DNA of 64,000 nucleotides. It comes from a virus. The notes beneath the pieces are model-generated. The model had not been told where the DNA came from. It did not search any database and saw only the letters and a list, made by a program, of their open reading frames with translations. The stretch covers positions 173,380 through 237,379 of IMG/VR virus record IMGVR_UViG_3300019458_000021, one strand, 5' to 3'. Below, piece after piece: positions 1 through 64,000 of this stretch. Within the stretch, counting starts at the first letter, position 1. Every line of letters begins with the position of its first letter. A program made the position numbers and the translations under genes.

Positions 1-423
1 AATCAAAGAATTGTTTGTTTTATGACTTCCAACCACACTCTTGTTACACGAAGAAACGGAAAAATAGCACTCCACTCGAATTCAAAGCATGCAATGCACT
101 TGGTTCGCTTGCTTCGCATGGGCGTGGAAGCTCTAACTGAAGGCAAGATCATCGTTCGTCGTCCAGACGCAAAAGAACTGTTGGAGATCAGAGCTGGTTC
201 GTGGACTTATGAGCAGGTGGTGGAGTACGCTGAAAAGATGGACGTCATGGTCCGTGAACAGCTATATCCAACAACCAGCTTGCCTAAGAAGCCGAACTAC
301 AAACTTGCGGCACAGTTGACGATTGAGGTTCAAGACATGATGTGGAACCGAACCATTCGCACAATGAGTGAAGAGGAGAAGTTTCTGATCGTTGGCAACC
401 AACAATACAGGATCACAGACTAA
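1..423 (+). CDS. Phage nucleotidyltransferase-like protein, C-terminal part (5'-truncated by window)
   Basis: The frame is open to the first base of the window (codons before the ATG at 22 read N-Q-R-I-V-C-F), so this is probably the C-terminal portion of a longer gene. The stretch KHAMHLVRLLRMG followed by ELLEIRAGSWTYEQV resembles the helical C-terminal region of phage-encoded polymerase-beta-superfamily nucleotidyltransferases (RlaP-like). The catalytic GS/DxD part would lie upstream and cannot be checked. It ends directly at the start codon of the next gene (TAA-ATG), which suggests co-transcription. Family assignment is by pattern only. Confidence 0.55.
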   Translation, partial: NQRIVCFMTSNHTLVTRRNGKIALHSNSKHAMHLVRLLRMGVEALTEGKIIVRRPDAKELLEIRAGSWTYEQVVEYAEKMDVMVREQLYPTTSLPKKPNYKLAAQLTIEVQDMMWNRTIRTMSEEEKFLIVGNQQYRITD

Positions 424-996
424 ATGATCGACGAAGAACTAGAAAAAGAAATCATACAGTTACTGCAGTTGTTTGAACAGCGAGAACAATTATTCACCGT
501 TGGCACAGGAAAAATCATCGAGAAACTCGGTCCAACTGTTCTCGCTGCACTTTACGAGTTCTTCAACGTCTCGTATGACGCAATTTCGTGGCTGTTGATC
601 GACGTCAATGACGGCACATTGATGATAGGTGCTGTTGTCTCGTATAAAAACACCGATTTGGTGCCGGAGGCAATCAATCGCTTGTCACCTATGACAGGTG
701 AAGTACCAGAAGAAGGAAACCTAACCGAGGTTCAACGTCTGATGCGAATTGGTATTCCCTTGGCAATGGTGTTCCAGCCAAAAGAAGAGATTGTTCGTTT
801 TCTCAACAGCCGCGTTGCTCAACAAGCAACGCCAGAGGCTCCAACTCCAACTGTGTTCGTCAACAAAGCAACGGGCGAAGTGCTTGAAGCGAAACAAAAA
901 CCCGAAGAAAGCGATTTCGACAACAGTAAGCTTTCACGTGAGCAACTCGCCTCGTTACTCCAATCTCAACATCTGATCAAGGGAACAAAACACTAA
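424..996 (+). CDS. Hypothetical protein (190 aa)
   Basis: Not recognised. It has an acidic, helical N-terminus (MIDEELEKEIIQLLQLFEQ), a hydrophobic middle around residues 50-75 (DAISWLLIDVNDGTLMIGAVV) and a charged, Pro-rich C-terminal tail. It abuts the upstream gene without a gap and overlaps the next gene's start by one base, so it belongs to the same operon that leads into uvsY/uvsW. No signal peptide or catalytic motif is evident. Confidence 0.7.
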   Translation: MIDEELEKEIIQLLQLFEQREQLFTVGTGKIIEKLGPTVLAALYEFFNVSYDAISWLLIDVNDGTLMIGAVVSYKNTDLVPEAINRLSPMTGEVPEEGNLTEVQRLMRIGIPLAMVFQPKEEIVRFLNSRVAQQATPEAPTPTVFVNKATGEVLEAKQKPEESDFDNSKLSREQLASLLQSQHLIKGTKH

Positions 997-1475
997 TGGC
1001 AGATCCAACAAACATATTCCAAAAACTCGAACCAAAAGACAGTATAGCGTTTCGCCTGCTTCTTGAACGACACGTGCAACTGGAAGAAGAGTACGACCTT
1101 GCTCGGCAGAGCTTAACATTCAAAGGTAAGACGCTAGCGCAGGCAAACAATGATCAAGCCGAATGGCCGATCTACGTTGACGAACGACTTTCCGAACTTA
1201 AAACAATCTGTAAACGACTAGAAACCGTTGTGGATATGGTTCGGGGAAACATTGTTCGGCAGCTCAAGGGTGGCAGTGGGCTTGATTTAGGTCGCGACCT
1301 CACTCGCTACGTTGACCGTGACGACAAGTTCCTTGATGCTCAGGAACGATTCCTGATGTTTGACGAACTCCGTGAAAAGTATGCAGCACTTTCCGAAGCA
1401 TGGACCACAAGGGGGTATGCTTTGAAGAACAGAGTGGACATGTTGGTACATCAGGTAAAAGACAACCTGTTATAA
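996..1475 (+). CDS. uvsY: UvsY-like recombination mediator (tentative)
   Basis: This is a 159-residue, mostly helical protein immediately upstream of uvsW, the T4 neighbourhood of UvsY. T4 UvsY (137 aa) ends in a pattern of long helix plus 'K-S-R-x-F-A-I-K-H' before the C-terminus. Here residues 135-155 read ALSEAWTTRGYALKNRVDML, which is similar in spacing and character. UvsY loads the UvsX recombinase on ssDNA coated with gp32. The call depends on synteny and a weak C-terminal resemblance. It could instead be an unrelated helical protein. Confidence 0.5.
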   Translation: MADPTNIFQKLEPKDSIAFRLLLERHVQLEEEYDLARQSLTFKGKTLAQANNDQAEWPIYVDERLSELKTICKRLETVVDMVRGNIVRQLKGGSGLDLGRDLTRYVDRDDKFLDAQERFLMFDELREKYAALSEAWTTRGYALKNRVDMLVHQVKDNLL

Positions 1476-1477
1476 AC

Positions 1478-2995
1478 ATGCAAATACGAATAAGGATACT
1501 GAATGAAGTATACGTTGTTGTTCTGGATCTTCTACCAGAGCACGTCGATTACTTCTACGAAAAATACGCTGTTCATGCGCCGAACTACTTCTTCAATCCG
1601 CGCTACAAACTAGGCCAGTGGGACGGTAAGATTCGCTTCTTTCACAAGACGGGCAAGACATACTTGTACCTGTTGGAAGACCTCTTGCCGCGTATCGTCA
1701 ATCTTGGCTACAAGGTCGTCTTAGAAGACCTGCGTGACAACGTTCTGGTTGCAGCCGACGAAATCGATGCTGACTTGTTTAACGCCGTAAAGCATCCTGA
1801 CACAGGTGAAGCTACGGTACTTCGCGAACATCAGGTTGCAGCTGTAAATTCACTTATCCGAGAAGGTTTTGGTACAGTGATAGCATCAACCGGATCTGGC
1901 AAAACTCTAATGTGTGCTGCGTTGTGTTATCAGTATGATAAGTTTGGATTGAAGTCGTTAACAATCGTTCCAAACAAGGACTTGATTCGTCAAACACGCC
2001 AAACATACATTCATTACGGACTCGACACAGGCGAATATAGCGGCGAACGAAAGACACTTGGACATCAACACGTTGTTTCAACGTGGCAAGCACTTAAGAA
2101 TGCACCGGAAGTGATCACGATGTTCAACATTGTCATCGTCGATGAGGCGCATGGTTTGAAAGGCAATGTCCTGTCAACAATCCTGACCGACCATGCTGCA
2201 AAGGTCCCGTATCGCTTTGGTTTCACTGGTACGCTGCCAAAGGACAAATCTGATGCTTGGGCTGTTCATGTGGCCGTTGGTCCAGTCCGCTACCAAGTTC
2301 CAGCTTTTGAACTGATCGAGAAGGGACTTCTTGCCAAGATCAATATTGATGTGGTCCAACTGACTGAAGATCTGACTGAAGAGTACGACCAATTCATTGC
2401 CGACACACCAAACATTCCCAATAATGAGCAGCCGACGTATGCAGAGTTCAAAGAAGGCTACTTTCCAGACTTTACAGCTGAGAAGTCATACTTGCAACAC
2501 AAGGAAGACCGGATCACATATCTTGCGCAGTATATTGAAGCAAAGCGGGATGCAAAAAGGGGAAACGTTCTCTGTCTCATAGACAACATTGCATTTGGTC
2601 GAAAACTCGCTGCAGAAATCAATGGAGCTATTTTCGTCAATGGTAAGGATGTTAGATCAACGAAGGAACGAAAACAGATCTATGACTTGTTTGCTTCTCA
2701 CGACGATCTTGTCGTGATTGCTACGGTCCACATTGCAGGAACTGGCATTGACATTCACCGCATCTTCAACCTAATGTTAATCGATATTGGAAAATCATTC
2801 ATTCGAGTGATCCAAGCAATTGGTCGAGGACTGCGCATGGCAGAAGACAAGGATAGCGTTCACATCTCTGATTTGACGAGCGATTTAAAGTACAGTCGCA
2901 AACATATGCGAGAGCGAATAAAGTTCTACAAAGAAGCTCAATACCCTCATAAGCTACACAAAATCAACTACTCGAAGCTTGTCCTCGAGGACTAA
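1478..2995 (+). CDS. uvsW: UvsW-type SF2 DNA/RNA helicase
   Basis: This 505-residue protein has an N-terminal domain typical of T4 UvsW (FNPRYKLGQWDGKIR, residues 42-56) followed by two RecA-like domains. Visible motifs are Walker A ASTGSGKT, DEAH (VIVDEAHG), motif III-like FTGTL, and motif VI QAIGRGLR near residue 450. UvsW unwinds branched DNA and R-loops and helps switch replication from origin to recombination mode. A longer frame extends to 1400, but it overlaps uvsY. The ATG at 1478, three bases after the uvsY stop, begins the conserved N-terminal strand (MQIRIRIL) and is preferred. Confidence 0.93.
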   Translation: MQIRIRILNEVYVVVLDLLPEHVDYFYEKYAVHAPNYFFNPRYKLGQWDGKIRFFHKTGKTYLYLLEDLLPRIVNLGYKVVLEDLRDNVLVAADEIDADLFNAVKHPDTGEATVLREHQVAAVNSLIREGFGTVIASTGSGKTLMCAALCYQYDKFGLKSLTIVPNKDLIRQTRQTYIHYGLDTGEYSGERKTLGHQHVVSTWQALKNAPEVITMFNIVIVDEAHGLKGNVLSTILTDHAAKVPYRFGFTGTLPKDKSDAWAVHVAVGPVRYQVPAFELIEKGLLAKINIDVVQLTEDLTEEYDQFIADTPNIPNNEQPTYAEFKEGYFPDFTAEKSYLQHKEDRITYLAQYIEAKRDAKRGNVLCLIDNIAFGRKLAAEINGAIFVNGKDVRSTKERKQIYDLFASHDDLVVIATVHIAGTGIDIHRIFNLMLIDIGKSFIRVIQAIGRGLRMAEDKDSVHISDLTSDLKYSRKHMRERIKFYKEAQYPHKLHKINYSKLVLED

Positions 2996-3007
2996 CGTCG
3001 CTATAAT
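2979..3007 (+). promoter_or_regulatory. Sigma70-like promoter, -10 only 6 bases before an ATG
   Basis: TTGTCC (2979-2984), 17 bases, then TATAAT (3002-3007). The following ORF starts at 3014, so the expected transcription start falls on or next to the A of its ATG, and no Shine-Dalgarno can be present on that transcript. This looks like an early/host-polymerase promoter giving a leaderless mRNA. Confidence 0.6.
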
Positions 3008-3013
3008 AGAACG

Positions 3014-3505
3014 ATGCTGATTTTTGACACTGAAAACAAGCCTGTCCTTTTAGACAGCATTTACACCCCGACGTTGACTGATCATATGTGGGTTCTTGAT
3101 TTGAACCTCATGGACTTTACAATGTCTCCCTTGCTTGTCCTTGAGGAGATTGTGTGTCCGGTAATTGTTGTCGCGGTTAGAGGCTTCGAGTTTCCTCTGC
3201 CAGCAAATTGGAACATTCTCGTGTACGACACAGACACATCACAGCTTGATGTGATTGAGGTTGCAGAGGCTGCTGGACGTGAGTTCACTGCACTGGTGTA
3301 TGGACCGAACAAGGCGAATTTCGGTGCGGGAATTGTCTCAGTGACAAACTACTTCGCTGAGTTCCGTATTGTTGCCCCCTCATTAAACAAACATCAAATG
3401 TTGTGTCATCCAATTGGACCAGACGAATGGGTAACGGTCTCTCCATCTGACGGGTACAACAAGTATTTGAAGGGTCGGATCGTTGGTGACCTAATAGGAT
3501 ATTGA
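3014..3505 (+). CDS. Hypothetical protein (163 aa), probably leaderless
   Basis: Not recognised. The first 60 residues alternate beta-type hydrophobic stretches (VLLDSIYTPTL, MWVLDLNLM). The C-terminus is basic (YLKGRIVGDLIGY). There is no signal peptide. Translation from 3014 has no Shine-Dalgarno and sits 6 bases after a TATAAT box, so it would be a leaderless message. The next in-frame ATG is too far in to keep the fold. The last 23 bases of the gene are repeated upstream of the following gene. Confidence 0.65.
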   Translation: MLIFDTENKPVLLDSIYTPTLTDHMWVLDLNLMDFTMSPLLVLEEIVCPVIVVAVRGFEFPLPANWNILVYDTDTSQLDVIEVAEAAGREFTALVYGPNKANFGAGIVSVTNYFAEFRIVAPSLNKHQMLCHPIGPDEWVTVSPSDGYNKYLKGRIVGDLIGY

Positions 3506-3575
3506 ACAATTTGAGTGGTATATCTGTCAAAAATTGTTGTAAATAACAGCTTAGGTGAACTAATAGGATATGAAC
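3485..3575 (+). repeat. Near-identical 22-23 bp direct repeat at gene junction
   Basis: Copy A at 3485-3507 forms the C-terminal codons and stop of the upstream gene. Copy B at 3554-3575 lies before the next start codon. They differ by one substitution and one deleted base. Copy B supplies the AGG ribosome-binding site of the downstream gene, so the duplication appears to have created or moved a translation signal. Confidence 0.8.
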
Positions 3576-3971
3576 ATGGCAGAGAAAAAAGAAAAGAAAC
3601 TCACAGTCAAAGAGTTCAAATACTGGCTTGAAGGTGTCGAAGAAATGCAAGATGAAGGCTGGTATCCCGATCCGCGCCAATGGAAACGCATTCGCGAAAA
3701 GATAGGACTGCTTGACGAGGCCGCCTCAATGATGACTGAAGTTCAGGCTGCTGGACTTACGTCAATTGCCCCTGGTATAATGGCATTTCCTCCAAATGTG
3801 AATCCAAACAATCCGTTGGAACGAATGAACATTGATCCAGCTAACTTTCCACAACCGACTGCTCGTCCACCAGGCAATGGCCCGTTCTTAAACGATGACA
3901 CATCCAAACCAGCCAAGACCCCAAACATCGACACCGGACCGGGTAAGCCTTACGCAAGCTCATTTACATAG
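3576..3971 (+). CDS. Small phage protein with basic helical N-terminus (131 aa)
   Basis: The N-terminal ~45 residues form an amphipathic helical block (LTVKEFKYWLEGVEEMQ ... PRQWKRIREKIGLL). The rest is Pro/Asn-rich and probably disordered, ending TGPGKPYASS. I do not know a function for it. An ATG at 3570 is in frame, but AGG at 3565-3567 is better spaced for the ATG at 3576. Its 3' end overlaps the DnaE-like gene that follows in a different frame. Confidence 0.75.
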   Translation: MAEKKEKKLTVKEFKYWLEGVEEMQDEGWYPDPRQWKRIREKIGLLDEAASMMTEVQAAGLTSIAPGIMAFPPNVNPNNPLERMNIDPANFPQPTARPPGNGPFLNDDTSKPAKTPNIDTGPGKPYASSFT

Positions 3972-4494
3972 TACAACGCTGAAAGACCGCACCCTTTGGT
4001 TTGATGGTGATTCGTCGTTCAACTCAGATACGTTGTACGACGCCGTTCAGAAGTATGACGTAAAGTTTGTCGATTGGATCTCACCTCTCGTTGCCCAATA
4101 CAATCGTCAAGTTCAGACCGATCAAGAACTCACTGTCAAAACACGATGCAAGCCTTTAACGTTTGACTGGACGATTCCTGAGAAGTACGCTAAACTTGAC
4201 ATTGTGCAGCATATCGCCGACAAGCATTGGGCTGTCTTGCGGACGTGCCCGGAACAGGAGTGGGAAGATCGCGAACTTCGCCTCGTTTCAGAGCTACGGA
4301 ACTATCAGAAGCGGAATTTGTACGGCGTTTTACGCGTAATCATTTTCGTCATAAATACCTTAACCGACAATGATATAGTGTGGGGTGTCGGCCGTGGCAG
4401 CAGCGTGTCGTCTTATGTCTTGTATGTGATAGGTGTTCACGACGTGGATAGCTTTGCATATGATCTCGACGTCGACGACTTCCTGCACGATTAG
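3895..4494 (+). CDS. DnaE-like (C-family polymerase) N-terminal palm fragment
   Basis: The last ~55 residues carry the DnaE/PolC palm signature: WGVGRGSSVSSYVLY, then the I-x-x-x-D-V-D-x-x-x-Y-D element, ending VDDFLHD. In bacterial DnaE this stretch reads G-P-G-R-G-S-[AG]-[AG]-S-L-V-A-Y ... F-E-R-F-L-N and is followed at once by M-P-D-x-D-[IV]-D-F with two catalytic Asp. Here the protein stops exactly before that motif, which opens the protein at 35082. No PHP, exonuclease or finger domain is present. The start is uncertain: the ATG at 3895 overlaps the previous gene by 77 bases and has no clear SD, and no other ATG/GTG/TTG lies before the conserved part. Confidence 0.8.
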   Translation: MTHPNQPRPQTSTPDRVSLTQAHLHSTTLKDRTLWFDGDSSFNSDTLYDAVQKYDVKFVDWISPLVAQYNRQVQTDQELTVKTRCKPLTFDWTIPEKYAKLDIVQHIADKHWAVLRTCPEQEWEDRELRLVSELRNYQKRNLYGVLRVIIFVINTLTDNDIVWGVGRGSSVSSYVLYVIGVHDVDSFAYDLDVDDFLHD

Positions 4495-4503
4495 GAGAGG
4501 GTT

Positions 4504-4764
4504 ATGCGAAAAGGAGTGCGTAGTGCGCGCGGCGTTGAAGTCAACTTCGACCTGCTCAAAATCAAACAACAGATTGCTTCTGCTCCGAAAACAACGGAAG
4601 TGAAAGCGCGCGAGAGCTTTATTGATCAGAAGTTCAAGCGCCGGCTTAAGAGGGTACAGGCACAAGTGACGGATAATACAATTCCGCCACCAGGACCACA
4701 AGTATTTCCTGAAGTCGTCGTCGAGAAAAAGTTACCGGAGTCAGACGAACCAAAAGAACAATAA
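4504..4764 (+). CDS. Small basic hypothetical protein (86 aa)
   Basis: Not recognised. It is Lys/Arg-rich over residues 1-60 (RKGVRSARGV, KFKRRLKRVQAQ) with an acidic Pro-containing tail. It starts 9 bases after the DnaE-fragment stop with a GGAGAGGG Shine-Dalgarno. There are no Cys pairs and no membrane segment. Confidence 0.7.
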   Translation: MRKGVRSARGVEVNFDLLKIKQQIASAPKTTEVKARESFIDQKFKRRLKRVQAQVTDNTIPPPGPQVFPEVVVEKKLPESDEPKEQ

Positions 4765-4779
4765 TACGGAGTGCATATT

Positions 4780-5373
4780 ATGAAACTTAGACCCATACAA
4801 AACCATATCATCTTTCGCTTTCTTGAAACCGTTGATTCAAAAGGATATTTCACTAAAAAGCTCGACTGGGGATTTGAAGTACAAGGACATGCTGACGATA
4901 GTGCAAAATCTCCTCGTTGGGTGAAAGTCCTTGATGTAGGACCAGATTGTAAAGGCGTAAAGCCAGGTGATGATATTCTTGTTAAGCCATTGATGTGGTC
5001 GTTGCGATTCAAGGTCGACGGCGAACAACTATGGCGAACCGATGAAAGCAAGATCATTGCCGCAGATACGATAACAACGGACGAAGCAGGAAACATCAAA
5101 CACGACTTTCGTGCTTTCGGTAAGAGTGTAATTTTCCATCGCATGGACGTTCAGAAAAACGTCACCGAATCTGGTCTCCATGTCGAAGGCAAAATAAACG
5201 ATGATACGGCATACGGACAAGTTGTTGACCTTGGCCCGGATGCGGTTTCCGAGCTCAAAAACGCAAAAGTATACTTCCTGGACCAGAACTTCTTTGGTTA
5301 CTTCGAGTACAGAGGCGTTAAGTTCTGCTATATCGAAGAAAACGAGATTCTGGCATACGAACCTAAGGAGTAA
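4780..5373 (+). CDS. Tandem GroES-like (Cpn10) co-chaperonin
   Basis: This 197-residue protein consists of two successive GroES-like domains. Domain 1 (about 1-92) opens LRPIQNHIIFRFLE and has the beta-turn order KVLDVGPD ... GVKPGDDILV ... VDGEQ ... DESKIIA. Domain 2 (about 105-195) opens FGKSVIFHRMDV and has GQVVDLGPD ... YRGVKFCYIEENEILAY. GroES and T4 gp31 are single-domain rings of seven. A double-domain Cpn10 is known from plastid Cpn20. A phage GroES-like protein would cap host GroEL and fold the major capsid protein. A GTG at 4771 is in frame, but GGAG at 4768-4771 fits only the ATG at 4780. Confidence 0.7.
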   Translation: MKLRPIQNHIIFRFLETVDSKGYFTKKLDWGFEVQGHADDSAKSPRWVKVLDVGPDCKGVKPGDDILVKPLMWSLRFKVDGEQLWRTDESKIIAADTITTDEAGNIKHDFRAFGKSVIFHRMDVQKNVTESGLHVEGKINDDTAYGQVVDLGPDAVSELKNAKVYFLDQNFFGYFEYRGVKFCYIEENEILAYEPKE

Positions 5374-5375
5374 CA

Positions 5376-6584
5376 ATGCTGTTCATTGCCATGTTGATTG
5401 CTACAACAATAGCAATCGCAGGATCTGCTGCTTACTTTAGCGTGTATGGTCTTGCGTATACGTTCAGTGGGATGTTCTGGTATGTTGTTGTTATGGGAGC
5501 ATCTCTTGAAGCTGGTAAACTGATGTCCGCTTCGTATCTTTACCGATACTGGTCAAAGATGGGTGGGTGGACGTGGCTTCGATACTACATGATTGCTGGT
5601 ATTCTGGCGTTGATGTTTCTGACGTCTGCTGGCATTTTCGGCTTCTTGTCATCTGGTTATCAGGCAGATGTCCTTCCGTTGAAACAGAAAGAAGCACAAG
5701 TCAAGCTTCTTGAGGACGAAAAGGTCCGTAAGCTTGCTCGGAAACAACAAATAGACGACCTGATCGCCCGATCTCCAATAGTGCAAAATCTTGAGCGTAA
5801 CGGCGAGATCGACCGTCGCGCAATGCTTGTGTTGCGCGAAAGCACACGCGCACGAGACAGTTTGACCCGACAGTATAAGGCAGAACAGACCGAAGTCACG
5901 AAGCGACTGAATGAACTCGACAAAGAGATCCTTGCGCTTCAACAAGAAATCATCAAGACAGAAGCACATATTGGTCCGATTACCTACATCGCGAAGGCGT
6001 TTGGTTATGAAACGGATCAAGCAACAAAGTACCTGATCTTCATAATCATCTTTGCGTTCGACCCAATGGCAATCGCTTTGACGCTCGGCGTGAACATCGC
6101 TTTGCGAGTCCGTAATAACGAACGGCGACCAATGCCAGAGATCAAACCTCGCGAATCGATGCTGCCTGAACCAAAACACACACCACCAATGCCAGAGATC
6201 AAACAGCATCCAAAGCAGGAGATTGACCCTCGTGAATTCATTGGAGAACTGTTGCCCGAACCAAAACACACACCACCAATGCCAGAGATCGAACAGCCTC
6301 ACGCTGTTCGAGCAGAAATTCTTCCGGTAAAGATTCCAATTTCAGAGCCTGTTGTTGAGAAAAAACCTGAACAGCCTGTTGAAAAACGCATTCGTCCACG
6401 ATACATTGACGAACTGGCCGCAAGTAGTGGTGCGATCAACCCCGATGCGCTATACGAATTGATCAGCTACTATCGTGAACTAAAGGCGAAGCCTCATCCT
6501 TTAACGGGTCAAGACCTTGTTGACAAGCACGCAATCGAGAACATTCTTCGTAGTCATGGATTGATGTTATACTTCAACGAGTAG
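5376..6584 (+). CDS. Membrane protein with coiled coil and Pro-rich repeats (402 aa)
   Basis: There are three hydrophobic segments near the N-terminus: about residues 1-24 (MLFIAMLIATTIAIAG), 25-45 (LAYTFSGMFWYVVVMG) and 68-92 (YYMIAGILALMFLTSAGIFGF). A long charged coiled coil follows (about 100-195), then a further membrane stretch (about 218-245, YLIFIIIFAFDPMAIALTLG). A Pro-rich cytoplasmic-type tail has PPMPEI repeats. Such proteins recur in large phages but I know no proven function; envelope remodelling or superinfection immunity are guesses. It follows the GroES-like gene by 2 bases, with GGAG before its ATG. Confidence 0.8.
   Translation: MLFIAMLIATTIAIAGSAAYFSVYGLAYTFSGMFWYVVVMGASLEAGKLMSASYLYRYWSKMGGWTWLRYYMIAGILALMFLTSAGIFGFLSSGYQADVLPLKQKEAQVKLLEDEKVRKLARKQQIDDLIARSPIVQNLERNGEIDRRAMLVLRESTRARDSLTRQYKAEQTEVTKRLNELDKEILALQQEIIKTEAHIGPITYIAKAFGYETDQATKYLIFIIIFAFDPMAIALTLGVNIALRVRNNERRPMPEIKPRESMLPEPKHTPPMPEIKQHPKQEIDPREFIGELLPEPKHTPPMPEIEQPHAVRAEILPVKIPISEPVVEKKPEQPVEKRIRPRYIDELAASSGAINPDALYELISYYRELKAKPHPLTGQDLVDKHAIENILRSHGLMLYFNE
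6168..6290 (+). repeat. Two 33 bp direct repeats coding for PPMPEI motif
   Basis: Copies at 6168-6200 and 6258-6290 are spaced exactly 90 bp (30 codons), so the protein repeat stays in frame. A partial third copy of the last part lies at 6128-6143. They encode E-P-K-H-T-P-P-M-P-E-I in the tail of the membrane protein. Confidence 0.85.
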
Positions 6585-6612
6585 TTGATTTGTTCCTTGT
6601 AGTCGGTATAAT
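6585..6612 (+). promoter_or_regulatory. Sigma70-like promoter for clamp-loader operon
   Basis: TTGATT (6585-6590), 16 bases, TATAAT (6607-6612). The predicted start is near 6619, leaving an 18-base leader with AAGGAG before the ATG at 6637. It would drive the gp44-to-gp62 gene run. Confidence 0.65.
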
Positions 6613-6636
6613 AGTACGATACCAAGGAGCATCCTA

Positions 6637-7566
6637 ATGCAAGATAAGCATAAGCTTTGGGTCGAAAAATACAGACCCTCTGCAATAGAAGACTACATTT
6701 TTCACGACGGACATCAACGGGCCTCATTCGAGGTGATGATTGCAAATAAAACGATCCCACACCTACTTTTGTCTGGTGTTCAAGGATCTGGTAAGACAAC
6801 AATCGCTCGAATCCTTATCAGTGCAATGGAACTTGACAACAGTGATGTGCTGAAGATCAACGCTTCACGAGAAAACACCGTTGAAGTGGTTCGTGAGAAG
6901 ATTCAAAGCTTCGTTTCCACGTTCGCAATGAGTGACTTCAAGGTTGTGTACCTCGAAGAAGCGGACTACATCACGTTGAACGGTCAAGCCGTAATGCGCA
7001 ATATCATGGAACAGTATTCGAATCACGTCCGGTTCCTACTAACTTGTAACTACGCCCATCGAATCATGCCCGCTATCGTGTCGCGATGCCAACACTTCCA
7101 TTTCAAAGCTCCGCCAAAAGCAGAAGTAGCAAGCTACTGCTATGAAATTCTTGGCCGGGAACGAATCAACTTCTCCGATGCGACGTTGATCAAATACATA
7201 ACGCACGGCTATCCGGACATTCGCAAGATCGTCAATTCGTTACAACAGAATTCGAGTACTGGTGAGCTTCTTGATCCAAAGCTAGAAGGCGCTGCCGGTG
7301 ATTGGAAGTTCCAACTGATCGACATGATTGAACAGAATAAGTGGAATGAAGCTAGGAAACTGGTGTGTGCGAGTGTTGATGGAGAAGAGTGGGTCGAATT
7401 GTACAGATTCCTCTACGAGAATCTACGTCGAGGCCTCAAGTTTCAAGACACTGCAAAGTGGGAGGAAGGAATTCTCACGATTGCAAAACATCTATACCAG
7501 CATGGTGTTGTTGCTGATCCCGAGATCAATGCAGCTGCCATGTTTATCAGCTTAGGACAACTATAA
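6637..7566 (+). CDS. 44: Sliding-clamp loader ATPase subunit (gp44-like)
   Basis: This is a 309-residue AAA+ clamp loader. It opens WVEKYRP, the RFC/gp44 signature. Walker A is GVQGSGKTT (47-55), the Walker B region is VVYLEEAD (near 106-113), and the SRC arginine-finger motif IVSRCQHF follows near 146. It loads the gp45 clamp on primer-template with the small subunit. As in T4, the partner gp62-like gene lies just downstream. It overlaps the following gene by one base. Confidence 0.93.
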   Translation: MQDKHKLWVEKYRPSAIEDYIFHDGHQRASFEVMIANKTIPHLLLSGVQGSGKTTIARILISAMELDNSDVLKINASRENTVEVVREKIQSFVSTFAMSDFKVVYLEEADYITLNGQAVMRNIMEQYSNHVRFLLTCNYAHRIMPAIVSRCQHFHFKAPPKAEVASYCYEILGRERINFSDATLIKYITHGYPDIRKIVNSLQQNSSTGELLDPKLEGAAGDWKFQLIDMIEQNKWNEARKLVCASVDGEEWVELYRFLYENLRRGLKFQDTAKWEEGILTIAKHLYQHGVVADPEINAAAMFISLGQL

Positions 7567-7931
7567 TGGCTCGTAGAAAGAAACCAGACGCAGAGACGCC
7601 TGAACAGGCGAGACAACGAAGAATTTTCGAGACGATTTGTGACCATGCAACGCGTGGTGAAAAGGTATCGTGGAATCGATTGATGGACAACATGGTGTCT
7701 TTGCTTGCAAAGTTAAAACCGATTGAAGACAAAATCGTCGCGCTGCAGTCACAGAAACTTCCGATCATTGACGAAGTTGCGAATCTTCGCCGACGAATGG
7801 TAATGGACTGTGTTCATCCGTATGAACAACTAGTGCTTACTGCTGAACACGTTGAGTGCAAATTCTGCATGAGGCGCTTTCGCGTGCCAAATATGCACGA
7901 CGATAGCGTGTTGAGTCAGGATTCCCAATGA
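7566..7931 (+). CDS. Hypothetical protein with possible zinc-binding C-terminus (121 aa)
   Basis: Not recognised. The N-terminal half is basic and helical (RRKKPDAETPEQARQRRIF), with a coiled region around 45-75. The C-terminal part has CVHPYEQL and, 18 residues on, CKFC followed by MRRF, which could form a Cys/His zinc site. It lies between gp44 and the MazG-fusion gene, overlapping both by a few bases. Confidence 0.7.
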   Translation: MARRKKPDAETPEQARQRRIFETICDHATRGEKVSWNRLMDNMVSLLAKLKPIEDKIVALQSQKLPIIDEVANLRRRMVMDCVHPYEQLVLTAEHVECKFCMRRFRVPNMHDDSVLSQDSQ

Positions 7932-8860
7932 ACAAGGAACTATTGAACTATCTTCGTCATCTTTCCGAAGAAGACATCAAATCACTTTCACAGCGAGCTC
8001 TGAAAACGTGTGAAGAAGTTGGTGAGCTCGCTCGTGTTGTTTTGCCTTATGACGGAGCATATGCAACAAATCATCGTTTTGCGACCCGCGAGGATATTCT
8101 CGAAGAAGCTGTCGATACGGTGTTCTGTGCTTTATCAGTTGCTCATGCGCTTCAGTTTACCGACGAAGAAATTGAAGATATGATGTGGCTGAAAGCGGAA
8201 AAGTGGGCTCGACTGCAACACAACGAAAAGAACCTGAAATACCCAGTACCATTTGAGATTCATATTACTGTTGAACTGGATCCAATGATAGAAGATTCCG
8301 AGCGATTCAAAACAACATGCGCCGAGGCGAACGTAAAACCACTTGATCTCGTAACACAAACAAGAACGATCAAAGATGTGATGACATCATCAAAACATTT
8401 CGGAGACAATCGGTCGGCCTATGAAGAGATGAAACGAATTACTGGCCGTTTGATGGCAGCAGGATTCATGGTAGTTCGAGAAAAGATTGAAACTGTTTCT
8501 TGGCATCCAGCCGCTCCACAACACATCGGTGATGGTTCAAAAATGCCAGAGAATTGCTATTTTGAAAGTCATATTCCTGTTCGACTCCATCCAAATGATA
8601 TGGATATTCTTACTCGTCGTTGTAAGGAAATGGATCTACATCTTTCCCGAAATGGCTTTAAGACACACGAAGACGGTGACGTGACATACATGGCAACATA
8701 TCGAGTATATGAAGGCACCAATGAACAGTTCCGTGCATATGTAGATCAGGCCGTTCAATATCTTGACGCCCAGGAATACATCGTTGGAAAACCAATGAAC
8801 GAATTTAGCGTATATGATACGAAAGTGAGCCACGACGCAAAATGGCTGACCGGAAACTAA
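7928..8860 (+). CDS. MazG-like NTP pyrophosphohydrolase fused to a second conserved domain
   Basis: Residues 1-95 carry the MazG helix pattern: CEEVGELARV (E29/E30 ... E33) and ILEEAVDTVF (ExxD near 60), the Mg-binding signature of all-alpha NTP pyrophosphohydrolases. The remaining ~215 residues form a second domain with repeated beta-strand starts (FEIHITVEL at about 103, FESHIPVRL at about 215) and the elements SSKHFGDN and SWHPAAP. I do not recognise this domain. MazG enzymes hydrolyse (d)NTPs to NMPs, and phage homologues are linked to nucleotide pools. The gene sits inside the clamp-loader operon. Confidence 0.7.
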   Translation: MNKELLNYLRHLSEEDIKSLSQRALKTCEEVGELARVVLPYDGAYATNHRFATREDILEEAVDTVFCALSVAHALQFTDEEIEDMMWLKAEKWARLQHNEKNLKYPVPFEIHITVELDPMIEDSERFKTTCAEANVKPLDLVTQTRTIKDVMTSSKHFGDNRSAYEEMKRITGRLMAAGFMVVREKIETVSWHPAAPQHIGDGSKMPENCYFESHIPVRLHPNDMDILTRRCKEMDLHLSRNGFKTHEDGDVTYMATYRVYEGTNEQFRAYVDQAVQYLDAQEYIVGKPMNEFSVYDTKVSHDAKWLTGN

Positions 8861-9303
8861 ACCTATTCGAACTGCTAGGAGCTATTAGTGAGAAAAACAC
8901 TGGCTACTATCAAAATCTGACAGATGAAGAACTGAAAGAGCTTCAACCGTTTGTCATCATGCGATGGCTAACGGGAACGTCAAGCAAACGACAAGTGTAC
9001 CTTTTGAATGCTGTTGTAAATCCATTCGTGTTCGATCTTGGACAGCATAAACAGTTGTTGTTCTATCTTCTGACGTTGTGTACTCAGCACGCGCAACGAT
9101 ACAACTGGATCAAACCACCCAGCTCAAAACGGCTGGGCAAATTAGCGGTGACGGTCCTGTGTGATTACTTCAAGTACACAAAACGACAAGCAATTGATGC
9201 TGCGAAACTTTTGCAATCAGAAGACATTCTGGACTATGCCGAACAATTAGGTTGGCAAAAAGAAGAGATCGCTAAGCTGAAAAAAGAGCTAAAAGGCGAC
9301 TGA
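8842..9303 (+). CDS. 62: Clamp-loader small subunit (gp62-like, tentative)
   Basis: A 153-residue protein opening NLFELLGAISEK. The pattern PFVIMRWLTG ... RQVYLLNAVVNP (about 32-55) resembles the gp62 core found in T4-like phages (P-F-x-x-x-R-x-L/W-S ... N-E-M-N). The C-terminal third has TKRQAIDAAKLL, similar to the helix that ends phage gp62 proteins. It is shorter than T4 gp62 (187 aa), as in several distant T4-like phages. Synteny with gp44 supports the call, but two genes intervene. Confidence 0.6.
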   Translation: MADRKLNLFELLGAISEKNTGYYQNLTDEELKELQPFVIMRWLTGTSSKRQVYLLNAVVNPFVFDLGQHKQLLFYLLTLCTQHAQRYNWIKPPSSKRLGKLAVTVLCDYFKYTKRQAIDAAKLLQSEDILDYAEQLGWQKEEIAKLKKELKGD

Positions 9304-10016
9304 TGTTGGGACTGACAATGACGAAATCGCCAACAAAATACAAGGCGGCATACACATGCAAGTATTGTTCCCACACGTTTGTTCACGAGAACAGATACTT
9401 GCAGCACAAGTGCAAGCAAATGAAACGGCTGGAAGAATTCCAGACACCAGAAGGGCAAGCTGCGTGGCTACATTATCAACAATGGCTCCGTGCTCAGAAA
9501 CGAATGCCACCTCCAGCGAAATCATTTCTTACGTCGAAGTATTACAGAACGTTTGTTAACTTTGCCAAGCATGTTAAAGCAGTCGGGCTACCAAAGGCGG
9601 AAAAGTTCATCTGGTTAATGCAGGAAAAGGGCTTGCAACCGTCGATTTGGACGTCGGATGAAGTGTACTCGCTATACCTAGAACACCTTGATCGAAACAC
9701 ACTGCCTGTCGAGCAGGCAAAGATGTCGATTGATACGCTGCTTAATCTAGCAGATCAGAAAGGAACGGACGTTTCGACTGTGTTTGAGGTTTTGACACCT
9801 ATTGACGTGATCTATCTACTTCGAACTCGCCAACTATCACCATGGTTCTTACTGCGGAGCCGCAAGTTCAAGCAACTGTTCAAAGACAAGGCATCCCCCG
9901 AGCAGCAAGTGATCCTTGAAACGATCATTCGGCCAGATTACTGGCTTGAGAAATTCGAAAAACACCCCAAAGAACTCGCTGAAATCAACAAGTACGTTGC
10001 CGCTCTGGACTTATAG
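9303..10016 (+). CDS. Zinc-finger-containing hypothetical protein (237 aa)
   Basis: It begins with a C2H2-type finger: YTCKYCSHTF (CxxC) then HENRYLQHKC, with His/Cys ligands about 12-17 residues on. The remaining ~200 residues are helical and basic. The finger suggests nucleic-acid binding. Its position at the end of the clamp-loader operon would suit a replication or translational regulator (regA occupies this place in T4), but there is no sequence resemblance to RegA that I can see. An ATG at 9318 is an alternative start. Confidence 0.65.
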   Translation: MLGLTMTKSPTKYKAAYTCKYCSHTFVHENRYLQHKCKQMKRLEEFQTPEGQAAWLHYQQWLRAQKRMPPPAKSFLTSKYYRTFVNFAKHVKAVGLPKAEKFIWLMQEKGLQPSIWTSDEVYSLYLEHLDRNTLPVEQAKMSIDTLLNLADQKGTDVSTVFEVLTPIDVIYLLRTRQLSPWFLLRSRKFKQLFKDKASPEQQVILETIIRPDYWLEKFEKHPKELAEINKYVAALDL

Positions 10017-10022
10017 CTCTTC

Positions 10023-10049
10023 CATAAATAGAGGTTACAATCTCTATTT
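10023..10049 (+). promoter_or_regulatory. T4-type late promoter overlapped by a hairpin
   Basis: CATAAATA at 10023-10030, 33 bases before the fibre gene start. AAATAGAG (10026-10033) and CTCTATTT (10042-10049) form an 8 bp inverted repeat with an 8-base loop. On read-through transcripts this folds into a hairpin. On a late transcript starting near 10036 the left arm is absent. Confidence 0.6.
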
Positions 10050-10063
10050 CAGGGGAAGCTCTC

Positions 10064-11302
10064 ATGACAACGTACGTAATCGATTTTTCGGACCCTCTTA
10101 AAGATGGGTTTTCGATCGCACCAGGTGGATTCAACGGACCTGGCGGTTCTGCCTCAAATACATCTCTCCGTCTTTACGGTCGAGGCGCACTAGAATGGGG
10201 CGAATCTGTTAACGAAGACCTCGTCCGTCTTACAGAAAACTTCAACAGCGCTACACCACCTATTACACCAGTTGACGGTATGTTGTGGTTGCGAACAAAG
10301 TACTACTGGCTCCGCACGGCAGTTGATTGGTATGTTCGTGATCCTGATTCACCTGCTGCTTGGGTATTCCTGTCAACAATTGCAACCGGTGGTGTTGTCA
10401 ACGGTGGTGCTGTAGGTACAAACGTAGCTCCAGCTCACGCGATCGGTGTGTATTGGTACACAGGTGGTGCTCCAACTGATCCTCTGACATCGAACCTTGA
10501 CGCGTTTGGTGACCCACTCACACCCACAACATTGTATCGTTGGGACTCAGCATACAAGCAAATTCCAGCCGGTTGGATGCCACAAGCATTCACACAAAAT
10601 GCAGCTGCTCCAACTGCTGCAAACTTCCCGGAGAAGAGCTTGTTGGTTTGGGACGCGTTCCAGGGTGTTAGCGGAACGTTCGTTGCTCCACCAATTTCGA
10701 TTGTTGCACCAACTCAACCAGCACAGGCAACGGAAGGTACATTGTGGTGGGATAGTGTCAACAACATTCTGTATGTGTGGAACGATTTCACGACAACATG
10801 GCAGCCATTGGTTACAGGAGGCGGTGGCGGATCTGGTGATACGACTTATCTACGTCTTGATGGCACAAACACACCAACAGCTAACCTAAACATTGGTGGC
10901 TTCCGTCTGACAAACATTACAACAAACGTAGGTGTAGCAACTGACGCTTTGAGTGTCGGTGCCGCCGATACTCGTTACGTAAACATAACCGGTGATACAA
11001 TGACTGGCGTGCTGGCGATGGGTGCATTCAACATCACCGGCCTACCTGTCATGTCTTACCCTGACTTGGTCAACACCGAGTTTGCAGCAACAAAGAACTA
11101 CGTTAATACTGCAGTCACGTCGATTACAAGCGGTGGCGGTTCGGTTACTGTTCCGTCGGTGTTTGTATCGCCAGCAGTTCCGACCTATAAGGCTGGTGAC
11201 ATCTATGTCTTGGGCGCTGTGATCTACATTGCTATCGGCGTAGGTGTAGGTGCTCCTCCGGGTGGTAACTGGCGACAAGTGTTCCCAGCACAGTACTCAT
11301 AA
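10064..11302 (+). CDS. Tail fibre-like structural protein (412 aa)
   Basis: The N-terminus TYVIDFSDPL is followed by a module NTSLRLYGRGALEWGE ... NEDLVRLTENF ... PVDGMLWL, also present in the proteins at 24423 and 26718, so it is probably a virion docking domain. A second module (GGFRLTNITTN ... ADTRYVNITGDTMTG) is a repeat typical of phage tail fibres (AADTRYVNVTGDTMTG). The Gly-rich linker at about 255 and the short beta C-terminal domain also fit. It stands first in the late operon, behind an ATAAATA promoter and GGGGAAG SD. Confidence 0.8.
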   Translation: MTTYVIDFSDPLKDGFSIAPGGFNGPGGSASNTSLRLYGRGALEWGESVNEDLVRLTENFNSATPPITPVDGMLWLRTKYYWLRTAVDWYVRDPDSPAAWVFLSTIATGGVVNGGAVGTNVAPAHAIGVYWYTGGAPTDPLTSNLDAFGDPLTPTTLYRWDSAYKQIPAGWMPQAFTQNAAAPTAANFPEKSLLVWDAFQGVSGTFVAPPISIVAPTQPAQATEGTLWWDSVNNILYVWNDFTTTWQPLVTGGGGGSGDTTYLRLDGTNTPTANLNIGGFRLTNITTNVGVATDALSVGAADTRYVNITGDTMTGVLAMGAFNITGLPVMSYPDLVNTEFAATKNYVNTAVTSITSGGGSVTVPSVFVSPAVPTYKAGDIYVLGAVIYIAIGVGVGAPPGGNWRQVFPAQYS

Positions 11303-11304
11303 AG

Positions 11305-11333
11305 TTGAGATTGTGACCGAGTTGTAGTATGAT
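11305..11333 (+). promoter_or_regulatory. Sigma70-like promoter before radical SAM gene
   Basis: TTGAGA (11305-11310), 17 bases, TATGAT (11328-11333). The predicted start near 11340 gives a 14-base leader that includes AAGGAAAAGG before the ATG at 11354. The enzyme island may therefore be expressed independently of the late fibre operon. Confidence 0.55.
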
Positions 11334-11353
11334 CGACAGACAAGGAAAAGGTA

Positions 11354-12529
11354 ATGACAGGAGCTGCAGTCTCATTCTACAAGCGATCTGACGCGGGTAC
11401 ATTGCGTAAGCATACACCGTCAGCATTCAAAACAGCTCCCCTTGCAATTGCTCCTCAGCTAATGCTGACAGAGCTAATGGTGTATTTGAAGACGACTGAA
11501 ACCTGTCAACTCAACTGCGCACACTGCTTCACCAACGGAATCAACGGACGAAAAATCTACTTCGATCCAGCTCGAACAATCGATTGGTTCCATCGTCTCC
11601 ATGCAGTAAATCCAACCCTGGCGGGAGGAAGTGTCGCTTTTCATGGTGGGGAGCCAATGCTTGCTCCAATCGCCGATATGCGTCGTACATGGGAAGCGTG
11701 CAAGGATTTGTGGCCAACAGTTTGGTGGACAACAACGACAAACCTTGTATACAAACTCGACGATGAAAAGCGCCTATTCTTCAAGGAATGCTTTACAGAC
11801 GGCATCTCAACTTCTTGGGACAAGAATATCCGATTTGATAACGAAAAACAGGAAGCTCTGTGGGCTAAAAACGTCCAAACACTTCTCGATGATGGGCATA
11901 AGATCACGCTTATGGTAAGCTTAAATCGTGCGATCACTGATATGAACCCGGAAGATTTCCTGCGTTGGGTTGGTGATATCGGCGTTCACTATTTGCATCT
12001 TGAACGAATCACCCCAAATGGTAACGCAACTCGCAACCCACACATCCTTCCTTCAAATAAAGAACTCGATGCTTGGATGCTGCGATTATGGGATGCAAGT
12101 TTGAAGCTTGGCACACATAAGTACTTTGCTAATCTGTTTTTGAACGGAATTTTGTCGAGCTTTGTGTCATTAACACATTCGGGTTGTCGTTGTCGAAGTT
12201 GCGAGAAGAAGATTTTCACCCTGAACGCAGATGGAACAATTGGCGGATGTCCAAACAGTGCAGTAGACAACACGTTCGGAACAATGGAAGATGATATTTT
12301 CTCGTTGCTTAGCAGCGAGGGGCGAATCGAAAACATTGCTTGTGAAACACAACGCAATCCGCTGTGCTACACGTGCGATGTTTATGACGTTTGCAACGGT
12401 GATTGTCACCAACTTGCATGGGAAGGCGACGTTTGTGCAAGTCCGAAATCGTTGATGCGTCGATTCAAAGCAGAGAACAATAGAGAACAGTATGAGATGT
12501 TCCTTAACGGGTTCATCGGCAAGGAGTAA
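11354..12529 (+). CDS. Radical SAM/SPASM enzyme (rSAM-1)
   Basis: CxxxCxxC is complete (C51, C55, C58 in ETCQLNCAHC), followed by the GGEP motif (AFHGGEPML) that contacts SAM. A C-terminal SPASM-type region has Cys clusters CRCRSCEKK, GGCPNSA, CYTCDVYDVCNGDC and a final Cys, enough for auxiliary Fe-S clusters. This is the most canonical of the five radical SAM proteins here and resembles anaerobic sulfatase-maturase and peptide-modifying enzymes. It lies 2 bases upstream of the protein with the Cys/His-Ser-Ser tail, its best candidate substrate. Substrate assignment is inference. Confidence 0.9.
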   Translation: MTGAAVSFYKRSDAGTLRKHTPSAFKTAPLAIAPQLMLTELMVYLKTTETCQLNCAHCFTNGINGRKIYFDPARTIDWFHRLHAVNPTLAGGSVAFHGGEPMLAPIADMRRTWEACKDLWPTVWWTTTTNLVYKLDDEKRLFFKECFTDGISTSWDKNIRFDNEKQEALWAKNVQTLLDDGHKITLMVSLNRAITDMNPEDFLRWVGDIGVHYLHLERITPNGNATRNPHILPSNKELDAWMLRLWDASLKLGTHKYFANLFLNGILSSFVSLTHSGCRCRSCEKKIFTLNADGTIGGCPNSAVDNTFGTMEDDIFSLLSSEGRIENIACETQRNPLCYTCDVYDVCNGDCHQLAWEGDVCASPKSLMRRFKAENNREQYEMFLNGFIGKE

Positions 12530-12531
12530 CT

Positions 12532-13185
12532 ATGGCTATCGCTGGCACAGACATCACGAAAGACAATATCACTGGATCAGGTGGCGTTGACTTGAACTCG
12601 TTCAAGCAACAAATCACCGACGTTGTCAACGCACTCACAAAAACAACAAGCGTGTCCGCAAACGGGACTGCACTAGGTCAAAAGCCATTTGGTAGTGGTG
12701 CACCAATTAGTGGATCGTTGTCAAGCACCAACTATGGTGGAACACCTCCTCTGTCTGCGCCACTTGTCGCTCCTGGCACGGTGACGAATTCACCACAAGC
12801 AAGTGACATTGCAGGTGCGAACATTGCAGCAGCCACTCTGATCACATTGTTCCAAAACACAGCTGTATTACTGTCCCGTGTTCGTCGCTATTCAATGGTA
12901 AAAACATACCTTAGTCCAGCGCCTGTTATCCAACTATCACTTACAGAACCAGGCCGCTATGGTTATCTGACAACAACGTACCAAGCAAATCCAGCAACAA
13001 CAACACCAGCAATCACGACATCTTTGGCAGCTCTTACTGGCGATATTAGTGCAGCAACGTTAAACACAGTAATTGACAACGTTGACACCGCAATTACGAA
13101 CCACAGAAACACAACCGTCGCGTTCACGGAAACGTGGTGTCACTCAAGCTGTCACAGCAGTCATAGTTCAAGGAACCGTCGCTAA
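12532..13185 (+). CDS. Virion-like protein with C-terminal Cys/His-Ser-Ser repeat (candidate radical SAM substrate)
   Basis: This 217-residue protein has an N-terminal part that is Ala/Thr/Gly/Ser-rich like a fibre protein (ITGSGGVDLNSF, PFGSGAPISGS) with a helical middle. Residues 200-217 change abruptly to TETWCHSSCHSSHSSRNRR (last 19 residues): a 3-4-residue periodic C-H-S-S, C-H-S-S, H-S-S ending in basic residues. His-Xaa-Ser (Hxs) systems have similar tandem His/Ser tails modified by two radical SAM proteins. Here radical SAM genes flank the protein. It may be a structural protein whose tail is cross-linked or otherwise modified; metal binding by the tail is an alternative. Confidence 0.7.
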   Translation: MAIAGTDITKDNITGSGGVDLNSFKQQITDVVNALTKTTSVSANGTALGQKPFGSGAPISGSLSSTNYGGTPPLSAPLVAPGTVTNSPQASDIAGANIAAATLITLFQNTAVLLSRVRRYSMVKTYLSPAPVIQLSLTEPGRYGYLTTTYQANPATTTPAITTSLAALTGDISAATLNTVIDNVDTAITNHRNTTVAFTETWCHSSCHSSHSSRNRR

Positions 13186-13949
13186 TGACCACAGTTACAA
13201 CAGAACTTCCGCTTTCAATGGACGCCTTGCGTCAGGTAATTACACAACCAGATGCAGGAGTGGTTGTTGACTACAACAACAGTAACCTCAAAGGCCGTGC
13301 AGCGCTCATTTACATGACGAATACAAACTTACCAAATGTTGCTCTGAACATGACAGATGTGTCTCTCGAAGAGAAGTTTGTACTCGTTGACGACTACATC
13401 ACTCACAAGTCAATCCTGCATGTAGCACAACTAGTCAACACCGTTTTGAATGTGTTATTCGCCGTTCGGAAAGTTGACATTGGTGCTGAACAAGACATAT
13501 TGGATCAAGTGTCGCTATTTCCACAAGAACATGTCGGCGAATATCTTGCAAATCCAACACGAGCTGAACACATCAACAAGCTGATTGAACTTCTCGACAG
13601 TCTACCTCTGTACGCTGTAACGTGTTCAACATCATTCCGCGAAGTATACGGTAAAGGAAAAGAAGCGTTTGAGCCGGTTAACGACATTGATCATACTGGT
13701 TTCACATTCGTCCACCTGTTGACTCATCCGTTGTTCCTCGAATATTTCACACAACCAGCTACGACGACACTGAAGTATTACGTTCAGCAGTTCGACGAGT
13801 ACATGTATAACGGAAAATCGTTGTTTCCATTTTTGGTAAACTCGCCTGTATTCGGTATTCTTGAGTGTTACATCACAGGGGCGGTGGACCTTGATCAGCT
13901 GCTTACAGCACACTCAGAAATGAATGCTTTGGAAGGAGCTGCAGCCTAA
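13185..13949 (+). CDS. Hypothetical protein of the radical SAM island (254 aa)
   Basis: Not recognised. The N-terminus is Thr-rich (MTTVTTELPLSMDAL), followed by an alpha/beta segment (GRAALIYMTNTNLPNVALN) and a helical C-terminal half with many aromatic residues. The start overlaps the stop of the previous gene by one base, so it is tightly coupled to the Cys/His-Ser-Ser protein and could be a carrier or recognition subunit. Confidence 0.65.
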   Translation: MTTVTTELPLSMDALRQVITQPDAGVVVDYNNSNLKGRAALIYMTNTNLPNVALNMTDVSLEEKFVLVDDYITHKSILHVAQLVNTVLNVLFAVRKVDIGAEQDILDQVSLFPQEHVGEYLANPTRAEHINKLIELLDSLPLYAVTCSTSFREVYGKGKEAFEPVNDIDHTGFTFVHLLTHPLFLEYFTQPATTTLKYYVQQFDEYMYNGKSLFPFLVNSPVFGILECYITGAVDLDQLLTAHSEMNALEGAAA

Positions 13950-15052
13950 TGCTACACCTGTTCAACAAGATATACGTCAAGGGAGATCATCTTGTGAAAG
14001 GTTCGCGAGATGCAATTATCATCTCGCCGACCTATGGAAATGTTCCATTTTACACGACGAAATTCTCAACTCGGGCAAACAACGAAAAAACAGGCCAACT
14101 GTGCTATTCAGCAACGTCGCTCAAAGAACTGCTCGACACTCACTTTGGTGGATCTGATGCAAAATTCTTCAATTACCTCATGAAATGGCCTGCCGAGAAA
14201 CGATTAACGATCTACGCCGATCTTCCGACAATGGTTGATATTGCAACGAGATTCTTCAAAACAGTATTCCCAAAGATGACGGAAGACACATATGTTGTGG
14301 TGATGAAGTTACTGCTCTCCCGTATCAACTACTACCTAGGCGGAGCTGTTTTGCCATTCGTAACATTAACAGAGGACCAGGCAAATTCATACCGCGTCGA
14401 AACACTTCAAATTCTTGAAGATGTTGCTGGATTGCGCCATCGATTTCAAGAAACTGCACGCTGGCGCCTGACAAAAGTGGCACGTGACAGTATCATCCGC
14501 AACTGCAGCGTTGAATACCAATTGGCGACCTATCTAACAAATCCAAAATGGGCACATGCTCGTGCGTTTGAGAAAAAGGCTGTGTCAATGGCTAAGAAGC
14601 AAATCATTCACGAATATGCTCTAGAAATTAAAGGAGCTATTGTTCGGAACTTCATGAATCTTATCGTTCTTGAACCGACAGCAACGTTCAATTCTCTGAA
14701 AGATTCACTCGAGACGTTTGTTCAACAGTTCCCTCAGTATGCATTTGTTCTCGATGATGGATTTGTGCCAGACAATGCCGAGCATATCTGGCTTAAATAC
14801 AACATGGAGGATTTGAAAACAGTGTTTGATCGCGTGACACACAAGTTCGTGTTCATTGCACAGGACTACACACCTCTGTTGAAGAAATTGACGTTCGAAG
14901 ATGTGTTGAAGTATGAGCTGGACCGGCCATATCGCTGCTTTTTGTTCAATGGTGACAACTATCAGGAAACTGTCAACTCTTACTTGATTGACTATATCCT
15001 GAATGCTTATCGGATGAACCAACACGAACAAATTCGCCAGCTGGCACTGTAA
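13949..15052 (+). CDS. Hypothetical protein, paralogue A of a tandem pair (367 aa)
   Basis: It opens MLHLFNKIYVKGD and shares DAIIISP, the EYQLATYL helix (about 190) and a C-terminal V-N-[ST]-Y-L-[IL]-D-[YH] stretch with the next protein (15062), with which it aligns over the whole length. No catalytic motif is visible; it is rich in aromatic and charged residues and predicted soluble. Its function is unknown. Tandem duplication inside a modification island suggests two specialised copies, or a heterodimer. Confidence 0.7.
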   Translation: MLHLFNKIYVKGDHLVKGSRDAIIISPTYGNVPFYTTKFSTRANNEKTGQLCYSATSLKELLDTHFGGSDAKFFNYLMKWPAEKRLTIYADLPTMVDIATRFFKTVFPKMTEDTYVVVMKLLLSRINYYLGGAVLPFVTLTEDQANSYRVETLQILEDVAGLRHRFQETARWRLTKVARDSIIRNCSVEYQLATYLTNPKWAHARAFEKKAVSMAKKQIIHEYALEIKGAIVRNFMNLIVLEPTATFNSLKDSLETFVQQFPQYAFVLDDGFVPDNAEHIWLKYNMEDLKTVFDRVTHKFVFIAQDYTPLLKKLTFEDVLKYELDRPYRCFLFNGDNYQETVNSYLIDYILNAYRMNQHEQIRQLAL

Positions 15053-15061
15053 GGGAAAACA

Positions 15062-16132
15062 ATGTTACACCTACTAAACAAAGTCTACATTAAACCAGAC
15101 GCTGATTTCCAGCGAGGTCACGATGCAATTATCATCTCTCCGAAAACGAAGCTGTTTGACAGCGAACTTTTTGGTGTGGATGACATCGACTTTGGTAAGA
15201 TCCACTTCACCGCAGAAACATTCGATGCTCTTGTCGAGGTATTTGGAAGTGAAGACGCTTTTGTACAGTGGTTGGTTTATTTCGATCCGTCGACTCGTCT
15301 GGTTGTACATTGTGATCCAGCTACATTCGAGCACATTCTGGTTCGATGGCTTAAGACGATCCTTCCAAACATGGACGGTTCGAGTTTTCACAGTCTGATT
15401 CGCATAATTTACGCTCGATACGGTTACCAGTTTGGTTATCCGTACGTTCCATTTGTTCGCCTAACACCAGACGCTGCTGCTGTGTACAAGAGCTTCTTAG
15501 CTCGTATTCCTTCAAAGGAACAAGCGGTGCAGATGTGGAATCAGGCACAGCCATACACTGTGAATGTCGATTCTGCTGCTGTAAGTTTGGAATACCAACT
15601 CGCCACATACTTGGATGATCCGACTTGGGAACATACCGACCAGCTGAAAGCAAAAGTCATCACCATGGTCAAGAAGTTTCAAGTTGGTTCACTACTCGAT
15701 GTAAAAGAAGTCATGCTTGGGCACTTGTATATGTTACCAGACTTTGATCAGTTGAAAGATACACTGGTACACTATGTTACAGAACACCTCGAATACACAT
15801 TTTTGCTGGACATGAAACTGACCTCAGACGACTACACACGATTGTACGATCAATACAATACAGCTGTACTGCGTCAGATCTACATTGATTACTTCAAAAT
15901 GCATGCGGATATTTTTGACGAGACACAAGTTGAGAAAGATCACTTCCTCGATCCTGCAATCACATTTGAACAAATCATCGACAATGAGCTAGCTTCAATC
16001 GCTACGCGACAACTGCTTGGCTCGTGGGAATATGGCCTGACAGTCAACACTTACCTGCTAGACCACCTCTTTGCGCTCGAGAGAGCGAATGACCAGGCTG
16101 AGTTGAAGAAGTTCTCGCTCCTAAGGAGTTAG
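15062..16132 (+). CDS. Hypothetical protein, paralogue B of a tandem pair (356 aa)
   Basis: This is a full-length relative of the preceding gene: MLHLLNKVYIKPD at the start, DAIIISPK, LVVHCDPATFEHI against LTIYADLPTMVDI, EYQLATYLDDP, and VNTYLLDHLF near the end. It has AAGGGAAAAC before the ATG. It ends 2 bases before the second radical SAM gene. Its function is unknown. Confidence 0.7.
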   Translation: MLHLLNKVYIKPDADFQRGHDAIIISPKTKLFDSELFGVDDIDFGKIHFTAETFDALVEVFGSEDAFVQWLVYFDPSTRLVVHCDPATFEHILVRWLKTILPNMDGSSFHSLIRIIYARYGYQFGYPYVPFVRLTPDAAAVYKSFLARIPSKEQAVQMWNQAQPYTVNVDSAAVSLEYQLATYLDDPTWEHTDQLKAKVITMVKKFQVGSLLDVKEVMLGHLYMLPDFDQLKDTLVHYVTEHLEYTFLLDMKLTSDDYTRLYDQYNTAVLRQIYIDYFKMHADIFDETQVEKDHFLDPAITFEQIIDNELASIATRQLLGSWEYGLTVNTYLLDHLFALERANDQAELKKFSLLRS

Positions 16133-16134
16133 CG

Positions 16135-17172
16135 ATGAGCATGGATTTCGTAATCGACTTCAACCTTGAGCTGTTACATGGTTGCAAGTGGAACTGCACT
16201 GGCTGCAATATTGGTAAGGAAGAACAAGACGGCTTTCTTGACGGCGATTTCGATCGTTTGATGCATTTGTTTGAGGATCTCGAGCGAAACTTTCACATCC
16301 TATCAAACGTTGCAATCACACCAACCGACTTCATTGTTTCGAACAACGCAGAGCAAATTTTCGTTCCAGAACTCAAGCTCATGCTTGACAAGTTCAAGGC
16401 GGTAACATTGAACACAACATTCCTGCACGATGATGACGTGCTGGAATACTGGGCAGCCAAACTACGACCGCTCCTCAAGGGCAATACTCTGAAGTTTAGT
16501 GTTCCTGTCGAACCAGATCACTATATGAACAAGAAGTACATGGCAAAGATCCTTCACAATCGTGACTACATAGTCAGTTTGCTTCCAGAAACGAAATACA
16601 CAAAGACGTACTTGATCGGCAATTTGTACGAGTACAAGAAGTTCGTCGACTTCGAATTCTACAGCGAAGACTTTCACGATAAGTGGGATGGACACCTCGA
16701 TTTGGTGATTACAGAGGGGCGTCTTAATTTGACGAATCCGTTCAACCGTCAGCGGTTGCGTCATATGATCGAATATCAGAACGATCTTTACAATCGCTCT
16801 GTTGAACACGATCACGGCAAAATCATCGTCAACTTCACGAATGGCAAACGTCACGAAGGCTATGATAAGGACTACGTGTACAAAAACGGTCGGATCTACG
16901 CACCAGTATTCGTTGGAGAACCGCTGGTCACGTTTGAGGAAGGCTACTATCTGGATCGATCAGTTGAGTGGAACACAGACAATCTCGTTGAGTTTGAGAA
17001 TCGAATGACCGTAGAAAGCTTTGAATATCTGCCACAAACACAACACTGTGCTACCTGCGAATTTGCGAATGCGTGTGTTGCTCGTGGTCTTACCAAGTTG
17101 ATGAAAACCTTGAAAGTTACGGACTGCTTGGCACCAAAGCCGGCTTTCACGTTCTTGAGGCAGGTTGCATGA
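16135..17172 (+). CDS. Radical SAM protein with degenerate core (rSAM-2)
   Basis: CxxxCxxC is present as C17-C21-C24 (HGCKWNCTGC). The usual GGE motif is not seen at the expected place, so SAM binding may differ. The C-terminus carries the cluster CATCEFANACVARG ... DC, a reduced SPASM/twitch-like Cys set. It is 345 residues, near family length. Its stop codon overlaps the start of the next radical SAM gene (ATGA), so the two are translationally coupled and may act together. Confidence 0.8.
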   Translation: MSMDFVIDFNLELLHGCKWNCTGCNIGKEEQDGFLDGDFDRLMHLFEDLERNFHILSNVAITPTDFIVSNNAEQIFVPELKLMLDKFKAVTLNTTFLHDDDVLEYWAAKLRPLLKGNTLKFSVPVEPDHYMNKKYMAKILHNRDYIVSLLPETKYTKTYLIGNLYEYKKFVDFEFYSEDFHDKWDGHLDLVITEGRLNLTNPFNRQRLRHMIEYQNDLYNRSVEHDHGKIIVNFTNGKRHEGYDKDYVYKNGRIYAPVFVGEPLVTFEEGYYLDRSVEWNTDNLVEFENRMTVESFEYLPQTQHCATCEFANACVARGLTKLMKTLKVTDCLAPKPAFTFLRQVA

Positions 17173-18311
17173 GTCCAATCAAATTCTACCGCACGAGACC
17201 TGAACTAGAGTTCGTGCCTGATAATCGGCACATGGAATTGATCATCAAGCCTACAGAGGCATGTAACTTCAAATGCACGTTCTGCTCGAGCACGAACATC
17301 ACAGACGAAAAAGCTAAAGTCCTCGACTTAGAGTCGATCTACGCCTTCCTCAAGCGGTTCCCCAACACACACTCAATCATTGTCAATGGTGGAGATCCAT
17401 TGATGGTCAAGCCATGGTATTACTGGGAGATCATCAAATACTGCGACGACAACAACTTGCCGACAAACCTTAGCTTCACCACGAACCTATGGGCATTCTA
17501 TAAGAAACCAGAGATGTGGGTAGACCTGTTCCGACACGATCGTGTCGGTGTCACAACGTCTTTTAACTACGGTAACACACGGCGAATTACAGATGATGAA
17601 GTATTCACAGAAGATATTTTCTGGAAGGTCAGCGATAAGGTGCTAGAGTATATTGGTTATCGACCAGATTTTATCTCAGTGATTACAGACGAGAACGAAG
17701 ATACGGCAATAGATAATGTTCGTCTTGCACAGGCTATGAGTGTCGAATGTAAGCTAAACTACGCAATGGCAAGCGGAATACAAAGTGCACCATATCAATT
17801 GTCAAAGATTTATCGCACATATACAGAGATCTATGAACTAGGACTCTGGCCGTGGGAATATAATACCAAGCAGATGATGCAACGTTTGGACGGCAAAGCA
17901 TCTAGCTGTCCACAACTACGTTCCTGTGATGAAGGCATTCGATGCTTACAACCAAGTGGTGATTATTACTCATGTGGCGCATTTGGTGATGATCGAGAAT
18001 ATCCAATCAACTTCCAACAAGAAGTGATTGAAGGTAAGTTCTTCACACCGCTTCAATCAGCACCAGAATTGCTGTCACTAAAAGAAGAATGTCACACATG
18101 TCCGATGTTCAAAATTTGCAATGGATGTCGTAAGACGATCACAGACATGAAACGTCATAATGTCGTTGAGGAACATTGCACATTGATGAAGACAATCGCG
18201 AAAAAGATCATCAATATCAATGACGAATCGGCTAACTTACTAATTGATCGCACGTTAAAGAAGGGAGCTCGCAAGTATGAGCCTTGTACACTAAATACCG
18301 TTCTCGCATAA
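17169..18311 (+). CDS. Radical SAM/SPASM enzyme (rSAM-3)
   Basis: C32-C36-C39 (ACNFKCTFC), a GGDP in place of GGEP (VNGGDPLMV), and SPASM-type Cys groups: CPQLRSC, IRCLQPSGDYYSCG, then ECHTCPMFKICNGC and a final HC. It is 380 residues from the ATG at 17169, which overlaps the rSAM-2 stop. A longer frame to 17073 lies inside rSAM-2 and is not used. This domain set is typical of peptide-modifying enzymes that form thioether or C-C links. An HNH gene follows directly. Confidence 0.88.
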   Translation: MSPIKFYRTRPELEFVPDNRHMELIIKPTEACNFKCTFCSSTNITDEKAKVLDLESIYAFLKRFPNTHSIIVNGGDPLMVKPWYYWEIIKYCDDNNLPTNLSFTTNLWAFYKKPEMWVDLFRHDRVGVTTSFNYGNTRRITDDEVFTEDIFWKVSDKVLEYIGYRPDFISVITDENEDTAIDNVRLAQAMSVECKLNYAMASGIQSAPYQLSKIYRTYTEIYELGLWPWEYNTKQMMQRLDGKASSCPQLRSCDEGIRCLQPSGDYYSCGAFGDDREYPINFQQEVIEGKFFTPLQSAPELLSLKEECHTCPMFKICNGCRKTITDMKRHNVVEEHCTLMKTIAKKIININDESANLLIDRTLKKGARKYEPCTLNTVLA

Positions 18312-18338
18312 ATGAGCGTCGAGCCTTGGAGGACTGAT

Positions 18339-18836
18339 ATGAAGCTAACAGAAAAACAGAAAGAGGTTCGGCGACGTTATTACAAAGAGAACAGAACTGA
18401 GATTCTGGAACATCAAAAGAACCGACGCACTGCCCAGAAAAAACACATTACACAGCTCGGAAAAACATGGCGTGAAAACAACAAAGACAAAACGAAGCGA
18501 TACGGGGAAAATCACTACAAGAATCACAAAGATGATTACACCACACGCTCCAGAAGGTGGCGCGAAAACAACCCCGAGCGTAAAATATTGGCCCGGCTGC
18601 GGGCAGGAGCGAAGAAAGAGCATATTCCATTCAATCTAGAGTTGGAAGACGTCAAGATACCGAATATATGTCCAGTTTTAGGCATTGCACTTGAAAGAGG
18701 AAGGGAAGCTTTTAAGAAACTACAATGTCCGTCGGCCGATCGAATTGTTCCAAAACTTGGATACGTTCGTGGTAATGTGCGATTTATAAGTCTTCGCGCC
18801 AACTTGATTAAATCGAACCGTCGGCTGAAGAACTGA
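18339..18836 (+). CDS. HNH homing-type endonuclease
   Basis: The N-terminal ~100 residues are strongly basic and repetitive (RRRYYKENRTEILEHQ, WRENNKDKTKRYGENHYK), typical of a DNA-grip region. The C-terminal part has the HNH-like run NICPVLGIAL ... SADRIVPKLGYVRGNVRFIS ... RANLIKSN, as in phage orphan HNH endonucleases. GGAGG at 18329-18333 fits the ATG at 18339; an in-frame ATG at 18312 has no SD. It sits between two radical SAM genes without disrupting them, as free-standing homing endonucleases do. Confidence 0.85.
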   Translation: MKLTEKQKEVRRRYYKENRTEILEHQKNRRTAQKKHITQLGKTWRENNKDKTKRYGENHYKNHKDDYTTRSRRWRENNPERKILARLRAGAKKEHIPFNLELEDVKIPNICPVLGIALERGREAFKKLQCPSADRIVPKLGYVRGNVRFISLRANLIKSNRRLKN

Positions 18837-18881
18837 TAAAAGTATACGAGTATATTGTACGAGAACGAGCGAGAATGACTG

Positions 18882-19979
18882 ATGAACCTTGCACAGCTAG
18901 TACTGCAACGCAAGCGTGATACCGATCAAGAATACACGATTCACTTGTTTGAGAAGTGCAATCTAACGTGTAATTTCTGTTGGCAAGATCACACTGCGAA
19001 TATTGGTCTGGATACTGTTCGACAAAAGATTCCAATCTTATGTGAGATGCTTGATGAAGATCCACATCACAAGTATACAATCAACATCATGGGTGGAGAG
19101 GTTTTTGCTGATGATATCTTCACGGAAAAGATGTGGGGGGATTACTACGCTCTATGCTGGTGGTCACATAAACATGTTGAGAAACTAGGGAAGGACATTA
19201 CGTTCAATTTCGTAACCAATCTCGTCACCACGAAGACAAAAGAAATTTTTGATTTGCTCCACGCATTGCGACGGGAAGGTGTTAAGGTTAAACTGACAAC
19301 GTCTTACGACGCAAAGGGTCGCTTCAATAAAGCTCAACTAGCAACGTTCAAAGAGAACATTGAAGTATTTCGTAATGAGCTTGAAGGAATCAGCATGTTG
19401 CTCACAAAGCCAGTAATCAAGCAGCTTGTTGAAGGAAAGGACGAATATTTCAAGTATCTGTACGACCAGGGGTTCTACATCTACTTCGACTACTATTCAC
19501 CAGAAGACGACTATCTGTTGGTCGGTCCATCTGATAAGGATCTGCTTAAGGCGTTCTACTTCCTGGTGGACAACTACCCGAATGTACATCCGATCAAAGA
19601 GTGGATTGAGAACCACACAAACTTCATGTCTTGTAGAAGCTCCAAACTGATCAACCCTGATGGTACGAAGTGCATGTGTGGGAATTTGCTGTTAGATAAT
19701 AAGCACGTTGTAACGTTCTTTAAGGCAAAGATACAAAAGGCTGACAACGATGAAATTGAGAACAATTTTTTGAACAGATGGGATTGTTTGTCGTGCGAAT
19801 ATTTCAGTCGTTGCACGTTGGGATGCTTCGTCCAACACGATTTCATGAAGCGCGGACAGATGAAAGAGTGCCCTTTCAAGCTGACTTTCGATAAAATCAC
19901 CAAGGGAACAGAAGTTGACATCGATCTCTTGGAAACATATTATGGGGAAGACCCTACAACTGACAATCGGGTACAGTGA
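18882..19979 (+). CDS. Radical SAM/SPASM enzyme (rSAM-4)
   Basis: C26-C30-C33 (KCNLTCNFC), a GGE motif (IMGGEVFAD) and a C-terminal Cys-rich region: MSCRSSKLINPDGTKCMCG, then DCLSCEYFSRCTLGC and KECPF. It is 365 residues. There is no strong Shine-Dalgarno (GAGCGAGA only). The 3' end overlaps the next gene by 38 bases in another frame, so translation of that gene probably depends on this one. Confidence 0.88.
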   Translation: MNLAQLVLQRKRDTDQEYTIHLFEKCNLTCNFCWQDHTANIGLDTVRQKIPILCEMLDEDPHHKYTINIMGGEVFADDIFTEKMWGDYYALCWWSHKHVEKLGKDITFNFVTNLVTTKTKEIFDLLHALRREGVKVKLTTSYDAKGRFNKAQLATFKENIEVFRNELEGISMLLTKPVIKQLVEGKDEYFKYLYDQGFYIYFDYYSPEDDYLLVGPSDKDLLKAFYFLVDNYPNVHPIKEWIENHTNFMSCRSSKLINPDGTKCMCGNLLLDNKHVVTFFKAKIQKADNDEIENNFLNRWDCLSCEYFSRCTLGCFVQHDFMKRGQMKECPFKLTFDKITKGTEVDIDLLETYYGEDPTTDNRVQ

Positions 19980-20409
19980 TCTATATATTGCACAAGTACT
20001 CCAGCACAGTATTCGTCGTCGTGCATCAATTGGCACAGATTTTCGTTTTGTGTTGCGTGTGTCGAATGTAGTAGAATCACCGCTTCTGTGGAACTATGAG
20101 GGAGATTGGTCAATCTTCCTCGACGCGAAAATGCTTTGTTTGTGCGACATAAAGGAACTTACGGAACATTTCGACCCGCAATACGCCGTTCAGTTTGTTA
20201 AGTTCGCTGAACAACCATTGGCTGTAGTTGTATTCAATCACAACAAATTTGGCCGAACACCCGATCTCCATGACAAAGAAATTGGAGACCTGCCTTCAGA
20301 GTTTAACAGCGAATTCCCAACAGCAAAAATTCTTCGGTACGACAACGACCCATACAACTCTCAACTTTGGAAAGATGAACTCGATGACATGCTCCGAACT
20401 TACAGTTGA
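19942..20409 (+). CDS. Short glycosyltransferase-like protein (GT-A type, tentative)
   Basis: A 155-residue protein. The central run SIFLDAKMLCLCDIKEL resembles the 'FLDADMLCLGDI-EL' segment that carries the DxD metal site of GT-A sugar transferases, but the Asp pair reads DAK. Farther on, VVVFNHNKF and IGDLPSEFN match typical acceptor-side elements (L-P-x-x-[WF]-N). It is shorter than normal enzymes and may be inactive or a minimal fold. The ATG at 19942 is preferred over 19915 because GGAAAC precedes it. Confidence 0.45.
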   Translation: MGKTLQLTIGYSDLYIAQVLQHSIRRRASIGTDFRFVLRVSNVVESPLLWNYEGDWSIFLDAKMLCLCDIKELTEHFDPQYAVQFVKFAEQPLAVVVFNHNKFGRTPDLHDKEIGDLPSEFNSEFPTAKILRYDNDPYNSQLWKDELDDMLRTYS

Positions 20410-21244
20410 GAACTTCATCTCCCAGCAATGGATCCATAAAAATCGCTACGTACTTAACGCAAGAACAGTGACACCTGAATGTGTTGAGTCCTTGAACGCA
20501 CAGGCATTCAAACGATTCCAGTTATCAAATCATCAACGCAAATACTCGAAGTCGCCAATTCGAATCGATATCTGTGAGTGGCTAGAACGTCGGGCGTCAT
20601 TCTCTCTACATGAATACGACTACACAATTCCACCAGGGTATGTAACGCCAATTGAGTTTTTTAGCGAGGCGCAGCCATGGCGAATGCTGTTGCTTTCTTT
20701 CGATCCATATGCGTCAATCCTGCAGCGAAAGCTGTTCACCGATGCACGATTCGTTGAACGTGCATACGAAGAAAAGGACGATATGTATTCACCGAAATCG
20801 TTCCTGTTGGAACAGATTGAACTTGGATGGCTTGGCTACAGCGAATTTGAAGACTGTATTTTCATTCACCACATACAAGTGCGAGGTGCACTCAAAGAAG
20901 GAATGCGATACAATGACCTTGTTTGGTTCTATAGATACTTGGTTCGTGCATTTACGCAGATGTTGCCCGAAGGGAAGTTGAAGCATGTGTACGCACCAGA
21001 TGCAGCAACGTTGTCGCTGTACAGCGAACGTCTGGTCGGGAATGCGTCAATAGTACTTCCGTATTCGCGGCATGTGCTACGAAAGAGCGACTTTCATACG
21101 GTTGGCTGGGACGCGTTTGCAACACAATCACCAATCGCGGCGGCTAAATGCAAGATGCGTGATGTGTTACTGCCAGACGAGATAACACTTTGGAGATACG
21201 ATTATAATGATCCACACACTTTGGCACGACAGAATTCTGATTGA
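20384..21244 (+). CDS. Hypothetical protein of the radical SAM island (286 aa)
   Basis: Not recognised. It is an alpha/beta protein; the central SEFEDCIFIHHIQVRGALKEG followed by a helix has the look of an acyltransferase (GNAT-like) beta-bulge region, but the acetyl-CoA loop is not evident. It overlaps the upstream gene by 26 bases and the downstream 2OG oxygenase by 38, so it is part of the same translationally linked set. An ATG at 20375 is an alternative start. Confidence 0.6.
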   Translation: MTCSELTVENFISQQWIHKNRYVLNARTVTPECVESLNAQAFKRFQLSNHQRKYSKSPIRIDICEWLERRASFSLHEYDYTIPPGYVTPIEFFSEAQPWRMLLLSFDPYASILQRKLFTDARFVERAYEEKDDMYSPKSFLLEQIELGWLGYSEFEDCIFIHHIQVRGALKEGMRYNDLVWFYRYLVRAFTQMLPEGKLKHVYAPDAATLSLYSERLVGNASIVLPYSRHVLRKSDFHTVGWDAFATQSPIAAAKCKMRDVLLPDEITLWRYDYNDPHTLARQNSD

Positions 21245-21809
21245 AGACGATTTGCTTGACCCGCAAGGCTGGAGTAATTTTCGAGACTGGGTCGGAGTGG
21301 AATTTGGTCGTCGACAGACAAAACCAATTATGTCAATCGACCATCTCAACTTGCCACCTGAACTCGGTTACTACGCAGCCATGCTTGACGGTGCCGTGAC
21401 AAACTATTGCGAAGCTTGTGGCATAGACTATGCAATGGATATTGTAAACCTACAGGCAACTTGGGTTGAGAATTACAACGAAACAAGTCACCATGAATTC
21501 GTACATGAACCACATCACGACCTTTCGGAAGGTGGCTATCTTGTTGCTGTGTATTATGTATGTACAGATGTGAATTCACTAACAAGATTTGTTGGGGGAG
21601 ACCTGGCGATATACAAGGCACTGACATATAGTGAATACCCCGAGGGAATGGTTCACGTTCGTGCAATACCGAACCGGTTGGTTGTTTTTCCTGCTATGCT
21701 TTACCATCGCATCAAACCATACTTCGGTCGTTCCCCACGAATTGCATTGTCGGCTGTGTTGTCTAAATCAGCCGACACAGTTCAAAACAAGAGAGTTTGC
21801 ACACTATGA
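21207..21809 (+). CDS. 2-oxoglutarate/Fe(II)-dependent oxygenase (2OG-1)
   Basis: A 200-residue double-stranded beta-helix protein. The iron facial triad is visible as HxD (EPHHDLSEGG) and a distal His in AMLYHRIKPYFG, followed about 10 residues on by Arg (SPRIALS) that would bind 2-oxoglutarate. GGDLAIY and IPNRLVVFP are typical strands of prolyl-hydroxylase-like phage enzymes. Substrates of such enzymes are often protein side chains. It lies next to a second oxygenase and between radical SAM genes, which suggests action on the same product. Confidence 0.8.
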   Translation: MIHTLWHDRILIEDDLLDPQGWSNFRDWVGVEFGRRQTKPIMSIDHLNLPPELGYYAAMLDGAVTNYCEACGIDYAMDIVNLQATWVENYNETSHHEFVHEPHHDLSEGGYLVAVYYVCTDVNSLTRFVGGDLAIYKALTYSEYPEGMVHVRAIPNRLVVFPAMLYHRIKPYFGRSPRIALSAVLSKSADTVQNKRVCTL

Positions 21810-22441
21810 ACTTCTACAAATTGTGGGCGTATCCAATTTACACATGCGAAAACGTTCTCCTCGACACCGAACGTCAGCAGGTGGCCGACTATGTGCTACA
21901 TCGATTCAAAGATCTGGACGACGACAAAATAGTCAACGTTCACGTTGCTGTTGATGGCGAGTTGGACAAAATTCCAAGCGATCTAAAGCTGTTGTATTAC
22001 GCATTGTATGTGAAGTTTTCTCAATATGTCTTCGAATGCGGAAATCCTCTTGAAGAGTACTTTCTTCACAGGATTGCTATGAATAAGACTCGCGCATTCG
22101 TTCCAGGACGAGACGAAGGTGTGATTTATGAATTGCACGCGGACGATAGCGTGAATGACATTACATGCGTCTACTACGCTCAAATCGATACAGTACACGC
22201 TAATGGTGGTAGTGCCGGCGGCGACCTGCGAATCTACAACCGAGCGGTGCTCGACACAACCGATGATACACGCGAAGCGTATGTCACTTGCAAACCAGTT
22301 GACAATAAAGCAGTAATGTTCCCGGGCAGTTTGATTCACGAGGTTCGTCCATATTTTGGTGAGCGTCCTCGAGTTAGTCTAAACTACAAGTTTCGTCGTT
22401 ACCGCAGGAACATCTCTTTGAAACCAAAGCTGGTAATATGA
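21806..22441 (+). CDS. 2-oxoglutarate/Fe(II)-dependent oxygenase (2OG-2)
   Basis: A 211-residue relative of 2OG-1. HxD is in YELHADDSVND, the distal His in GSLIHEVRPYFG, and the 2OG-binding Arg in ERPRVSLNY. GGDLRIYN and NKAVMFPG match the strands seen in 2OG-1. The ATG at 21806 overlaps the 2OG-1 stop by 4 bases; an upstream in-frame TTG at 21797 is possible. It overlaps rSAM-5 by 4 bases. Confidence 0.8.
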   Translation: MNFYKLWAYPIYTCENVLLDTERQQVADYVLHRFKDLDDDKIVNVHVAVDGELDKIPSDLKLLYYALYVKFSQYVFECGNPLEEYFLHRIAMNKTRAFVPGRDEGVIYELHADDSVNDITCVYYAQIDTVHANGGSAGGDLRIYNRAVLDTTDDTREAYVTCKPVDNKAVMFPGSLIHEVRPYFGERPRVSLNYKFRRYRRNISLKPKLVI

Positions 22442-23382
22442 AACCAGTCACTCTATCAATCAATCCACTGTATCTGTGCAACTTTCGGTGCAAGTTTTGT
22501 TATCTAACACCAGAACAACTTGCAGACAAGAAGAAAATCGATCATGTCCGTCTTGACCAAATGCTCTCTGAGGTCACAATGGTTACGGCAATCCAACACG
22601 TTGACTTGTACGGTGGAGAAATTGCACTGCTTTCCGATGAGTACTTTGATGATATGAAGCGGATCATCCGACAGTACTACTACAAGCCGATCAACGTTGT
22701 CACTAACCTGTCGAGAGTTCCGAAATTTTTCATGCCACCTGACATTCAATTGTCCGTGAGTTTTGATTTCGATTGTCGCGAACGGTACGAAGAAGTGTAC
22801 AGAAACATGGCAACTGTTCAGAAGCCGCTGCATGTTCTGGTTTTAGCTAGCAGGTGCTTAATCGACAAAGACGTCGACTACATGATTATGATGCTGAACA
22901 CATTACAAAATGTTCGGACAGTTGAGATCAAACCGTATAGCACGAATCAAGCAAACCAACATACCGTGTCGCACGCAGACTTCGAACGATTCGTTAAACG
23001 TTGGTTGACGAGTCGGATTCCAAAACGATTTGCGTTTATCAACGAGCAGAAGATTATCGAAGCGCTTCGCGGATCGTACAACGCATTTAGTGATGACCAT
23101 GTCTATATCACCCCTAATGGCAAGTTTGCGGTGCTTGATTTCGACGAGAGCGATCACGAGAAGTTCACAGAGCTCGACCACTTTGTGGACTATGTCCGGT
23201 GGACAGAACATGAGAAACAACTAATCGGAAGCAATTCATACTGCCAAACCTGTCCATATTTCGGTCACTGTTTGACAGAACACTATCGTTGGGTGAAAGA
23301 TCTCGAAAACTCGTGCAATGGTTACAGGTTCCTTTTGGATTGGTGCAATGAAAGAATGGAAAATCCGGCAGCAAATCTATGA
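22438..23382 (+). CDS. Radical SAM protein with C-terminal Cys cluster (rSAM-5)
   Basis: C14-C18-C21 (YLCNFRCKFC) lie very near the N-terminus, and the GGE motif is intact (DLYGGEIAL). A shortened C-terminal cluster reads YCQTCPYFGHC ... SC, enough for one auxiliary Fe-S site (twitch-like). The 314-residue protein begins inside the last codons of 2OG-2 (ATGA overlap), an arrangement that implies the oxygenases and this enzyme are made together. Confidence 0.88.
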   Translation: MKPVTLSINPLYLCNFRCKFCYLTPEQLADKKKIDHVRLDQMLSEVTMVTAIQHVDLYGGEIALLSDEYFDDMKRIIRQYYYKPINVVTNLSRVPKFFMPPDIQLSVSFDFDCRERYEEVYRNMATVQKPLHVLVLASRCLIDKDVDYMIMMLNTLQNVRTVEIKPYSTNQANQHTVSHADFERFVKRWLTSRIPKRFAFINEQKIIEALRGSYNAFSDDHVYITPNGKFAVLDFDESDHEKFTELDHFVDYVRWTEHEKQLIGSNSYCQTCPYFGHCLTEHYRWVKDLENSCNGYRFLLDWCNERMENPAANL

Positions 23383-23776
23383 TCGTACGTGGCACGACCA
23401 CGATGACTTGGTCTGCCATTCAAAGATCATTGACACCAGTGAACTGGGATTTGATCCCAGCTTTGCAGGCAAAGTTGGTTCATATTTTATGTGGGAATGG
23501 GATGTTCTCGTCTATCCGGAGAAGTCGTATGCAGTTGCAATGGTTTACGCAAAACTGCTCGAGAAATACTTCGGTGAGAACTTCTATGAGGTGTTAGACG
23601 ATCAAGATTTGTTGCTTGGCGACAAGTACTTTGTTCGCTACAGCAAAAACAAAGAATGGTACGACAAGTTGATCGCAACTATGGACGAATGGAAATTGTG
23701 GGACTTTGAAAACAGCAAGTTACCGCAGGTTCAGGCGACCATCACGTACTTTAAGAAGGAGTTTCAGCTGATCTAA
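23348..23776 (+). CDS. Hypothetical protein ending the radical SAM island (142 aa)
   Basis: Not recognised. It is acidic and aromatic-rich (VGSYFMWEWDVLVYPEKSYA, YDKLIATMDEWKLWDFE) with no membrane segment. It starts inside rSAM-5 (ATG at 23348 after GGATTGGTGC) and is the last gene before a late promoter and an HNH endonuclease. It could be a small recognition or partner subunit of rSAM-5. Confidence 0.6.
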   Translation: MKEWKIRQQIYDRTWHDHDDLVCHSKIIDTSELGFDPSFAGKVGSYFMWEWDVLVYPEKSYAVAMVYAKLLEKYFGENFYEVLDDQDLLLGDKYFVRYSKNKEWYDKLIATMDEWKLWDFENSKLPQVQATITYFKKEFQLI

Positions 23777-23793
23777 TCGGGTAGGGAAGTCCA

Positions 23794-23801
23794 TATAAAT
23801 A
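23794..23801 (+). promoter_or_regulatory. Perfect T4-type late promoter TATAAATA
   Basis: TATAAATA at 23794-23801. Transcription would start about 6 bases on (near 23807), inside the left arm of the hairpin that covers the HNH start codon. Confidence 0.75.
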
Positions 23802-23828
23802 AGCGTTTATGGAAAACCATGAAACGCT
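23802..23828 (+). promoter_or_regulatory. Hairpin sequestering the HNH endonuclease start codon
   Basis: Arms 23802-23812 and 23817-23828 pair over 11 bp with one bulged G (23821) and an AAAA loop. The start codon 23819-23821 lies in the right arm and the weak GGA SD at the apex. Full-length read-through RNA would hide the start. A late transcript from about 23807 loses the lower half of the stem. This parallels the known control of T4 I-TevI. Confidence 0.7.
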
Positions 23829-24397
23829 GCACTTGCTCACTACACGAGGGAACAAATCCTCTCCCCATTTCATTCTTCACCAAAGACGCATCGACCTCTG
23901 ATAGCCTATCCCGACTGTGTCGACTTTGTTCTCAACGACGCTCCGCGGAAATACGAAATAGACGCAGAAAGAAACAACAAACGCTCACGAGAGAGCGATA
24001 CAAAAACGATCCAATGTTTCGAGCGAAAGCTTTGGCTAGCTCTCGGTCCTACCAGCGCAGAAGACTTGCTGAAGACCCTATGTATGCACACAAATTGGAG
24101 ATGTGGAGGAACGCACGATCGCGCGCTGTACGAAAAGGTCTAACATTCACAATAACAGTCGACGACATAAGCATCCCTCAGCGTTGCCCCATTCTTGATC
24201 TTCCGTTGACGCGAAATCAGGGCAGGCGAGGTCCAACGGAGGAATCTCCGACACTCGATAGAATTGATCCAAAGCACGGCTACGTTCCTGGAAATGTCAT
24301 CGTGATCAGCATGCGGGCGAACACCATCAAAAGTTTTGGTACGCCAGAAGAACACTTCAAGATTTACCGGTTTCTATCACAGTTGACTCAGAGATAA
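23819..24397 (+). CDS. HNH homing-type endonuclease with N-terminal Cys finger
   Basis: A 192-residue protein. The N-terminus has the CxC ... CRLC zinc-type start common in phage HNH enzymes (KRCTCSLHEG ... LSRLCRLCSQ), then a strongly basic linker and a C-terminal HNH-like fold: QRCPILDLPL ... TLDRIDPKHGYVPGNVIVIS ... RANTIKS. It is related to the HNH gene at 18339 (same C-terminal motif order). It is inserted between the radical SAM island and the next fibre gene. Translation is likely controlled by the hairpin over its start. Confidence 0.85.
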   Translation: MKRCTCSLHEGTNPLPISFFTKDASTSDSLSRLCRLCSQRRSAEIRNRRRKKQQTLTRERYKNDPMFRAKALASSRSYQRRRLAEDPMYAHKLEMWRNARSRAVRKGLTFTITVDDISIPQRCPILDLPLTRNQGRRGPTEESPTLDRIDPKHGYVPGNVIVISMRANTIKSFGTPEEHFKIYRFLSQLTQR

Positions 24398-24400
24398 ATA
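24393..24400 (+). promoter_or_regulatory. T4-type late promoter GATAAATA
   Basis: GATAAATA at 24393-24400, overlapping the HNH stop region and 23 bases before the fibre gene ATG. AAGGACTTCCG provides the ribosome site on the resulting short leader. Confidence 0.7.
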
Positions 24401-24422
24401 CTGCAAAGTACAAGGACTTCCG

Positions 24423-26708
24423 ATGGCTGATTACATCATTAACTTCACCGACCCTATGAATGGTTCGTTCCTCATCAAACCGATGACGACGAACGGACCA
24501 GCGTCTCCGGCAGCAGTTACACCCCTCGACCCACAAGCGACTTCAGCAAATACATCGATTGTTCTACTCGGTAAAGGGATGTTTGAATATGGCGAACGTG
24601 TGGCAGAATCGTTCGTTCATATGTTGGAACATTTCGCGTTTCCGACGCCCCCAGCATATCCGATTCAGGGTCAAATTTGGTTTGATAATGGAACTCCTGG
24701 TCTGTTCGTCTATGACGGTGCAGTATGGAATCCAATTCTTGTTGGCAGTTTTCCGATTGCCGGCGATCTTGATATGGGTGGATTCAAGATCGAGAATCTT
24801 GGCGATCCTGATAGCGCCGACGATGCCGTTAACTTAGGATTTGCTGACACTCGATACGTGAACGTAACTGGTGATACAATGACAGGTACGTTGACTGTGT
24901 CGTCAGCAGACATCGTTTTGACAGGAGCAGGTTCGCAAATCACATTACCAAACGCACCTGTTGCTGCTACCGATGGTGTTAATAAAGCGTTTGTTGATGC
25001 ATTGACTTTGGACAGTTTGGTAGATGTTATCATCACGGTTCCTGTTCTTAACCAATTGTTGCGTTATAACGGTGTAAACTGGGTCAACGCAACAGTTCTC
25101 ATTCCAAGTGTTCTTGATGATCTGTCTGATGTTGCGATCACCGCTCCTGTTGTTGGTGATGTTCTGACATTCGACGGCTTGGTGTGGATTAACCAAGCGC
25201 CAGCTGCGTTTACAGATCGATATGTAACGGCTGGTGCAATGATCGGAACAACTCTGCAATTGTCGTTCTCAACAGCTGTCCCTTCACCAACGATCAACAT
25301 TGCTGGCATTGCGCCGGACGGTCATACTCATCTTGCACCACAGGTGCTGTACAACACGAATCAGCCAGACCCAACATGGGTCGGTCCACCACCAACATAT
25401 CCGTATCCGTTCTACAACGACAGCTACCTACGCGAATTGCTCATCACGACCGCAACGGGCTATCCAAATCCACAATTTCCGTATGGCCTCAACTTGCAGA
25501 CAATCATCAACACAACCGACCAGGCTCTATATCAGCTTGTGGATATTGATCGACAGGAAATTCTGCAGGGGGATGGCGCAACATCGCTGTTTACGATGCG
25601 GGGCCAGTATTTGGTCGGTCGTAACAAAGTTAAGATTTTCAACAACGGCGTCAAACAATACGCAAGCCAGCGCGCTGTTCTCAACGTGGAGTTCGAAACA
25701 CAAGTAGCACCAATTCAATCAATTAACGTTGGATCTGATACTGGTCTTGCCGACGGTACGTATTCATTTGATATCATCGTCAATGGTACATTGTTCACAG
25801 GTGTTACTGCACCAACTGTTACTGTTGCAGAGGACAGGGACGTTACGGCAGTTGATGGAACAGGAGGACCGTTAGGTCCTCTCACCACGACCGGAACAAC
25901 TTGGACGATTACCGATCCACTCGGCGATTTCGCTGACACACTTGGAATAGGTACAATTTTCACTGTGACGGGAGCTGGTCCGGGTAGCGGCACCTACGTT
26001 GTTTTGACAGCAACGTGGGATGGAATTGGCGAGACAGACATCGTCATTGATCCGTCGGGTCTTGGAGTACCTGGCATGTTTACAACTATTCCAATTGGCA
26101 CAACGGTCACGCTCGGTGTCACTACACTACGCAAACCATACTACTTCCAACAACTAAAAGAAGATCTCGATGTTAGCTTTGTGGCCAATGCGATTCCGGC
26201 GATTGTGTCATTTTACAACAGCACTCTATCGTTCGAATCAGAAGTTGTTGGAACCGGCTCGACTGTGTTTTATGTGCCCGTGGCGAATGACTTGTTTGAC
26301 GAAATGCTAACAGCCGGTGTTGTAACTCCAGACTTTGTTTACTCGGGTAGTATGGTGAGTATTGACGCAGCTGACAACACTGTCAGCCCAGACGAGTTCC
26401 AAGTAATTGGTGATTACACTGGTGCCTTTCCAACTGGTGTTCGCTTCATTGTGTTCGGTTCTATAGGCAATGACGATGAATACGTCACAGTAGCCAACGC
26501 AACTTTTGCTGCCGGTTTTACAACAATCTATGTGACCAACGGAGCGATTTCTGTCAACGAAGCAAGCGGCGCCGGTACGGGAGATATTTTCTTTGAGCGC
26601 ACACTTGCATATGACGAAGTTGGTACACCGAATAACAATTCCGATCAAATTCAGTTCACTGTTGCACCAGCCACCGGTGATCTAATCGAAGTATTGATTG
26701 CACCATAA
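24423..26708 (+). CDS. Tail fibre-like structural protein (761 aa)
   Basis: The N-terminus ADYIINFTDPM and the module NTSIVLLGKGMFEYGE ... PIQGQIWFDNG match the fibre protein at 10064. They are followed by the DTRYVNVTGDTMTG repeat, a middle with three V-L-[DN]-[QD]-L-[LS] repeats, and a C-terminal beta module (FIVFGSIGNDDEY ... NATFAAGFTTIYVTNG) that reappears in the protein at 34383. The length and modularity fit a side or long tail fibre subunit. It is preceded by a late promoter. Confidence 0.8.
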   Translation: MADYIINFTDPMNGSFLIKPMTTNGPASPAAVTPLDPQATSANTSIVLLGKGMFEYGERVAESFVHMLEHFAFPTPPAYPIQGQIWFDNGTPGLFVYDGAVWNPILVGSFPIAGDLDMGGFKIENLGDPDSADDAVNLGFADTRYVNVTGDTMTGTLTVSSADIVLTGAGSQITLPNAPVAATDGVNKAFVDALTLDSLVDVIITVPVLNQLLRYNGVNWVNATVLIPSVLDDLSDVAITAPVVGDVLTFDGLVWINQAPAAFTDRYVTAGAMIGTTLQLSFSTAVPSPTINIAGIAPDGHTHLAPQVLYNTNQPDPTWVGPPPTYPYPFYNDSYLRELLITTATGYPNPQFPYGLNLQTIINTTDQALYQLVDIDRQEILQGDGATSLFTMRGQYLVGRNKVKIFNNGVKQYASQRAVLNVEFETQVAPIQSINVGSDTGLADGTYSFDIIVNGTLFTGVTAPTVTVAEDRDVTAVDGTGGPLGPLTTTGTTWTITDPLGDFADTLGIGTIFTVTGAGPGSGTYVVLTATWDGIGETDIVIDPSGLGVPGMFTTIPIGTTVTLGVTTLRKPYYFQQLKEDLDVSFVANAIPAIVSFYNSTLSFESEVVGTGSTVFYVPVANDLFDEMLTAGVVTPDFVYSGSMVSIDAADNTVSPDEFQVIGDYTGAFPTGVRFIVFGSIGNDDEYVTVANATFAAGFTTIYVTNGAISVNEASGAGTGDIFFERTLAYDEVGTPNNNSDQIQFTVAPATGDLIEVLIAP

Positions 26709-26717
26709 GGATAGGTC

Positions 26718-29700
26718 ATGACATCATCATTTGACATCATCAAAGCGGACGGTTCAACATTCACGATCTACGCGTTAGAAGGCGACGGCTCGAGCAATCT
26801 TTCACTCCCACGACAAGTACTCAGTGCGGTGCTGTCTGGTGGCGCAGGTGTAAACTACTTTGAACTTGGTGATGATCTCACGTACCGATTTGTACCAGGG
26901 TTCACCTTCAACGTTATCATTCTTGATCCACTGTCCTTCCCACCGACCGCAAACGAAGGAACGTATACGGTCGTAACATCATCATATGTTGGGAACGTTA
27001 CACGAGTTACAGTTGCTCAAACGATTCCTCGCGGATTCTTTACAATCAACGGAGTGACAATCGGTTCCCAAACATGGCGAATCAGTGGTAATCATGCTGC
27101 TGAATTTGGCGCTGGTACAAGTATCATTGTCACAAACAACTCTGGTAATGGGAACAGTGTATATACTGTTGTATCGGCAACGGTTGTTGGTCCGAATACT
27201 GAAATCGTAGTATTGCAAACAATTCCTGGTGCTTCAGCTGGTGTTGCCGTCGTACAATTTTTTGCGGCTCCTGTTTTCACACCTGCCACAACACTCGGAA
27301 TTACTGCTGGTTTGTATGATATCCGTCTTGCTATCGACGGTGGTGCTTCCTCGATATATACAGTGACCGCCACGGGCACTGACACTATGGCGTCAATGGC
27401 TGCTCTTCTAACAACAATAACAGGTCTGACTGTTACTGTTGCAAATAATTACTTCACATTTACAAGCGGTACAACAGGTACTGGTTCGTCTGTTGCTGTC
27501 GTAACACCAACTGCTGGCATAAATCCGGACTTATTCGCTGCTATTGATATAGCAAAAACAGCAACACATACGTCCATTAGTACACAAGGCCGCGCTGCAT
27601 CATCTGGTGATGGTTTACTAACTGTTAACTCCTACGACATTGTTGGCGTTGTTCCAGGTGTTGGAGGCACTTGGACTATAGCCGGCAACACCGCATCACG
27701 ATTCCCGATTGGCTCTGGATTTGCCGTTTCTGGCAACTCTGCAGGGGATGGTAACTATTCTGTGGCATCAGCAACCAACGTTGGCGCAGACACGGATATT
27801 GTTGTCACGGCAACTATTCCATTGTTGTCCGACACGACAGGTGCAGTTCTTGTTGGAAACATTCCACTTGGTCATATTCAATATCACTTGACCGTTGCCG
27901 ATGCTGGCATCAACACGTCGTTCGACCTGCTTGGTAAAGGAATGCCAAACTGGGGCGCAACATTCCAAGGTGACATTGTTCGAGCTCTTGAAAACCATGC
28001 CGCTTCAACGCCACCTGCAGCACCTATGTCTGGTCAATTATGGTATGACACTGGCGCAGCAACCTTGAATCTGTTTGCATCAACGATCTATGATATTGTT
28101 GCCGTCGACACCGTAGGTCCTGTATATGTGTGGACAATTTCTGGTAACCATGCTGCTACTTTCTCGACACTTAACGCTCGATTTGCAGTGTTTGGTAACA
28201 CTGGTATCAATGAAGCAAACATCGCCGTTCCGGGCACATATTCCGCTTCGTCGGTGTATCAGATTTTGTCTGCTGTAAACGTTGGTCCAAACACAGAAAT
28301 TACAATCAATACAACTGTATCTCCTCCTCTTTCAAACTCGATCCCAAGCGATGCAACCGGTGACGGTAAGTTATATTTGATGAGTGATTGGCACGAAATT
28401 GCGTTGACGGAGAATGTTCTAACGTTAGATTGGAAAAATTCTGTCCGCGCAGCAACAACAGCAGCACTGCCAGCAGTGACATACAACAACGGACTTTCAG
28501 GTGTTGGTGCAACACTTACAGCAACCGCTAACGGTGCTCTCCCCGCACAGGACGGTGTTTCTCTTGCTTTGAACGAACGATTGTTGGTTAAGAATCAAGC
28601 AAGTGGACTGCAAAATGGTATCTATACCGTAACACAACTCGGCGATGGCGGCAATCCTTTCATTCTCACACGAGCTGTAGATGCTGATACAAATGCTGAT
28701 GTAACAGCTGGAATGGCGATGGTTATTGAAGAGGGAGCAACATATAATGATGCAGCTTTCTTCTTGGGAACAAACAATCCAATCACCGTCGGCACAACCG
28801 CATTGATGTTTGTTCAGTTGACAGCATCAATTGCTGCGCCAGTCAATGAGATTGTTTACGGCACTGGCGTCGGTGTGACATCTGAGGCAGATTTCACGTG
28901 GGATCCGACGACAGACACCTTGATGCTTGGAGGTGTTGGTGATTTAGGCACAATTACTAACGGTGATGGTGGAACAATTGAATTCGACGCTGGCGTGATT
29001 CGCCTAACGGGCGACAACGGCGATTTCATCGAAATTGGCGCAAGTATCAATCTTACCGGTGTTGCAGGCACAACCGGTTCAACAATCACAATTGCAGCCG
29101 GAGATTCGTCCGTTGCTGCTGGCGGAACAGTTGCCATTGTTGGTGGTGATGCAACACTTGTTGCAGGTGGTCCTGTAACGATTACAGGTGGTACTGGTGG
29201 TACAAGTCTTGGTACCGGCACTGGTGGTGCTGTATCGATTACTGGTGGTACAGCAGGCGCTAACTTGACAAATGGTGGTGCTGTCAATATCCGAGGTGGT
29301 TCAGGTGGTGTAGTTGGCGTTAGTGGTGGTGGTGCTGTTAACATCACTGCGGGTGATGGTGTCGGAGCAACCGGAGGCGGCGGTGGTTCTGTCGTACTTA
29401 CTGGTGGTACGCCAACCATTCTTGGTATTGGAGGTGGCGTTTTAATTCAAGGAGCACAAGGTCTTGGCCTTGGAAATGGCAGCGGTGGTGTTGTACTTGT
29501 TGGTGCTAATGGTGCTGTAGCAGGCGGTAACGGTGGCTCTATTTCGATTACAGCTGGCACAGCAACAAGTGTATTCACAGCCGGAACTCTCTCTTTGACA
29601 GCAGGCGGTGGGGGAACAACAACGGTCGGTGGTGCAGTAACAATCACTGGTGGTCCAGGCGGTACAGTGTCAGGCACTGGCGGTGCAGTAACAATCACTG

Positions 29701-31052
29701 GTGGTATACCAACAAGTGGTGCCGGTGGTGCGGTAACACTACAAGGTGCTAACTCAGCAACTGGTTTCCAAGGAGGCAATGCAACACTGCAAGGTGGACG
29801 AGGTGGTTCAACCAATACCGGTGGAAACGCTGTAATCACAGGCGGCCTTGGTGGTACGACAAGTGGTGCAGGTGGCAACGTTCTCATCACTGGTGGTACA
29901 CCAACAAGTGGTGCAGGTGGCCTTGTCGTCATAGCAGCCGGTAACGCAACTGGTTCAGCAACTGGTGGAGATGCTTCGCTAGCGGGTGGTACAGGTGGTA
30001 CAACCGGCACTGCCGGAACTGTAACAATCATTGGCGGTGCAGGTGGATCAACTTCAGGCAACGGTGGTAGTGCTACTCTTCGTGGTGGATCTCCGAGCAA
30101 CGGTAACGGTGGTAGTGTTATTATTCTTGGTGCAACAGCAGCGGGAACTGGTGCTGGAGGCGATGTATCGATTACAGGTGGCAACGCATCGACAACCGGC
30201 GAAGGTGGTGACATCACACTCACAGCGGGCAACGGTGCTACATCAAGAGGTGGCATTGTTACTCTCAACGGTGGTACAAATCCATTTGCTGGCACCGTCA
30301 ATGCCATCTCAATCAACGGAGGATCAGCAACAAATGCTGGTTCTCTTGGAAACGCTGTTCAAATCAACGGTGGCTCACATACAACCAATCAAGGTGGTAC
30401 GGTAAGCCTTACTGGTGGCACAGGTGGTACATCTGGAACAGGTGGAACCGTAAGTTTGACAGGTGGTACACCTGGTTCAACGTCAACAGGTGGTGCGATA
30501 TCGATTGCTGGCGGTCCTGGTGGATCGACATCCGGTGCAGGTGGATCAATTACACTTATAGGTGGTATTCCGACTGATGGAAACGGCGGAAGTATCACAA
30601 TCACTGGTCGAAATGCCGTTGGTACAAACCGTGACGGTGGTAACGTCACACTTACACCTGGCACTGCAACAGGCTCAGGAACAGCTGGTAGAGTGATTAT
30701 CAATGGTCCTGCTAAGCTTGGACCATTTGCTGAAACGTTTGCAAGTCCATCAATTTCTGCTGGTACGTTGACATTGGATCTCACCACAGCAAATACGTTT
30801 AGTGTGTCACTGAACCAAAACATTACCACACTCAATATCAACAATCCACAAGCATCAAGTGCACATGGCTTTTCAATCATCTTCACAGCTGACGGAACAT
30901 TGCGAACAATTACATGGCCGGGTAGTGTCAAGTGGGCAGGAGGTACTGCACCAACTATGACTGCGACAGCAGGAAAGGTTGATATTTTGACATTCTTTAC
31001 GGTTGATGGTGGAACTAACTGGTACGGTGTGGTCTCCGGTCAAAACTTTTAA
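26718..31052 (+). CDS. Giant Gly-rich repeat fibre/adhesin protein (1,444 aa)
   Basis: Residues 1-400 hold several copies of a beta module (TISGNHAA-x-F ... YTVVSATVVGPNTEIVV). The shared docking module NTSFDLLGKGMPNWG ... MSGQLWYDTG follows near 400-440. From about 795 to 1315 there is an uninterrupted Gly-rich array of T-I-T-G-G-T-x-G-G type units, then a beta C-terminal domain ending in WYGVVSGQNF. Comparable Gly-rich polyglycine-sandwich adhesins occur at fibre tips of some T4-like phages, though not usually at this size. It is probably the receptor-binding or decoration fibre. Very long antisense frames over it are composition artefacts. Confidence 0.8.
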   Translation: MTSSFDIIKADGSTFTIYALEGDGSSNLSLPRQVLSAVLSGGAGVNYFELGDDLTYRFVPGFTFNVIILDPLSFPPTANEGTYTVVTSSYVGNVTRVTVAQTIPRGFFTINGVTIGSQTWRISGNHAAEFGAGTSIIVTNNSGNGNSVYTVVSATVVGPNTEIVVLQTIPGASAGVAVVQFFAAPVFTPATTLGITAGLYDIRLAIDGGASSIYTVTATGTDTMASMAALLTTITGLTVTVANNYFTFTSGTTGTGSSVAVVTPTAGINPDLFAAIDIAKTATHTSISTQGRAASSGDGLLTVNSYDIVGVVPGVGGTWTIAGNTASRFPIGSGFAVSGNSAGDGNYSVASATNVGADTDIVVTATIPLLSDTTGAVLVGNIPLGHIQYHLTVADAGINTSFDLLGKGMPNWGATFQGDIVRALENHAASTPPAAPMSGQLWYDTGAATLNLFASTIYDIVAVDTVGPVYVWTISGNHAATFSTLNARFAVFGNTGINEANIAVPGTYSASSVYQILSAVNVGPNTEITINTTVSPPLSNSIPSDATGDGKLYLMSDWHEIALTENVLTLDWKNSVRAATTAALPAVTYNNGLSGVGATLTATANGALPAQDGVSLALNERLLVKNQASGLQNGIYTVTQLGDGGNPFILTRAVDADTNADVTAGMAMVIEEGATYNDAAFFLGTNNPITVGTTALMFVQLTASIAAPVNEIVYGTGVGVTSEADFTWDPTTDTLMLGGVGDLGTITNGDGGTIEFDAGVIRLTGDNGDFIEIGASINLTGVAGTTGSTITIAAGDSSVAAGGTVAIVGGDATLVAGGPVTITGGTGGTSLGTGTGGAVSITGGTAGANLTNGGAVNIRGGSGGVVGVSGGGAVNITAGDGVGATGGGGGSVVLTGGTPTILGIGGGVLIQGAQGLGLGNGSGGVVLVGANGAVAGGNGGSISITAGTATSVFTAGTLSLTAGGGGTTTVGGAVTITGGPGGTVSGTGGAVTITGGIPTSGAGGAVTLQGANSATGFQGGNATLQGGRGGSTNTGGNAVITGGLGGTTSGAGGNVLITGGTPTSGAGGLVVIAAGNATGSATGGDASLAGGTGGTTGTAGTVTIIGGAGGSTSGNGGSATLRGGSPSNGNGGSVIILGATAAGTGAGGDVSITGGNASTTGEGGDITLTAGNGATSRGGIVTLNGGTNPFAGTVNAISINGGSATNAGSLGNAVQINGGSHTTNQGGTVSLTGGTGGTSGTGGTVSLTGGTPGSTSTGGAISIAGGPGGSTSGAGGSITLIGGIPTDGNGGSITITGRNAVGTNRDGGNVTLTPGTATGSGTAGRVIINGPAKLGPFAETFASPSISAGTLTLDLTTANTFSVSLNQNITTLNINNPQASSAHGFSIIFTADGTLRTITWPGSVKWAGGTAPTMTATAGKVDILTFFTVDGGTNWYGVVSGQNF
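29100..30660 (+). repeat. Degenerate GGTGG-rich tandem array in fibre gene
   Basis: About 1.5 kb of imperfect 24-45 base units built on GGTGGTACA and ACTGGTGGT, encoding Gly-Gly-Thr/Ala-Val-Thr-Ile repeats. Nearly identical blocks recur (for example around 29636-29655 and 29684-29703), giving ample homology for unequal recombination and length variation. Confidence 0.85.
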
Positions 31053-31061
31053 TGGTGTAGC

Positions 31062-33287
31062 ATGACAATTGCTCGGTCATTCTTCAGGCAGGCTACAGGA
31101 AATTTACAGGGAGCAATGTTGTTTGGCTGGGGAAATGCTACCACAGCAGAAACAGGCACTGGTCTGGGATCAATCACAGGCATATTTGGTCAGTGGGCAA
31201 TGGCACCAATTTTTCCAATTGATAATCTTAGTTGGAACACATTGAGTGTCGGTGCTGCACACACCCTTGGAATTAAATCAGACGGCACGTTGTGGGCGTG
31301 GGGTGAAAATACAAACGGAGCACTTGGTGATGGAACTATAACATCAAGATCGTCCCCTGTGCAAATTGGAACGTCAAGTTGGTTATCTGTTAGTGCTGGT
31401 AATGCTAATAGTTTCGGTATTCGTCTTGACGGTGCATTATTCGCCTGGGGGACAAACACAAGTGGTCATCTAGGTACCGGCAACACAACAAACTTTTCAT
31501 CGCCAGTGCAAATTGGAACATCAAGTTGGTCAATGGTTAGTTCTGGTGAACTTTGGACTGCTGCACTTCGCAGTGATGGAGTTTTGTTTACCTGGGGCAA
31601 CGCTGGAGACGGTAAACTCGGTGACGGAACAATCACTAGTAAATCATCGCCCGTTCAAATCGGTGCATCAGTCTGGACGTCAGTTAGTGCTGGTTCACAC
31701 CACGGTGCATCTATTCGCTCAGATGGAGCTTTATTCACATGGGGTCGAGGCGTAAACGGACAACTAGGTGACGGAACGTCGGTTAGTAAGTCATCGCCAG
31801 TGCAAATCGGAACATCAAGTTGGAGCATAGTAGACGCTGGTCAAGATCACACAATGGGCATTAAAATAGATGCAACGCTTTGGGCTTGGGGTGCAGGCAC
31901 AAACGGAAAACTTGGTGATGGAACAACCGTTTCTAAATCTTCCCCTGTTCAAATTGGTACGTCTAGTTGGAATGCTGTTGCGGCTGGTCGTGAATTCACT
32001 TTCGCTATACGGTTAGATGGTATGCTGTTTTCTTGGGGTGAAAACGATAGTGGTTTGCCTGGACAACTTGCGAATTTGACATTCACAAACACTTCCTCCC
32101 CTGTTCAAGTTGCTTCAACAGCTAGTTGGACAATGGTGTCGACTGCTAGAACGACAAATGGAAACTCAGGCATGACTGGTGGAAAACGAACTAACGGTCA
32201 AATTTACATTTTTGGTAACGGTCCTGGTGGTGAGGAATTCGGATTCACCTATTGGGTCCCTGCTACTATTAGTCAAACACTGCCGTATCCATCCGCCTAT
32301 GCTGAACATCCAACATCTAGTGCACAAGCACGAAGCTGGAGTGTGATCAGCTCCGGTGACAACTGGAGTGTTGGCATTCGTTCTGATGGTAGTCTTTGGT
32401 CGTGGGGGACAAACACTAACGGGCAACTTGGAAATGGAACAACCGCTGCTACGTGGCCGCCTACACAAATCGGTGCGTCTAGTTGGACTGCTATAGCGGC
32501 TGGACCGAGTCATGTAGTTGCCATTCGTTCGGATGGTGGATTGTTTACCTGGGGTGCTAACGGTCAGGGACAACTTGGTGATGGATCAACAACAGCAAGA
32601 TCCTCACCAGCTCAAGTTGGTACTGAGAGTTGGGTTGTTGTTACTGCTGGAGGACATGGAACATTCGGTCATTTCTCTGGTGGCATAAGGATTGGTGGAG
32701 CCTTGTTTATGTGGGGCAGAAACAGCGAAGGTGCACTTGGTGATGGCACAACAACAAACAAATCGTCACCTGTGCAAATTGGAACATCGAGTTGGAATGC
32801 TGTTGCTACTGGTGATTTCCACACGGTTGCAATTCGATCAGGCGGCTCACTATTTGCATGGGGATTTAACGGCAGTGGACAAGTTGGTGATGGATCAACA
32901 ACAAACAGATCATCTCCTGTGCAAATTGGAACATCGAGTTGGAATGCTGTTGCAGCAGGCGAATCATTTACTGCTGCAATCCGAAACGGAGGTAATATTT
33001 TCACATGGGGCAACGGTGGAAATGGTCGTCTTGGTGATGGAACTATCGTTTCCAAGTCATCACCTGTGCAGATCGGAACCTCGGTGTGGACACAGATTAC
33101 GACCGGTTTCGCATATGTGCTTGCTATACGAAGCGACAACGCTCTCTTTGCATGGGGCAACAACGCAAGCGGACAACTTGGTGATGGAACGGTCACAAGC
33201 AGATCGTCCCCTGTACAGATTGGTTCTTCCTACCAATGGTCAAGAATTTCCGGTGGTATTGATAGTTCGCTTGCCGTTGCAACTTAA
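31062..33287 (+). CDS. Double RCC1-type beta-propeller protein (741 aa)
   Basis: Twelve clear ~50-residue RCC1 blades are visible, each with the consensus AIRSDG-x-LF-x-WG ... GQLGDGT ... SSPVQIGTSSW. Six lie before and six after a degenerate ~70-residue stretch (about 350-425), with half-blades at each end (LFGWGN near residue 24; SSLAVAT at the C-terminus). This arrangement suggests two seven-bladed propellers closed by split blades. RCC1 folds bind proteins or glycans. Between two fibre genes, a receptor-binding or fibre-tip role is likely. It follows the Gly-rich gene by 9 bases. Confidence 0.85.
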   Translation: MTIARSFFRQATGNLQGAMLFGWGNATTAETGTGLGSITGIFGQWAMAPIFPIDNLSWNTLSVGAAHTLGIKSDGTLWAWGENTNGALGDGTITSRSSPVQIGTSSWLSVSAGNANSFGIRLDGALFAWGTNTSGHLGTGNTTNFSSPVQIGTSSWSMVSSGELWTAALRSDGVLFTWGNAGDGKLGDGTITSKSSPVQIGASVWTSVSAGSHHGASIRSDGALFTWGRGVNGQLGDGTSVSKSSPVQIGTSSWSIVDAGQDHTMGIKIDATLWAWGAGTNGKLGDGTTVSKSSPVQIGTSSWNAVAAGREFTFAIRLDGMLFSWGENDSGLPGQLANLTFTNTSSPVQVASTASWTMVSTARTTNGNSGMTGGKRTNGQIYIFGNGPGGEEFGFTYWVPATISQTLPYPSAYAEHPTSSAQARSWSVISSGDNWSVGIRSDGSLWSWGTNTNGQLGNGTTAATWPPTQIGASSWTAIAAGPSHVVAIRSDGGLFTWGANGQGQLGDGSTTARSSPAQVGTESWVVVTAGGHGTFGHFSGGIRIGGALFMWGRNSEGALGDGTTTNKSSPVQIGTSSWNAVATGDFHTVAIRSGGSLFAWGFNGSGQVGDGSTTNRSSPVQIGTSSWNAVAAGESFTAAIRNGGNIFTWGNGGNGRLGDGTIVSKSSPVQIGTSVWTQITTGFAYVLAIRSDNALFAWGNNASGQLGDGTVTSRSSPVQIGSSYQWSRISGGIDSSLAVAT

Positions 33288-33301
33288 ATTGTGTAGGCTG
33301 T

Positions 33302-34372
33302 TTGAAAAACAACTACAACCCTATGCACCCCATTGACAAACAACTTGATCACATGCTTCACGGACGTTTTGGACGTGGATGGCAAATTTCAGAAAACCTC
33401 GACAAAACAATGCCCGATGATGCACGACATCTGTTTAATCGAGGTTGGTTCCTACTCAATCAAGGGAAATTTCAAGAAGGCTATCAGACTCTCGAAGCTG
33501 GTCGCTTTTTGAATGTCTACGGTTCTGGACATATAGGCACACAAAAACCAATCTGGAATCCTGCAGAAATGTCCCTCGCAGGGAAACGTGTGATTCTGGC
33601 TCTCGAGGGCGGCTATGGTGATGAGTTAATCAATATTCGATTTGCAACACCACTTGCGGAGCGAGGTGCAACTGTTATAGTTCGTGCAAGTGAAGCGGTC
33701 CATTGTTTGATTAAACGTGTCAAGGGCGTTTCGGAAATTATTACACCTTATCAAGTTCGAGATGTTCATCACGATTGTTGGATTCCTGGATTCAGTGCTG
33801 CTTGGTTGCTCGGTTACGATTACTCAACCTTGATCAATGCTCCGTACCTTACACCACATCCTCAATCGGTTGAAATTTGGAAGAACGTGATTAAAACCGA
33901 TAAACTCAAAGTTGGCATTCGATGGAGCGGAAATCCAAAGTTTGAACATCAGCAATTCCGTCGGTTTCCTGTTGAACCTCTACTTGCATTGTCTGCATAC
34001 CAAAACGCACAGTTATACAGTCTTCAACGTGATAATGACTTGTTGGACCTTCCGAACAACATTGTCGATTTGCAACACTTGTTAATATCGTGGGAAGACA
34101 CAACTGCTGCAATTGCGAATATGGATTTGGTGATCTCCTCGTGCACAGCAGTCGCTCATCTTGCGGCAGCAATGGGTAAACCAACATGGGTTCTTGTTCC
34201 AATTCTACCGTATCACATCTGGACATATAAAGCACCAGAATCACGTTCTTCTCCATGGTATGGAGACAACGTTCGGCTTTTCCGACAAGCAAAGTATGAG
34301 TCGTGGGAAAAGCCGTTTAAGATGCTACACAAGCAGTTTGGCCAATGGATAAATACGACGAAATCCTCATAG
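33302..34372 (+). CDS. Glycosyltransferase family 9-like protein with N-terminal TPR
   Basis: Residues ~35-65 look like a TPR unit (ARHLFNRGWFLLNQGKFQEGY). The rest matches the GT-B heptosyltransferase-like fold: ILALEGGYGDELINIRFA (first Rossmann loop), KVGIRWSGNPKFEHQQFR, LYSLQRDNDL, then the donor-site run ANMDLVISSCTAVAHLAAAMGKP and SPWYGDNVRLFRQ. Such proteins in phage fibre operons may glycosylate fibre proteins. The frame starts with TTG at 33302 (AGG six bases upstream); ATG at 33323 is the alternative. Confidence 0.75.
   Translation: MKNNYNPMHPIDKQLDHMLHGRFGRGWQISENLDKTMPDDARHLFNRGWFLLNQGKFQEGYQTLEAGRFLNVYGSGHIGTQKPIWNPAEMSLAGKRVILALEGGYGDELINIRFATPLAERGATVIVRASEAVHCLIKRVKGVSEIITPYQVRDVHHDCWIPGFSAAWLLGYDYSTLINAPYLTPHPQSVEIWKNVIKTDKLKVGIRWSGNPKFEHQQFRRFPVEPLLALSAYQNAQLYSLQRDNDLLDLPNNIVDLQHLLISWEDTTAAIANMDLVISSCTAVAHLAAAMGKPTWVLVPILPYHIWTYKAPESRSSPWYGDNVRLFRQAKYESWEKPFKMLHKQFGQWINTTKSS
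34348..34355 (+). promoter_or_regulatory. T4-type late promoter GATAAATA
   Basis: GATAAATA at 34348-34355 inside the last codons of the glycosyltransferase gene, 28 bases before the ATG at 34383. Confidence 0.6.
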
Positions 34373-34382
34373 GCTGACCATT

Positions 34383-35066
34383 ATGCAACCACCAATTTCA
34401 TTAGCACAAATCGACGTTGATCCACTTCGTGTAGGACAAACCCACACTGTTGAAGCTCAAACCAAAACAAACACATTCCAAGAAGTGTTTATCAACGGTC
34501 AAAGTTTTGAGATCGACTCTGCGGAGAATACAACAAATCCTGACAGATTCACCATTGCTGATGATTTCACAGACATCTTCACGACAGGCACAACGTTCTT
34601 TGTTAGCGGATCCGCCGGCAACGATGGTACGTATACCGTTGTTGAAAATGCAACGTTTGCGGCTGGGTTTACAACAATCTACGTAACAAATGGGTCGATT
34701 ACTACAAATGAAGGCGCTGGCCTCGGCACGGGATTCATCAATACAGGAGAACGGTTGGTCCTTCCGAACAACTCTGCAACACTTATTAACGTCTTCTTAG
34801 TGGGCCGTGACACAGTAGCCTCGCCAGGCGAAGGCGCTGGTTTCATTACGCGGTCGGCGTTCGTTCGTGATGCAACAGCCGCATCCGTTGTACGTATTGG
34901 AGGCCTCGTTGACAGCTTTTCAAGAGAGAACATGGCTGGAACACCAGATGTCGACCTGACAGCAGATACGACCAACGGCTCGATTAAACTCGAAATCAAA
35001 GGATCCACCTCTGGTAATGTGGTTGTATGGAGTGGTGTTGTTCTCTTGCAACAGATTGAAACGTAA
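34383..35066 (+). CDS. Small fibre-associated structural protein (227 aa)
   Basis: An all-beta protein. Residues ~45-115 repeat the module that ends the 24423 protein (TFFVSGSAGNDGTYTVV ... ATFAAGFTTIYVTNGSI), so it is built from the same virion parts. The C-terminal half is Thr/Val-rich without Cys. It could be a fibre adaptor or chaperone-like tip protein. The preceding late promoter supports a structural role. Confidence 0.7.
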   Translation: MQPPISLAQIDVDPLRVGQTHTVEAQTKTNTFQEVFINGQSFEIDSAENTTNPDRFTIADDFTDIFTTGTTFFVSGSAGNDGTYTVVENATFAAGFTTIYVTNGSITTNEGAGLGTGFINTGERLVLPNNSATLINVFLVGRDTVASPGEGAGFITRSAFVRDATAASVVRIGGLVDSFSRENMAGTPDVDLTADTTNGSIKLEIKGSTSGNVVVWSGVVLLQQIET

Positions 35067-35075
35067 TGGTACAAT
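35046..35075 (+). promoter_or_regulatory. Sigma70-like promoter, -10 six bases before ATG
   Basis: TTGCAA (35046-35051), 18 bases, TACAAT (35070-35075). The DnaE-like ORF starts at 35082, so the expected RNA start coincides with its ATG. This is the same leaderless layout as the promoter at 2979-3007. Confidence 0.5.
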
Positions 35076-35081
35076 GTCCTA

Positions 35082-35672
35082 ATGGCTGACATTGATATTG
35101 ACTTTCGTACCGACTTTGATCCAAAGCGCGTCTTCAAACAGATCATTCCTGCTTCGATCATCAAGAACGATGATCTCGAGAAGCACAACTGTGGACACTA
35201 TTTTCAAACGATTCCTGTTGATCCTGTCACAGGGTTAGCAGCTATTCCTTATGAAGAAGCAGAGGTCTTGGGATACTTTAAGATTGACTTCTTACATCTG
35301 GCTGTGTTAGACAACTTCACAAGCAAAGACGAAATTCGAAAGCTGATTCGTCAATCACCTGATTGGACCCTTTTATTACACGAGGAACACGTTTCAAAAC
35401 TCTTCCAAGTCCATAAACGAGCCGACTTGTTGAAACGAATTCGGCCAAATTCAGTTCAGGAATTGGCCGATTGCATTGCATTGATTAGACCATCAAAGAA
35501 ATATCTCATAAATAGATATGTAACAGAGATTAACAATAGAGAAACAATACAAAGAGAATTATACGAAAAACCAACAGAGGGTGGTAGTAAATGGTTTAAA
35601 AAAGCTCATGCGATCAGTTACGCGTTGACAATAGTGCTTCAGTTACACCTTATCCAACAAGGAAAGTTGTAG
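35082..35672 (+). CDS. DnaE-like catalytic palm/finger fragment (second half of split gene)
   Basis: This 196-residue protein opens MADIDIDF, the DnaE catalytic motif (M-P-D-[FI]-D-[VI]-D-F) with two metal-binding Asp. In DnaE order it then shows KHNCGHYF (for KHAGG), LGYFKIDFLHL (for LVKFDFLGL, third catalytic Asp), KRIRPNSVQELADCIALIRPS (for the finger element ending ALxRPGP) and KKAHAISYALTIVLQL (for the N-K-S-H-[AS]-x-x-Y-x-x-x-[SV]-Y-Q region). It lacks the tau-, beta-clamp- and OB-domains. It complements the fragment at 3895-4494, 30 kb away, which ends exactly where this begins. Confidence 0.85.
   Translation: MADIDIDFRTDFDPKRVFKQIIPASIIKNDDLEKHNCGHYFQTIPVDPVTGLAAIPYEEAEVLGYFKIDFLHLAVLDNFTSKDEIRKLIRQSPDWTLLLHEEHVSKLFQVHKRADLLKRIRPNSVQELADCIALIRPSKKYLINRYVTEINNRETIQRELYEKPTEGGSKWFKKAHAISYALTIVLQLHLIQQGKL
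35507..35514 (+). promoter_or_regulatory. Possible late promoter CATAAATA inside DnaE-like gene
   Basis: CATAAATA at 35507-35514, 256 bases before the next gene. It could supply late transcripts of the 35770 gene or be a chance match in an A/T-rich coding stretch. Confidence 0.3.
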
Positions 35673-35769
35673 GAGCAAACGAAACACGCCGTCTAAAAGC
35701 AGCTTCAACATTCACTGATAAAGCCAACGTTGTCCACAGTAAGAAATTTTTACCGAAAGGCTTTCCTTT

Positions 35770-36234
35770 ATGAAAACACTTGCCACAATCAATTTGAGCG
35801 ACAACCAAAAGCGCGTTATGGCGAAAATTCTTGCTGCGCCAACACCAAAAGTAGCACTTGACAGCATCAGTAAGAATCAAAGCTTGATCGCAGCTCGTGA
35901 CCAGCTCGCAAAGATTGGAATGGTTTCACTGAATCCCAATGGTGCATCGGTAACAGACAAAGGTACAAAGGTGATGCAAGACGAAGCACTTGTTGATGAG
36001 GGTGGACAACTAACGCCAGATGGTGAACAACTTGCACACACGGACGTGGATGGCAAGCCAGAACAAGACAAAGCCGCTTCTCCCACGCCGACTGATATGA
36101 TGGGACAGCCAGAACAACAGCCACAGGCACCGGCTCCAGGTACTCCGCCACCTCAAAGCCAACCAGATCAACTCCAGTTGCAAAGTGTCAACTGGGAACG
36201 ATTCAAGTTACTTCGGGAACTGCTCAAAGGGTAA
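35770..36234 (+). CDS. Hypothetical protein with helix-turn-helix-like N-terminus (154 aa)
   Basis: Residues 1-65 have a winged-helix look (LSDNQKRVMAKILAAPTPKVAL ... LAKIGMVSLNPNGASVTDKGTKVM), then a Gln/Pro-rich linker and a short helical end WERFKLLRELLKG. The function is unknown; DNA binding is plausible. It ends 27 bases inside the convergent gene on the minus strand. Confidence 0.7.
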   Translation: MKTLATINLSDNQKRVMAKILAAPTPKVALDSISKNQSLIAARDQLAKIGMVSLNPNGASVTDKGTKVMQDEALVDEGGQLTPDGEQLAHTDVDGKPEQDKAASPTPTDMMGQPEQQPQAPAPGTPPPQSQPDQLQLQSVNWERFKLLRELLKG

Positions 36235-36684
36235 TACTGTAGTTGAGTATCGAATCTCGACACCCGCAGGAAGAGCCTTGCGTCGTCGACGCTTGATACT
36301 TTTCACCTGTGCCATGGGAAACTTTGGCACAGGACCAATCACTCTAGAGATGAATTCAACGTTTAACGAACGATAGATTCGTGACGTTTCGCTAGTCATT
36401 CCACGGCGAGAGAATTCAACCGAGACAGGGAATCGGGAGCGATTCTCGAAGTACCAATCCGCTGCAGCAACAATCAAAAATTCTTCATTAACACTTTCAG
36501 CGCCGCAGTAATCAAGAACGAACGCTTTAATTGTTTCGTCGTCAGCGTTGTCAACAATCGCAAGCATTGGCTGCTTGCGATAGACGATCATGGTTACGAA
36601 TGGATAGCCTTTGTATTCTTTCGGGTGTGCTTCAATGATGAGCGGAACGTTGGTTTTCTTTGCTGTCTTCTTTTTGACCGTCAT
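36208..36684 (-). CDS. Hypothetical protein (158 aa)
   Basis: Not recognised. Features are a Lys-rich start (MTVKKKTAKKTNV), an alpha/beta core (FVTMIVYRKQPMLAIVDNADDE, EEFLIVAAADWYFE) and a basic tail (KSIKRRRRKAL). A longer frame exists, but GGAGG precisely precedes the ATG at 36684 and a late promoter lies just upstream. It is convergent with the 35770 gene. Confidence 0.75.
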   Translation of the reverse strand: MTVKKKTAKKTNVPLIIEAHPKEYKGYPFVTMIVYRKQPMLAIVDNADDETIKAFVLDYCGAESVNEEFLIVAAADWYFENRSRFPVSVEFSRRGMTSETSRIYRSLNVEFISRVIGPVPKFPMAQVKSIKRRRRKALPAGVEIRYSTTVLPFEQFPK

Positions 36685-36704
36685 TACAACCTCCAGAGTG
36701 GGGT

Positions 36705-36712
36705 TATTTATC
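36705..36712 (-). promoter_or_regulatory. T4-type late promoter GATAAATA (minus strand)
   Basis: The complement of TATTTATC at 36705-36712. The expected RNA start is near 36699, giving a 15-base leader with GGAGG before the ATG at 36684. Confidence 0.65.
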
Positions 36713-36766
36713 GGATGGGTACCACGCTTAAAACACAAAGTAAATATGTCAAAGGAGGGGCAAAAT

Positions 36767-36976
36767 ATGTGCGTTGTCAGTGTGATTACCGAATACGGTC
36801 GCGATAGAATGAGTGCTCCCTGGACGCCAGAACAGTTACAAGCATTCAAAGTTCTGATCGAGCAGGCGCAGAAATTTGACAAGTTAACCGATCAACCGAA
36901 CTGCGAGGATCCTGCAAAAGCTGTGTGGATTGCAGGTGTTGAAGAATCAGTTGGAGCCATCAAGAATGACGTTTGA
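36767..36976 (+). CDS. Small hypothetical protein upstream of sod (69 aa)
   Basis: Start chosen at 36767 because AAAGGAGGGG (36749-36758) precedes it at normal spacing. It is a small acidic protein, MCVVSVITEYGRD ... TPEQLQAFKVLIEQAQKFDKL, ending GAIKNDV. It overlaps the superoxide dismutase start by 11 bases. Its function is unknown. Confidence 0.6.
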   Translation: MCVVSVITEYGRDRMSAPWTPEQLQAFKVLIEQAQKFDKLTDQPNCEDPAKAVWIAGVEESVGAIKNDV

Positions 36977-37568
36977 ATGCCCGCCACTCAAGTTCGCTCA
37001 CGACGCGCTTGAGCCATATCTCTCGAAAGAGAATGTTGCACTCCATTACGAGAAGCACACAAAAGGGTACTTCAAAAAGACGAATGAGTTGATCGAAGGC
37101 ACTGACTTTGCAAAGGCCAAGTCGCTCGAAGACCTTCTAACAAAAGACAACTTGATGAAGGCGGACAGCAAACTATTCAATCAAGCTGCACAAGCGTGGA
37201 ACCATACATTCTGGTGGGAAAATCTTGCAGCAAATGGCGGTGACAAAAATCCATCACATGAATTGATGGAAGAGATTGATAATCACTTCACCGACTTCAT
37301 AACATTCAAGAAGAAGTTTGTTGAAGCCGGAATGGGCCAGTTCGGTAGTGGTTGGGTGTGGCTTGTTTGGAAGAACCGATCGCTGTCAATCGCAACAACA
37401 CCAAATGCAGGTACGCCACTTACAACACATGCAAAACCATTGCTTGTTGTTGATGTGTGGGAGCATGCTTATTATCCGACATACTTTAATGATCGCGAGA
37501 AATATTTGAAGAAGATTTGGACCATTGTAGACTGGGGCACGATCAATGAGCGATTCGGAAAACTTTGA
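36966..37568 (+). CDS. sodB: Fe-type superoxide dismutase
   Basis: This 200-residue protein has full-length Fe/Mn-SOD architecture. Metal ligands are visible: H27 (ALHYEKH), H80 (AWNHTFWW), D163 and H167 (VDVWEHAYY). Q76 in QAAQAWNH and the NAGTPL loop are Fe-type rather than Mn-type markers. The enzyme converts superoxide to H2O2 and O2 in the cytoplasm. The start at 36966 overlaps the small gene before it. SODs are uncommon phage cargo. Protection of Fe-S enzymes or of host metabolism during infection is a reasonable inference. No signal peptide is present. Confidence 0.93.
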   Translation: MTFECPPLKFAHDALEPYLSKENVALHYEKHTKGYFKKTNELIEGTDFAKAKSLEDLLTKDNLMKADSKLFNQAAQAWNHTFWWENLAANGGDKNPSHELMEEIDNHFTDFITFKKKFVEAGMGQFGSGWVWLVWKNRSLSIATTPNAGTPLTTHAKPLLVVDVWEHAYYPTYFNDREKYLKKIWTIVDWGTINERFGKL

Positions 37569-38328
37569 AAGTGTAGAGATCGAAAAGTCGGGTAAGAATC
37601 CAAACCGACGTGGTCGCAAGCCAAATCCAAACTGGCTGCCGTACAACGAAGCAAAAGAGTTCATTCGCAACGAGCTGATTCCTTCTCGCGCAAAATATAT
37701 CGAGTGGTGGGATGCGAATAAGCCAAAAGCTTTACCGCGATTCCCTTACCGTGTGTAAAAAGAGTGGGTATCTTGGAATGAATTTCTTGGAACGAACAAC
37801 AAGTTCCAAGAACAGGGCAAGAAATGGCGCTCAATCGACGAGGCTATTCTTTGGGCGCACAGTCTCAAACTGGGCTCTTACAAACAGTGGATGGACTTTT
37901 GCCGAGAGAACAAGGACAAACTACCTCCTGATATCCCTGCGCGTCCAGATCTTGTCTACGAACGTTGGCGGAGCTGGAGTCACTGGTTGGGTAATAAACC
38001 GGTCGAAGCAGTTGAAGCAAAGAAGGAAGCTGAGAAACGTAAGATTTTCTACATCATCCGTATGCCAGAAGTTCCAATGAATGTTCTGAACTTTGGCACG
38101 GAGGAGTTTGGGTTGTCTGGTATGAAAGAACGGTGGGAACGAGATCATTACCACCTAGTGAAATTCTATTGGTACAATCCTGAGAAAGCGATTGAGATCA
38201 AACGATGTGTTGACATGCTGACAACACCTTACAAGGAAGACGATCGTCAGCGAATTGTCCCGAACGTTTTCGAGGTAATGTACTATCTCGATATGCTGAT
38301 GGATTCCGTTCGAGATCTTAATGCTTGA
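37546..38328 (+). pseudogene. Hypothetical gene interrupted by one in-frame ochre codon (or read-through)
   Basis: One frame runs from the ATG at 37546 to 38328 with a single stop, TAA at 37756-37758. Sequence before (ALPRFPYRV) and after (KEWVSWNEFLGTNN) joins into an 'R-V-Y-K-E-W-x-S-W-x-[ED]-F-L-G-T' repeat known from phage-associated integrase-repeat-like proteins, so the stop probably replaced Tyr (TAT/TAC to TAA). Downstream coding character is intact (about 190 more codons, another WRSWSHWLG unit). Options are a recent nonsense mutation, suppression, or two separate products with a restart at the ATG at 37891. It overlaps the SOD stop. Confidence 0.7.
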
Positions 38329-38731
38329 TCAACAACCAAGAGAACTCACCAAGCCATAACGTCTTTGGTTCCGAAAACTCGTAGTACGATACTCCTTCGT
38401 CGATCGCTGTCGCAACACGCTGCAACGCTTTCATCGTTGCTGCTTCATCAATTGTCGCCACATCCAAAACAACACGAAAATGTCCGTCGATCAACTCAAC
38501 GCATTCACAGGTTGTTGTTTTGTTTTCGTTATGAATGTCGAGAAGTGCAAGAGAAACACCATCAGCGGTGTCAGGGATTACAGCTTGGTTCTTGTTGGTT
38601 CGATCTAGGAGTTGCTGGAACAGTGCATCGATATAATCGACGCGTGTTGTAACGATTTCAATGTCGACGTATTTGTCAGTTTTACGTACTTGGTTGGGAT
38701 AGCTCTGTATTTGTGTTATTTGTGTCTGCAT
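38318..38731 (-). CDS. Hypothetical protein (137 aa)
   Basis: Not recognised. It is Gln/Thr-rich at the start (MQTQITQIQSYPNQ), then alpha/beta (VDIEIVTTRVDYID, HFRVVLDVATIDEAAT). The last 11 bases overlap the convergent interrupted gene. It overlaps the next upstream minus-strand gene by 50 bases, which suggests coupling. Confidence 0.65.
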   Translation of the reverse strand: MQTQITQIQSYPNQVRKTDKYVDIEIVTTRVDYIDALFQQLLDRTNKNQAVIPDTADGVSLALLDIHNENKTTTCECVELIDGHFRVVLDVATIDEAATMKALQRVATAIDEGVSYYEFSEPKTLWLGEFSWLLIKH

Positions 38732-39059
38732 TTGTTATTATAACCTCCGCTTGTGTTGCAGCCGGCTCTTCCTCACCTGTTGGACTGCTTTCAGGTGGTG
38801 GTCCGAGCCGTTGTAGTGTTACAAGCATCTGAACGGCCTGCTCGCTAATGTTCTTCAGCTTTTTCTTGTAGAACTTCTTCTTGTACTCTGTTTTTGCAGA
38901 GAGGATCTTTTGGCGATGTGCTTGAGCTTGCAACATGAGATGCTGGAGTTCGGCTTGAACAGTCGCTCGCATTTGTGCCACGCGAGCTGCTTTTAAATCC
39001 GCTAAGGAAATTGTGAGTGTTCCGTCTTCGTGTTTTGTTTGGAGTTCGTCCGGTGCCAT
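38682..39059 (-). CDS. Coiled-coil hypothetical protein (125 aa)
   Basis: Residues 20-85 form a long, charged helix (LADLKAARVAQMRATVQAEL, YKKKFYKKKLKNISEQAVQ). The tail is acidic, Pro/Thr/Asn-rich and probably disordered. Its function is unknown. The gene lies in a run of late-type minus-strand genes and could be a scaffold-like or virion component. Confidence 0.65.
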   Translation of the reverse strand: MAPDELQTKHEDGTLTISLADLKAARVAQMRATVQAELQHLMLQAQAHRQKILSAKTEYKKKFYKKKLKNISEQAVQMLVTLQRLGPPPESSPTGEEEPAATQAEVIITNADTNNTNTELSQPST

Positions 39060-39135
39060 GAAAGCTCCTTGTTATCCTGCTATTTCCCAACCGTTTTGTT
39101 AAAAGGTCAACAGTTATTTAACCTTACCCTAACGA

Positions 39136-39624
39136 TTAGTTCGGAAGGCCGGTGATATGGAGCAGTTCTGCATTGCCAGCGGACCAAATATCATAGGTTT
39201 GACGACCGTCCGGCGAAGCCATTTTGTTTGTAGGAATGTCAGTACCGGCTAGGATTGCTTTGCGAATCTTCAATTCATCCTGCAATTTTCCGATGTTGTA
39301 GATCCACAACTCTTCGTACATTCCATTATTTTCGCGTTTGTAGATCAAGTGTGCATCTTTGACCGTTCGGATCAACCCTTGTTTGTCAGGGTCCTGAGTT
39401 GCGGCTTGATCGACCATCGAATCGAGTTGTTGATCTTGATCGCTTTCGTCGTTTTGATTAGCTGGTTTTTCCTCCGTTTGGCCTTGTTCTGAACCGCCTA
39501 GAAGATTGCCAATGCCAGTTGGAGTGCCTTGATCGTCCTTTGGTTGTGGGCTTGATTGGCCGCCCAGCAAGTGGCCGATATTGTCTTGACCAGGCTGTTG
39601 TTCAAAAATACGAAGCAGATCCAT
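39136..39624 (-). CDS. Hypothetical late protein (162 aa)
   Basis: The N-terminal half is low-complexity with two LLGG repeats (IGHLLGGQSS, IGNLLGGSEQ) and Gln/Asp-rich stretches. The C-terminal ~70 residues are folded-looking (LIRTVKDAHLIYKRENNGMYEELW). A T4-type late promoter 24 bases upstream suggests a virion or morphogenesis function. No family is recognised. Confidence 0.7.
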   Translation of the reverse strand: MDLLRIFEQQPGQDNIGHLLGGQSSPQPKDDQGTPTGIGNLLGGSEQGQTEEKPANQNDESDQDQQLDSMVDQAATQDPDKQGLIRTVKDAHLIYKRENNGMYEELWIYNIGKLQDELKIRKAILAGTDIPTNKMASPDGRQTYDIWSAGNAELLHITGLPN

Positions 39625-40027
39625 TAGTTACCCCCTGTTGTAGAGGGTATTTATGGTGTTTGTACACCATCCACGTTGAAGATCGTGTTCGATGAATGCA
39701 CACGAAGCCAACACTCTTGTAGAGATGAACAAGACCCTCTTGATTAAGAGTGCTGCCTTTGTACGGTTGTGCTTGAAGGATGATGTTCGCGTTCATAGTT
39801 TTTGCACGACGAATTACATCACGCAGGAGAACTTTACCGAATCCCTTGCCGCGATGCTCTTTGTATACATGAAACGTATGCAGGTAGAGCCAATTTTGGG
39901 AAGTCTTTACAAGATTGCGCGCAGTTCGTGTCAATGGACCAAGCGTATAGTCTCCAACTGGTACGTAGTGCTCATTGATTGCCGTCACACGGATTCCAGG
40001 CCGATCAAGTGTGAATGACGTTACCAA
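39602..40027 (-). CDS. GNAT-family N-acetyltransferase (TTG start)
   Basis: The acetyl-CoA loop is visible as HVYKEHRGKGFGKVLLRD (R/Q-x-x-G-x-G/A pattern), with the preceding strand WLYLHTF and the C-terminal AQPYKGSTLNQEGLVHLYKSVGF typical of GNATs. No ATG is available after the ung gene; a TTG at 40027 has AAGGAG eight bases upstream and overlaps the ung stop, so it is chosen. The substrate is unknown. It overlaps the next gene by 23 bases. Confidence 0.75.
   Translation of the reverse strand: MVTSFTLDRPGIRVTAINEHYVPVGDYTLGPLTRTARNLVKTSQNWLYLHTFHVYKEHRGKGFGKVLLRDVIRRAKTMNANIILQAQPYKGSTLNQEGLVHLYKSVGFVCIHRTRSSTWMVYKHHKYPLQQGVTNGSASYF
39648..39655 (-). promoter_or_regulatory. T4-type late promoter CATAAATA (minus strand)
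   Basis: The complement of TATTTATG at 39648-39655, inside the C-terminal codons of the GNAT gene and 24 bases before the ATG at 39624. Confidence 0.65.
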
Positions 40028-40662
40028 ACAATTGTCTCCTTCCCGTGGGAGACAAGGTAAGCATTCGTTTTTGAAAACGGCTTGCTGCCAAAGAACCCGC
40101 GATGTGCGGACAGTGGTGATGGATGAGCCGAGATCAGGATATTGTGCTTTTCTTCGTCGATAAGGTGAATCTTTCCTGCGGCATGGTTGCCCCACAAGAT
40201 GAATACAACAGTATCGCAGAACTCACTAATGACTCGGATCGCTTGGTTGGTTACGGCGCTCCAACCTAGATTTGCATGCGAGCCCGGTTGTCCAGCCAAC
40301 ACTGTAAGATGCGTGTTTAGCAACAACACGCCCTGTTGTGCCCAATCTGTCAGATCGCCGTTTGTTCGGACGATGCCAAGATCTGATTTCAGTTCGGCGA
40401 AAATGTTCGCGAGTGATTTTGGAAGCGGGTGGGTGCCTGCAGGAACGCTAAACGACAAACCCATCGCATGTTCATAATTCGGATACGGATCTTGTCCGAG
40501 TATGACAACGCGCACTGTATCGAGCGGAGTTAGAGCAAATGCGTTGAGGATATTCTCTTTTCGAGGGAGAACTTGATGCCCTGCTTTTCGGATCGTTGCT
40601 AGATCCTCGCAGATTTGGGCGAACCGTTCTGATTTGAAAATCGGTAGGTCATCCCAGTTCAT
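40021..40662 (-). CDS. ung: Uracil-DNA glycosylase (family 1)
   Basis: This 213-residue protein, close to family length, has the water-activating motif ILGQDPYP with catalytic Asp58, the uracil-binding region SFSVPAGT, the VLLLNTHLTV strand and the DNA-intercalation motif AHPSPLSAHRGFFGSKPF. It removes uracil from DNA. A phage Ung implies that its DNA is not uracil-substituted. The ATG at 40662 probably once overlapped the stop of the upstream gene, an arrangement broken by a 29 bp duplication. Confidence 0.95.
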   Translation of the reverse strand: MNWDDLPIFKSERFAQICEDLATIRKAGHQVLPRKENILNAFALTPLDTVRVVILGQDPYPNYEHAMGLSFSVPAGTHPLPKSLANIFAELKSDLGIVRTNGDLTDWAQQGVLLLNTHLTVLAGQPGSHANLGWSAVTNQAIRVISEFCDTVVFILWGNHAAGKIHLIDEEKHNILISAHPSPLSAHRGFFGSKPFSKTNAYLVSHGKETIVW

Positions 40663-40675
40663 TCACTCTTTCCAG

Positions 40676-41170
40676 TTACAAGAAGGTTGTGTGCTGCACA
40701 TGCACGCCAAGAAGGTTGTGTGCTGCACATGCACGCCAAAACAAATCAGCCATCAACGGTCCACCAATCTTCACTGACTGAGGTTTTTGCTTGAACTCGC
40801 TCCTAAACACGATTTCTGTTCCGATGAGATATTGGTACGTTAGCCGCTTGAACAATCTTCGTTCGCAGTCGAATCGCACGCGATGAATCACCGCATCGAC
40901 ATCACCATCATATCCTTCGGCATTCATTTTTCCGACGAGCTTGTAAGTGAGAAATGTGTCTTCTTCGTCGATTCGGTATGCATTGATATCGATGTAGTAT
41001 CGAGCTGTTTCAGGACCTTTGAAACGAACCCATACAGTCGTATTGCACACGCCTTTTTCGCAGATGTTTTGTTTGTGTGCATCTTCGAGAGGCATGTCGA
41101 CGATCGAATCATCTGCGAACGCAGTGGTGAATAGGAAGAGAAGACTGACGATGGCGTAGCGAAAATTCAT
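40676..41170 (-). CDS. Secreted hypothetical protein with altered C-terminus (164 aa)
   Basis: A Sec signal peptide is visible (MNFRYAIVSLLFLFTTAFA, cleavage after AFA). The mature part is acidic with single Cys pairs (NICEKGVC) and beta-like. The last residues are encoded by a perfect 29 bp tandem duplication. Since 29 is not divisible by 3, the second copy changes frame and gives an ending of GVHVQHTTFL. Without it the protein would end LLVTGKSE with a stop overlapping the ung start. Periplasmic function unknown. Confidence 0.7.
   Translation of the reverse strand: MNFRYAIVSLLFLFTTAFADDSIVDMPLEDAHKQNICEKGVCNTTVWVRFKGPETARYYIDINAYRIDEEDTFLTYKLVGKMNAEGYDGDVDAVIHRVRFDCERRLFKRLTYQYLIGTEIVFRSEFKQKPQSVKIGGPLMADLFWRACAAHNLLGVHVQHTTFL
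40681..40738 (-). repeat. Perfect 29 bp tandem duplication
   Basis: Units 40681-40709 and 40710-40738 are identical with no spacer. They cover the 3' end of the secreted-protein gene just before ung. The perfection suggests a recent event. Confidence 0.95.
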
Positions 41171-41209
41171 AGCTTTTCCTTCAAGAAATCAAGTTGTAGA
41201 CACCAAGCG

Positions 41210-42256
41210 TTAACGTAAGCCCCCAGGAATTCCTTTTGAAACAACAGCCGTTGCTGACCAAGGATGAAGCGACTCAAGGTGTTCAGTAACAACACTGAAG
41301 TCTAGAATCTTACCCTCATCGTACATCATGTCAAGGCCTTGATACAACAGACGTGATGCATCCTCTGTGAACAGAAGGTTTGATCCGTTAAGCTCAGCGA
41401 ACGCTTGTTCATCACGCCGCTTACAGATTACAACAACTTCGGTTGGGACTTGACGACGAGCCACCTCTACAATATCTTCAATCCACACAACATGTTTGTC
41501 AGGATTAAACTGAACGGTGATTTTTCCGAGCGATCGTTGTGAGTGTCCGTTTGCAGCCTTACCGCGTTTGCGTGTTGCATGCTGCGCAAGTTCAAACGAA
41601 CATGGACAGGTTGAGGAATACAGATAGTCAACAGTCAGAAGGAATTTGTATGTGTCCCGTCCCGCTCTTAAATAAGGAGTATCCGTTACTTCTCTGTGCA
41701 ATTGACCTTCCAATGTGCAGTCATAGAAAATGTATCCAAGCATCTTGTCATGGCTCAGTTCTACTCCTTCGACTGTCTTGAATGTACGACCTAACGTTTT
41801 CTCTTCGTCCGAGGCCTCGCGTCTAGTTCGGAGCGCTGGCTGCGTCCAAGGATATTTGAAACGCAACTTACAATACACGTGCTTCGATCCTTGCTTTTCT
41901 TGAAGTCTTTTAAGAATCCCCTTCAAGCCGTCGAGTGAGAGATGATTTGCAATCTCTTCATGCATCAGGATTGGGAATCGAGACAGGTTTAATCCTTTGG
42001 CTTCTGGATTGTCCAGTGAACCATACAATGAAGCCTTTACATGTAGATTTTCGATGGAACCATCTCTGCGTAAAAACTTTATTGGAAGATCAACACCAGT
42101 CACACCAACCTTGTCCAGTCGTACCTTCGACCCTGGAATTACAGGATTGACTTGTGGGTCTGGAAGATCGCCGTCGTCTGGATAAAATTTGTCATCGTAT
42201 GTAAAGTCCAAGTGCGGCATGTGTGCACTGTAATCGTTATTTCGGAATTTGGTCAT
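41210..42256 (-). CDS. folE2: GTP cyclohydrolase I type B (FolE2-like)
   Basis: This 348-residue protein carries the FolE2/COG1469 signature: STCPCSFELAQHA (active-site Cys), NGHSQRSLGKITVQF, IEDIVEVARRQVPTEVV, then FTEDASRLLYQ and SVVTEHLESLHPWSATAVVSKG. It converts GTP to dihydroneopterin triphosphate, the entry to folate and to 7-deazaguanine (preQ0) synthesis. In phages it usually accompanies queuosine-type genes used to modify DNA. A QueD-like gene lies at 48402. The start overlaps the stop of the intein-kinase gene, so they are co-transcribed. Confidence 0.85.
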   Translation of the reverse strand: MTKFRNNDYSAHMPHLDFTYDDKFYPDDGDLPDPQVNPVIPGSKVRLDKVGVTGVDLPIKFLRRDGSIENLHVKASLYGSLDNPEAKGLNLSRFPILMHEEIANHLSLDGLKGILKRLQEKQGSKHVYCKLRFKYPWTQPALRTRREASDEEKTLGRTFKTVEGVELSHDKMLGYIFYDCTLEGQLHREVTDTPYLRAGRDTYKFLLTVDYLYSSTCPCSFELAQHATRKRGKAANGHSQRSLGKITVQFNPDKHVVWIEDIVEVARRQVPTEVVVICKRRDEQAFAELNGSNLLFTEDASRLLYQGLDMMYDEGKILDFSVVTEHLESLHPWSATAVVSKGIPGGLR

Positions 42257-43971
42257 TATAACTCTCGTTGTTCATACGTTGCCAGTATTTGTGCATCTAT
42301 CATTTCTGCACGCAAATCTGCATCAAGTACATCAATGATATTCAGTCTGTTCGGCTGTGTCATCTGTGCGGTGAAATCATACATTGTGAGATCAACCATC
42401 CGTCCGTAGTGTTGGTTTACTGCAGCACGGTTGGGATCCATTACAATGGGGAATTTTCCACCTTTGACGTAGTATACAGCATCATAGCTTTGTTGAGCAC
42501 GAAGACATTTCATGTAGTACTCGTTTAAGTACTGATCGAAACGGTTTTCTCGACCAAGCCAAATCACAGCATAAGCAAAGAGGTCAGCATATGTTCTTTC
42601 AGTGAACACAACACCTGTTCGTCTTTGATATTTGCGATCGTTACTTGATGTGTGTAGCACTCTTTCTGCGTCATGCTCATCTTTGTATTTTCGAGCAAGA
42701 ATTTCGTTTTGGAATTTTACGACGAGATCGGGATCTTTAATGATGTCTTCAAGAGACATTCCCCACTCACTTTGAATTGACCGTGATGTTTTTCGTTCGA
42801 TTATGCGATAGCCTTTGGCCTCAAGTCTTTTTAGAATTGTTGTGTTGTGCGTAACGATGTAATCGTCCGTGATGTATAAATGTTCAGGATCGTCGATTGC
42901 TATACACCACACCTCTTCTTTACCTTTGTAAGTAATGTCTGAAATCCTGCGTGTGAGCAGTAAACTTCCGTTTTTGTGTCCTTCAAAGTGAGAGGAACGA
43001 CAACGATCTTTTTTTCTGGGGAGTGAAAATACACTAGAAGGATTTGGCAACTTTAGAGCAATTTCATATGCAATGAGACCACTGTGAAGCTTGTCTTTGT
43101 ACTTGTACACAGGGTGTCTTTCACTAATCGTTGCTACTCCGCCGAGCGACCAAACAATGTCCTGTACGTCTCTTGCGAGTGCATAACTAGTTGTGGTAAA
43201 CGTTGTAGAGGAGCCATTACTACTCACAGTTCCGTCTGTGTCCATCAACCCTTGAAGTAATTTCAGCCTATCGTTTGGTGGTCCATTTTTATATGCATTA
43301 GGAACAAACTTTTCTGGCGACTTTTTCATCAGATCGTAGTTCTCAAATGCACGTATATACTTGTTATTATGTTTTCCCTCATGACCAAGTCGATACGAGA
43401 TCGATGTACCTTGTTGAACAAAGTTATAACCAGAATCGAGTAACTTACTGCACTCATGTAAAATATGTGTATCTGTTGTTGTAAGAAGTACAGATTCCGA
43501 TGTTAAAGACCCGTCTCCAAGAAGACACCCCAACAAATAGGGAGGTATGTCATATTGATGATTATTGTCGTTCAAATATGGTGTAACCAGTGGTATTGAC
43601 AGATTTGTCCCCCACTGCTTTCTTGTTTTTTGTCTCTGCATGTAAGCACTCATGCTGAGTGTGGTCATTACTTCTTGTTTCAATCGATAAAATGATTTGT
43701 TGTTTTTTTTCGTGTATTGACCATACGAACACTTCCACAAATGATCTCCACACGCCTCTGTTTTCCCGCCATCGTGTGTGGTAATAATGTACACATCTTT
43801 CACACCTTGAGGGAAAATTCCAATGATAGGTGCAGAATGACCATTTGGTGTAATCACTCGATCTTTACAGGTAAGCTCCCCTATACACTTCCATCCTGTT
43901 TCACATAGTACTTTCGAGTGTAGAGGTTGAGCCTTGCCTGACCCCTGTGAGCCAGAAATTGCCACCAGCAT
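42256..43971 (-). CDS. P-loop nucleotide kinase-like protein interrupted by an intein
   Basis: The 571-residue precursor has extein residues 1-13 (MLVAISGSQGSGK, most of the Walker A loop) and 377-571 (starting TTILKRLEAKGYRI). These join to a 208-residue AAA_28/kinase-type P-loop protein with an LID-like Arg-rich middle (RKYQRRTGVVFTERTYADLF). The likely role is a phage nucleoside/nucleotide kinase comparable to T4 gp1, but this is not certain. Without splicing the P-loop is split and the enzyme would be dead, so activity depends on intein excision. GGAGGGAG precedes the ATG. Confidence 0.85.
   Translation of the reverse strand: MLVAISGSQGSGKAQPLHSKVLCETGWKCIGELTCKDRVITPNGHSAPIIGIFPQGVKDVYIITTHDGGKTEACGDHLWKCSYGQYTKKNNKSFYRLKQEVMTTLSMSAYMQRQKTRKQWGTNLSIPLVTPYLNDNNHQYDIPPYLLGCLLGDGSLTSESVLLTTTDTHILHECSKLLDSGYNFVQQGTSISYRLGHEGKHNNKYIRAFENYDLMKKSPEKFVPNAYKNGPPNDRLKLLQGLMDTDGTVSSNGSSTTFTTTSYALARDVQDIVWSLGGVATISERHPVYKYKDKLHSGLIAYEIALKLPNPSSVFSLPRKKDRCRSSHFEGHKNGSLLLTRRISDITYKGKEEVWCIAIDDPEHLYITDDYIVTHNTTILKRLEAKGYRIIERKTSRSIQSEWGMSLEDIIKDPDLVVKFQNEILARKYKDEHDAERVLHTSSNDRKYQRRTGVVFTERTYADLFAYAVIWLGRENRFDQYLNEYYMKCLRAQQSYDAVYYVKGGKFPIVMDPNRAAVNQHYGRMVDLTMYDFTAQMTQPNRLNIIDVLDADLRAEMIDAQILATYEQREL
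42844..43932 (-). mobile_element. Intein with LAGLIDADG homing endonuclease (363 aa), inserted in P-loop
   Basis: Residues 14-376 of the kinase precursor. Block A starts with Ala (AQPLHSKVLCETGWK) rather than Cys/Ser, as in known Ala1 inteins. Block B has CGDHLWK. The dodecapeptide motifs LLGCLLGDGS (about 146-155) and LLQGLMDTDGT (about 238-248) identify the endonuclease. Blocks F/G are EHLYITDDYIVTHN, with Thr as the +1 extein residue. All splicing residues appear present, so excision is expected. Confidence 0.92.
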
Positions 43972-43985
43972 TTACTCCCTCCATT

Positions 43986-44186
43986 TTATTGATTTTGTTT
44001 TAGTCGTCTTTCAAGGTCGCGAATCTCGTCGTGCATTGGTGAATTCTTTGCTTCCTTTGCCTGTCTACGAAGGTCTTCGAGGTATTCTTGTTCTGAAATG
44101 TTGATGTTGTAACCACAATCAAAGCAGTACTCAGTCCAGTCTTGGACGTTCTGATGTGGGCAATCTAGGTATGAGTATTTTTCCAT
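43986..44186 (-). CDS. Small zinc-ribbon-like protein (66 aa)
   Basis: The N-terminal half has C9-x-H and YCFDCGYN (CxxC), enough for a zinc site. The C-terminal half is a charged helix (EDLRRQAKEAKN, RDLERRLKQN). AAGGAGAAGA precedes the ATG. It lies directly upstream of the intein-kinase gene in the same direction. Its function is unknown. Confidence 0.7.
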   Translation of the reverse strand: MEKYSYLDCPHQNVQDWTEYCFDCGYNINISEQEYLEDLRRQAKEAKNSPMHDEIRDLERRLKQNQ

Positions 44187-44269
44187 TTTCTTCTCCTTAA
44201 TAGAAGTAAATGGTAGAGGAGGAAAGTCGAAAAATCAACAAGTGCCTTTACAATCCTTCAAGATGGCAA

Positions 44270-44425
44270 TTACATGCCCTTGACAACAAACAACGTTTGC
44301 TCTAGGCAGGGGTCAACGAACAACCAACAAAGGTCTAAGTTTAAATCCCTGCAAACAATCGCAGTCCATGTTTTGTGATCTATTTTCTGCACCAGTTTGT
44401 GTGCAGCACGAAGTGTGAGTTCCAT
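44270..44425 (-). pseudogene. Truncated N-terminal copy of the 45729-46307 gene (51-codon ORF)
   Basis: The frame opens MELTLRAAHKLVQKI, matching the first 15 residues of the protein at 45729-46307 (MELTLRAAHKLVDKI), and the upstream bases (CTCAACTCAAGGA) match too. After residue ~15 the sequence diverges and stops at 44270. The shared promoter-proximal segment shows duplication plus deletion. It may still be translated, since it keeps AAGGA nine bases before the ATG. Confidence 0.65.
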
Positions 44426-44559
44426 GGATACTTTTCCTTGAGTTGAGGAGGTCTATACTACGGGGTAAAACCTAATCAGACAACTTTTTACAAACGTGAG
44501 CGTCTGAGATTGTTGAAGATCTGCTGTGTTGCTTCCCTCTTTGAAGGGACAAATTCCAT

Positions 44560-44636
44560 TGGTCGGAGTGGCAGGATTTGAACCCGCGTCTTCCACGTCC
44601 CAAACGTGGCCGTCTACCAGACTGGCTTACACTCCG
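44560..44636 (-). tRNA. tRNA-Pro (UGG)
   Basis: A complete 77-base cloverleaf on the minus strand: acceptor CGGAGTG/CACTCCG, discriminator A, encoded CCA, anticodon stem CCACG/CGTGG with loop TTTGGGA (anticodon TGG), and a T-loop with GGTTCAAATCC. It decodes CCA (and by wobble other CCN codons). Confidence 0.93.
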
Positions 44637-44647
44637 ATGGTCAAGTA

Positions 44648-44715
44648 ACAACCAAACGAGACCAATCGTCTGTAGGTGTTTTGCTAATGGATTTAGTCGT
44701 TACCGACTTTTATCC
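44648..44715 (-). repeat. tRNA-associated conserved element copy 1 with GNRA hairpin
   Basis: About 68 bases similar to 47182-47250. On the minus strand it contains AGTCG-GTAA-CGACT (44695-44708), a 5 bp stem with a GTAA tetraloop. It ends 12 bases upstream of the tRNA-Pro 5' end, so it may be a leader or processing signal. Confidence 0.55.
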
Positions 44716-44756
44716 CTTTTGCCGCACCCGTGCGAGCCGGAAATAGCTACGAGCAT
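44700..44756 (-). pseudogene. Truncated P-loop kinase N-terminus
   Basis: With its own AAAGGA SD, the ATG at 44756 starts MLVAISGSHGCGK, matching the intein-kinase start MLVAISGSQGSGK, then runs into unrelated residues RDKSR and a stop. The copy is cut exactly after the P-loop Lys, which is the same point where the intein sits in the intact gene. The sequence beyond the cut belongs to the tRNA-associated element. Confidence 0.7.
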
Positions 44757-44765
44757 TGTTATCCT

Positions 44766-45476
44766 TTAGTCAATGTACGCGAAACGCGTCTCTAAGAGTG
44801 TTGGTCGTTGCACAACCGAGGTTAGAAATTTCAACGCTTCACCATTGCACATTTTATATCCGTATGATCCATATTTGACTGCCCGAGACAACGATGCGGC
44901 TGGAAACGTTAGTTTGTGAACTGCAAGTTTCTTATTGGCGATATCAAGCAATGTATAGTCCCCGACGATAATCGTCTCACCATCTGTTGCCAGCTGACAA
45001 ATCGTGTAATCGAAACTATCAAGTAAGTGTTCCACTGAGTCGTGGAAAAAATCACCGTGAATCAGCTGAATGTTGTACTTGTTTTTGTCTTCGGTGAAGT
45101 CAAAATTTGTAACGTGGCTAGTTTCGAGCGTTTTTGTAAACAATCGCTTGTTATCTTTTAGACGAAGAACAGGAAAAAGAACAGGAAAGATATTGTCCGC
45201 AATCTCATCCACACCTGATCCTTCAATCATACGGTGTTGAAAGATTTCATGTTGGTCTGCATTTTTGAAGAAGATGTCGAAGTCAGTTTCACACGATTTT
45301 CCTTCAACAGCTTGCCGCAGACATCCGCCGCCAAGCCAAGGACCATTCTCCAACGAAAATTCAACAGCTGTTTGGCGTTGCAAACTACCAAGCAGATGCT
45401 CGATATGTGCAACGATGCTGGTTACCTTGTTTGGATGTAAGTGTTGAATTAGTTCGTATAGTGGATATTTGATCAT
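44766..45476 (-). CDS. Nucleotidyltransferase-like protein
   Basis: Residues ~47-75 from the ATG at 45476 read LGGGCLRQAVEG ... CETDFDIFFKN: a Gly-Gly plus D-x-D arrangement typical of polymerase-beta-type nucleotidyltransferases. A longer frame starts at a TTG (45575), but the extra part is made of a short direct repeat and lacks conserved character. The ATG at 45476 has no good SD, so the start is unsure. Role unknown; the tRNA neighbourhood makes a tRNA-directed function possible but unproven. Confidence 0.6.
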   Translation of the reverse strand: MIKYPLYELIQHLHPNKVTSIVAHIEHLLGSLQRQTAVEFSLENGPWLGGGCLRQAVEGKSCETDFDIFFKNADQHEIFQHRMIEGSGVDEIADNIFPVLFPVLRLKDNKRLFTKTLETSHVTNFDFTEDKNKYNIQLIHGDFFHDSVEHLLDSFDYTICQLATDGETIIVGDYTLLDIANKKLAVHKLTFPAASLSRAVKYGSYGYKMCNGEALKFLTSVVQRPTLLETRFAYID

Positions 45477-45530
45477 ACGAAAATCATAGAGGAGCGGAGT
45501 AAAAAGTTCAACAGAACCGTGACAATCCCT

Positions 45531-45582
45531 CAATCCTTCAACCAGCAATACGGTCTTGCGAGCCCAATCCTTCAACCAGCAA
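45531..45582 (-). repeat. 18 bp direct repeat upstream of nucleotidyltransferase
   Basis: Identical 18-base copies at 45531-45548 and 45565-45582 (34-base period). They encode L-V-E-G-L in the extended frame and probably represent a duplicated 5' segment. Confidence 0.8.
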
Positions 45583-45661
45583 AATAGGGTTAATTGTATG
45601 GCTCGCCTTCAATGACCAATCCATCAGCTGTATGAGGTTTAGACCTCGATCTTACGCTGAA

Positions 45662-45687
45662 CATCTCACCAGCAAGCTGGTGAGATG
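45662..45687 (-). terminator. Strong hairpin downstream of the 45729 gene
   Basis: CATCTCACCAG (45662-45672) and CTGGTGAGATG (45677-45687) form a perfect 11 bp stem with a CAAG loop, 42 bases past the minus-strand stop at 45729. No T-run follows, so it is a possible 3'-end stabiliser or factor-dependent terminator. A second small stem (GAGGT/ACCTC) lies at 45634-45647. Confidence 0.5.
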
Positions 45688-45728
45688 ACGTTGTAAGGTG
45701 GTTTGTCTCCCTTCTTACTCGCGCCGCC

Positions 45729-46307
45729 TCAAATCAGCTTCTCGTCCGACAGAACAATAACGTGAGTCTGTGGTAGCACGAGAGTGTTCGCAAGATTCTT
45801 GTGAAGAAGCGCATCTTCGATGGTTTCTGCTTGGCGACGGTATCCAGCAATCTCATGCTCCATACGTTCACGATTGCTGATGAGCGAGAAGTTCACGACA
45901 TCAGCACGATAGCTCTCACCAGCGGCTTCTTGGGCGCGCGCGATTTGACGTTGAAGGGCTTCTGGTGTTGACACATACTGCTCACGAAGGACAGACACGA
46001 GCCGTCCCAATAGCTGAGCACGATCAACAACATCTTTGCGTTCTGAGACAAGTTGGTTGATCCCTTCGCGCTCATTGATTGCGCGAATGGTGTCGCGAAT
46101 AAACGTGCGGATAGTCATCAGATCTTCAACGCGAGCGATCTTGTCTTCGAATTCTTGCATCCGATCTTGGTACAGGTGTTCGACAACGTCGCTATCATTA
46201 TCAACGTCAAACACGTTGATCGTAGCGATTGGGTTGATTTGGATTGCGTGGATTTGTTGGGTGATCTTGTCAACCAACTTGTGTGCAGCACGGAGGGTCA
46301 GTTCCAT
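45729..46307 (-). CDS. Coiled-coil hypothetical protein (192 aa)
   Basis: Helical throughout and rich in charged and Gln residues (YQDRMQEFEDKIARVEDLM, REQYVSTPEALQRQIARAQEAA), ending LSDEKLI. Its function is not known. The true start is the ATG at 46307 (AAGGAGAAC upstream). Its first 15 residues and leader are duplicated in the fragment at 44270-44425. Confidence 0.7.
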   Translation of the reverse strand: MELTLRAAHKLVDKITQQIHAIQINPIATINVFDVDNDSDVVEHLYQDRMQEFEDKIARVEDLMTIRTFIRDTIRAINEREGINQLVSERKDVVDRAQLLGRLVSVLREQYVSTPEALQRQIARAQEAAGESYRADVVNFSLISNRERMEHEIAGYRRQAETIEDALLHKNLANTLVLPQTHVIVLSDEKLI

Positions 46308-46348
46308 GAAATGTTCTCCTTGAGTTGAGGGATTGTATCCTACAAGGG

Positions 46349-46615
46349 TCAATGAAGTTCGACAACAGCGTATCGAGTTTTTTCAAGCAACTCGTCAAAC
46401 GCGGCGTTAACAGTAGTGCTGTCTAGACGGAAACCAGCTCCTTCTTGTGGTCGTCCGTCATCGTCACAAGGCACACAATACATGCCGTTTCGACCTTCCA
46501 TTACTGTAAAGCCAAACAATGCAATCAGGCGCTTTTTTGCTGTCAACAGACAATCGACGTTGTCAAGGACGAGTTGGTCCTCTTCAAAATCAAGGTTCGT
46601 TGCTAGGTACTTCAT
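46349..46615 (-). CDS. Hypothetical protein (88 aa)
   Basis: A small acidic protein, MKYLATNLDFEEDQL ... LIALFGFTVMEGRNGMYCVPCDDDGRPQ. The CVPC pair could bind a metal or be structural. No family is recognised. It lies in a co-directional run of small genes between tRNAs. Confidence 0.6.
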   Translation of the reverse strand: MKYLATNLDFEEDQLVLDNVDCLLTAKKRLIALFGFTVMEGRNGMYCVPCDDDGRPQEGAGFRLDSTTVNAAFDELLEKTRYAVVELH

Positions 46616-46636
46616 CGTGTGTTTTCTTCGTATCGC

Positions 46637-46861
46637 TCACGAAGCGTTGGTTGGTCCATTATCTTCTCGAATAATTGTTAGAGCCTGCGATTTCTGAAGA
46701 TCAGGCAGAAGACCTTCAGACACTGTTAGGCGCCACGTTCCGTCGGCAAGTGGGTCGAAGTGGAGAAATTCATTCTGGATCTTTAGAATCGTAAACCTTG
46801 AGATCTCTATTGTACGACCTGTTCCTTCAAAACGAAACGTTCGACGAACGTTATTGGCCAT
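46637..46861 (-). CDS. Hypothetical protein (74 aa)
   Basis: A small beta-rich protein (RRTFRFEGTGRTIEISRFTILKI). The ATG at 46861 is chosen over 46876 because the conserved-looking part begins MANNV. It overlaps the upstream zinc-ribbon ORF by 11 bases. Its function is unknown. Confidence 0.55.
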   Translation of the reverse strand: MANNVRRTFRFEGTGRTIEISRFTILKIQNEFLHFDPLADGTWRLTVSEGLLPDLQKSQALTIIREDNGPTNAS

Positions 46862-46973
46862 ACTTAAGTACCACACGGCACTTCGAACAAATGAAGCACC
46901 ACATCTTCTTGATTAGTTCTCCAACGTGGCCACATTGGTGGCATTTGACCGTGTTTTGATCTTGCGTCACCAT
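46851..46973 (-). CDS. Zinc-ribbon miniprotein (40 aa)
   Basis: CHQCGH and CSKCR are spaced ~17 residues apart, with an extra Cys in WCFIC, giving a compact treble-clef or ribbon. The ATG at 46973 has GAGG six bases upstream. The longer frame up to 47045 runs into the tRNA gene and is rejected. Such proteins often bind RNA polymerase or nucleic acid. Confidence 0.6.
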   Translation of the reverse strand: MVTQDQNTVKCHQCGHVGELIKKMWCFICSKCRVVLKYGQ

Positions 46974-46996
46974 TTGACGCCTCTTTTGCATGAATA

Positions 46997-47073
46997 TGGT
47001 CGGCGATGGAGGATTTGAACCTCCGGCCTCTTGCTCCCAAAGCAAGCAGTCTACCAGGCTGACCTAATCGCCG
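46997..47073 (-). tRNA. tRNA-Pro (UGG), second copy
   Basis: A 77-base cloverleaf: acceptor CGGCGAT/ATCGCCG, discriminator A, encoded CCA, anticodon stem CTTGC/GCAAG with loop TTTGGGA (anticodon TGG), and T-arm GGAGGTTCAAATCCTCC. It has the same anticodon as the tRNA at 44560-44636, but the acceptor and anticodon stems differ, so it is not a recent duplicate. Confidence 0.92.
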
Positions 47074-47181
47074 AAACGTTCTTGAAATTCACAGCGTGTA
47101 CTGCAGCGGCTTAGGCTCCCAATCGTAGCGATCTACTTGTGCACTTTCGATCTACCTTCGCTTGTTTCAAGAGTTTCAAAC

Positions 47182-47250
47182 AACAACCAAATCAGGATCA
47201 ATGATTTGTGGACGTTTTGCTTACGGATATAGCCGTTACCGACTTTTTCG
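47182..47250 (-). repeat. tRNA-associated conserved element copy 2 with GNRA hairpin
   Basis: About 69 bases similar to 44648-44715. The hairpin at 47231-47244 reads AGTCG-GTAA-CGGCT on the minus strand. The one difference from copy 1 (A to G) keeps pairing as G-U, consistent with selection on RNA structure. Confidence 0.55.
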
Positions 47251-47302
47251 TCCGTTCGCTAAGGACGTGTCTTACTTCACCCTAGGAGGTCCATTGTTGT
47301 TT

Positions 47303-47375
47303 GGTGGAGGATGAGAGAGTCGAACTCTCGAGTACGCCGTGCAAAGGCGTCAGTTTCCCACTAGCTTAATCCCCC
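47303..47375 (-). tRNA. tRNA-Ala (UGC)
   Basis: A 73-base cloverleaf: acceptor GGGGGAT/ATCCTCC (one G-T pair), discriminator A, encoded CCA, anticodon stem ACGCC/GGCGT with loop TTTGCAC (anticodon TGC), and T-arm GAGAGTTCGACTCTC. Confidence 0.93.
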
Positions 47376-47583
47376 AAGGTCCATATTCCAGCATGTAATG
47401 ACAAATTGCACATAAGACTACACACTTTTCAATTTCTTGCCTAAGTTTCTCAAACGCTATGAACCAGCGTGAAGAAACAGCAAATTCTCCTATTTAAGGA
47501 GAGTGTAAAGCGAATTCGGGTCTGCCGCCTCCACCAGTTAGTTTTACGAAACTAACAAACTATTTAGGGATGTTACAGAAATA

Positions 47584-47853
47584 TCATTCAAGGGACAACG
47601 GGGTATTGTCAATCTGCCACTGAGTGTACAAAACAATTGCCTTGAGTTCGACGTCTTTTTGATCCAAACTCGTGTAGACTAGCACGTCGAGTTTGTCTGT
47701 CTTGTGTTTGATTCGGAAGATGATTCGTCCGAAATCATCCTCGTGCTGCTTCCACATAGAGATCGATTTGCGGCTGATATCCTTACACGCCAGGATTGTT
47801 TGCTTGCCAGGAGCAGTGTCAAGGATCGCGCCAAAGGTGAAGAAATCGCTCAT
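47584..47853 (-). CDS. Hypothetical protein (89 aa)
   Basis: A small protein starting MSDFFTFGAILDTAPGKQ, with beta/alpha character (FGRIIFRIKHKTDKLDVLVY). The start at 47853 overlaps the macro-domain stop (4 bases), so the two genes are translationally coupled. Function unknown; it may be a partner of the macro protein. Confidence 0.65.
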   Translation of the reverse strand: MSDFFTFGAILDTAPGKQTILACKDISRKSISMWKQHEDDFGRIIFRIKHKTDKLDVLVYTSLDQKDVELKAIVLYTQWQIDNTPLSLE

Positions 47854-48320
47854 TTCAAATCGCACACGTAGAAGGTAACCTTCTCATATCGATTTGCAAT
47901 GTCTTCAAGTAGTGGACCTACATCAATGTCCCATATAAGTCCACCAAGACCGCAGCCAAGACGCGGCATGGATACAGGAAGTTGATGAGCATCGGCAAAT
48001 GCTGCGGTACCGAATAGAGTTTGTTTGATCGCGTCGCAGTTTGCGTAACGTTTTCCATCATTGCCGTAGTACACTTGCGTGTAGAGATTTCCAACGAACA
48101 AGTTTGGGGCAACTTTGATAAAATGGAAACTTCCGAGCAGGCTTGCTTTTTTATCGGTTTCGATGTTTTGATCAACGGCACGGTAACGGTCGTACACCTC
48201 TGGCCACTTGTTCCGGATCGCTAGTGCAACACCAGAGCCCATTCGTCCTTGACAGTTAACGCCGTGAACAACAATTCCTGTCTCAACTGTTGTCAAATCT
48301 TTAATTACGTACTCGATCAC
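47850..48320 (-). CDS. Macro domain (ADP-ribose-binding) protein, GTG start
   Basis: A 156-residue single macro domain. Ligand-loop signatures are visible: VVHGVNCQGRMGSGVALAIR, a central VGNLYTQ ... YAN, and MPRLGCGLGGLIW. This subtype (Poa1p-like) acts as ADP-ribose-1''-phosphate phosphatase or removes ADP-ribose marks. In a phage it could process tRNA-ligation products (the window has tRNAs) or counter ADP-ribosyl/NAD-based defence; neither is proven. The GTG at 48320 has AAGGTGG at good spacing. Confidence 0.85.
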   Translation of the reverse strand: MIEYVIKDLTTVETGIVVHGVNCQGRMGSGVALAIRNKWPEVYDRYRAVDQNIETDKKASLLGSFHFIKVAPNLFVGNLYTQVYYGNDGKRYANCDAIKQTLFGTAAFADAHQLPVSMPRLGCGLGGLIWDIDVGPLLEDIANRYEKVTFYVCDLK

Positions 48321-48402
48321 GTTCTTTCCACCTTTCGATTCTTGCTTGAGTGTCTTTCATCACAACTGTTCCTGCTGGGTGAGCTAGTTCGCCTAGTTTC
48401 AT
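48301..48402 (-). CDS. 33-residue peptide gene between QueD-like and macro genes
   Basis: The ATG (48402) overlaps the stop of the QueD-like gene (TAATG) and the ORF ends 20 bases inside the macro gene. The peptide MKLGELAHPAGTVV ... RWKERDR is basic and helical at its end. The macro gene's SD lies within this ORF, so its translation may serve mainly to couple the two genes. Confidence 0.4.
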   Translation of the reverse strand: MKLGELAHPAGTVVMKDTQARIERWKERDRVRN

Positions 48403-48791
48403 TAGCATTCAACTACAGCACCACCTTCACCGTCCTCGTTTACTTCACACGTATCAAGTTTGAACTGTTTCAACAGTTCAGTGGCAAGCATTTCACAGCT
48501 CTGGGAGCCAAACAGCAAACACTGGTACTCTTTCGAAAAATATCTCTTATGTAAAAACTTCTTCATTTGATGTGCCAATTTGATAAATTCAATGTCCCTA
48601 TCATTATGATAAACGGATTTTGTTGCTATTACAAAGAACTGATGTCTGTGCAAGTTCTTCAAATACATTACTTCATCAATATCGCAGTTTGTCCAGCAAT
48701 GAAGTCCTTCTACCTGAAAGCGAACTATAATGCGAGTACTCAATGTCGTTCTATTTCTTACAAAAGCAGTTTGATTCAAATTTTGTTTCAT
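48402..48791 (-). CDS. 6-pyruvoyl-tetrahydropterin synthase/QueD-like protein (tentative)
   Basis: A 129-residue protein with the T-fold order: strand RFQVEGLHCW, then YLKNLHRHQFFVIA (H-x-H), DRDIEFIKLAHQMKKFL, SQSCEMLATELLKQF (for P-T-x-E-x-x-A), and CEVNEDGEGGA (for the catalytic E-T/D strand). QueD makes carboxy-tetrahydropterin in the preQ0 pathway, and FolE2 in the same window would supply its substrate. Zinc ligands are incomplete compared with bacterial QueD, so a diverged function is possible. Confidence 0.45.
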   Translation of the reverse strand: MKQNLNQTAFVRNRTTLSTRIIVRFQVEGLHCWTNCDIDEVMYLKNLHRHQFFVIATKSVYHNDRDIEFIKLAHQMKKFLHKRYFSKEYQCLLFGSQSCEMLATELLKQFKLDTCEVNEDGEGGAVVEC

Positions 48792-48804
48792 TTTATTGAT
48801 ATCC

Positions 48805-48873
48805 TTATTGCGGCCAACTGTGGATGGCTTCGAATTGAACTTTACAATACACTGTTGTCAAGGCGTTAGACAT
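48805..48873 (-). pseudogene. 22-codon N-terminal fragment of a QueD-like gene
   Basis: GGGGAGAAACA then ATG (48873). The peptide has VYCKVQFEAIHSWP, which matches the first strand and H-x-W of the intact QueD-like gene (IIVRFQVEGLHCW), then stops. It lies directly upstream of that gene, so it is likely the remnant of a second copy, or the original start cut off by a rearrangement. Confidence 0.55.
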
Positions 48874-48938
48874 TGTTTCTCCCCATTATCGATTTTATAT
48901 GTAAATACGATTGTACCACTTAACACGAGGACTGACAA

Positions 48939-49097
48939 GTGACGAAACAACCTACTGTCCACACTCGCATCAAACCACGCAGCAACGGTACATCTTCTCA
49001 TCAACGCGAAAAGAGAGTCCACGCAACAACGAAGCATTACGACTGGGTTGCAAATACCTGTCAGAAGTTAAATGTCAAGCAGTTCGTATCGTTTTGA
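48939..49097 (+). CDS. Small basic protein on opposite strand (52 aa, GTG start)
   Basis: GTG at 48939 follows CGAGG at normal spacing. The product is Arg/Lys/His-rich (VHTRIKPRSNGTSSHQREKR) with a hydrophobic end (KQFVSF). It is the only plus-strand gene in this minus-strand run. Its function is unknown; coding status rests on the SD and composition only. Confidence 0.4.
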   Translation: MTKQPTVHTRIKPRSNGTSSHQREKRVHATTKHYDWVANTCQKLNVKQFVSF

Positions 49098-49150
49098 CGG
49101 TTATATGTTATCGTAAGATTTGGAATACAAAATTTGATACCGCTTGGACC

Positions 49151-49501
49151 CTATGCGGAGAAGGAGGACCCGCATCCACATGTTGAAGTAGCATTCGGAT
49201 TGTGAATAGTGAATTGAGCGCCATTGAGATCTTCAAGATACTCAATAGTGGCACCAAGAAGATATTGAAAGCTCATCGGATCAACCAAGAACTTCACGCC
49301 GTCCTTTTCGATCACGGTATCGTCGTCAGCGATCTCTTTATCGAGCGTGAATCCATACTGGAAGCCGGAACAGCCTCCGCCTTGAACGAACACGCGAAGC
49401 ATCAAGGAAGGATCCCCTTCTTCGGCGATCACTTCCTTGATTTTGTTAACAGAGGTAGGTGTAAATGTTATGAGATCCATATCTGTATTTATGAGATCCA
49501 T
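49151..49501 (-). CDS. A-type iron-sulfur cluster carrier (ErpA/IscA-like)
   Basis: This is a 109-116-residue protein of family length. Conserved Fe-S ligands are C in [12 protein letters not shown] and the C-terminal pair in STCGCGSSF. The [12 protein letters not shown] start and [18 protein letters not shown] core are typical. It delivers [2Fe-2S]/[4Fe-4S] clusters to apo-enzymes. The window holds five radical SAM proteins that need such clusters. A 21 bp duplication gives two in-frame starts (49501 and 49480), each just 5 bases after a late-promoter box with no SD. Confidence 0.9.
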
Positions 49502-49511
49502 ATCTGTATTT
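49470..49511 (-). repeat. Perfect 21 bp tandem duplication carrying late promoter plus start codon
   Basis: Units 49470-49490 and 49491-49511 are identical. On the minus strand each holds (C)TAAATA or (C)ATAAATA (49486-49493 and 49507-49513) followed, after CAGAT, by ATG-GAT-CTC. Since 21 is divisible by 3, both starts are in frame. RNA from either box would begin at or next to the ATG. Confidence 0.85.
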
Positions 49512-50019
49512 AGTGAGCCAAGCTGGCGGCGTTCACCGCTTGGATCAGAGCAAATTCAGCGAATGTGAATACGCCCTCGCCCACGGACAGCAGTCGGGTT
49601 TCACCGTTTGTCGGAACAACGATGACATTGTGGCGATTGGATCCCGCATGTCTTGTGATTACCACCGTCTCTGGTTTGCGTACAAGCGCAGCGGCTTCGT
49701 ACAGCCGTTCCGGTAGAACCATTCCCACGCAAGTAATCGCTCGGTTGAGTGACTGTTCGTCTTCACTGAACGACGTGAAAGGAATTTGAGCTTCGTTTGC
49801 CAACTTTTCAAGTGACACAACCATGTTGTTTAGATCGGCGGAATTACCACCGTTCAACACGATCATTGTCTTGTGACTCGTTGCCCACTCCCATAACAAC
49901 GCCGACGCTTCGTCGTGGTTAATTGGATATTTCACGAACAACTCATGCAGGCAGTGCGCGGACTGAATCCCTTGCTGAATTGACGACAGGTAGAAGTTGC
50001 AGAAGAAGTAGGCACGCAT
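49510..50019 (-). CDS. Hypothetical protein, possibly peptidyl-tRNA-hydrolase-II-like (169 aa)
   Basis: The start [22 protein letters not shown], then [11 protein letters not shown] and [14 protein letters not shown], recall the PTH2 fold (G-x-x-x-[AS]-Q-x-x-H-A ... K-x-V-[LV]), but the match is weak. The ATG at 50019 is preferred (GGAG six bases upstream) to that at 50031. Its stop lies just before the ErpA-like gene. Function uncertain. Confidence 0.55.
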
Positions 50020-50087
50020 AGTGAACTCCATGTATGGAAGTCGCCATGTTACTGGACTATCAAATTTAGGTCAACAACATAGTAACC

Positions 50088-50095
50088 CATAAATA
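50088..50095 (+). promoter_or_regulatory. T4-type late promoter CATAAATA
   Basis: CATAAATA at 50088-50095. The expected start near 50101 leaves a 14-base leader with AAAGGAG before the ATG at 50115. The promoter faces two structural genes. Confidence 0.7.
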
Positions 50096-50114
50096 CTTGA
50101 AAAGGAGTAACCCT

Positions 50115-50549
50115 ATGGCCGCAATCACGTTTTACAACAAGTTCAAAGAAAACCAAATCGATGGCGATGCTGTTATAGATTTCGACACCGACACAATCAA
50201 GGTCATGTTGGTATCAAGCGCATATGTTCCGAACGTAGCCACGCACGATTTCAAAGATGACGTTACCAACGAAGTTGCTGGAACGAATTACGTTGCCGGT
50301 GGTGTTGCACTTGCCTCAAAAACAGTTGTTTTGGCAGGTAGCGTGGTCACGTTTGATGCGGCTGATGCAACATGGTTGCAGAGCCTTGCAGGATTCTCGA
50401 ATGCACGTTACGGCGTCATGTACAAAGACACAGGCGTTGCAGCAACAAGTCCTCTTATCGGTTATTTGAACTTCGTTACCGATAAAGGCAACGTGAGCGG
50501 TGATCTAGTAATTCAATGGAGCGCGTCGGGCATCTTCGCGCTGTCATAA
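50115..50549 (+). CDS. Virion structural protein (144 aa)
   Basis: A compact beta protein of a type common in tailed phages: DTDTIKVMLVSSAYVPN, THDFKDDVTNEVAGTNYVAGG, ARYGVMYKDTG and PLIGYLNF are regularly spaced landmarks. These usually are minor capsid/tail or decoration proteins. A late promoter and a strong SD support high late expression. The ATG at 50115 is preferred over an upstream in-frame TTG-region start. Confidence 0.75.
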   Translation: MAAITFYNKFKENQIDGDAVIDFDTDTIKVMLVSSAYVPNVATHDFKDDVTNEVAGTNYVAGGVALASKTVVLAGSVVTFDAADATWLQSLAGFSNARYGVMYKDTGVAATSPLIGYLNFVTDKGNVSGDLVIQWSASGIFALS

Positions 50550-50567
50550 TCTTGCTGGGGGCAAGAA

Positions 50568-51695
50568 ATGACTGTAATTGCGCAAGCGACGACGCAACCG
50601 CGCCATGCACATATCAGTTCATTGTGGCACGGGGAAGAAACCGTCTTCACCTCCACATCAATTATCCGTGCTGTTGCAACGGACAATGATTACTTCAAGC
50701 TAGACAACTTCGTTCTCGACATTCCTGTCAATACAACGATTAAAGGAATCGTCCTTGCGATTAACTACCGAATCGTTGGTCGTTGTGAAGTAGCCTTTGA
50801 AACGATTCAACTATTAAAGAACGGAATCCCAGTTGGATCAAATAAAGCCGATCCAACCAGTGCGCTCCCACCTCGAACAACAAGCGCGACCCCACCGGCC
50901 CGTTTTGGCAGTACCGCTGATTTGTGGGGGACAACTTGGACGCCGGCAGAAATAAACGACAACGAATTTGGCGTGCAAATTCGTGCTGTGGCACTAGCTC
51001 CATTGTTACCATCACTGTTTATTGACGGCGTTGACATTACGGTCTACTACGAAGGAAGTAGTCAGGCTGCTTTGGATCAATATACGATTCCATCGACAGC
51101 CGAGTTAAGCTTTTCCACTGAAGAGCATAACGTGATTTCGTCGATCGCTGTTGACATGGCTAGCTTAACTCTGACGTCGTTTGAAGTTACAACTCCGGAA
51201 TTAGTCACACTTGCTGTTTTGCAGCTTCAACCACAAGACGCAAAGATTGATGATCTCGTTTCGCCTGATACGGCGGCCTTGACTCTTAACTCGTTTGCCG
51301 CTGTTGTCGGCGGAATTGTTTCCGTCCCGGTACCTGCAGCGTTAAGCTTAGGAACTTTTAACGCTTTAATCGATGATCTAGTCGCACCTGACCTAGCTAC
51401 ACTTGCTTTGACTTCCCCACAAGCTAAGATCGACGATAGAGTCCTTGCTGTTGTAGGCAGTCTGGTTTTGGTTAGTTACGATGCTGCCGTGCTCTATCCC
51501 GAAATCATTTCTGTGGAAACAGCTGAACTGTTCCTACAAACGTTTGAGGTGAATACACCAACGATCATTCATGTCGCGTCGCCAGGAGCATCACTGACGC
51601 TGACGTCCTTCGAACACGAAATTGTTGGTACAACACGCGTGTTTCCGGATCTTGGCACTCAAAGTTTTGAATCAGGTGACCACATAATTACGTAA
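50568..51695 (+). CDS. Structural protein with C-terminal ~35-residue repeats (375 aa)
   Basis: The N-terminal ~170 residues are a beta domain (FVLDIPVNTTIKGIVLAIN ... LFIDGVDITVYYEG). From about 190, six imperfect repeats follow, with L-[TS]-L-x-[ST]-[FP] and I-D-D-[LR]-[VL] or equivalent (ALTLNSFAAVV, LSLGTFNALIDDLV, LALTSPQAKIDDRV, FLQTFEVNTPTII). This looks like a fibre or neck-whisker-type stalk. It forms a two-gene late unit with the previous gene. Confidence 0.7.
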   Translation: MTVIAQATTQPRHAHISSLWHGEETVFTSTSIIRAVATDNDYFKLDNFVLDIPVNTTIKGIVLAINYRIVGRCEVAFETIQLLKNGIPVGSNKADPTSALPPRTTSATPPARFGSTADLWGTTWTPAEINDNEFGVQIRAVALAPLLPSLFIDGVDITVYYEGSSQAALDQYTIPSTAELSFSTEEHNVISSIAVDMASLTLTSFEVTTPELVTLAVLQLQPQDAKIDDLVSPDTAALTLNSFAAVVGGIVSVPVPAALSLGTFNALIDDLVAPDLATLALTSPQAKIDDRVLAVVGSLVLVSYDAAVLYPEIISVETAELFLQTFEVNTPTIIHVASPGASLTLTSFEHEIVGTTRVFPDLGTQSFESGDHIIT

Positions 51696-51706
51696 TTTAC
51701 TTACCA

Positions 51707-51940
51707 CTATTCGCCACCGCCTCCGCCATCACCACCACCGTTACCACCATTGCCACTGCCATTACTACCACCTGGCATGCCCCAGTAGTAACCGCCAAAG
51801 CCACCAAAGCCACCAAAGCCATAGAACGTACCTGTGCGTGACTTCTTACGTCGTGAAGCAAATGTTAGGACTTTTGGCTTCCTACGCTTCGAATGTTTCT
51901 TCTTGCGCTTGCCTTCTGTAAGAACGTGTTCAAGCAACAT
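51707..51940 (-). CDS. Basic/Gly-rich small protein (77 aa)
   Basis: The first half is Lys/Arg-rich (EGKRKKKHSKRRKPKVL, RRKKSRT). The second is Gly/aromatic (FYGFGGFGGFGGYYWG) and ends in a Gly/Asn/Asp run. The composition resembles disordered RNA- or DNA-binding proteins. It is coupled to the Lys-rich gene upstream (stop/start overlap of one base). Confidence 0.6.
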   Translation of the reverse strand: MLLEHVLTEGKRKKKHSKRRKPKVLTFASRRKKSRTGTFYGFGGFGGFGGYYWGMPGGSNGSGNGGNGGGDGGGGGE

Positions 51941-52182
51941 TATTTGTCCCCTGCACGCTTACCAGATTTTGTCATATCGAACCACATGTTGCCAGCGACG
52001 TAAGATGGCTCTTTTGGTTCTTTCATGAATGGAACATCCTTCTTGGTGAGAGTAACTTTTGCTGCAGCCTTGCCACCACGCTTAGCTTTTTTCTTTGGTG
52101 CTTTCTTTGCTTTCTTTTTTGCAGCTTCTACCAATTGTTCCTGCTTTTCGTTGATGTCCAGCAGTTCTTTCAGGATGCTCAT
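51940..52182 (-). CDS. Histone-like Lys/Ala-rich protein (80 aa)
   Basis: The middle is KKKAKKAPKKKAKRGGKAAAKV, shown here in part as KKAKKAPKKKAK, an H1-like Lys/Ala/Pro tail. The N-terminus is a short acidic helix and the C-terminus is FDMTKSGKRAGDK. It likely binds DNA or condenses it inside the capsid. A CTAAATA box at 52207-52213 (minus strand) may be its late promoter. Confidence 0.65.
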   Translation of the reverse strand: MSILKELLDINEKQEQLVEAAKKKAKKAPKKKAKRGGKAAAKVTLTKKDVPFMKEPKEPSYVAGNMWFDMTKSGKRAGDK

Positions 52183-52206
52183 AGCTTTCTCCTTGTTCTC
52201 AGGAGA

Positions 52207-52213
52207 TATTTAG
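52207..52213 (-). promoter_or_regulatory. Late-promoter-like CTAAATA (minus strand)
   Basis: The complement of TATTTAG at 52207-52213. An AAGGAG site and the ATG at 52182 follow within 25 bases. It is weaker than the full ATAAATA boxes. Confidence 0.4.
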
Positions 52214-52240
52214 TCAACCAACGGGGTAAAATACGAAAGA

Positions 52241-52471
52241 TCAGTGTACAGATGCGGTTGCATGGGCTTCCAACCCAGCAAGAACGTCGTCTTTGTGGGC
52301 AAGAAGCTTGTCTGTGATTTCAAAAAGTGTATCCCAATCTTTGTCGTCCGGAGTAAGACCAAGATCGAGCAAAAGTTGTCCAAGACAAAACACACGCTCG
52401 CCTTGTTCATATTGTTCGAGGACTGTTTTCAGGATCAAATACTGAACCAGAGCATCACGCTGCGTCTCCAT
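52241..52471 (-). CDS. Hypothetical protein (76 aa)
   Basis: A small helical acidic protein (METQRDALVQYLILKTVLEQYEQGERVFCLGQLL). The ATG at 52471 overlaps the end of the upstream gene. No family recognised. Confidence 0.6.
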   Translation of the reverse strand: METQRDALVQYLILKTVLEQYEQGERVFCLGQLLLDLGLTPDDKDWDTLFEITDKLLAHKDDVLAGLEAHATASVH

Positions 52472-52727
52472 CAAGTTTCACTCCTAACTCAAGAGCACGC
52501 AGATGCATGTCTTGCATGTCAACCTCAAGCTGAAGCAGGATGGCCGCCGCGTGGTCATAATGTGTAGTTGCCACACGAGCGTTAGCCGGATCTTCACGCA
52601 TTGCGGCGTAATAGTTGACCCGTTTCCTTGCCTGAGCTAATCGAATAGCAGCTTGTCGGTAATCCGACAAAAGCTTCTCACGTTCTTGATGTTCATTGCG
52701 TTCACGTTGGAACGAATGTAGTTTCAT
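52455..52727 (-). CDS. Coiled-coil hypothetical protein (90 aa)
   Basis: Continuous charged helix (RERNEHQEREKLLSDYRQAA, AAILLQLEVDMQDMHLRALEL). AAGGTGAACC precedes the ATG. It overlaps the next gene by 17 bases. Function unknown. Confidence 0.6.
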   Translation of the reverse strand: MKLHSFQRERNEHQEREKLLSDYRQAAIRLAQARKRVNYYAAMREDPANARVATTHYDHAAAILLQLEVDMQDMHLRALELGVKLDGDAA

Positions 52728-52760
52728 AGGTTCACCTTTCGATGAACCTATTTACGTGAT

Positions 52761-52979
52761 TTACTTGTCGTCTTTCTTGAGAACAGCACCGTCTTTGTAC
52801 TCTTGGACGATGACGTAACCTGCTGGGAATGGCTTGACGTTTGTGATCAGACGCTTTCCTTCAGAATTGACAAGAACGTACACGTGTGGCGTATATGTTT
52901 CGTTGTTGACGATTGGGTCGTGGTTCGCTGCAAACGTGAAAGTTGGAACGAGAGCAAGCACGGCAAGTAGGGTTTTCAT
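52761..52979 (-). CDS. Small secreted protein (72 aa)
   Basis: A clear Sec signal peptide (MKTLLAVLALVPTFTFA, cleavage before ANHDP). The mature ~54 residues are beta-rich (PHVYVLVNSEGKRLITN) without Cys. AAGGAGACTTTACC precedes the ATG. It probably acts in the periplasm; role unknown. Confidence 0.7.
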   Translation of the reverse strand: MKTLLAVLALVPTFTFAANHDPIVNNETYTPHVYVLVNSEGKRLITNVKPFPAGYVIVQEYKDGAVLKKDDK

Positions 52980-53003
52980 AGGTAAAGTCTCCTTTATGAA
53001 ATA

Positions 53004-53303
53004 CTACGACGGCTTTTCAAGTTTGTCAAGCAGGCGATCCAGCTCCTGCTTGAAACGTAACGCACGAGCCTGTTCACACACTGCGTTTTCCAATGCGTGC
53101 TGGATTTTTGTACGCAGAATATTCACAGGAGGATGATCAATGATTTCGTACTCAGTGCCTCTGTACTTGTCGGAGTATGAATGATCTTGATCGATTTGCG
53201 TCAGACGTTCTTCTAGCTCATTCATTGAATACACTTCAATGTAGTCTGGATGGTTCTTGGTTGTCCACCACGCCCAGGTGGTCCAAACTTTGGCCCAAAT
53301 CAT
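53004..53303 (-). CDS. Hypothetical protein (99 aa)
   Basis: The start at 53303 overlaps the stop of a 33-codon membrane-peptide gene (ATGA). The N-terminus is Trp-rich (MIWAKVWTTWAWWTTKNHP), followed by a helical region with many charged residues. The longer frame to 53456 lies antisense-like over the membrane peptide and is rejected. Confidence 0.6.
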   Translation of the reverse strand: MIWAKVWTTWAWWTTKNHPDYIEVYSMNELEERLTQIDQDHSYSDKYRGTEYEIIDHPPVNILRTKIQHALENAVCEQARALRFKQELDRLLDKLEKPS

Positions 53304-53401
53304 ACGATCACTGCCACGACGGCGATGACAATCAGTACGGCAATAACGCCGAGCAATATCTTCACAACAGCGGTAGGCTCTTTTCCATAATTGTAGTCCA
53401 T
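53300..53401 (-). CDS. 33-residue single-pass membrane peptide
   Basis: ATG at 53401 after GAGG (six-base spacing). The product has a polar start (MDYNYGKEPTAVVK) and then one hydrophobic helix (ILLGVIAVLIVIAVVAVIV) to the end. It is translationally coupled to the next gene. It may be a small inner-membrane modulator. Confidence 0.6.
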   Translation of the reverse strand: MDYNYGKEPTAVVKILLGVIAVLIVIAVVAVIV

Positions 53402-53409
53402 GATTATCC

Positions 53410-54024
53410 TCAGAACGGTTGAGTAGGTGGTTGATGTAATGCGCGCACAAGTTCAACTTGTGACATCAACACGTGTTTGATGTTTTCGTATGCCGGCTCT
53501 TGTTGTGGAAATTGTCGTCGAGCAATGCGCAACATTGGAAGAATGTACTCTTCCACTTCATCACAATAGTTTGTTTGTTTCTCTGGTGAGAATACTCCAA
53601 CCATTGTTTGGACATTGTGGATTCGATCTGCGCCTTTACAAACCGAAGCAATTGGATCGGTAGCCATTGCAGCATAGTATTCAGTATTTGATTTCCCTTT
53701 CGTTTTCGTCAACAAGTCAACGCTAGCTCCAATTCTGTCGCCAAACATTTTGTAGATAGCATCGAGCGGCACAGGATGATCCTCAACAACGTCGTGCAGA
53801 AGTGCCGACGCAACAGTTTCCTGTGGCCAAAGAAGCGATGTGTGAATCGTTCGCAAATAGTGAGCAATTCGAATCTGATGTTCGAATTCGGGCGTAACTC
53901 TGTCTTTGCGAAATCCAACATGTATCTCTGCTCCATATTCAAGAGCCTTGATTGCTGTGTACCACTGCCGTCCGAGCATCCAGTAACGCAACGTCAGTTT
54001 GAGTTTGTTGAAGTGGCCTCGCAT
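53410..54024 (-). CDS. RelA/SpoT-type HD hydrolase (MESH1-like)
   Basis: This 204-residue HD-domain protein has FRKDRVTPEFEHQIRIAHYL at the metal-site start, ALLHDVVEDHPV (HD plus ED), FGDRIGASVDLLTK, and CKGADRIHNVQTM (D/N of the last motif) as in the hydrolase half of SpoT/Rsh and MESH1. There is no synthetase or TGS domain, so it would only degrade (p)ppGpp or a related nucleotide. A phage enzyme that removes alarmones would keep host metabolism running. NADPH phosphatase activity, known for MESH1, is an alternative. Confidence 0.75.
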   Translation of the reverse strand: MRGHFNKLKLTLRYWMLGRQWYTAIKALEYGAEIHVGFRKDRVTPEFEHQIRIAHYLRTIHTSLLWPQETVASALLHDVVEDHPVPLDAIYKMFGDRIGASVDLLTKTKGKSNTEYYAAMATDPIASVCKGADRIHNVQTMVGVFSPEKQTNYCDEVEEYILPMLRIARRQFPQQEPAYENIKHVLMSQVELVRALHQPPTQPF

Positions 54025-54036
54025 ATTACCTCCAGT

Positions 54037-54240
54037 TCAATCCGTACACGTATTGAACGTTCGTGAACTGTCGCGATAGTGAAGACATGCTGCACAATTG
54101 TAGATCAGATCTTCGATCATTGTTGGTGCTGGACGACACGCAAACAGCGTTTCGGGTGGCCCGAGATTGTCCGGATAAACTTCGAGGTCCTCAGCAGACG
54201 CCGTCGAGAACATGAGAACCATGGCAATGATTGTTCTCAT
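54037..54240 (-). CDS. Small secreted Cys-containing protein (67 aa)
   Basis: Signal peptide MRTIIAMVLMFSTASA, then an acidic mature chain with four Cys (LFACRPAP, YNCAACLHY, NTCTD) that could form two disulfides in the periplasm. GGAGG precedes the ATG at 54240; the longer frame is rejected. Function unknown. Confidence 0.7.
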   Translation of the reverse strand: MRTIIAMVLMFSTASAEDLEVYPDNLGPPETLFACRPAPTMIEDLIYNCAACLHYRDSSRTFNTCTD

Positions 54241-54446
54241 TTTTCCTCCATTAACACTTTGTGACGATCTTGAACAGACATCTTTGTCCAAATCTCTCGA
54301 AGCCAACCGTCAATTTCAGCGACCTCGGTGTCGTCTAAAATTCCCGATAGTTGCCCTTGTTCCAGATCTCGCTTCAACATTTGGTATTCTTCAACGAGCG
54401 TCAATTCTGCTGTCGGTTGAAAAACAACCTTCGTTTCTTGACTCAC
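54237..54446 (-). CDS. Hypothetical protein (69 aa)
   Basis: A small helical acidic protein (ELTLVEEYQMLKRDLEQGQL ... EIDGWLREIW). It overlaps its neighbours by 4 bases on each side, so it is part of a tight operon. Not recognised. Confidence 0.65.
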   Translation of the reverse strand: MSQETKVVFQPTAELTLVEEYQMLKRDLEQGQLSGILDDTEVAEIDGWLREIWTKMSVQDRHKVLMEEK

Positions 54447-54847
54447 ATGACCTCCGTTTTCGGTCCTTCAAAAACAAGATAGTTGTCGCGAAGAACTCGC
54501 TCAACAGCAACTCCAACAAGGTACATTTTGTTCGAATTGAGAGCGTTTGCACGTTCGAGTGGCTCGTAGGTTCCCTTTAGCCGTTCGTTAAAATCTGCAA
54601 TGCGAAGTTGCGGAAGAAAGTACACAGTGATCTTCTCAGGATCTTCAACACGAACACTCACGCCAGTAGGCGACGGTGCAATGATTACATTGTTGTTATC
54701 GTCGATCAACGCAGCTAACGCTTTGTGGAGGTTGAGAGCAAGTTGTTCGATCTCACCGACCTCTGTTCCTCCGAGGACAGTCATTGTCATTCCTGGGAAT
54801 TGAGTTTTAAGCGCACTAACAACAGCATCAAGATCAGTCTTGTCCAT
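54443..54847 (-). CDS. Hypothetical protein (134 aa)
   Basis: An alpha/beta protein (MTMTVLGGTEVGEIEQLALNL, NNVIIAPSPTGVSVRVED, ITVYFLPQLRIADFN). No catalytic motif seen. First gene of the small operon that reads down to the HD hydrolase. The 230 bases upstream hold no gene; a TATAAT-like box at 54960-54965 points the other way and has no convincing target. Confidence 0.65.
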   Translation of the reverse strand: MDKTDLDAVVSALKTQFPGMTMTVLGGTEVGEIEQLALNLHKALAALIDDNNNVIIAPSPTGVSVRVEDPEKITVYFLPQLRIADFNERLKGTYEPLERANALNSNKMYLVGVAVERVLRDNYLVFEGPKTEVM

Positions 54848-55078
54848 TTAGTCCTCGAATTTCACTTTGAAACATACTCTGTCTTTCCAGCTTCGCCACA
54901 CAAGCGCGGGAAACGATTGTTTCTTCTTGTTTTTAACTTTGAAAGGGTTCTGATACAACTATAATGAAGAGGACCGTATGTGCTTGCAAGACGAAAATGC
55001 AACGACTGAGATTTCATGTTACCCTCATAGGTTGACTTTCAGTATACATCAACCATTTCACCCAACCAACTCTGAACA

Positions 55079-55618
55079 CTATTGTTGAGGGAAGTTGGCA
55101 CATGACTTGACGATTTCATCACGGACCTTCATGATAAAATCGGTGCTGTGATAAACGTTCCACAGCACTTCACCCATACCTTTTGTAATGTCTTTGAATT
55201 CTGGATCGCAGTGGTGTTTGCGCGTTGGGTTGTAGGTCGCCTGTTTGTGATTCCAGTCGAACTCTCGCATGAGAAACAAGTAATGCGTTATCTCATGTCC
55301 AATCGCCCACGTCACAAGCAGACGATCTTCCATGTCAACTACTCGCGGAGCAATGCTGATTTGAATCGGATAGTTTGGCTCCTGTACCGTTGGATATTGC
55401 ATTGCCATCCGAGCGATTCGCGGCACTTCCCAATCGAGTGTGATTGGTGGGGGAGGAAGATCGTCTGGAGCACCAACACGCTTCTTTCCGTACTCCCATA
55501 GTCTGTTCACCAACTCGAGATCAATTGGAACAGGCGGAACAACGATCTGCTCGATTTGTGGCCCTGCAAAACATACCGTTGAAAACAGTGTGGTGATTAT
55601 CGTGCAAACAGCATGCAC
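55079..55618 (-). CDS. Secreted HExxH metallopeptidase-like protein (GTG start)
   Basis: The zincin motif is GHEITHYLFLM, with possible third ligands in KHHCDPEFKD about 30 residues on. A start at GTG 55618 gives a signal peptide (HAVCTIITTLFSTVCFA) followed by GPQIEQ. The longer frame overlaps the lipoprotein gene. Probably acts in the periplasm, perhaps on the cell wall or envelope proteins; substrate unknown. It is one of three HExxH proteins in the window, but not closely similar to the other two. Confidence 0.6.
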   Translation of the reverse strand: MHAVCTIITTLFSTVCFAGPQIEQIVVPPVPIDLELVNRLWEYGKKRVGAPDDLPPPPITLDWEVPRIARMAMQYPTVQEPNYPIQISIAPRVVDMEDRLLVTWAIGHEITHYLFLMREFDWNHKQATYNPTRKHHCDPEFKDITKGMGEVLWNVYHSTDFIMKVRDEIVKSCANFPQQ

Positions 55619-55863
55619 TGCTCGACGACAACTGTCCCTTGTGCAACTCCATACGGCGAGTCTTCTTTGAAGTAGCATTTTCCACTTGATGGTTCGTACC
55701 ACAGGGTCCATAGCGACTGCTCCTTCCATGTGATGTTGATCAGTTGCCAACTCGGATCTGGTTTGTTAAGACTTGCCGTGCCCCCAAAGCGCGCCATGTT
55801 GTTATCCGTACATCCACTGACGAGCAAAGCCAGCGCAAAAACCAAGCCAAGTGTTGCTTTCAT
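55597..55863 (-). CDS. Lipoprotein (88 aa)
   Basis: Signal sequence with lipobox: MKATLGLVFALALLVSGC, lipidated at Cys18. The mature part has two Cys (GKCYFKED, VEQCMLF) and several Trp. It overlaps the metallopeptidase-like gene by 22 bases. Phage lipoproteins often block superinfection by acting on receptors; here that is only a suggestion. Confidence 0.75.
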   Translation of the reverse strand: MKATLGLVFALALLVSGCTDNNMARFGGTASLNKPDPSWQLINITWKEQSLWTLWYEPSSGKCYFKEDSPYGVAQGTVVVEQCMLFAR

Positions 55864-55890
55864 CGTTGATCTCCTAAGTATCGATTCAAC

Positions 55891-56100
55891 TTAGTCGTTC
55901 TCTAGGGGAACGTCAACGCATGTTTTCTTATACTCGTCAAATGCTGCGCGAATCACGGCGCCTTCATCAAGCGCCGTACGAATCGCGTTAACAACTTTTG
56001 AGTCTGAGGTGTTGATCCCGACCTCGCGCAAAGCGTCACAGAACTTCCAGTGTGCTCGGATTTTCTGCTCGGTGTTGTAAATCACTTCACACATTTTCAT
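55891..56100 (-). CDS. Hypothetical protein (69 aa)
   Basis: A small helical protein MKMCEVIYNTEQKIRAHW ... IRTALDEGAVIRAAF. AGGATC lies 8 bases before the ATG at 56100. It overlaps the end of the phosphatase gene. Not recognised. Confidence 0.6.
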   Translation of the reverse strand: MKMCEVIYNTEQKIRAHWKFCDALREVGINTSDSKVVNAIRTALDEGAVIRAAFDEYKKTCVDVPLEND

Positions 56101-56611
56101 CAGGGAGATCCTTAAACGCTGCTTCAAGATCCTCTTGACGTTTAGCGCGAAGGCCAGCCATCTCAGTGATCCGATTATACACGGTTCGATTTGGCTGATA
56201 CACACCTTGTGCAGCAAACTCACGAATTCGACGAGTTTCGTCAACAAGGCCAAGAATGTCTCCTGCAGCTAAAGCAACAGCTGGTGAACGTGAGTATCCA
56301 GCGTCGCAATGGACAATCAGACAATCTTTGTCAGCATGTTGGCGGACGAAGTCAACAATTGTCTGTGCTTCCCATTCAGTAATTGGCTGAATGAACTCTC
56401 TCAGACCGTTGCCAGACGCCCAACGCATCAGATCGTCATTATCCTCAACGTCCGCAAACTTGCGGTAAAGGATGTCTTCGAACTCTTCGCGAAACTTCAG
56501 CGGCTTAAAGTTCTTGTACGAGGTGATCCGGATGAGTACAGTCCGCCCCAGCCCCTCCGATTTCGGACTGACTTCGCGAATTGCATTTCTGTTTGAGATC
56601 AGGAGTCTCAT
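56087..56611 (-). CDS. CX5R (dual-specificity type) phosphatase
   Basis: The P-loop is LIVHCDAGYSRSPAV (H-C-x-A-G-x-x-R-S), with an upstream Asp-containing region (VEDNDDLMRWASG) that could provide the general acid. 174 residues, compact DSP/PTP size. It could act on phospho-Tyr/Ser, on RNA 5' ends or on nucleotides. GAGG before the ATG at 56611 fixes the start, which makes it overlap the upstream gene by 107 bases. Confidence 0.75.
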   Translation of the reverse strand: MRLLISNRNAIREVSPKSEGLGRTVLIRITSYKNFKPLKFREEFEDILYRKFADVEDNDDLMRWASGNGLREFIQPITEWEAQTIVDFVRQHADKDCLIVHCDAGYSRSPAVALAAGDILGLVDETRRIREFAAQGVYQPNRTVYNRITEMAGLRAKRQEDLEAAFKDLPDENV

Positions 56612-56972
56612 CTCTTTTCCTCGGAACAAACAAGTGTTCTTGATCGTCCCATAATGGATTGGTGATTTCAAGGTCTTGGAAGAATGACAACTCTGCAAGA
56701 CCACATACACTGTACCCTAACATTGTGCAAAAGGTCAAGTAGTCGTCTTGAGAGAACATCTCTTGGTAATACATGCGAGCGAGCATATTCAGTCCCATCG
56801 GTTCAGGACAATCATGAGAGGTGTAATCGTCCCAGTCACGATACCATCGGTCACACACAACACGAAGAACTCCGTTCTCGCGGAATCGTTGTACACCGTA
56901 GTCGTCGATTATTGTCTCGAACGTACGAGTGCCAACTTGAACACGAATGACATCACCGATGTAGTACTTCAT
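56505..56972 (-). CDS. Hypothetical protein overlapping the phosphatase (155 aa)
   Basis: A beta-rich N-terminus (MKYYIGDVIRVQVGTRTFETI) and acidic aromatic middle (CDRWYRDWDDYTSHDC, YYQEMFSQDDYLTF). The last ~35 codons lie inside the phosphatase gene in another frame and look low-quality. A frameshift or lost stop near 56620 would explain this; otherwise the genes truly overlap by 107 bases. Function unknown. Confidence 0.55.
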   Translation of the reverse strand: MKYYIGDVIRVQVGTRTFETIIDDYGVQRFRENGVLRVVCDRWYRDWDDYTSHDCPEPMGLNMLARMYYQEMFSQDDYLTFCTMLGYSVCGLAELSFFQDLEITNPLWDDQEHLFVPRKRDETPDLKQKCNSRSQSEIGGAGADCTHPDHLVQEL

Positions 56973-57196
56973 CCTCGTTTCTCCGCTCCTGGAAAGTCGC
57001 CAACAATCGAGCGACAATCAAGACAAAAGTGAAACTTGACGTAATCACCACCACCAATTCCAAGATCATGGGGAACGTATTCCTCTATGTACTCAACATC
57101 GATCTTGAAATGATATTCGTCAAGGACAGGCTTGACGATATGGCACCTGTCGTCACATTTAGCGGAAATATAAGCGACGTTTTCGCTTTCACACAC
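56969..57196 (-). CDS. Cys-rich hypothetical protein (75 aa, start uncertain)
   Basis: Cys pairs CESENVAYISAKCDDRC near the start and HFCLDCRS near the end suggest a zinc-binding fold; the middle is acidic (IDVEYIEEYVPHD). The frame is open to 57397, but that part overlaps the next gene. GTG at 57196, just past that gene's stop, is the likeliest start. Not recognised. Confidence 0.5.
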   Translation of the reverse strand: MCESENVAYISAKCDDRCHIVKPVLDEYHFKIDVEYIEEYVPHDLGIGGGDYVKFHFCLDCRSIVGDFPGAEKRG

Positions 57197-57197
57197 A

Positions 57198-57449
57198 TCA
57201 CAACAGGTGATTTCGCACCTTCTTCTTTCCAGGGCCACGCTTTGGCGTGTAGCCACTCTTACGAGGGCCAAGCCAATGATCCGGACCACGAGTGACGACC
57301 CAGTCAAGAACTTCTTTCCCATCCTTGTCCTTCTTGTTGAGAGAGCGACGCTTGATTTTTGCGTCAGGCTTCTTCGTGAAGAACACAGGCTTACCATCTT
57401 CGAGGTACAATCGGCCGTTAACGTCGGCTAACGCGAACAAGTTACTCAC
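57198..57449 (-). CDS. Basic hypothetical protein (83 aa)
   Basis: Lys/Arg-rich (KKPDAKIKRRSLNKKDKDGK, RGPGKKKVRNHLL) with an ordered-looking start MSNLFALADVNGRLYLEDG. First gene of a long minus-strand run; it diverges from the plus-strand pair at 57561. Function unknown. Confidence 0.65.
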   Translation of the reverse strand: MSNLFALADVNGRLYLEDGKPVFFTKKPDAKIKRRSLNKKDKDGKEVLDWVVTRGPDHWLGPRKSGYTPKRGPGKKKVRNHLL

Positions 57450-57560
57450 AGGCAGTGCCTCCTAACTTGGTTTGAATTCAACAGTTTTCTACCGTACGCA
57501 ATAACAAAGGGGTATGACAACAATTCAAGGTAAATACGTGGAACCTCTGAGGAAACAACT

Positions 57561-57794
57561 ATGTTGCTACAAGAAATTGTCGATGTCCGTTCACGATCGA
57601 TCCAGTCATATGCCGAACTTCGAAGCAAACTATTTGACGTGCTTGGGCCACAGGCGATTCGTGGACTTGATCGAGATGCTGCAACGGCTCGAGCACACGA
57701 ACTTCTTCGCAACGCAACATTCCTTGATGACAGACTGAAAGCAAAACTAACCGCGGACGTTATCGAACAACTATATACTCATGAAACTCAATGA
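57561..57794 (+). CDS. Hypothetical protein (77 aa)
   Basis: A small helical protein (MLLQEIVDVRSRSIQSYAEL ... ADVIEQLYTHE). GAGGAAACAACT precedes the ATG. A GTAAATA box at 57532-57538 is a weak late-promoter candidate. It overlaps the next gene by 14 bases. Confidence 0.65.
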   Translation: MLLQEIVDVRSRSIQSYAELRSKLFDVLGPQAIRGLDRDAATARAHELLRNATFLDDRLKAKLTADVIEQLYTHETQ

Positions 57795-58161
57795 AATTAC
57801 TGGCATTATTCGTCGTTCGTACATTCATCTGTACAACCATTATGTTGATGCTGCGTTGACGATCTATGATCAGATGGCGCACGAATACAATAAGCACGAA
57901 TCATCTGATCCGGAACAAGCCAACAGAGACTGGCACCGCGAATGGGAACGGATTGCAGCAAAGATACCAAAAGTTGAATATTATGATATGGCTGAATTTC
58001 TTGAATATCAAGACGAGATACCTGACGTGCTTTCGTACACGCTGTATTACTGGAAACACTCACCACACGCCGACGAATTTTTATCAGCATTCCACAACGC
58101 ACACACTGTTGGCTACCAATTTTGGATCAGACGATCTGGAATGCCTTTGACGTCGCTTTGA
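57781..58161 (+). CDS. Hypothetical protein (126 aa)
   Basis: Helical and aromatic-rich (RRSYIHLYNHYVDAALTIYDQM, DVLSYTLYYWKHSPHADEFL). No motif recognised. The pair 57561/57781 is a small plus-strand island inside a minus-strand block. Confidence 0.65.
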   Translation: MKLNEITGIIRRSYIHLYNHYVDAALTIYDQMAHEYNKHESSDPEQANRDWHREWERIAAKIPKVEYYDMAEFLEYQDEIPDVLSYTLYYWKHSPHADEFLSAFHNAHTVGYQFWIRRSGMPLTSL

Positions 58162-58220
58162 TCGTGAACGATTTCTTAACGACGTCGCCGCTGGTTTCGA
58201 CAGCGGGTCGATCGATGAAA

Positions 58221-58307
58221 CTAGTTGAGATTATAGACAATGATCATAACGGTTACTGCAATTACGCCAGCAATGTTGGCAAGTTCACACCAATTTACGC
58301 CACACAT
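58221..58307 (-). CDS. 28-residue membrane peptide
   Basis: ATG at 58307 with GGAG six bases upstream, directly after the stop of the HELVH gene. The peptide starts MCGVNWCELANIAG and continues as one hydrophobic helix (VIAVTVMIIVYN). Similar in design to the membrane peptide at 53300-53401. Confidence 0.5.
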   Translation of the reverse strand: MCGVNWCELANIAGVIAVTVMIIVYNLN

Positions 58308-58309
58308 TT

Positions 58310-58735
58310 TTAACTCCCACAATGATAACCACACTTTGTTTCCGGTTTTTTAACCCGTAGGCGGGCAAAATTTCCATTCGTCCGAAACTGGACGTTCGAC
58401 CCTTTTTCACGCAAGAAGTAGTTCTGGATAATGATAGCCTCTCCCTCCAGCTTGTCTCTTTCTTCAATAGTTGCAACACCTTGGCACAGAGTTTGGCGCC
58501 AGTGAACCAGCTCATGAACAACAATCGATCTACCAACAATGTCTGATTGATCTATATCTTTGCCAATAACAACATCACCACCGTAACACACCGCATAAAC
58601 TTTCCTGTGGTGTTCATTGGCAATTGTTTGCAAAATCACTTGATCGACAACAACGACGTGAGGCATCGTGTCTCGCTGTGGGAGATCAGTGTTTTCAACC
58701 AACCAATTTAGCAGCGAGGCAATCATAATGTCCAT
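58310..58735 (-). CDS. HELVH zincin-like protein A (141 aa)
   Basis: Motif SIVVHELVHWRQTLC near residue 75, followed by an EGEAIIIQNYFL helix with Glu in the position of a third metal ligand. The order V-V-I-G ... G-R-S ... VHELVH ... E-A ... Q-N-Y-[FL] is shared with the protein at 63199, so they are paralogues. No signal peptide. Candidate small metalloprotease, or a structural relic. Start ATG 58735 after AAGGGGATT (GTG at 58738 adjacent). Confidence 0.65.
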   Translation of the reverse strand: MDIMIASLLNWLVENTDLPQRDTMPHVVVVDQVILQTIANEHHRKVYAVCYGGDVVIGKDIDQSDIVGRSIVVHELVHWRQTLCQGVATIEERDKLEGEAIIIQNYFLREKGSNVQFRTNGNFARLRVKKPETKCGYHCGS

Positions 58736-58797
58736 CACAATCCCCTTGTAAGTTGGTCAAACTGAAATTTCATTGTACAGTACTATTAGGGTCAAAA

Positions 58798-59037
58798 CTA
58801 CTTGTTCGAACGTGCAAAGGCAGAACCTTTCTGATAGTGAAAGTTTACTCGACCGCCATTTGCTTTGATCGCTGCAACTTCCTTTTGCGTCAAGCAGATG
58901 TGATATCGCCCTGTGTCGATGTTCCGCTCGTTGCGCACCTGTGCTTCACTGTGACAGAACTTTGCTGTGTTGAAGTCAGCCTGTTGCAAGAAGCTAACGT
59001 GCGTGATTCCGATTGTGATCATGAAAAGTGTAATCAT
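58798..59037 (-). CDS. Small exported or membrane-anchored protein (79 aa)
   Basis: N-terminal hydrophobic segment MITLFMITIGITHVSF, then a basic chain with two Cys (AKFCHSEAQ, YHICLTQKE). GGAAGGCGC precedes the ATG at 59037. Function unknown. Confidence 0.6.
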   Translation of the reverse strand: MITLFMITIGITHVSFLQQADFNTAKFCHSEAQVRNERNIDTGRYHICLTQKEVAAIKANGGRVNFHYQKGSAFARSNK

Positions 59038-59246
59038 GCGCCTTCCAACATCACACGAAAGAAGCAATCATAGATCTCTTGATTTTGTTCCTTGTATCCT
59101 GTAAACATACAAAAAACCTTGTGATCTACTAAAAATCTTACGATAACTAATCTTTGTACAAAAATCACTAGATGATTTGGTACCCTAATTCCGGAACGTC
59201 TTTTTCGGAAAAATTTGGTTGGACGTATAGTCGATGTTTTAGTGCG

Positions 59247-59750
59247 TCAATTTGTCGTGCTTGTCTCATTGTGTTTCACAAAAGTATGGAAGATTCGTTC
59301 GATTATCTGAGAAAACTCCTTGGTTGTCAATCCCGATTTCATCGTGTTAATTTGAGCACAACACAGAACAACATTTTCTGGAACATAACCGAGTGTGTTA
59401 TCTTTGCGATCAACACAAATGCTCATTCCTCCATTCCGCTGCCGGGTCATTGACTCTCCGCTATAGAAACACCGACCATTTTGCATCTCGAACAATTGCT
59501 CTAGATGTTGCTTATCAATAGTGCATGGGAGATTGGCCGCCATTGCGCGTTCTCTTGCTTGTAGATACCTATACTGGAAGATATTTTCATCTTGCCAGCG
59601 ACTTGAACGATTGCGATATTCTGTTTTGGCTTCTTCCGATAGACCGTCGTATCGACGTTTTACTTTATCGATCGTACATTGTTTGCATCGAGATTTGTTG
59701 CTTTTGTAAAATTGCTGTCGATCAACACATTCACATTGTACACATTTCAT
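59247..59750 (-). CDS. HNH-type endonuclease with N-terminal Cys fingers (167 aa)
   Basis: Starts MKCVQCECVDRQQFY and CKQCTIDKVK (zinc-type), then a basic helical region. The nuclease part is CFYSGESMT ... ICVDRKDNTLGYVPENVVLCCAQINTMKSGLT, matching the D-R-x-D/N ... G-Y ... N-V pattern of the other two HNH genes (18339, 23819). GGGGAG precedes the ATG. Located at the edge of the composition change, consistent with mobile DNA. Confidence 0.8.
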   Translation of the reverse strand: MKCVQCECVDRQQFYKSNKSRCKQCTIDKVKRRYDGLSEEAKTEYRNRSSRWQDENIFQYRYLQARERAMAANLPCTIDKQHLEQLFEMQNGRCFYSGESMTRQRNGGMSICVDRKDNTLGYVPENVVLCCAQINTMKSGLTTKEFSQIIERIFHTFVKHNETSTTN

Positions 59751-60153
59751 AATAATTACTCCCCAAAAAACTTATTTAGATTTTTTTGTGGAATTGCTTT
59801 TGGGTGAATTTTCGGCTTAAAAAATTTCAACGGCGGTTTTGACAAACACCAAACCTATATTACACCGGCGCCGAGCATCGCCACCTCAAAGATTTCCTTT
59901 CGCCTACGCCTTAGAGGACTTCGTTTGTTGTCAAACGTTTAGGGGAGCCCGATGCTTAGACCTTGCGGCCAACGGCCAGCGGTCTTGATGTCAATACCAG
60001 TGATCATCCTTCGTACACTGCTCCCTGTGCCGGTGGCGTTGCCTTTCAGAACGATCCGTGTCATTACTCGGCCGGCTGCTGGTGGGTGCGCTCCAGGCAG
60101 CTGCCGAACTTCGAGTTCGCCATGCTGGAGGCGAACAGGCCGACGGCCTTCGC
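59751..60153 (-). other. Gene-poor stretch at composition boundary
   Basis: About 400 bases with no supported gene. At 59773-59779 a CTAAATA box (minus strand) stands before the HNH gene. From about 59870 onward GC content rises sharply (one 60-base line, 60121-60180, is about 62% G+C). The frame downstream of the small lipoprotein (60154) stays open for 29 more codons after its amber stop. Confidence 0.5.
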
Positions 60154-60252
60154 CTAACACTTCGATGTGCCATCATCCGCCTTCAGCGTGATCTGGGACA
60201 TGGCACAGCCAGCCAGAAGGATGGTGATGGCAATGATCATTGCTGCTTTCAT
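60154..60252 (-). CDS. Very small lipoprotein (32 aa), frame continues after amber
   Basis: MKAAMIIAITILLAGC is a complete signal plus lipobox, with 16 more residues to TAG at 60154-60156. The same frame continues in sense for 29 codons (AKAVGLFASSMANSKFGSC) to a TAA, so it may be a nonsense-truncated longer lipoprotein. GC-rich DNA makes open frames more likely by chance, so the extension is uncertain. Confidence 0.5.
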   Translation of the reverse strand: MKAAMIIAITILLAGCAMSQITLKADDGTSKC

Positions 60253-60275
60253 TTGTTTATTCCTTGTTCCAGTTG

Positions 60276-60358
60276 GGGTATTGTACGCCGATCGGACTTA
60301 GTTGGCAACTACATCTCGCCAGCCGTCCGTTTCTCGCAGGCTAGTCGTTCTTTCTGGA
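60276..60358 (-). repeat. 83-84 bp direct repeat, copy 1
   Basis: Nearly identical to 61424-61507 (one inserted T and a few substitutions). It covers the last 16 codons and the downstream flank of the gene at 60309-60722. Confidence 0.9.
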
Positions 60359-60722
60359 ACGCTGTCGCTGGGTCGCTGTATTCGTCGTACACTCGCAGGA
60401 CGAAGTCCCACAGCCCTTCTTCGCCGATCTTGTTGAACCATGCTTGCACGACTGGGCCCAGGATGTCGCTCTCGACGAACTCAGCTTCCGTTGTCGACAT
60501 CCACAGCAGGTCAAACGCGACTAGCGTGATGTCACGAGAATGCCCCTTGCTTTTCCACTGCACGACGTGGTTTGCGGTCAGCCCGGTCACGCCACACTCG
60601 TTCACCAGGCCGGTGGGGATCTCCCCGTCCGCATGCGCTCGAGGCATCAAGATCAAGCACAGCGCCCCAACCAAGACAAACGCCGCAAGCGCGAGCACGA
60701 TTGTGTTGACGATCCGTTCCAT
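60309..60722 (-). CDS. Secreted or membrane-anchored hypothetical protein (137 aa)
   Basis: N-terminal hydrophobic segment (MERIVNTIVLALAAFVLVGALCLILM) and AHADGE, consistent with a signal peptide cleaved after AHA. The mature part is acidic, with two Cys (VNECGV, LACEKRT). Codon use is GC-rich. The C-terminal 16 residues are repeated as a separate mini-ORF at 61458-61517. Confidence 0.65.
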   Translation of the reverse strand: MERIVNTIVLALAAFVLVGALCLILMPRAHADGEIPTGLVNECGVTGLTANHVVQWKSKGHSRDITLVAFDLLWMSTTEAEFVESDILGPVVQAWFNKIGEEGLWDFVLRVYDEYSDPATAFQKERLACEKRTAGEM

Positions 60723-60723
60723 A

Positions 60724-61194
60724 CTACTTCGCCTTGCGCGCATTGTACACGTACGTGCGGGCGCCGGCTTCCGTCATGCCGAGTTCTTTCTGGAACAGAG
60801 TGGTCAAGTCCTTGTTGCTCATCGTCGGGTTGGCCCGTACGAGTTCCTTCGCGCGCTCGGTCTTGCTCTTGGGCTTGTCTTCGACAGGGTGCGCATCGGC
60901 CTCAGCTTCCGCTTTCGGAGTGAACACCTCGCACAGCCACTTGCTGGTGAGCAGCGAGTCGAGCTGCTGTTGGTCGGTATTCGTCACGTTCATGGGAGCT
61001 CCTTCGAAGGTCCATAACTTGGTACCACGGGCGCCGATCGCTTTGTACTTCATCCAGTGCAACTCTTCGGCGTGCGCGAACAGGATCGGCTCGTGTTCGA
61101 ACTCCTCGAAGATCATTCCGTCACGATGGCTCCACTTACGCTCCGGCGCCACCCGATTCAGGTACTCGACTGCGTCTTGCGCGGTTGGTTTCAT
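60724..61194 (-). CDS. Hypothetical protein with HTH-like C-terminus (156 aa)
   Basis: The N-terminal ~90 residues are of mixed structure (FEEFEHEPILFAHAEELHW). The C-terminal ~50 (TERAKELVRANPTMSNKDLTTLF ... GMTEAGARTYVYNARK) have a helix-turn-helix pattern similar to DNA-packaging or regulator tails. It overlaps the upstream membrane gene by 4 bases. Function unknown. Confidence 0.65.
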   Translation of the reverse strand: MKPTAQDAVEYLNRVAPERKWSHRDGMIFEEFEHEPILFAHAEELHWMKYKAIGARGTKLWTFEGAPMNVTNTDQQQLDSLLTSKWLCEVFTPKAEAEADAHPVEDKPKSKTERAKELVRANPTMSNKDLTTLFQKELGMTEAGARTYVYNARKAK

Positions 61195-61397
61195 TGTTGT
61201 CCCAATTTAATGAAAGGTTTGTACGTCGCAACGAGCCGCATCAGATGTATTCCGATGATCCACATGCACACCAGCTGCCATCCTGCGACTTGATTGAACC
61301 GCTGCTTGACGATCGTGTTGATGAGGCAGCCACTAACCAGGAGCAAATTGAACGACCAGATCATCACTGCGAACATGTCCGATCTGAAGAAATCCAC
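61191..61397 (-). CDS. Two-segment membrane protein (68 aa)
   Basis: Hydrophobic segments at about 8-28 (MFAVMIWSFNLLLVSGCLI) and 37-56 (VAGWQLVCMWIIGIHLMRLV), with a short basic C-terminus. Coupled to the next gene. Could be a holin-like or superinfection-immunity protein, but nothing specific supports this. Confidence 0.6.
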   Translation of the reverse strand: MDFFRSDMFAVMIWSFNLLLVSGCLINTIVKQRFNQVAGWQLVCMWIIGIHLMRLVATYKPFIKLGQQ

Positions 61398-61423
61398 TTC
61401 AAGCTCCTGTTGTCACACTGATA

Positions 61424-61507
61424 GGGTATTGTACGCCGATCGGACTTAGTTGGCAACTTACATCTCGCCAGCCGTCCGTTTCTCGCAGGCTAGTCGCTCC
61501 TTCTGGA
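61424..61507 (-). repeat. 83-84 bp direct repeat, copy 2
   Basis: Second copy of the 60276-60358 repeat, 1.15 kb away. It now carries a separate start codon and SD (see 61458-61517). Confidence 0.9.
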
Positions 61508-61517
61508 TGATCTTCAT
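61458..61517 (-). pseudogene. 19-codon mini-ORF made from duplicated C-terminus
   Basis: GGGGAG then ATG (61517). The peptide MKIIQKERLACEKRTAGEM shares its last 15 residues with the end of the 60309 protein. It is probably a duplication remnant, although it keeps translation signals. Confidence 0.5.
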
Positions 61518-61568
61518 CTTACTCCCCTGCGACGAACTTCACGATTTCGACTTCTTCGCCGTCGTTGT

Positions 61569-61808
61569 TCAGATCACGCCACGCAACTCGTCGTCTTCCG
61601 TGACGAAGTAGCTGAGATACTGCTCATCTTCGTCCGTGAGCACAGTCGAGTCGTCGACCATCTGCATCTGAAAGTCGCGCACGTTCTCGTGGAACCGATC
61701 GCCGACACCGAAGTCAGGCGTCTCTTCCGCCAACGGCATGGCATCGTACCAACGCGTGACAAGTATGAGCTGCTTGTAGCTGTCTTTCGGAATCTGCACT
61801 TCACGCAT
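61569..61808 (-). CDS. Acidic hypothetical protein (79 aa), possible 3' frameshift
   Basis: Start ATG 61808 (GGGAGAGACGTG upstream). Strongly acidic second half (DDSTVLTDEDEQYLSYFVTEDDELR). Shortly past its end another frame continues with the acidic coding-like DLNNDGEEVEIVKFVAGE to 61518, so a frameshift may have shortened the protein. Function unknown. Confidence 0.55.
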   Translation of the reverse strand: MREVQIPKDSYKQLILVTRWYDAMPLAEETPDFGVGDRFHENVRDFQMQMVDDSTVLTDEDEQYLSYFVTEDDELRGVI

Positions 61809-61866
61809 CACGTCTCTCCCAACTGATGATGAGCCCATTATACACTGATGGGCTCAAATTTGGCAA

Positions 61867-62142
61867 CTACATGCTCCAATATGATTCGCAGCTGGGATCG
61901 CAGTAGTGCGGCGTGTTGACAGGTATGACGACGTCTTTGCCGCTGATCAGGTTCTTCACGGTTTTCGTCTTCTCGATGTGCTGCGCGAAGTGCTTCGCCT
62001 CGGCAACATCGTACTGAGCGAGATCGAGAAGGTGCTTGCCACATTCGCGTGTCATCCCGGCTTTGGCCGCCCGCTCCGTGGCGTAGCCATCTCGTTTGCC
62101 GAGAAGCAAAGTACTGTCCTTGTGGAAGATGACGTATCTCAT
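61867..62142 (-). CDS. Hypothetical protein (91 aa)
   Basis: Starts MRYVIFHKDSTLLLGKRDGYATERAAK, a stretch common in small podovirus/siphovirus early proteins. It ends with HYCDPSCESYW. No enzymatic motif. GC-rich codon use. Confidence 0.65.
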   Translation of the reverse strand: MRYVIFHKDSTLLLGKRDGYATERAAKAGMTRECGKHLLDLAQYDVAEAKHFAQHIEKTKTVKNLISGKDVVIPVNTPHYCDPSCESYWSM

Positions 62143-62188
62143 CCTTGCACCTCGCTGAATTCACTGTTCTCCTGCCGAAGCTTCACCT

Positions 62189-62596
62189 TCACGCTTGTAC
62201 TCCTTTCGTAGCTTTCGCGACGGCGATCTCGTTCAGTTGATCGGCGTACTTACAAATGCGAGGATACAAGATTTGGTCGGTTCCTTCCACATCTCCGGTC
62301 GGATTCACACGAGTCTTCTTCGCACGAATTCGCATCCACTTCTCGATCTGCCAGTCGAGCAGAGTCTTGTGCTTGAGGAAGTACTTCGCGGTCAAGCTAC
62401 CGCTCTTCGCATCAGCGCCGCTGAATCCCGCACCGTTGTGGAGGTGGGTGTTGTTCGTGCTTTGCTCGCTCTCGGTTTGACGCTCGAATAGCGCAACCAA
62501 TGCGCGCCCGAGAATCTGGATCTGCTTCTCTTTCGGAGCGGCGACCAGCATCAGGTGCAGGCTCTCTTTGGTCACGATCGGTTGTTGGGCGCTCAT
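62189..62596 (-). CDS. Conserved small phage protein (135 aa)
   Basis: SLTAKYFLKHKTLLDWQIEKW and RICKYADQLNEIA resemble a small protein seen in unrelated (T7-like and other) phages, of unknown function. Codon use and GC content differ from the left part of the window, supporting acquisition of this segment from another phage. Confidence 0.65.
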   Translation of the reverse strand: MSAQQPIVTKESLHLMLVAAPKEKQIQILGRALVALFERQTESEQSTNNTHLHNGAGFSGADAKSGSLTAKYFLKHKTLLDWQIEKWMRIRAKKTRVNPTGDVEGTDQILYPRICKYADQLNEIAVAKATKGVQA

Positions 62597-62652
62597 CTTC
62601 TATCTATCCTGGATCAACTGATGAGGACATTGTACACAAGTTTGGCAAATTG

Positions 62653-63183
62653 TCAACCGTCATCTTTAGTCCACTCTGGCTGCAGCAATTTCAGTGAATC
62701 TATGATGTCCCTCTCACTGAGGGTTGATGAGAAGCCAAACTTGGCCAACGTTGAGACTTTCGTCGGATCGAAATGATCGAAATATGCTTCGACCTCATCA
62801 ATTATCCACTTCGCTTGAAGAAGCGAAGTATGTGGATATGCAACTCGTAACGCTCTCATTGCATCAATTTTGCTGTTTTTTCGCCAAAGTGCATCCGCGA
62901 CGAGCGCATGCCAAGGCTCGTAATTGGCGTGCGAGAATCCACACCCTCGATACGAGTCACGCTTGCGGGCTTCTTCAAGCTCAATTCCACGTACTACTGC
63001 GACGTAATGCGTAGTCGAATTGGGAATCTTTGCATACTCAGCCCGTCGCCACTCACTGATCTGCGCCTCTACATGCAGAGCATAATGGACTAACGCTCGG
63101 CGTTGCTGTGCGTTCATGTTGACATGATAGCCAAACCTCACGATCACATCAACGTTGATCTTTGCGATCTGGCTATTTGACAA
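62653..63183 (-). CDS. Hypothetical protein (154-176 aa; start uncertain)
   Basis: TTG at 63183 or ATG at 63117. Helical and basic (AQQRRALVHYALHVEAQISEWRR, WHALVADALWRKNSKIDAMRAL). YPHTSLLQAKWIIDEV near residue 120. Not recognised. The lower-GC codon use returns here. Confidence 0.6.
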   Translation of the reverse strand: MSNSQIAKINVDVIVRFGYHVNMNAQQRRALVHYALHVEAQISEWRRAEYAKIPNSTTHYVAVVRGIELEEARKRDSYRGCGFSHANYEPWHALVADALWRKNSKIDAMRALRVAYPHTSLLQAKWIIDEVEAYFDHFDPTKVSTLAKFGFSSTLSERDIIDSLKLLQPEWTKDDG

Positions 63184-63198
63184 TCCGTGTGGTCGTGT

Positions 63199-63651
63199 CT
63201 ATTCAGCACGTTCAGAGAAAGAGTCATCCTTTCGCTGCACTGGTCGAAACGGTAGCACATCTTCTGCTCGCAGTGCTGGTGTGAACAGATCCATATAGAA
63301 CGGATTTGGCACACGCGACTTCGATCCGATCGACTCCAAGTACTTGTTTTGGATCTCGTAGGCGATTGCTTCTCGCTTCGCGAGCACGTTCGCTTTGGCT
63401 CGAGGGCACTTGTCCTGTGTGTAATGTACGAGCTCGTGAACAAGCGTTGAACGACCGAGCTCGGTCTTGAGATCAACCATTGGTCCGAGCATTACGTGTC
63501 CGTGGAGACAGATCGCGACAGCAGGTTGCTTGTACAGCCTCTCAATCCGTTGAGATGATTCGTAGGTGACGACTACGTCCTCATCGGACACGTGGATCCC
63601 AACACTCGCGATGAACGCGAATAGTGCGTGGATCAGAGCTTGGTCGACCAT
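63199..63651 (-). CDS. HELVH zincin-like protein B (150 aa)
   Basis: Motif STLVHELVHYTQDKC near residue 75, then REAIAYEIQNKYLESIG. Paralogous to the 58310 protein (same order of VMLG, GRS, HELVH, EA and QN-x-[YF]-L). The longer C-terminus reads VLPFRPVQRKDDSF. Candidate small metalloprotease with unknown substrate. Confidence 0.65.
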   Translation of the reverse strand: MVDQALIHALFAFIASVGIHVSDEDVVVTYESSQRIERLYKQPAVAICLHGHVMLGPMVDLKTELGRSTLVHELVHYTQDKCPRAKANVLAKREAIAYEIQNKYLESIGSKSRVPNPFYMDLFTPALRAEDVLPFRPVQRKDDSFSERAE

Positions 63652-63725
63652 GGCGTGTTTACTAGTAATCTAGAACGAACTTGGCCATGATAGTTCCTCA
63701 CCTGGCATGAATCGCGCTAGCATTG

Positions 63726-64000
63726 TCATTCTCCTTTGTACCAATTCGACAGTTCAGACATTGCTGCACCAGACGACCAATTTGCAGCACGTACCACGTC
63801 ATGGGCCCGCCGGCGGTCATTTGCAGACAGTGCCTGGTGAAAGAGGTGTTGCGTGCGTTCGTAGTACACGATGCTCTTGATCTCCTCTTCCATCGCCTCA
63901 GGGTCGTCGACTTCGATCCTTGTCAGGAGCTCAGAAATGAAAGCATTTACGACGTCATCGAACCGACCGCGTACGAGGAAGGTTCGAAGGGTGACCGAGT
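63726..64000 (-). CDS. Hypothetical protein, 5'-truncated by window edge
   Basis: An open frame runs from the window end to TGA at 63726-63728: VTLRTFLVRGRFDDVVNAF ... EAMEEEIKSIVYYERTQHLF ... GAAMSELSNWYKGE. Helical and acidic. Between it and the HELVH gene (63652-63725) only peptides under 20 codons occur. Confidence 0.6.
   Translation of the reverse strand, partial: SVTLRTFLVRGRFDDVVNAFISELLTRIEVDDPEAMEEEIKSIVYYERTQHLFHQALSANDRRRAHDVVRAANWSSGAAMSELSNWYKGE

What the first reader, a model, noticed from the sequence alone, without database searches (positions are those of the whole stretch)
3895..4494. N-terminal half of a split, miniature DnaE polymerase
Seen: the protein ends in the DnaE palm run (GVGRGSSVSSYVLY ... 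DVDDFLHD) and stops immediately before the catalytic motif. The complementary gene at 35082 starts with that motif. Known: DnaE palm motifs and their order. Inference: an ancestral DnaE-like gene was split exactly between F-L-N-P-E-R and M-P-D-x-D-x-D-F, with PHP, clamp- and tau-binding parts lost. Possible roles are a heterodimeric polymerase or a regulatory relic alongside the T4-type replisome.
Basis: partly seen in the sequence, partly recalled or inferred. Interest (0 to 1): 0.9.

Follow-up and report, generated by a model that had tools for sequence, protein, structure and literature searches.

The report
Two-piece mini Pol III in jumbo phage
A large phage carries a stripped-down copy of the bacterial replicative DNA polymerase core, cut into two small proteins whose genes lie 30 kb apart; the same two-gene set occurs across many large phages and was described in 2021, but I found no report that anyone has tested what it does.

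Summary
The protein at 3895-4494 is the N-terminal part of a Pol III alpha (DnaE) palm, ending about 30 residues after GRGS. The protein at 35082-35672 starts at the catalytic DxDxD motif and also carries the third catalytic Asp (KxD) and the RP and KxH motifs. Both match Pol III alpha in Pfam, in PDB sequences and by fold (AlphaFold pLDDT 90 and 95).

It is not a relic. Among 93 distinct N parts and 144 distinct C parts, GxGRGS, DxDxD, KxD, RP and H176 are invariant; dN/dS is about 0.16 (N) and 0.08 (C). The cut falls at the same place throughout, and no fused mini version turned up. Each gene occurs once in 9/9 complete phage genomes and 15/15 IMG/VR records of at least 160 kb. A family B polymerase is present in 24 of 25 records tested. 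The genes sit among clamp-loader, UvsW, primase and helicase genes.

It is not new. Iyer et al. 2021 (PMC7824862) described this split minimal Pol III alpha in group 2.2 jumbo phages. This window is a new member; I add catalytic invariance, the fixed split point, co-occurrence and synteny. Assembly and activity remain untested. I give 0.75 that the two parts form one active enzyme.

The parts
3895..4494 (+). N part of split mini Pol III alpha (199 aa; start codon uncertain): GS-motif / NTP-binding side of the palm
   Evidence: Pfam PF07733 E=2.3e-9; phrog_11127 E=1.2e-36; AlphaFold pLDDT 89.8; best PDB folds are Pol III alpha
4384..4404 (+). GVGRGSS motif (residues 164-170)
   Evidence: G164, G166, R167, G168, S169 invariant in 94 rows (93 homologues plus window)
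35082..35672 (+). C part of split mini Pol III alpha (196 aa): catalytic carboxylates plus minimal fingers
   Evidence: Pfam PF17657 E=3.9e-5; phrog_11778 E=1e-65; AlphaFold pLDDT 95.0, pTM 0.85; PDB fold hits Pol III alpha E=1.5e-4, prob 1.00
35088..35105 (+). DIDIDF: first two catalytic Asp (D3, D5) and D7
   Evidence: D3, D5, D7 invariant in 145 rows (144 homologues plus window); aligned to T. aquaticus 463/465
35280..35288 (+). KID: K67 and third catalytic Asp D69
   Evidence: K67 and D69 invariant in 145 rows; aligned to T. aquaticus K616/D618
35487..35492 (+). R136-P137 (fingers RPG-type motif)
   Evidence: invariant in 145 rows
35601..35609 (+). KAH (K174, H176), counterpart of the DnaE NKSH motif
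   Evidence: H176 invariant in 145 rows
1400..2995 (+). UvsW-type helicase (ORF start may be later), neighbour of the N part
   Evidence: phrog_16 E=8.6e-70
3014..3505 (+). Conserved neighbour of unknown function (phrog_11279)
   Evidence: E=2.9e-31; near the N part in 23/79 and the C part in 53/80 loci
6637..7566 (+). Clamp loader ATPase (gp44 type), 2.1 kb downstream of the N part
   Evidence: phrog_168 E=3e-72; found near the N part in 70/79 loci, median 1.7 kb
8842..9303 (+). Clamp loader small subunit (gp62-like)
   Evidence: phrog_225 E=1.7e-8; near the C part in 56/80 loci
9303..10016 (+). phrog_11058 protein; elsewhere the usual upstream neighbour of the C part
   Evidence: E=3.5e-50; median 202 bp upstream of the C part in 74/80 loci
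36208..36882 (-). phrog_11637 protein, convergent gene that follows the C part in many relatives
   Evidence: E=3.2e-21; relative found near the C part in 35-63/80 loci depending on query, always on the opposite strand

Best explanation
The two genes encode the two subunits of a minimal family C (Pol III alpha-type) nucleotidyltransferase. The N subunit supplies the GxGRGSS (GS) turn that grips the incoming nucleotide. The C subunit supplies the three metal-binding Asp and a minimal fingers region. Neither half holds a full active site, so they most likely assemble without covalent joining into one pol-beta-like palm that adds nucleotides in the phage replisome, beside a T4-type family B polymerase. 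Shown here: family membership of each half, complementary coverage of one palm, invariant catalytic residues, purifying selection, fixed split point, co-occurrence, and replisome gene neighbourhoods. Inferred: physical assembly and catalysis. More speculative still: a job in primer extension or gap filling, suggested by the primase and helicase genes that follow the C part in relatives and by the loss of the thumb-sized segment and clamp-binding parts.
For: HMM, PDB-sequence and fold evidence for both halves. The N part aligns to T. aquaticus 377-454 and the C part to 461-547, 609-717 and 807-823, so they follow one another without overlap. GxGRGS is invariant in 93 distinct N parts, and D3, D5, D7, H35, G38, K67, D69, R136, P137 and H176 in 144 distinct C parts. 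dN/dS median is 0.16 (N, 5 pairs) and 0.08 (C, 100 pairs). One copy of each half in 9/9 complete phage records and 15/15 IMG/VR records of at least 160 kb (own record). Family B polymerase in 24/25 records including this one. gp44 near the N part in 70/79 loci; phrog_11058, gp62, primase and gp41 near the C part in 74, 56, 55 and 44 of 80 loci. The same interpretation was published by Iyer et al. 2021.
Against: No complex prediction and no biochemistry. The thumb-sized segment, most of the fingers, the clamp-binding part and PHP are missing, so processive synthesis is doubtful. Co-occurrence and correlated distances (r=0.70) are also expected from shared ancestry. Homologues were collected with patterns that in part include GxGRGS, the GxFKxD region and the IR/KKxH stretches, which biases those invariances; DxDxD was never part of a search pattern.
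Confidence: 0.75

Rival explanations
1. Catalytically dead scaffold or regulator derived from DnaE that binds DNA or the replisome without adding nucleotides.
For: Both proteins are short, the thumb-sized segment and the clamp-binding part are gone, and a full family B polymerase is present.
Against: All metal-binding Asp, the GS motif, K67 and H176 are invariant over 93/144 distinct proteins, many only 28-40% identical to the window proteins; a scaffold would not need them.
Confidence: 0.1
2. The pair is an active nucleotidyltransferase but not a templated DNA polymerase, for example a terminal or RNA-end nucleotide-adding enzyme.
For: The retained parts are mainly the pol-beta-type core; the thumb-sized segment and most of the fingers that hold the template duplex are missing. 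Jumbo phages carry other pol-beta-like end-modifying enzymes (PMC7824862).
Against: The RP and KxH fingers motifs of Pol III alpha are kept, and the gene neighbours are replisome genes, not RNA-repair genes.
Confidence: 0.12
3. The two messages or proteins are joined after expression by trans-splicing (split intein or split intron), giving one ordinary polypeptide.
For: Split inteins occur in cyanobacterial DnaE, and a split family B polymerase with an intein is reported in the related phage MIJ3 (PMC6892783).
Against: The N gene stops directly after DFLHD and the next gene starts 10 bases later; the C gene starts at MADIDIDF, 15 bases after the upstream gene. There is no room for intein halves, and no Rfam intron was found in the window. 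In 87 of 93 homologues the N part stops 29-31 residues after GRGS.
Confidence: 0.03

Closest known systems
Split minimal Pol III alpha of group 2.2 jumbo phages (Iyer et al. 2021, PMC7824862; PHROG 11127 and 11778)
   Same: Same two proteins, same division of the palm, distantly located genes, beside a family B polymerase in T4-type large phages.
   Different: A new, uncultured phage; the C gene lies 30.6 kb from the N gene, beside RCC1-repeat and superoxide dismutase genes rather than in the replication cluster.
Bacterial Pol III alpha / DnaE (family C)
   Same: GS motif, catalytic Asp triad, KxD, RP and KxH motifs in the same order.
   Different: About 395 aa in two chains instead of about 1,160 aa in one; no PHP, thumb-sized segment, clamp-binding, OB or C-terminal domains.
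Single-chain, PHP-less phage DnaE-like polymerases (about 565 aa; marine contigs)
   Same: No PHP domain either; family C palm.
   Different: One chain and larger; in some marine contigs present alongside the mini C part.
Cyanobacterial split DnaE
   Same: DnaE encoded by two genes.
   Different: That split is at an intein near the FNKSH motif (from memory) and the halves are joined by protein splicing; here there is no intein and the cut is between FL(NPER) and DxDxD.

Membership tests
Split minimal Pol III alpha of group 2.2 jumbo phages | N part with GS/NTP-binding motif as a separate protein | tested here: met
Split minimal Pol III alpha of group 2.2 jumbo phages | C part with catalytic Asp as a separate protein encoded far away | tested here: met
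   30.6 kb apart in the window; 4.9 to over 200 kb in other records
Split minimal Pol III alpha of group 2.2 jumbo phages | Accompanied by a family B polymerase and a T4-type clamp loader | tested here: met
   G000:C1:69230-70432, 904-aa frame; gp44 at 6637-7566
Family C DNA polymerase (Pol III alpha) | Pol-beta-like palm with GS motif and three catalytic Asp | tested here: met
Family C DNA polymerase (Pol III alpha) | PHP domain | tested here: not met
   No PHP match in either protein; the N part matches Pfam only from residue 119 on
Family C DNA polymerase (Pol III alpha) | Thumb, full fingers, clamp-binding and C-terminal domains | tested here: not met
   64 residues between D5 and D69 against 153 in T. 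aquaticus; the C part ends just after KxH
Family C DNA polymerase (Pol III alpha) | Template-directed DNA synthesis | not testable with these tools
   needs purified proteins
Family C DNA polymerase (Pol III alpha) | Single active site built from both chains (physical assembly) | not testable with these tools
Cyanobacterial split-intein DnaE | Intein halves at the junction | tested here: not met
   N part ends and C part begins at the palm itself

The most novel reading that the evidence does not exclude
The two-gene mini Pol III is a non-covalent heterodimeric polymerase of about 370 folded residues that works as a Pol alpha-like primer extender for the phage family B polymerase, and it descends from a form of Pol III alpha that was never a single chain.
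Probability: 0.1. Interest if true: 0.85.

Novelty: new member of a known kind. Interest (0 to 1): 0.45.

Why it matters
If the pair is active it would be among the smallest replicative-type polymerase cores, with the nucleotide-binding and metal-binding sides of the active site on different chains. It would show how little of Pol III alpha is needed for catalysis, and it would mean that large T4-type phages run two unrelated polymerases. It is in easily grown E. coli phages such as 121Q, so the question can be tested directly.

Tried and rejected
Relic: rejected on invariance and dN/dS. Intein or intron trans-splicing: rejected on gene ends and no Rfam intron. Fused mini version: sought with a joined N+C alignment in viral and genome contigs and by scanning ORFs of all loci then held; only ordinary DnaE or DnaE2-like (ImuC-type) proteins and an about 565-aa phage DnaE carry both regions. 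A second full Pol III alpha in this phage: none found by the N profile, which does detect full-length DnaE elsewhere. A DnaQ-type exonuclease in this record: none found by PF00929. The N-C distance correlation (r=0.70) was not used as evidence of binding, since shared ancestry gives the same. A blastn of an ordinary DnaE stretch against phages added nothing.

Full report
What is in the sequence. The ORF at 3895-4494 encodes 199 aa ending GVGRGSSVSSYVLYVIGVHDVDSFAYDLDVDDFLHD. The ORF at 35082-35672 encodes 196 aa beginning MADIDIDF. Pfam finds DNA_pol3_alpha in the first (E=2.3e-9) and the Pol III fingers domain in the second (E=3.9e-5), both above curated cut-offs. PHROG places them in two 'DNA polymerase' families, 11127 and 11778. 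The window is the last 64 kb of a 237-kb viral record.

Which parts of Pol III alpha are kept. Profiles of the two families match solved Pol III alpha chains one after the other. The N profile covers T. aquaticus 377-454 (E. coli 285-392). The C profile covers T. aquaticus 461-547, 609-717 and 807-823. The aligned catalytic residues are D463, D465 and D618 in T. aquaticus and D3, D5 and D69 in the C part. From D5 to D69 there are 64 residues where T. aquaticus has 153, and the stretch between the RP and KxH motifs is also about 75 residues shorter. By the known domain order of DnaE (from memory), these losses are the thumb and most of the fingers; PHP, clamp-binding, OB and C-terminal parts are absent too.

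Structure. AlphaFold with alignments of window and viral-contig relatives gives pLDDT 95.0 (C part) and 89.8 (N part). Foldseek against the PDB lists Pol III alpha entries at ranks 1-13 for the C part (best E 1.5e-4, probability 1.00) and ranks 1-9 for the N part (E 0.03-0.25, probability 0.85-1.00), with nothing else close. The pair could not be modelled together.

Constraint. In 93 distinct N parts, G164, G166, R167, G168, S169, R129 and E133 never vary. In 144 distinct C parts, D3, D5, D7, H35, G38, K67, D69, W95, R136, P137 and H176 never vary. The search patterns included GxGRGS, the IR and KKxH stretches and, in one scan, the GxFKxD region, so those are partly selected for; DxDxD was not in any pattern. 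dN/dS medians are 0.16 for N (only 5 pairs) and 0.08 for C (100 pairs). A relic is therefore unlikely.

The cut is fixed. In 87 of 93 N parts the stop comes 29-31 residues after GRGS. In nearly all C parts a possible start codon lies 1-7 residues before DxDxD. No ORF joined the two mini parts, even when searched for with a joined alignment. This fits one ancient event, either a split or a two-piece origin.

Co-occurrence and neighbourhood. Each half is present once in all nine complete phage records examined (XacN1, RAS14, Atu_ph07, 121Q, Cassandra, Slicko01, XaC1, SCTP-2, Phosso) and in all 15 IMG/VR records of at least 160 kb tested; shorter fragments sometimes show only one. Records were picked because they held one half, so the test is whether the other half is also there. 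Distances run from 4.9 kb to over 200 kb. A family B polymerase is found in 24 of 25 records, including this one at record 69230-70432. The N part lies about 1.7 kb upstream of the clamp loader gp44 in 70 of 79 loci. The C part follows phrog_11058 (74 of 80), with gp62, UvsW, primase and gp41 nearby (56, 50, 55 and 44 of 80). In this window UvsW, the N part, gp44, gp62 and phrog_11058 form one cluster (1.4-10 kb), while the C part sits 25 kb further on, so it appears to have moved out of its usual place.

What is known. Iyer et al. [quoted passage not shown] Earlier genome papers had noted a truncated alpha subunit in CBB and an alpha subunit in Atu_ph07. The finding is thus a new member of a described kind. 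My searches of the open library found no experimental work on it.

Mechanism. With the GS turn on one chain and all three metal-binding Asp on the other, the simplest reading is an obligate heterodimer with one shared active site. Gene neighbours point to replication. Loss of the thumb-sized and clamp-binding parts argues against long processive synthesis and makes primer extension, gap filling or repair more likely; this last step is inference.

Noticed in passing
L042:8745-10442, L047:5384-7120, L083:8872-10572, L085:6182-7888, L090:13121-14821: Marine phage contigs that carry the mini C part also carry, about 4-7 kb downstream, a separate single-chain PHP-less DnaE of about 565 aa with its own DxDxD motif. 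These contigs (up to 91 kb) show no mini N part and no family B polymerase, but they are fragments.
   Followed up: partly
L401 (LR756508.1, 484 kb): A huge uncultured phage with an unsplit 575-aa DnaE plus a family B polymerase and no split mini pair found; possible unsplit relative.
   Followed up: partly
36960-37568 (+): Phage-encoded Fe/Mn superoxide dismutase, both domains matched (Pfam E=3.7e-35 and 4.2e-22), about 1.3 kb after the C part.
   Followed up: no
31062-33287 (+): 741-aa protein made of RCC1 repeats (11 stretches), upstream of the C part.
   Followed up: no
5376-6584 (+): 402-aa protein whose start looks membrane-spanning, with proline-rich repeats (MPEIKPRESMLPEPKHTPP...); no Pfam or PHROG match; a relative lies near the N part in 24/79 loci.
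   Followed up: no
44560-44636, 46997-47073, 47302-47375 (-): Three tRNA genes: two tRNA-Pro(TGG) and one tRNA-Ala(TGC).
   Followed up: no
G009, W03 (Atu_ph07), W05 (Cassandra): The family B polymerase match falls in two or more separate open frames in these records, and a split one with an intein is reported for MIJ3; gene breakage of polymerases looks common in this phage group.
   Followed up: no

Follow-up and report, generated by a model that had tools for sequence, protein, structure and literature searches.

The analyzed DNA (the window; 64,000 nucleotides, to which all coordinates refer) contains an island of genes located between genes encoding fiber-type proteins (Table 1; genes without a label are designated by their start positions). 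The open reading frames reported in an earlier sequence-only reading were recovered, and the tight spacing and overlaps of the genes were confirmed. That reading had also placed fiber genes on both sides of the island. Indeed, the flanking proteins (i.e., 10064 and 24423) share an N-terminal fiber domain, which is common to 26718 and to gp176 of phage Atu_ph07 as well (blastp of 10064, E = 4e-15 to 24423 and 1.6e-9 to gp176).

Table 1 Features of the island and associated genes
Feature	Coordinates	Strand	Evidence
Fiber-type structural protein just upstream of the island	10064..11302	+	Shared N-terminal domain; weak PHROG virion/tail-fiber matches
rSAM-A, radical SAM/SPASM	11354..12529	+	PHROG 1802, E = 2.1e-57; CxxxCxxC at residue 51; SPASM CX2CX5CX3C at 338
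Substrate candidate, fiber-type protein with C-terminal tail CHSSCHSSHSSRNRR	12532..13185	+	Alignments; pattern scan
CHxS tail, codons C203 to R217	13138..13182	+	Direct sequence reading; invariance
P1 (PHROG 20767), near-universal partner	13185..13949	+	PHROG 20767, E = 1.1e-35
P2 copy 1 (PHROG 36207), partner	13949..15052	+	PHROG 36207, E = 1.7e-10
P2 copy 2, paralog of copy 1	15062..16132	+	Same iterated profile recovers both copies
rSAM-E, divergent probable radical SAM protein	16135..17172	+	Motifs kept in relatives
rSAM-C, radical SAM with C-terminal Cys cluster	17169..18311	+	PF04055, 7.5e-9, above cutoff
rSAM-B, radical SAM/SPASM	18882..19979	+	PHROG 1802, 2.1e-41; SPASM CX2CX5CX3C at 302
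2OG-Fe(II) oxygenase 1	21207..21809	+	PF13759, 2.5e-4, subthreshold; PHROG 81 (2OG-Fe(II) oxygenase), 2.1e-10
2OG-Fe(II) oxygenase 2	21797..22441	+	PF13640, 2.5e-7, and PF13759, 1.9e-6, above cutoff
rSAM-D, radical SAM, shorter (twitch-like) Cys cluster	22438..23382	+	PF04055, 9e-6; PHROG 1802, 1.5e-35
P3 (PHROG 20737), small conserved partner	23348..23776	+	PHROG 20737, 7.5e-30
Fiber-type protein downstream of the island	24423..26708	+	Shared N-terminal fiber domain
ErpA, Fe-S cluster insertion protein	49151..49501	-	NCBIfam ErpA equivalog, 173 bits (cutoff, 117); PF01521, 8.8e-22

Five proteins of the island had been proposed to be radical SAM enzymes on the basis of their cysteine motifs. 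Each of them carries one intact CxxxCxxC motif and a C-terminal C-x2-C-x5-C cluster, i.e., auxiliary-cluster cysteines of the SPASM/twitch type, which take the full CX2CX5CX3C form in rSAM-A and rSAM-B, CX2CX5CX2C in rSAM-C, and CX2CX5C in rSAM-D and rSAM-E. The assignment held for rSAM-A, -B, -C, and -D, which matched both the radical SAM fold PF04055 (E = 0.0036 to 7.5e-9; only rSAM-C scored above the Pfam cutoff) and the "radical SAM" family PHROG 1802 (E = 1.5e-35 to 2.1e-57); outside the island, the contig has no PF04055 match. rSAM-A and rSAM-C scored just under the cutoff of the SPASM model TIGR04085, and rSAM-C is 61% identical to its SURPRISE13 homolog. The fifth protein, rSAM-E, matched no radical SAM profile. 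Its diverse relatives retain CxxxCxxC in 54 of 54 cases and C-x2-C-x5-C in 51 of 54, and in a comparison of deep family alignments, 268 columns of the rSAM-E family could be aligned to rSAM-D (hhalign E = 8e-5; probability, 61%). Given the motif retention and this link to rSAM-D, rSAM-E is probably a divergent radical SAM protein. The closest profiles of the enzymes mostly represent peptide or protein maturases (i.e., DynA, sulfatase maturase, PapB, and DarE), a likeness at the superfamily level; against the NCBIfam equivalogs of named RiPP maturases, the best score was 42 bits (cutoffs, 349 to 650).

Both 2OG-Fe(II) oxygenases suggested previously were supported, 21797 by Pfam matches and 21207, which fell just below the cutoff in Pfam, by PHROG 81. 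The GT-A identity suggested for 19915 was not supported by any Pfam or NCBIfam profile. Among the partner genes, P2 was found in more than 100 loci and P3 in 49 loci, and the AlphaFold model of P1 (pLDDT, 93) had no match in a fold search against PDB. Neither P1 nor P2 had a Pfam match to an RRE (PqqD-like) domain, and nothing in the module was recognizable as an RRE-like domain, a protease, or an exporter. A cupin/JmjC-like protein occurs in the loci of relatives. ErpA is likely a helper of the radical SAM enzymes of the island. Two other genes (18312 and 23819) have the look of HNH homing endonucleases from motif reading and lie outside the conserved module.

The earlier reading had hinted at the product of the 12532 gene as the substrate, and this hint is strongly supported by the tail of Cys-His-x-Ser (CHxS) units with invariant Cys and His. 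The stop codon of the gene (TAA; 13183-13185) directly follows CHSSCHSSHSSRNRR. In alignments of this protein, C203, H204, C207, H208, and H211 are invariant, and its counterparts end in (CHxS)3-R-G-R-R. Among distinct 16-residue tails, none departs from the Cys and His residues (142 of 142 retain them), in contrast to the divergent bodies (identity, approximately 80% in the tail versus 30% in the body), and codon choice at these residues is free (TGC 225/TGT 255; CAT 267/CAC 213). Loci differ in repeat number (2 to 5 or more), a variation also seen in RiPP cores, and the R-x-R-R end is missing from the CHGS[IL] group of tails. The tail proteins are 120 to 435 amino acids long.

The sole PHROG match of the 12532 body was PHROG 35144 (unknown function), and one weak tail-spike match was obtained among its relatives. 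A fold search with the predicted 12532 model yielded no match in PDB; in a viral library, it returned other tail proteins (from Atu_ph07 and others) and phage proteins without names. One relative contains a leucine-rich repeat (LRR) insert (L315), and another joins the body and CHxS to Peptidase_S74 (L289; E = 1.5e-11), a self-cleaving fiber chaperone. Since no solved structure matched the body, the term "fiber" rests on the gene context and on this S74 fusion. The counterpart of the 12532 protein in Atu_ph07 is gp170, and the virion protein cluster of that phage spans CDS 170 to 215 (PMC6102473), which suggests that gp170 is present in the virions. The fiber neighbors, the S74 fusion, and this cluster boundary at CDS 170 thus lend support to the earlier proposal that a virion component is matured.

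Searches by tblastn that started from the full-length 12532 protein or from the tail proteins of relatives gave no cross-detection between phage groups, because of the excessive divergence of the body and the shortness of the tail. We therefore scanned DNA for the pattern of the tail alone (the stop codon was not part of the pattern). More than 100 viral contigs matched, and a stop codon immediately followed the tail in 136 of 137 viral matches. A radical SAM gene was located within 5 kb of the tail in 98 of 100 testable loci; in the other two, the sequence ends just downstream of the tail. Conversely, a tail gene was located within 4 kb in all 54 rSAM-A loci with room (rSAM-A adjoins it in nearly all relatives), and a CHxx tail was present in all 79 P1 loci having upstream sequence. 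Tail and enzymes hence predicted each other in three independent searches (i.e., from the tail pattern, rSAM-A, and P1). Bacterial and archaeal genomes (257 Gb) yielded true matches to the tail in only 11 contigs, all from metagenome bins. A loose (CHxx)4 scan returned mostly low-complexity chance matches and found the module only with in-frame matches having S, N, D, or V at the fourth position; it thus served as a specificity control. Conservation of the CHxS tail reaches far past that of the body; the tail is exactly C-terminal, and essentially all loci link it to radical SAM genes and PHROG 20767.

The neighborhood survey proposed earlier as a check found the island in unrelated jumbo phages and in hundreds of viral contigs. 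Cultured carriers include T4-like (Atu_ph07 and Phosso) and phiKZ-like (FLC6, SURPRISE13, and SNUABM_DT01) jumbo phages, and many carriers are pelagiphage-like; RSF1 and RSL2 were not among the matches. Given the long branches and unsettled support in the rSAM-A tree, we claim no direction of transfer.

We propose, with a probability of roughly 0.7, that the locus encodes a RiPP-like system directed at a fiber-type virion protein, the exposed C-terminal tail of which would be modified by four or five radical SAM enzymes with the help of 2OG oxygenases. The 12532 product would be a fiber- or adhesin-type protein with a folded body bearing the exposed CHxS units. The Fe-S clusters of rSAM-A to -E would come from the phage's own ErpA, and P1 and P2 may present the tail to the enzymes. 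The radical SAM proteins would act on the tail Cys, His, or Ser residues, most likely forming thioether or C-C cross-links, and the 2OG oxygenases (together with the cupin/JmjC-like protein in relatives) would add hydroxyl groups. Since no leader would be removed, the completed knob, stiffened and perhaps able to bind metal, would stay at the fiber end, with a role in host recognition or entry. A counterpoint is that radical SAM chemistry is oxygen sensitive and many hosts live in oxic water.

In rSAM/SPASM RiPP systems (i.e., sactipeptides, ranthipeptides, and darobactin/dynobactin), radical SAM/SPASM enzymes are likewise encoded beside a gene with a core-like conserved C-terminal repeat. However, the phage candidate is a long structural-type protein with only a core-like C-terminal repeat rather than a short precursor with a leader and a C-terminal core, its loci contain up to about ten radical SAM genes but none recognized as encoding the accessory functions searched for above, and the enzymes score far under all curated equivalog cutoffs. 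The His-Xaa-Ser system (HxsA, HxsB, HxsC, and HxsD) also combines two or more radical SAM enzymes with an H-x-S repeat, whereas the phage unit is C-H-x-S with a period of 4; rSAM-C scored 32.7 bits against HxsC (cutoff, 267.9), HxsA was unmatched, and the HxsA/HxsB literature offers no chemistry to borrow. In anaerobic sulfatase maturase and QhpD-type maturation, a protein subunit is similarly modified by rSAM/SPASM enzymes, but the candidate phage substrate and its context differ, and rSAM-A scored 42 bits against the sulfatase maturase profile (cutoff, 349).

T4 gp37-type HxH tips resemble the tail in forming a His-rich phage fiber end, although they are without the Cys-His-x-Ser unit, and we know of no enzymes that modify them. 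HxH iron motifs are an established feature of T4 fiber tips and have been suggested for those of marine phages (PMC11705849). Together with the metal-binding character of alternating Cys and His and the pelagiphage-like nature of many carriers, these motifs favor a tail that is mainly a site for Fe or Zn, with radical SAM enzymes that only tune or assist it or act elsewhere. We consider this unlikely, because plain metal sites need no four to ten radical SAM genes, all tail loci with room have such genes, and Cys is unusual for HxH fiber sites. It is distinctly improbable that the tail serves as a tag or carrier that recruits the enzymes, with another virion protein as their true target. A fiber gene with its own conserved C-terminal domain, which usually lies directly upstream, would supply such a target, but the kind of this fiber varies between phage groups, and the invariant Cys and His residues with their variable repeat number look like reaction sites rather than a tag.

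The RiPP-like repeats and a possible processing site (R-x-R-R) would also fit a peptide that is released from the 12532 protein as a bacteriocin or host-takeover RiPP and forms no part of the virion. Such a released peptide appears very improbable, since R-x-R-R comes after the core, as the last residues of the protein, and is not shared by all groups, while the module has no recognized protease or exporter and both the S74 fusion and the fiber neighbors point to the virion. An auxiliary metabolic role, in which the enzymes act in the synthesis or decoration of a small molecule, sugar, or nucleotide and the tail protein is a chance neighbor, would follow the treatment of radical SAM-rich T4-like marine phages in terms of Fe-S metabolism by earlier authors (PMC5332604). 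It is scarcely credible given that tail, radical SAM, and P1 genes predict each other across unrelated phages and that the closest enzyme profiles are mostly those of peptide or protein maturases.

The occurrence of radical SAM genes beside a fiber-like protein with a CHxS tail suggests that these phages chemically alter an exposed protein terminus of their own, a form of viral maturation without earlier description. Virions are otherwise known to mature through proteolysis, isopeptide bond formation, phosphorylation, or glycosylation. If radical SAM enzymes tailor a viral structural protein, virus assembly would gain a new chemistry, and the enzymes would form a large, as yet unexploited family that modifies peptides and has a clearly delimited substrate tail. 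We give even odds to the broader view that a mobile module common to unrelated phage lineages builds a covalently cross-linked, hydroxylated, RiPP-like fiber-tip knob for receptor binding or envelope engagement (i.e., a virion-displayed RiPP).

If correct, the proposed system would also explain the puzzling radical SAM and Fe-S genes of many marine phages. Within the literature searched, no earlier paper on radical SAM-rich phages names a substrate. The portions of two such texts that were searched, which name neither a substrate nor a CHxS tail, describe a T4-like marine contig, which has 12 radical SAM genes (PMC5332604), and Aeromonas phage 332-Vera, whose structural cluster contains 8, a number termed highly unusual (PMC12390700). 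Both probably carry the CHxS module or a related one.

The gene immediately 3' of rSAM-A (which starts at window position 11354) begins at 12532 and ends in ETWCHSSCHSSHSSRNRR. At the equivalent position, the cultured jumbo phages that share rSAM-A encode a dissimilar-looking protein with the identical type of end, a C-terminal set of CHxS repeats (here called the tail). The sole invariant residues in alignments of 83 to 86 proteins were C203, H204, C207, H208, and H211; L009, a close relative, and the window phage itself have no third Cys but retain the third His. Synonymous codons within the tail vary freely, with about 80% identity there versus about 30% in the rest of the protein (the body). 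Together with the association of tail and enzymes in our scans, these patterns indicate that selection acts on the tail peptide.

We scanned IMG/VR with a degenerate DNA pattern of the tail that included no stop codon. The pattern was present in at least 120 stretches, and a stop codon directly followed the tail in 136 of the 137 matches listed. Among the 100 listed loci with at least 2.5 kb of flank, 98 had an rSAM gene within 5 kb of the tail; in the other two, the sequence stops a few hundred bases beyond it. A search from rSAM-A found relatives encoded by at least 361 stretches; among the loci examined, all of those having room downstream (54/54) had a tail within 4 kb. At 80 loci of P1 (the 13185 gene; PHROG 20767), an rSAM gene was always present and the tail was recognized at 78; one locus lacks sequence upstream of P1, and the remaining one carries a shorter tail, CHSNCHINRSRR, by inspection (the scan totals are lower bounds, and some of the ratios are inflated by near-identical contigs). 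Across 257 Gb of genomes from bacteria and archaea, the pattern occurred in 14 records, including 11 with a real tail, all of which are metagenome bins. The matches in two cultured-isolate records were chance matches.

The window belongs to a 237-kb viral contig from a T4-like phage, with a capsid match to Gp23 at E = 1.3e-84. The Gp23 match (G000:C1:116518-117723) contains three in-frame TGA codons and one TAA codon, for which an assembly error, an intron-like insert, and recoding are candidates. As the sequence-only reading had proposed, fibre-type genes flank the island; they start at 10064 and 24423. The island is a tight operon in the order rSAM-A, the 12532 gene, three unknown genes (P1 and two P2 paralogues, the latter at 13949 and 15062), rSAM-E (16135), rSAM-C (17169), an HNH-like gene, rSAM-B (18882), two more unknown genes, two 2OG oxygenases, rSAM-D (22438), P3 (23348), and a second HNH-like gene. 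That reading also took five proteins with an intact CxxxCxxC motif for radical SAM enzymes, most of them bearing C-terminal Cys clusters of SPASM/twitch type. Four of them (A to D) matched PHROG 1802 strongly and PF04055 more weakly, and the contig has no other PF04055 match. rSAM-E had no match in the profile searches; its 54 diverse relatives all carry CxxxCxxC, 51 carry C-x2-C-x5-C, and the family is alignable to rSAM-D, making it a probable radical SAM protein. A SPASM- or twitch-type Cys cluster was found at the C terminus of all the rSAM proteins. The GT-A-like assignment of the 19915-20409 product, based on its FLDAKMLCLCDI stretch, received no profile support; the product may represent a truncated form related to phage glycosyltransferases. 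The same contig also encodes ErpA, which scores above its curated equivalog threshold, as would suit a phage having many Fe-S enzymes to load; the rSAM enzymes are its probable clients. Fe-S assembly genes and 12 rSAM genes occur together in one T4-like marine phage (PMC5332604).

Features of the module and its relatives
Feature	Source	Position	Strand	Remark
Tail	Atu_ph07 gp170			CHSSCHASCHNSRSRR
Tail	Phosso			CHTSCHASCHSSRSRR
Tail	SURPRISE13 and FLC6/8			CHSSCHTSCHGSRGRR
Tail	SNUABM_DT01			CHTSCHTSCHSARGRR
HNH-like genes (homing endonuclease type)	Window	18312-18836, 23819-24397		Mutually related; within and after island; rare in relatives
ErpA-type Fe-S cluster insertion protein	Window	49151-49501	-	NCBIfam equivalog
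Tandem tail genes	L126; L088	11753-13467; 2523-3286		Same arrangement in a large set of phage contigs with four to five rSAM-E-type genes
B12-binding-type radical SAM proteins	L013; L054	15116-17008; 14439-16163		Inside module
Tail protein fused to Peptidase_S74 fibre chaperone	L289	2486-3433	-	S74 directly after CHxS
Tail protein with inserted BspA-type leucine-rich repeat domain	L315	622-1929	+	

The number of CHxx units per tail ranges from two to five or more. In one group the tail ends in CHSNCHGSCHGS[I/L] and lacks arginines, and another group combines a tandem pair of tail genes with four or five rSAM-E-type genes. Relatives additionally encode a cupin/JmjC-like protein, more oxygenases, and B12-binding-type rSAM proteins (PF02310 match); thus, the module varies in its enzymes while the tail is kept.

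We infer that the tail is the target of the rSAM enzymes. On peptides, SPASM enzymes commonly produce Cys thioether or C-C cross-links, and such links may form here; given the neighbouring Cys and His, a sulfur-imidazole or metal-linked product is also possible. The 2OG oxygenases would add hydroxyls. The module resembles a RiPP pathway in its way of working but shows neither a short precursor nor a recognized RRE, both of them defining RiPP features, and its rSAM proteins fall below every curated maturase cut-off; on sequence grounds, we file it as a RiPP-like variant outside any named class. Authors have listed rSAM genes of this kind in FLC6 (PMC8066314), RP12/RP31 (PMC5468394), and S13 (PMC11898562), and eight in a structural cluster of 332-Vera were termed highly unusual (PMC12390700). 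We found no report of the CHxS tail, or of a substrate for these rSAM genes, in the searched literature.

The AlphaFold model of the 12532 body is of moderate confidence (pLDDT, 74; last residue block, 55). It had no PDB match and matched the Atu_ph07 tail protein and another phage protein (178 aa), so the divergent bodies appear to share one predicted fold. P1 was predicted with high confidence (pLDDT, 93), and its model has no solved relative; our guess is that P1 is an adaptor.

Several features suggest that the 12532-type protein is a fibre-type protein. Virion proteins of Atu_ph07 detected by mass spectrometry cluster at CDS 170-215 (PMC6102473), and its tail protein is gp170. Upstream neighbours in relatives are fibre-like, their C-terminal part resembling Peptidase_G2 or a tail-fibre PHROG, and pelagiphage-like contigs carry the module after a homologue of baseplate wedge gp8 and a ~2,000-aa protein. 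The related locus L315 carries its leucine-rich repeats within the body, an adhesin-like arrangement. In the related locus L289, Peptidase_S74 (E = 1.5e-11) comes after the body and CHxS repeats, and tail-fibre PHROG matches are numerous. S74 domains assist the folding of trimeric fibres and then cleave themselves off; such self-removal in L289 would place the CHxS segment close to the end of the mature protein. Another related locus, L297 (1642-2865, minus strand), has PT repeats after its CHxS repeats and, at the C terminus, a stretch reminiscent of a Hint self-cleaving domain. Window positions 26718-31052 and 31062-33287 encode further fibre-like proteins, which carry long Gly-rich repeats and RCC1-like GAAHTLGIKSDGTLWAWG repeats.

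What the first reader, a model, noticed from the sequence alone, without database searches (positions are those of the whole stretch)
35082..35672. C-terminal half of the split DnaE keeps all three catalytic aspartates
D-I-D-I-D-F at residues 3-8 and F-K-I-D-F near residue 66 correspond to the three metal-binding Asp of DnaE, followed by recognisable finger elements in the right order, all in 196 residues. Retention of the catalytic residues argues for selection on activity. It lies 30 kb from its partner, behind its own promoter.
Basis: partly seen in the sequence, partly recalled or inferred. Interest (0 to 1): 0.85.

Follow-up and report, generated by a model that had tools for sequence, protein, structure and literature searches.

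The report
C-terminal half of split phage polymerase
This gene encodes one half of a pared-down bacterial-type DNA polymerase that many giant phages carry as two separate genes next to a complete polymerase of another kind; every copy examined keeps the catalytic residues, so it is probably a working two-piece enzyme, but the split enzyme was already described in 2021.

Summary
Window 35082-35672 (+) encodes 196 aa homologous to the second palm segment and part of the fingers of DnaE (PHROG 11778, 1e-65; AlphaFold model pLDDT 95.9, superposes over residues 1-196 on E. coli Pol III alpha 399-782, Z 10.4). D3, D5 and D69 correspond to catalytic D401, D403 and D555. In 119 homologues (near-duplicates included) these never vary; D7 (D405), K67 (K553) and H176 (H760, proposed steric gate) are equally invariant. 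A scan with finger-region patterns only, and an untargeted tblastn, remove the obvious bias. Close pairs show dN/dS 0.01-0.16. The partner (3895-4494, invariant GxGRGS) lies 30.6 kb upstream; both halves occur in 22 of 23 records, same strand, never fused. A T4-like family B polymerase co-occurs in 22 of 23. The system is not new: Iyer et al. 2021 (PMC7824862) described this split minimal Pol III alpha in group 2.2 jumbo phages. Added here: invariance of triad and steric gate, the fixed split site, missing thumb and LRRAMG stretch, conserved replication neighbourhoods. Activity is untested.

The parts
35082..35672 (+). C-half of split minimal DnaE (196 aa): second palm segment plus part of the fingers
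35088..35102 (+). D3-I-D5-I-D7 = E. coli D401, D403 (metal ligands) and D405
   Evidence: sequence; E. coli numbering; VIA-align 1..196 on 399..782; 119/119 invariant
35184..35195 (+). H35-x-x-G38 = E. coli H511-x-x-G514 (KHAGG motif), both invariant
35280..35288 (+). K67-I-D69 = E. coli K553-F-D555, third metal ligand
   Evidence: hhalign; 119/119 invariant
35607..35609 (+). H176 = E. coli H760, the proposed steric gate against ribonucleotides
   Evidence: phmmer register 169-184 on 753-768; 119/119 invariant; role from PMC8485763
3895..4494 (+). N-half of the split DnaE (199 aa): first palm segment; residues 1-87 are phage-specific and unmatched
   Evidence: PF07733 1.4e-10, PHROG 11127 1.2e-36, VIA-align 88-199 on E. 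coli 273-394, Z 12.6 to 13.9
4384..4401 (+). G164-V-G-R-G-S169, nucleotide-binding GS motif of the N-half (E. coli GRGS at 361-364)
   Evidence: G164, G166-S169 invariant in 101/101
1400..2995 (+). UvsW-like helicase, upstream of the N-half (context; same order in XacN1)
   Evidence: PHROG 16 8.6e-70
6637..7566 (+). clamp loader gp44-like, downstream of the N-half (context; same order in RaK2, Atu_ph07, XacN1)
   Evidence: PHROG 168 3e-72

Best explanation
The protein is the catalytic half of a two-chain, minimal C-family (DnaE-type) DNA polymerase. The N-half (3895-4494) supplies the first palm segment with the nucleotide-binding GxGRGS loop; the C-half supplies the strand with D3/D5, the strand with K67/D69 and a reduced fingers region with the steric-gate His. 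The chain break falls in the loop E. coli 395-398, so the two chains should assemble into one Pol-beta-like palm, with the N-terminus of the C-half in the active site. It works beside a complete T4-like family B polymerase encoded elsewhere in the genome, most likely as an accessory polymerase for short synthesis (repair, gap filling or lesion bypass). Shown: homology, fold, residue invariance, purifying selection, co-occurrence, neighbourhoods. Inferred: heterodimer formation, polymerase activity, accessory role.
For: Fold: C-half residues 1-196 on 2hnh 399..782 (Z 10.4, rmsd 3.4, 190 aligned); the 14 best entries are all Pol III alpha, the next has Z 3.3. N-half 88-199 on E. coli 273-394 (Z 12.6 to 13.9). 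The two ranges abut and do not overlap. D3, D5, D7, K67, D69, H176: 119/119; N-half G164, G166, R167, G168, S169: 101/101. dN/dS 0.014-0.16 in close pairs. N-half in 22 of 23 records with a C-half, same strand, separate ORF, and in 8 of 9 further ones. Distances between halves correlate across 22 genomes, r 0.90, 0 of 2000 permutations. PolB in 22 of 23, intact 903-aa ORF in this genome. N-half between UvsW helicase and clamp loader; C-half two or three genes from primase or helicase in most isolates. D405 is Asp in DnaE and Asn in PolC (PMC3919608), so the type is DnaE-like.
Against: No biochemistry exists. The thumb, the LRRAMG finger stretch, HhH and PHP domains are missing, so templated processive synthesis is doubtful. 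No two-chain model could be run. The r of 0.90 is not corrected for shared phage ancestry. In the window itself the C-half lies among tail and structural genes, not beside primase.
Confidence: 0.75

Rival explanations
1. The two halves form a nucleotidyltransferase that is not a templated DNA polymerase, for example adding nucleotides to DNA or RNA ends; the thumb and the dNTP-contacting finger stretch were lost because no duplex is held.
For: Thumb and LRRAMG stretch absent by length and alignment; no HhH or PHP domain in 17 genomes; a full PolB is present.
Against: The steric-gate His (H760 in E. coli, PMC8485763) is invariant, which points to deoxynucleotide use; fingers elements IRP and LFQ are kept; neighbourhoods are replication genes.
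Confidence: 0.12
2. A regulatory or structural descendant that kept the fold but not catalysis, for example a decoy that binds host Pol III partners.
For: Small size; missing domains; C-half sits beside genes annotated as virion structural in several isolates.
Against: All metal ligands and the steric gate invariant in 119 sequences down to roughly a third identity; GS motif invariant in the separate N-half. A non-catalytic role would not hold all of these.
Confidence: 0.08
3. The gene is a chance-split or decaying DnaE in this one phage (frameshift, assembly error, or a split intein or intron that rejoins the product).
For: A split gene with halves far apart invites it; homing-type genes occur in the window (18312-18836, 23819-24397).
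Against: The same break in every one of about 100 N-halves and 119 C-halves; N-halves end 29-37 aa after GRGS with no room for an intein; C-halves have their own start codon; no group I or II intron in the window; dN/dS well below 1.
Confidence: 0.02
4. The pair is the main replicative polymerase of the phage.
For: Sits with clamp loader and helicase genes; conserved across the whole group.
Against: Intact T4-like PolB in 22 of 23 records; no thumb, HhH or clamp-binding part.
Confidence: 0.03

Closest known systems
Split minimal DNA polymerase III alpha of group 2.2 jumbo phages (Iyer et al. 2021, PMC7824862)
   Same: Two separate proteins from distant genes; N-unit binds NTP, C-unit holds Mg-binding residues and fingers; accompanied by family B polymerase; no other Pol III domains. 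Atu_ph07 is in both sets.
   Different: Nothing essential. This contig is a further member; residue-level invariance, the steric gate, split site and neighbourhoods are documented here, and members also occur in 141-kb Alishewanella phages below the jumbo size.
PHROG 11778 (C-half) and PHROG 11127 (N-half), both 'DNA polymerase'
   Same: Full-length matches, 1e-65 and 1.2e-36.
   Different: Only a family label; no function tested.
E. coli DnaE (Pol III alpha)
   Same: Catalytic D401/D403/D555, D405, K553, H511, H760 equivalents; fold of palm 273-394 and 399-782.
   Different: Two chains, about 395 aa in all against 1160; no PHP, thumb, LRRAMG finger stretch, HhH, OB or clamp-binding part.
'Truncated' Pol III alpha CBB_328 of phage CBB (PMC5259590)
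   Same: Is the N-half of the same pair, noted as 172 aa against 1120 aa.
   Different: The authors saw a truncated protein and did not report the second half.

Membership tests
Split minimal Pol III alpha of group 2.2 jumbo phages | two standalone proteins encoded by distant genes | tested here: met
   3895-4494 and 35082-35672, 30.6 kb apart; 22 of 23 records likewise
Split minimal Pol III alpha of group 2.2 jumbo phages | N-unit with nucleotide-binding subdomain | tested here: met
   GxGRGS invariant in 101/101; fold match E. coli 273-394
Split minimal Pol III alpha of group 2.2 jumbo phages | C-unit with Mg-binding and template-binding subdomain | tested here: met
   D3, D5, D69 119/119; fold match E. 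coli 399-782
Split minimal Pol III alpha of group 2.2 jumbo phages | family B polymerase in the same genome | tested here: met
   PF00136 2.4e-40 at G000:C1:69230-70432, 903-aa ORF
Split minimal Pol III alpha of group 2.2 jumbo phages | no other Pol III alpha domains in the genome | tested here: met
   PHP and HHH_6 absent in 17 of 17 records, fingers only in the C-half in this genome; this record may be incomplete
C-family DNA polymerase (DnaE) | metal-binding Asp D401, D403, D555 | tested here: met
   declared absolutely conserved in the family by PMC3919608
C-family DNA polymerase (DnaE) | Asp at 405 (DnaE) rather than Asn (PolC) | tested here: met
   D7 119/119
C-family DNA polymerase (DnaE) | thumb between the two catalytic segments | tested here: not met
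   63 residues between D5 and D69 against 151 in E. coli; no space for it
C-family DNA polymerase (DnaE) | PHP domain and (HhH)2 | tested here: not met
C-family DNA polymerase (DnaE) | templated DNA synthesis | not testable with these tools
   needs purified halves

The most novel reading that the evidence does not exclude
A two-chain, thumb-less DnaE core in which the start of one chain forms the active site acts as a specialised nucleotidyltransferase or short-patch polymerase unlike any characterised C-family enzyme, switched on only when both separately encoded halves are made.
Probability: 0.15. Interest if true: 0.7.

Novelty: new member of a known kind. Interest (0 to 1): 0.35.

Why it matters
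If the reconstituted pair is active it would be the smallest known C-family polymerase (about 395 aa in two chains) and would show which parts of DnaE are dispensable; it would also ask why giant phages with a complete family B replisome keep a second, bacterial-type polymerase core. Iyer et al. read it as a relic of early replicons. The invariant residues listed here give direct mutants for testing.

Tried and rejected
Own promoter: 9-of-12 site at chance level. Split intein or trans-spliced intron: no extra residues at the break, no group I/II intron in the window. Fused form: none among the loci read; one apparent 356-aa N-half frame (G013) is only an out-of-frame reading upstream of a normal ATG. 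PA5oct seemed to lack the first Asp because the tblastn match starts at residue 33, but its ORF reads VTDVDID. Global profile alignment to E. coli misplaces both ends because of the two deletions; motif registers and structural ranges were used instead. dN/dS from distant pairs is saturated and was not used. A proofreading exonuclease partner (RNase_T) was sought: present in 14 of 23 records but not detected in this one, so not part of the core. Bacterial genome scan: 3 strong hits in metagenome bins that may be phage contigs, the rest ordinary DnaE-like.

Full report
Observation. The ORF at 35082-35672 (+) encodes 196 aa beginning MADIDIDF, with F66-K67-I68-D69-F70 further on. It matches PHROG 11778 'DNA polymerase' over its full length (1e-65) and Pfam DNA_pol3_finger at 3.9e-5, above the cut-off. 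Untargeted tblastn finds 63 phage records, nearly all jumbo phages (XacN1 52%, RAS14 48%, Atu_ph07, GAP32, CBB, 121Q, RaK2, PA5oct, SCTP-2) plus two 141-kb Alishewanella phages. The contig is a 237,379-bp virus record; the window is its last 64 kb.

Residues. In E. coli DnaE the motifs PDFDVDF and KFDF start at 400 and 553, so D3 = D401, D5 = D403, D7 = D405, K67 = K553, D69 = D555; phmmer registers 169-184 on 753-768, so H176 = H760. D401, D403 and D555 are the metal ligands and are absolutely conserved in the C family; D405 is typical of DnaE, Asn in PolC (PMC3919608). H760 is the proposed steric gate (PMC8485763). Among 119 C-halves, near-duplicates included, all six positions are invariant, as are H35, G38, L71, P93, W95, P122, R136 and P137. 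The first scan used patterns that include the Asp motifs, but the second used finger patterns only, and all 77 of its new loci keep DxDxD (one, L117, is cut at 81 aa by a frame break and keeps both motifs). At least 595 candidate stretches exist in IMG/VR; only the best 80 were read. Close pairs show dN/dS 0.014-0.16.

Partner. The N-half is 3895-4494 (PF07733 1.4e-10, PHROG 11127 1.2e-36). It occurs in 22 of 23 records that hold a C-half, always as a separate ORF and on the same strand, 11 to 223 kb away in the isolates, and in 8 of 9 further contigs, where the closest pairs are about 5 kb apart. N-halves end 29-37 residues after GRGS, just before the position where the C-half begins; in many homologues the C-half starts MDIDID, so that the first catalytic Asp is residue 2. 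G164, G166, R167, G168 and S169 are invariant in 101 sequences. Distances between N-halves and between C-halves correlate across 22 genomes (r 0.90, none of 2000 permutations), which shows joint inheritance but is not corrected for phage phylogeny.

Structure. The C-half model (pLDDT 95.9, pTM 0.87) aligns over residues 1-196 with E. coli Pol III alpha 399..782 (2hnh Z 10.4, rmsd 3.4, 190 aligned); the 14 best entries are all Pol III alpha and the next has Z 3.3. The N-half model (pLDDT 91.0, pTM 0.67) aligns from 88 to 199 with E. coli 273..394 (Z 12.6-13.9). The two ranges abut, so together they cover one palm and part of the fingers. Only 63 residues separate D5 from D69 against 151 in E. 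coli, so there is no thumb, and the LRRAMG stretch at 708-713 has no counterpart. PHP and HhH domains are absent from 17 of 17 records searched. Metal-site geometry in a two-chain model could not be tested.

Surroundings. In the window the N-half lies between a UvsW-like helicase (1400-2995) and a gp44-like clamp loader (6637-7566), with a GroES-like gene between. The order N-half, small ORF, GroES-like or head-morphogenesis gene, clamp loader recurs in RaK2 and Atu_ph07, and helicase, N-half, clamp loader in XacN1. In most isolates the C-half lies two or three genes from a primase or helicase gene; in the window it follows structural genes. A family B polymerase is found in 22 of 23 records and as an intact 903-aa ORF with a GDTDS motif in this genome. 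The claimed promoter is not above chance.

Explanation. The two proteins most likely assemble into a minimal DnaE-type polymerase that is an accessory to the phage's own PolB. Homology, fold, invariance and selection are shown here; assembly, activity and role are inferred. Missing thumb and finger parts make processive templated synthesis unlikely, which is why short synthesis or an untemplated activity must be kept open.

Known or new. Iyer et al. 2021 described this phage-specific minimal Pol III alpha, split into two proteins encoded by distant genes, in group 2.2 jumbo phages beside PolB, and suggested one-strand synthesis or repair (PMC7824862). The CBB paper had noted the N-half as a truncated Pol III alpha (PMC5259590); the RaK2 paper names only PolB (PMC3622015). 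A full-text search for later work found none, within the limits of that library. The finding is therefore a new member of a known kind. New detail: invariance of triad and steric gate, fixed break point, lost elements, neighbourhoods, and members below the jumbo size.

Noticed in passing
window 36930-37568 (+): Fe/Mn superoxide dismutase (Pfam Sod_Fe_C 4.1e-35, Sod_Fe_N 4.7e-22) with no PHROG match; unusual for a phage.
   Followed up: no
window 11354-23382 (+): Cluster of radical-SAM-like proteins (17073-18311 and 22438-23382 match PF04055; 11354, 16135 and 18882 carry CxxxCxxC motifs by eye) with two 2OG-Fe(II) oxygenase-like genes (21207, 21797); looks like a modification cassette.
   Followed up: no
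window 41210-42256 (-): GTP cyclohydrolase FolE2 (PF02649 1.2e-50), possibly for deazaguanine DNA modification.
   Followed up: no
window 42256-43971 (-): 571-aa ORF matching terminase large subunit, DNA primase and helicase-loader PHROGs plus a LAGLIDADG domain; possibly an intein or homing element shared by these profiles.
   Followed up: no
window 31062-33287 (+): RCC1-repeat protein (PF25390 1.9e-119) among tail fibre genes.
   Followed up: no
window 3985-4155 (N-half residues 31-87): Phage-specific N-terminal part of the N-half (LxDRxLWxDGxSSF), confidently modelled but without a structural match; could be a partner-binding piece.
   Followed up: partly
G000:C1, PHROG 13169 match of the N-half: PHROG 13169 (463 aa, 'DNA polymerase') matches the N-half at profile positions 341-411, near its own end; it may be the N-terminal piece of another DnaE broken at a similar place.
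   Followed up: no
L031 (XacN1) and 13 other records: DnaQ-like RNase_T exonuclease gene in 14 of 23 records, 2.3 kb from the C-half in XacN1; not detected in this genome.
   Followed up: partly
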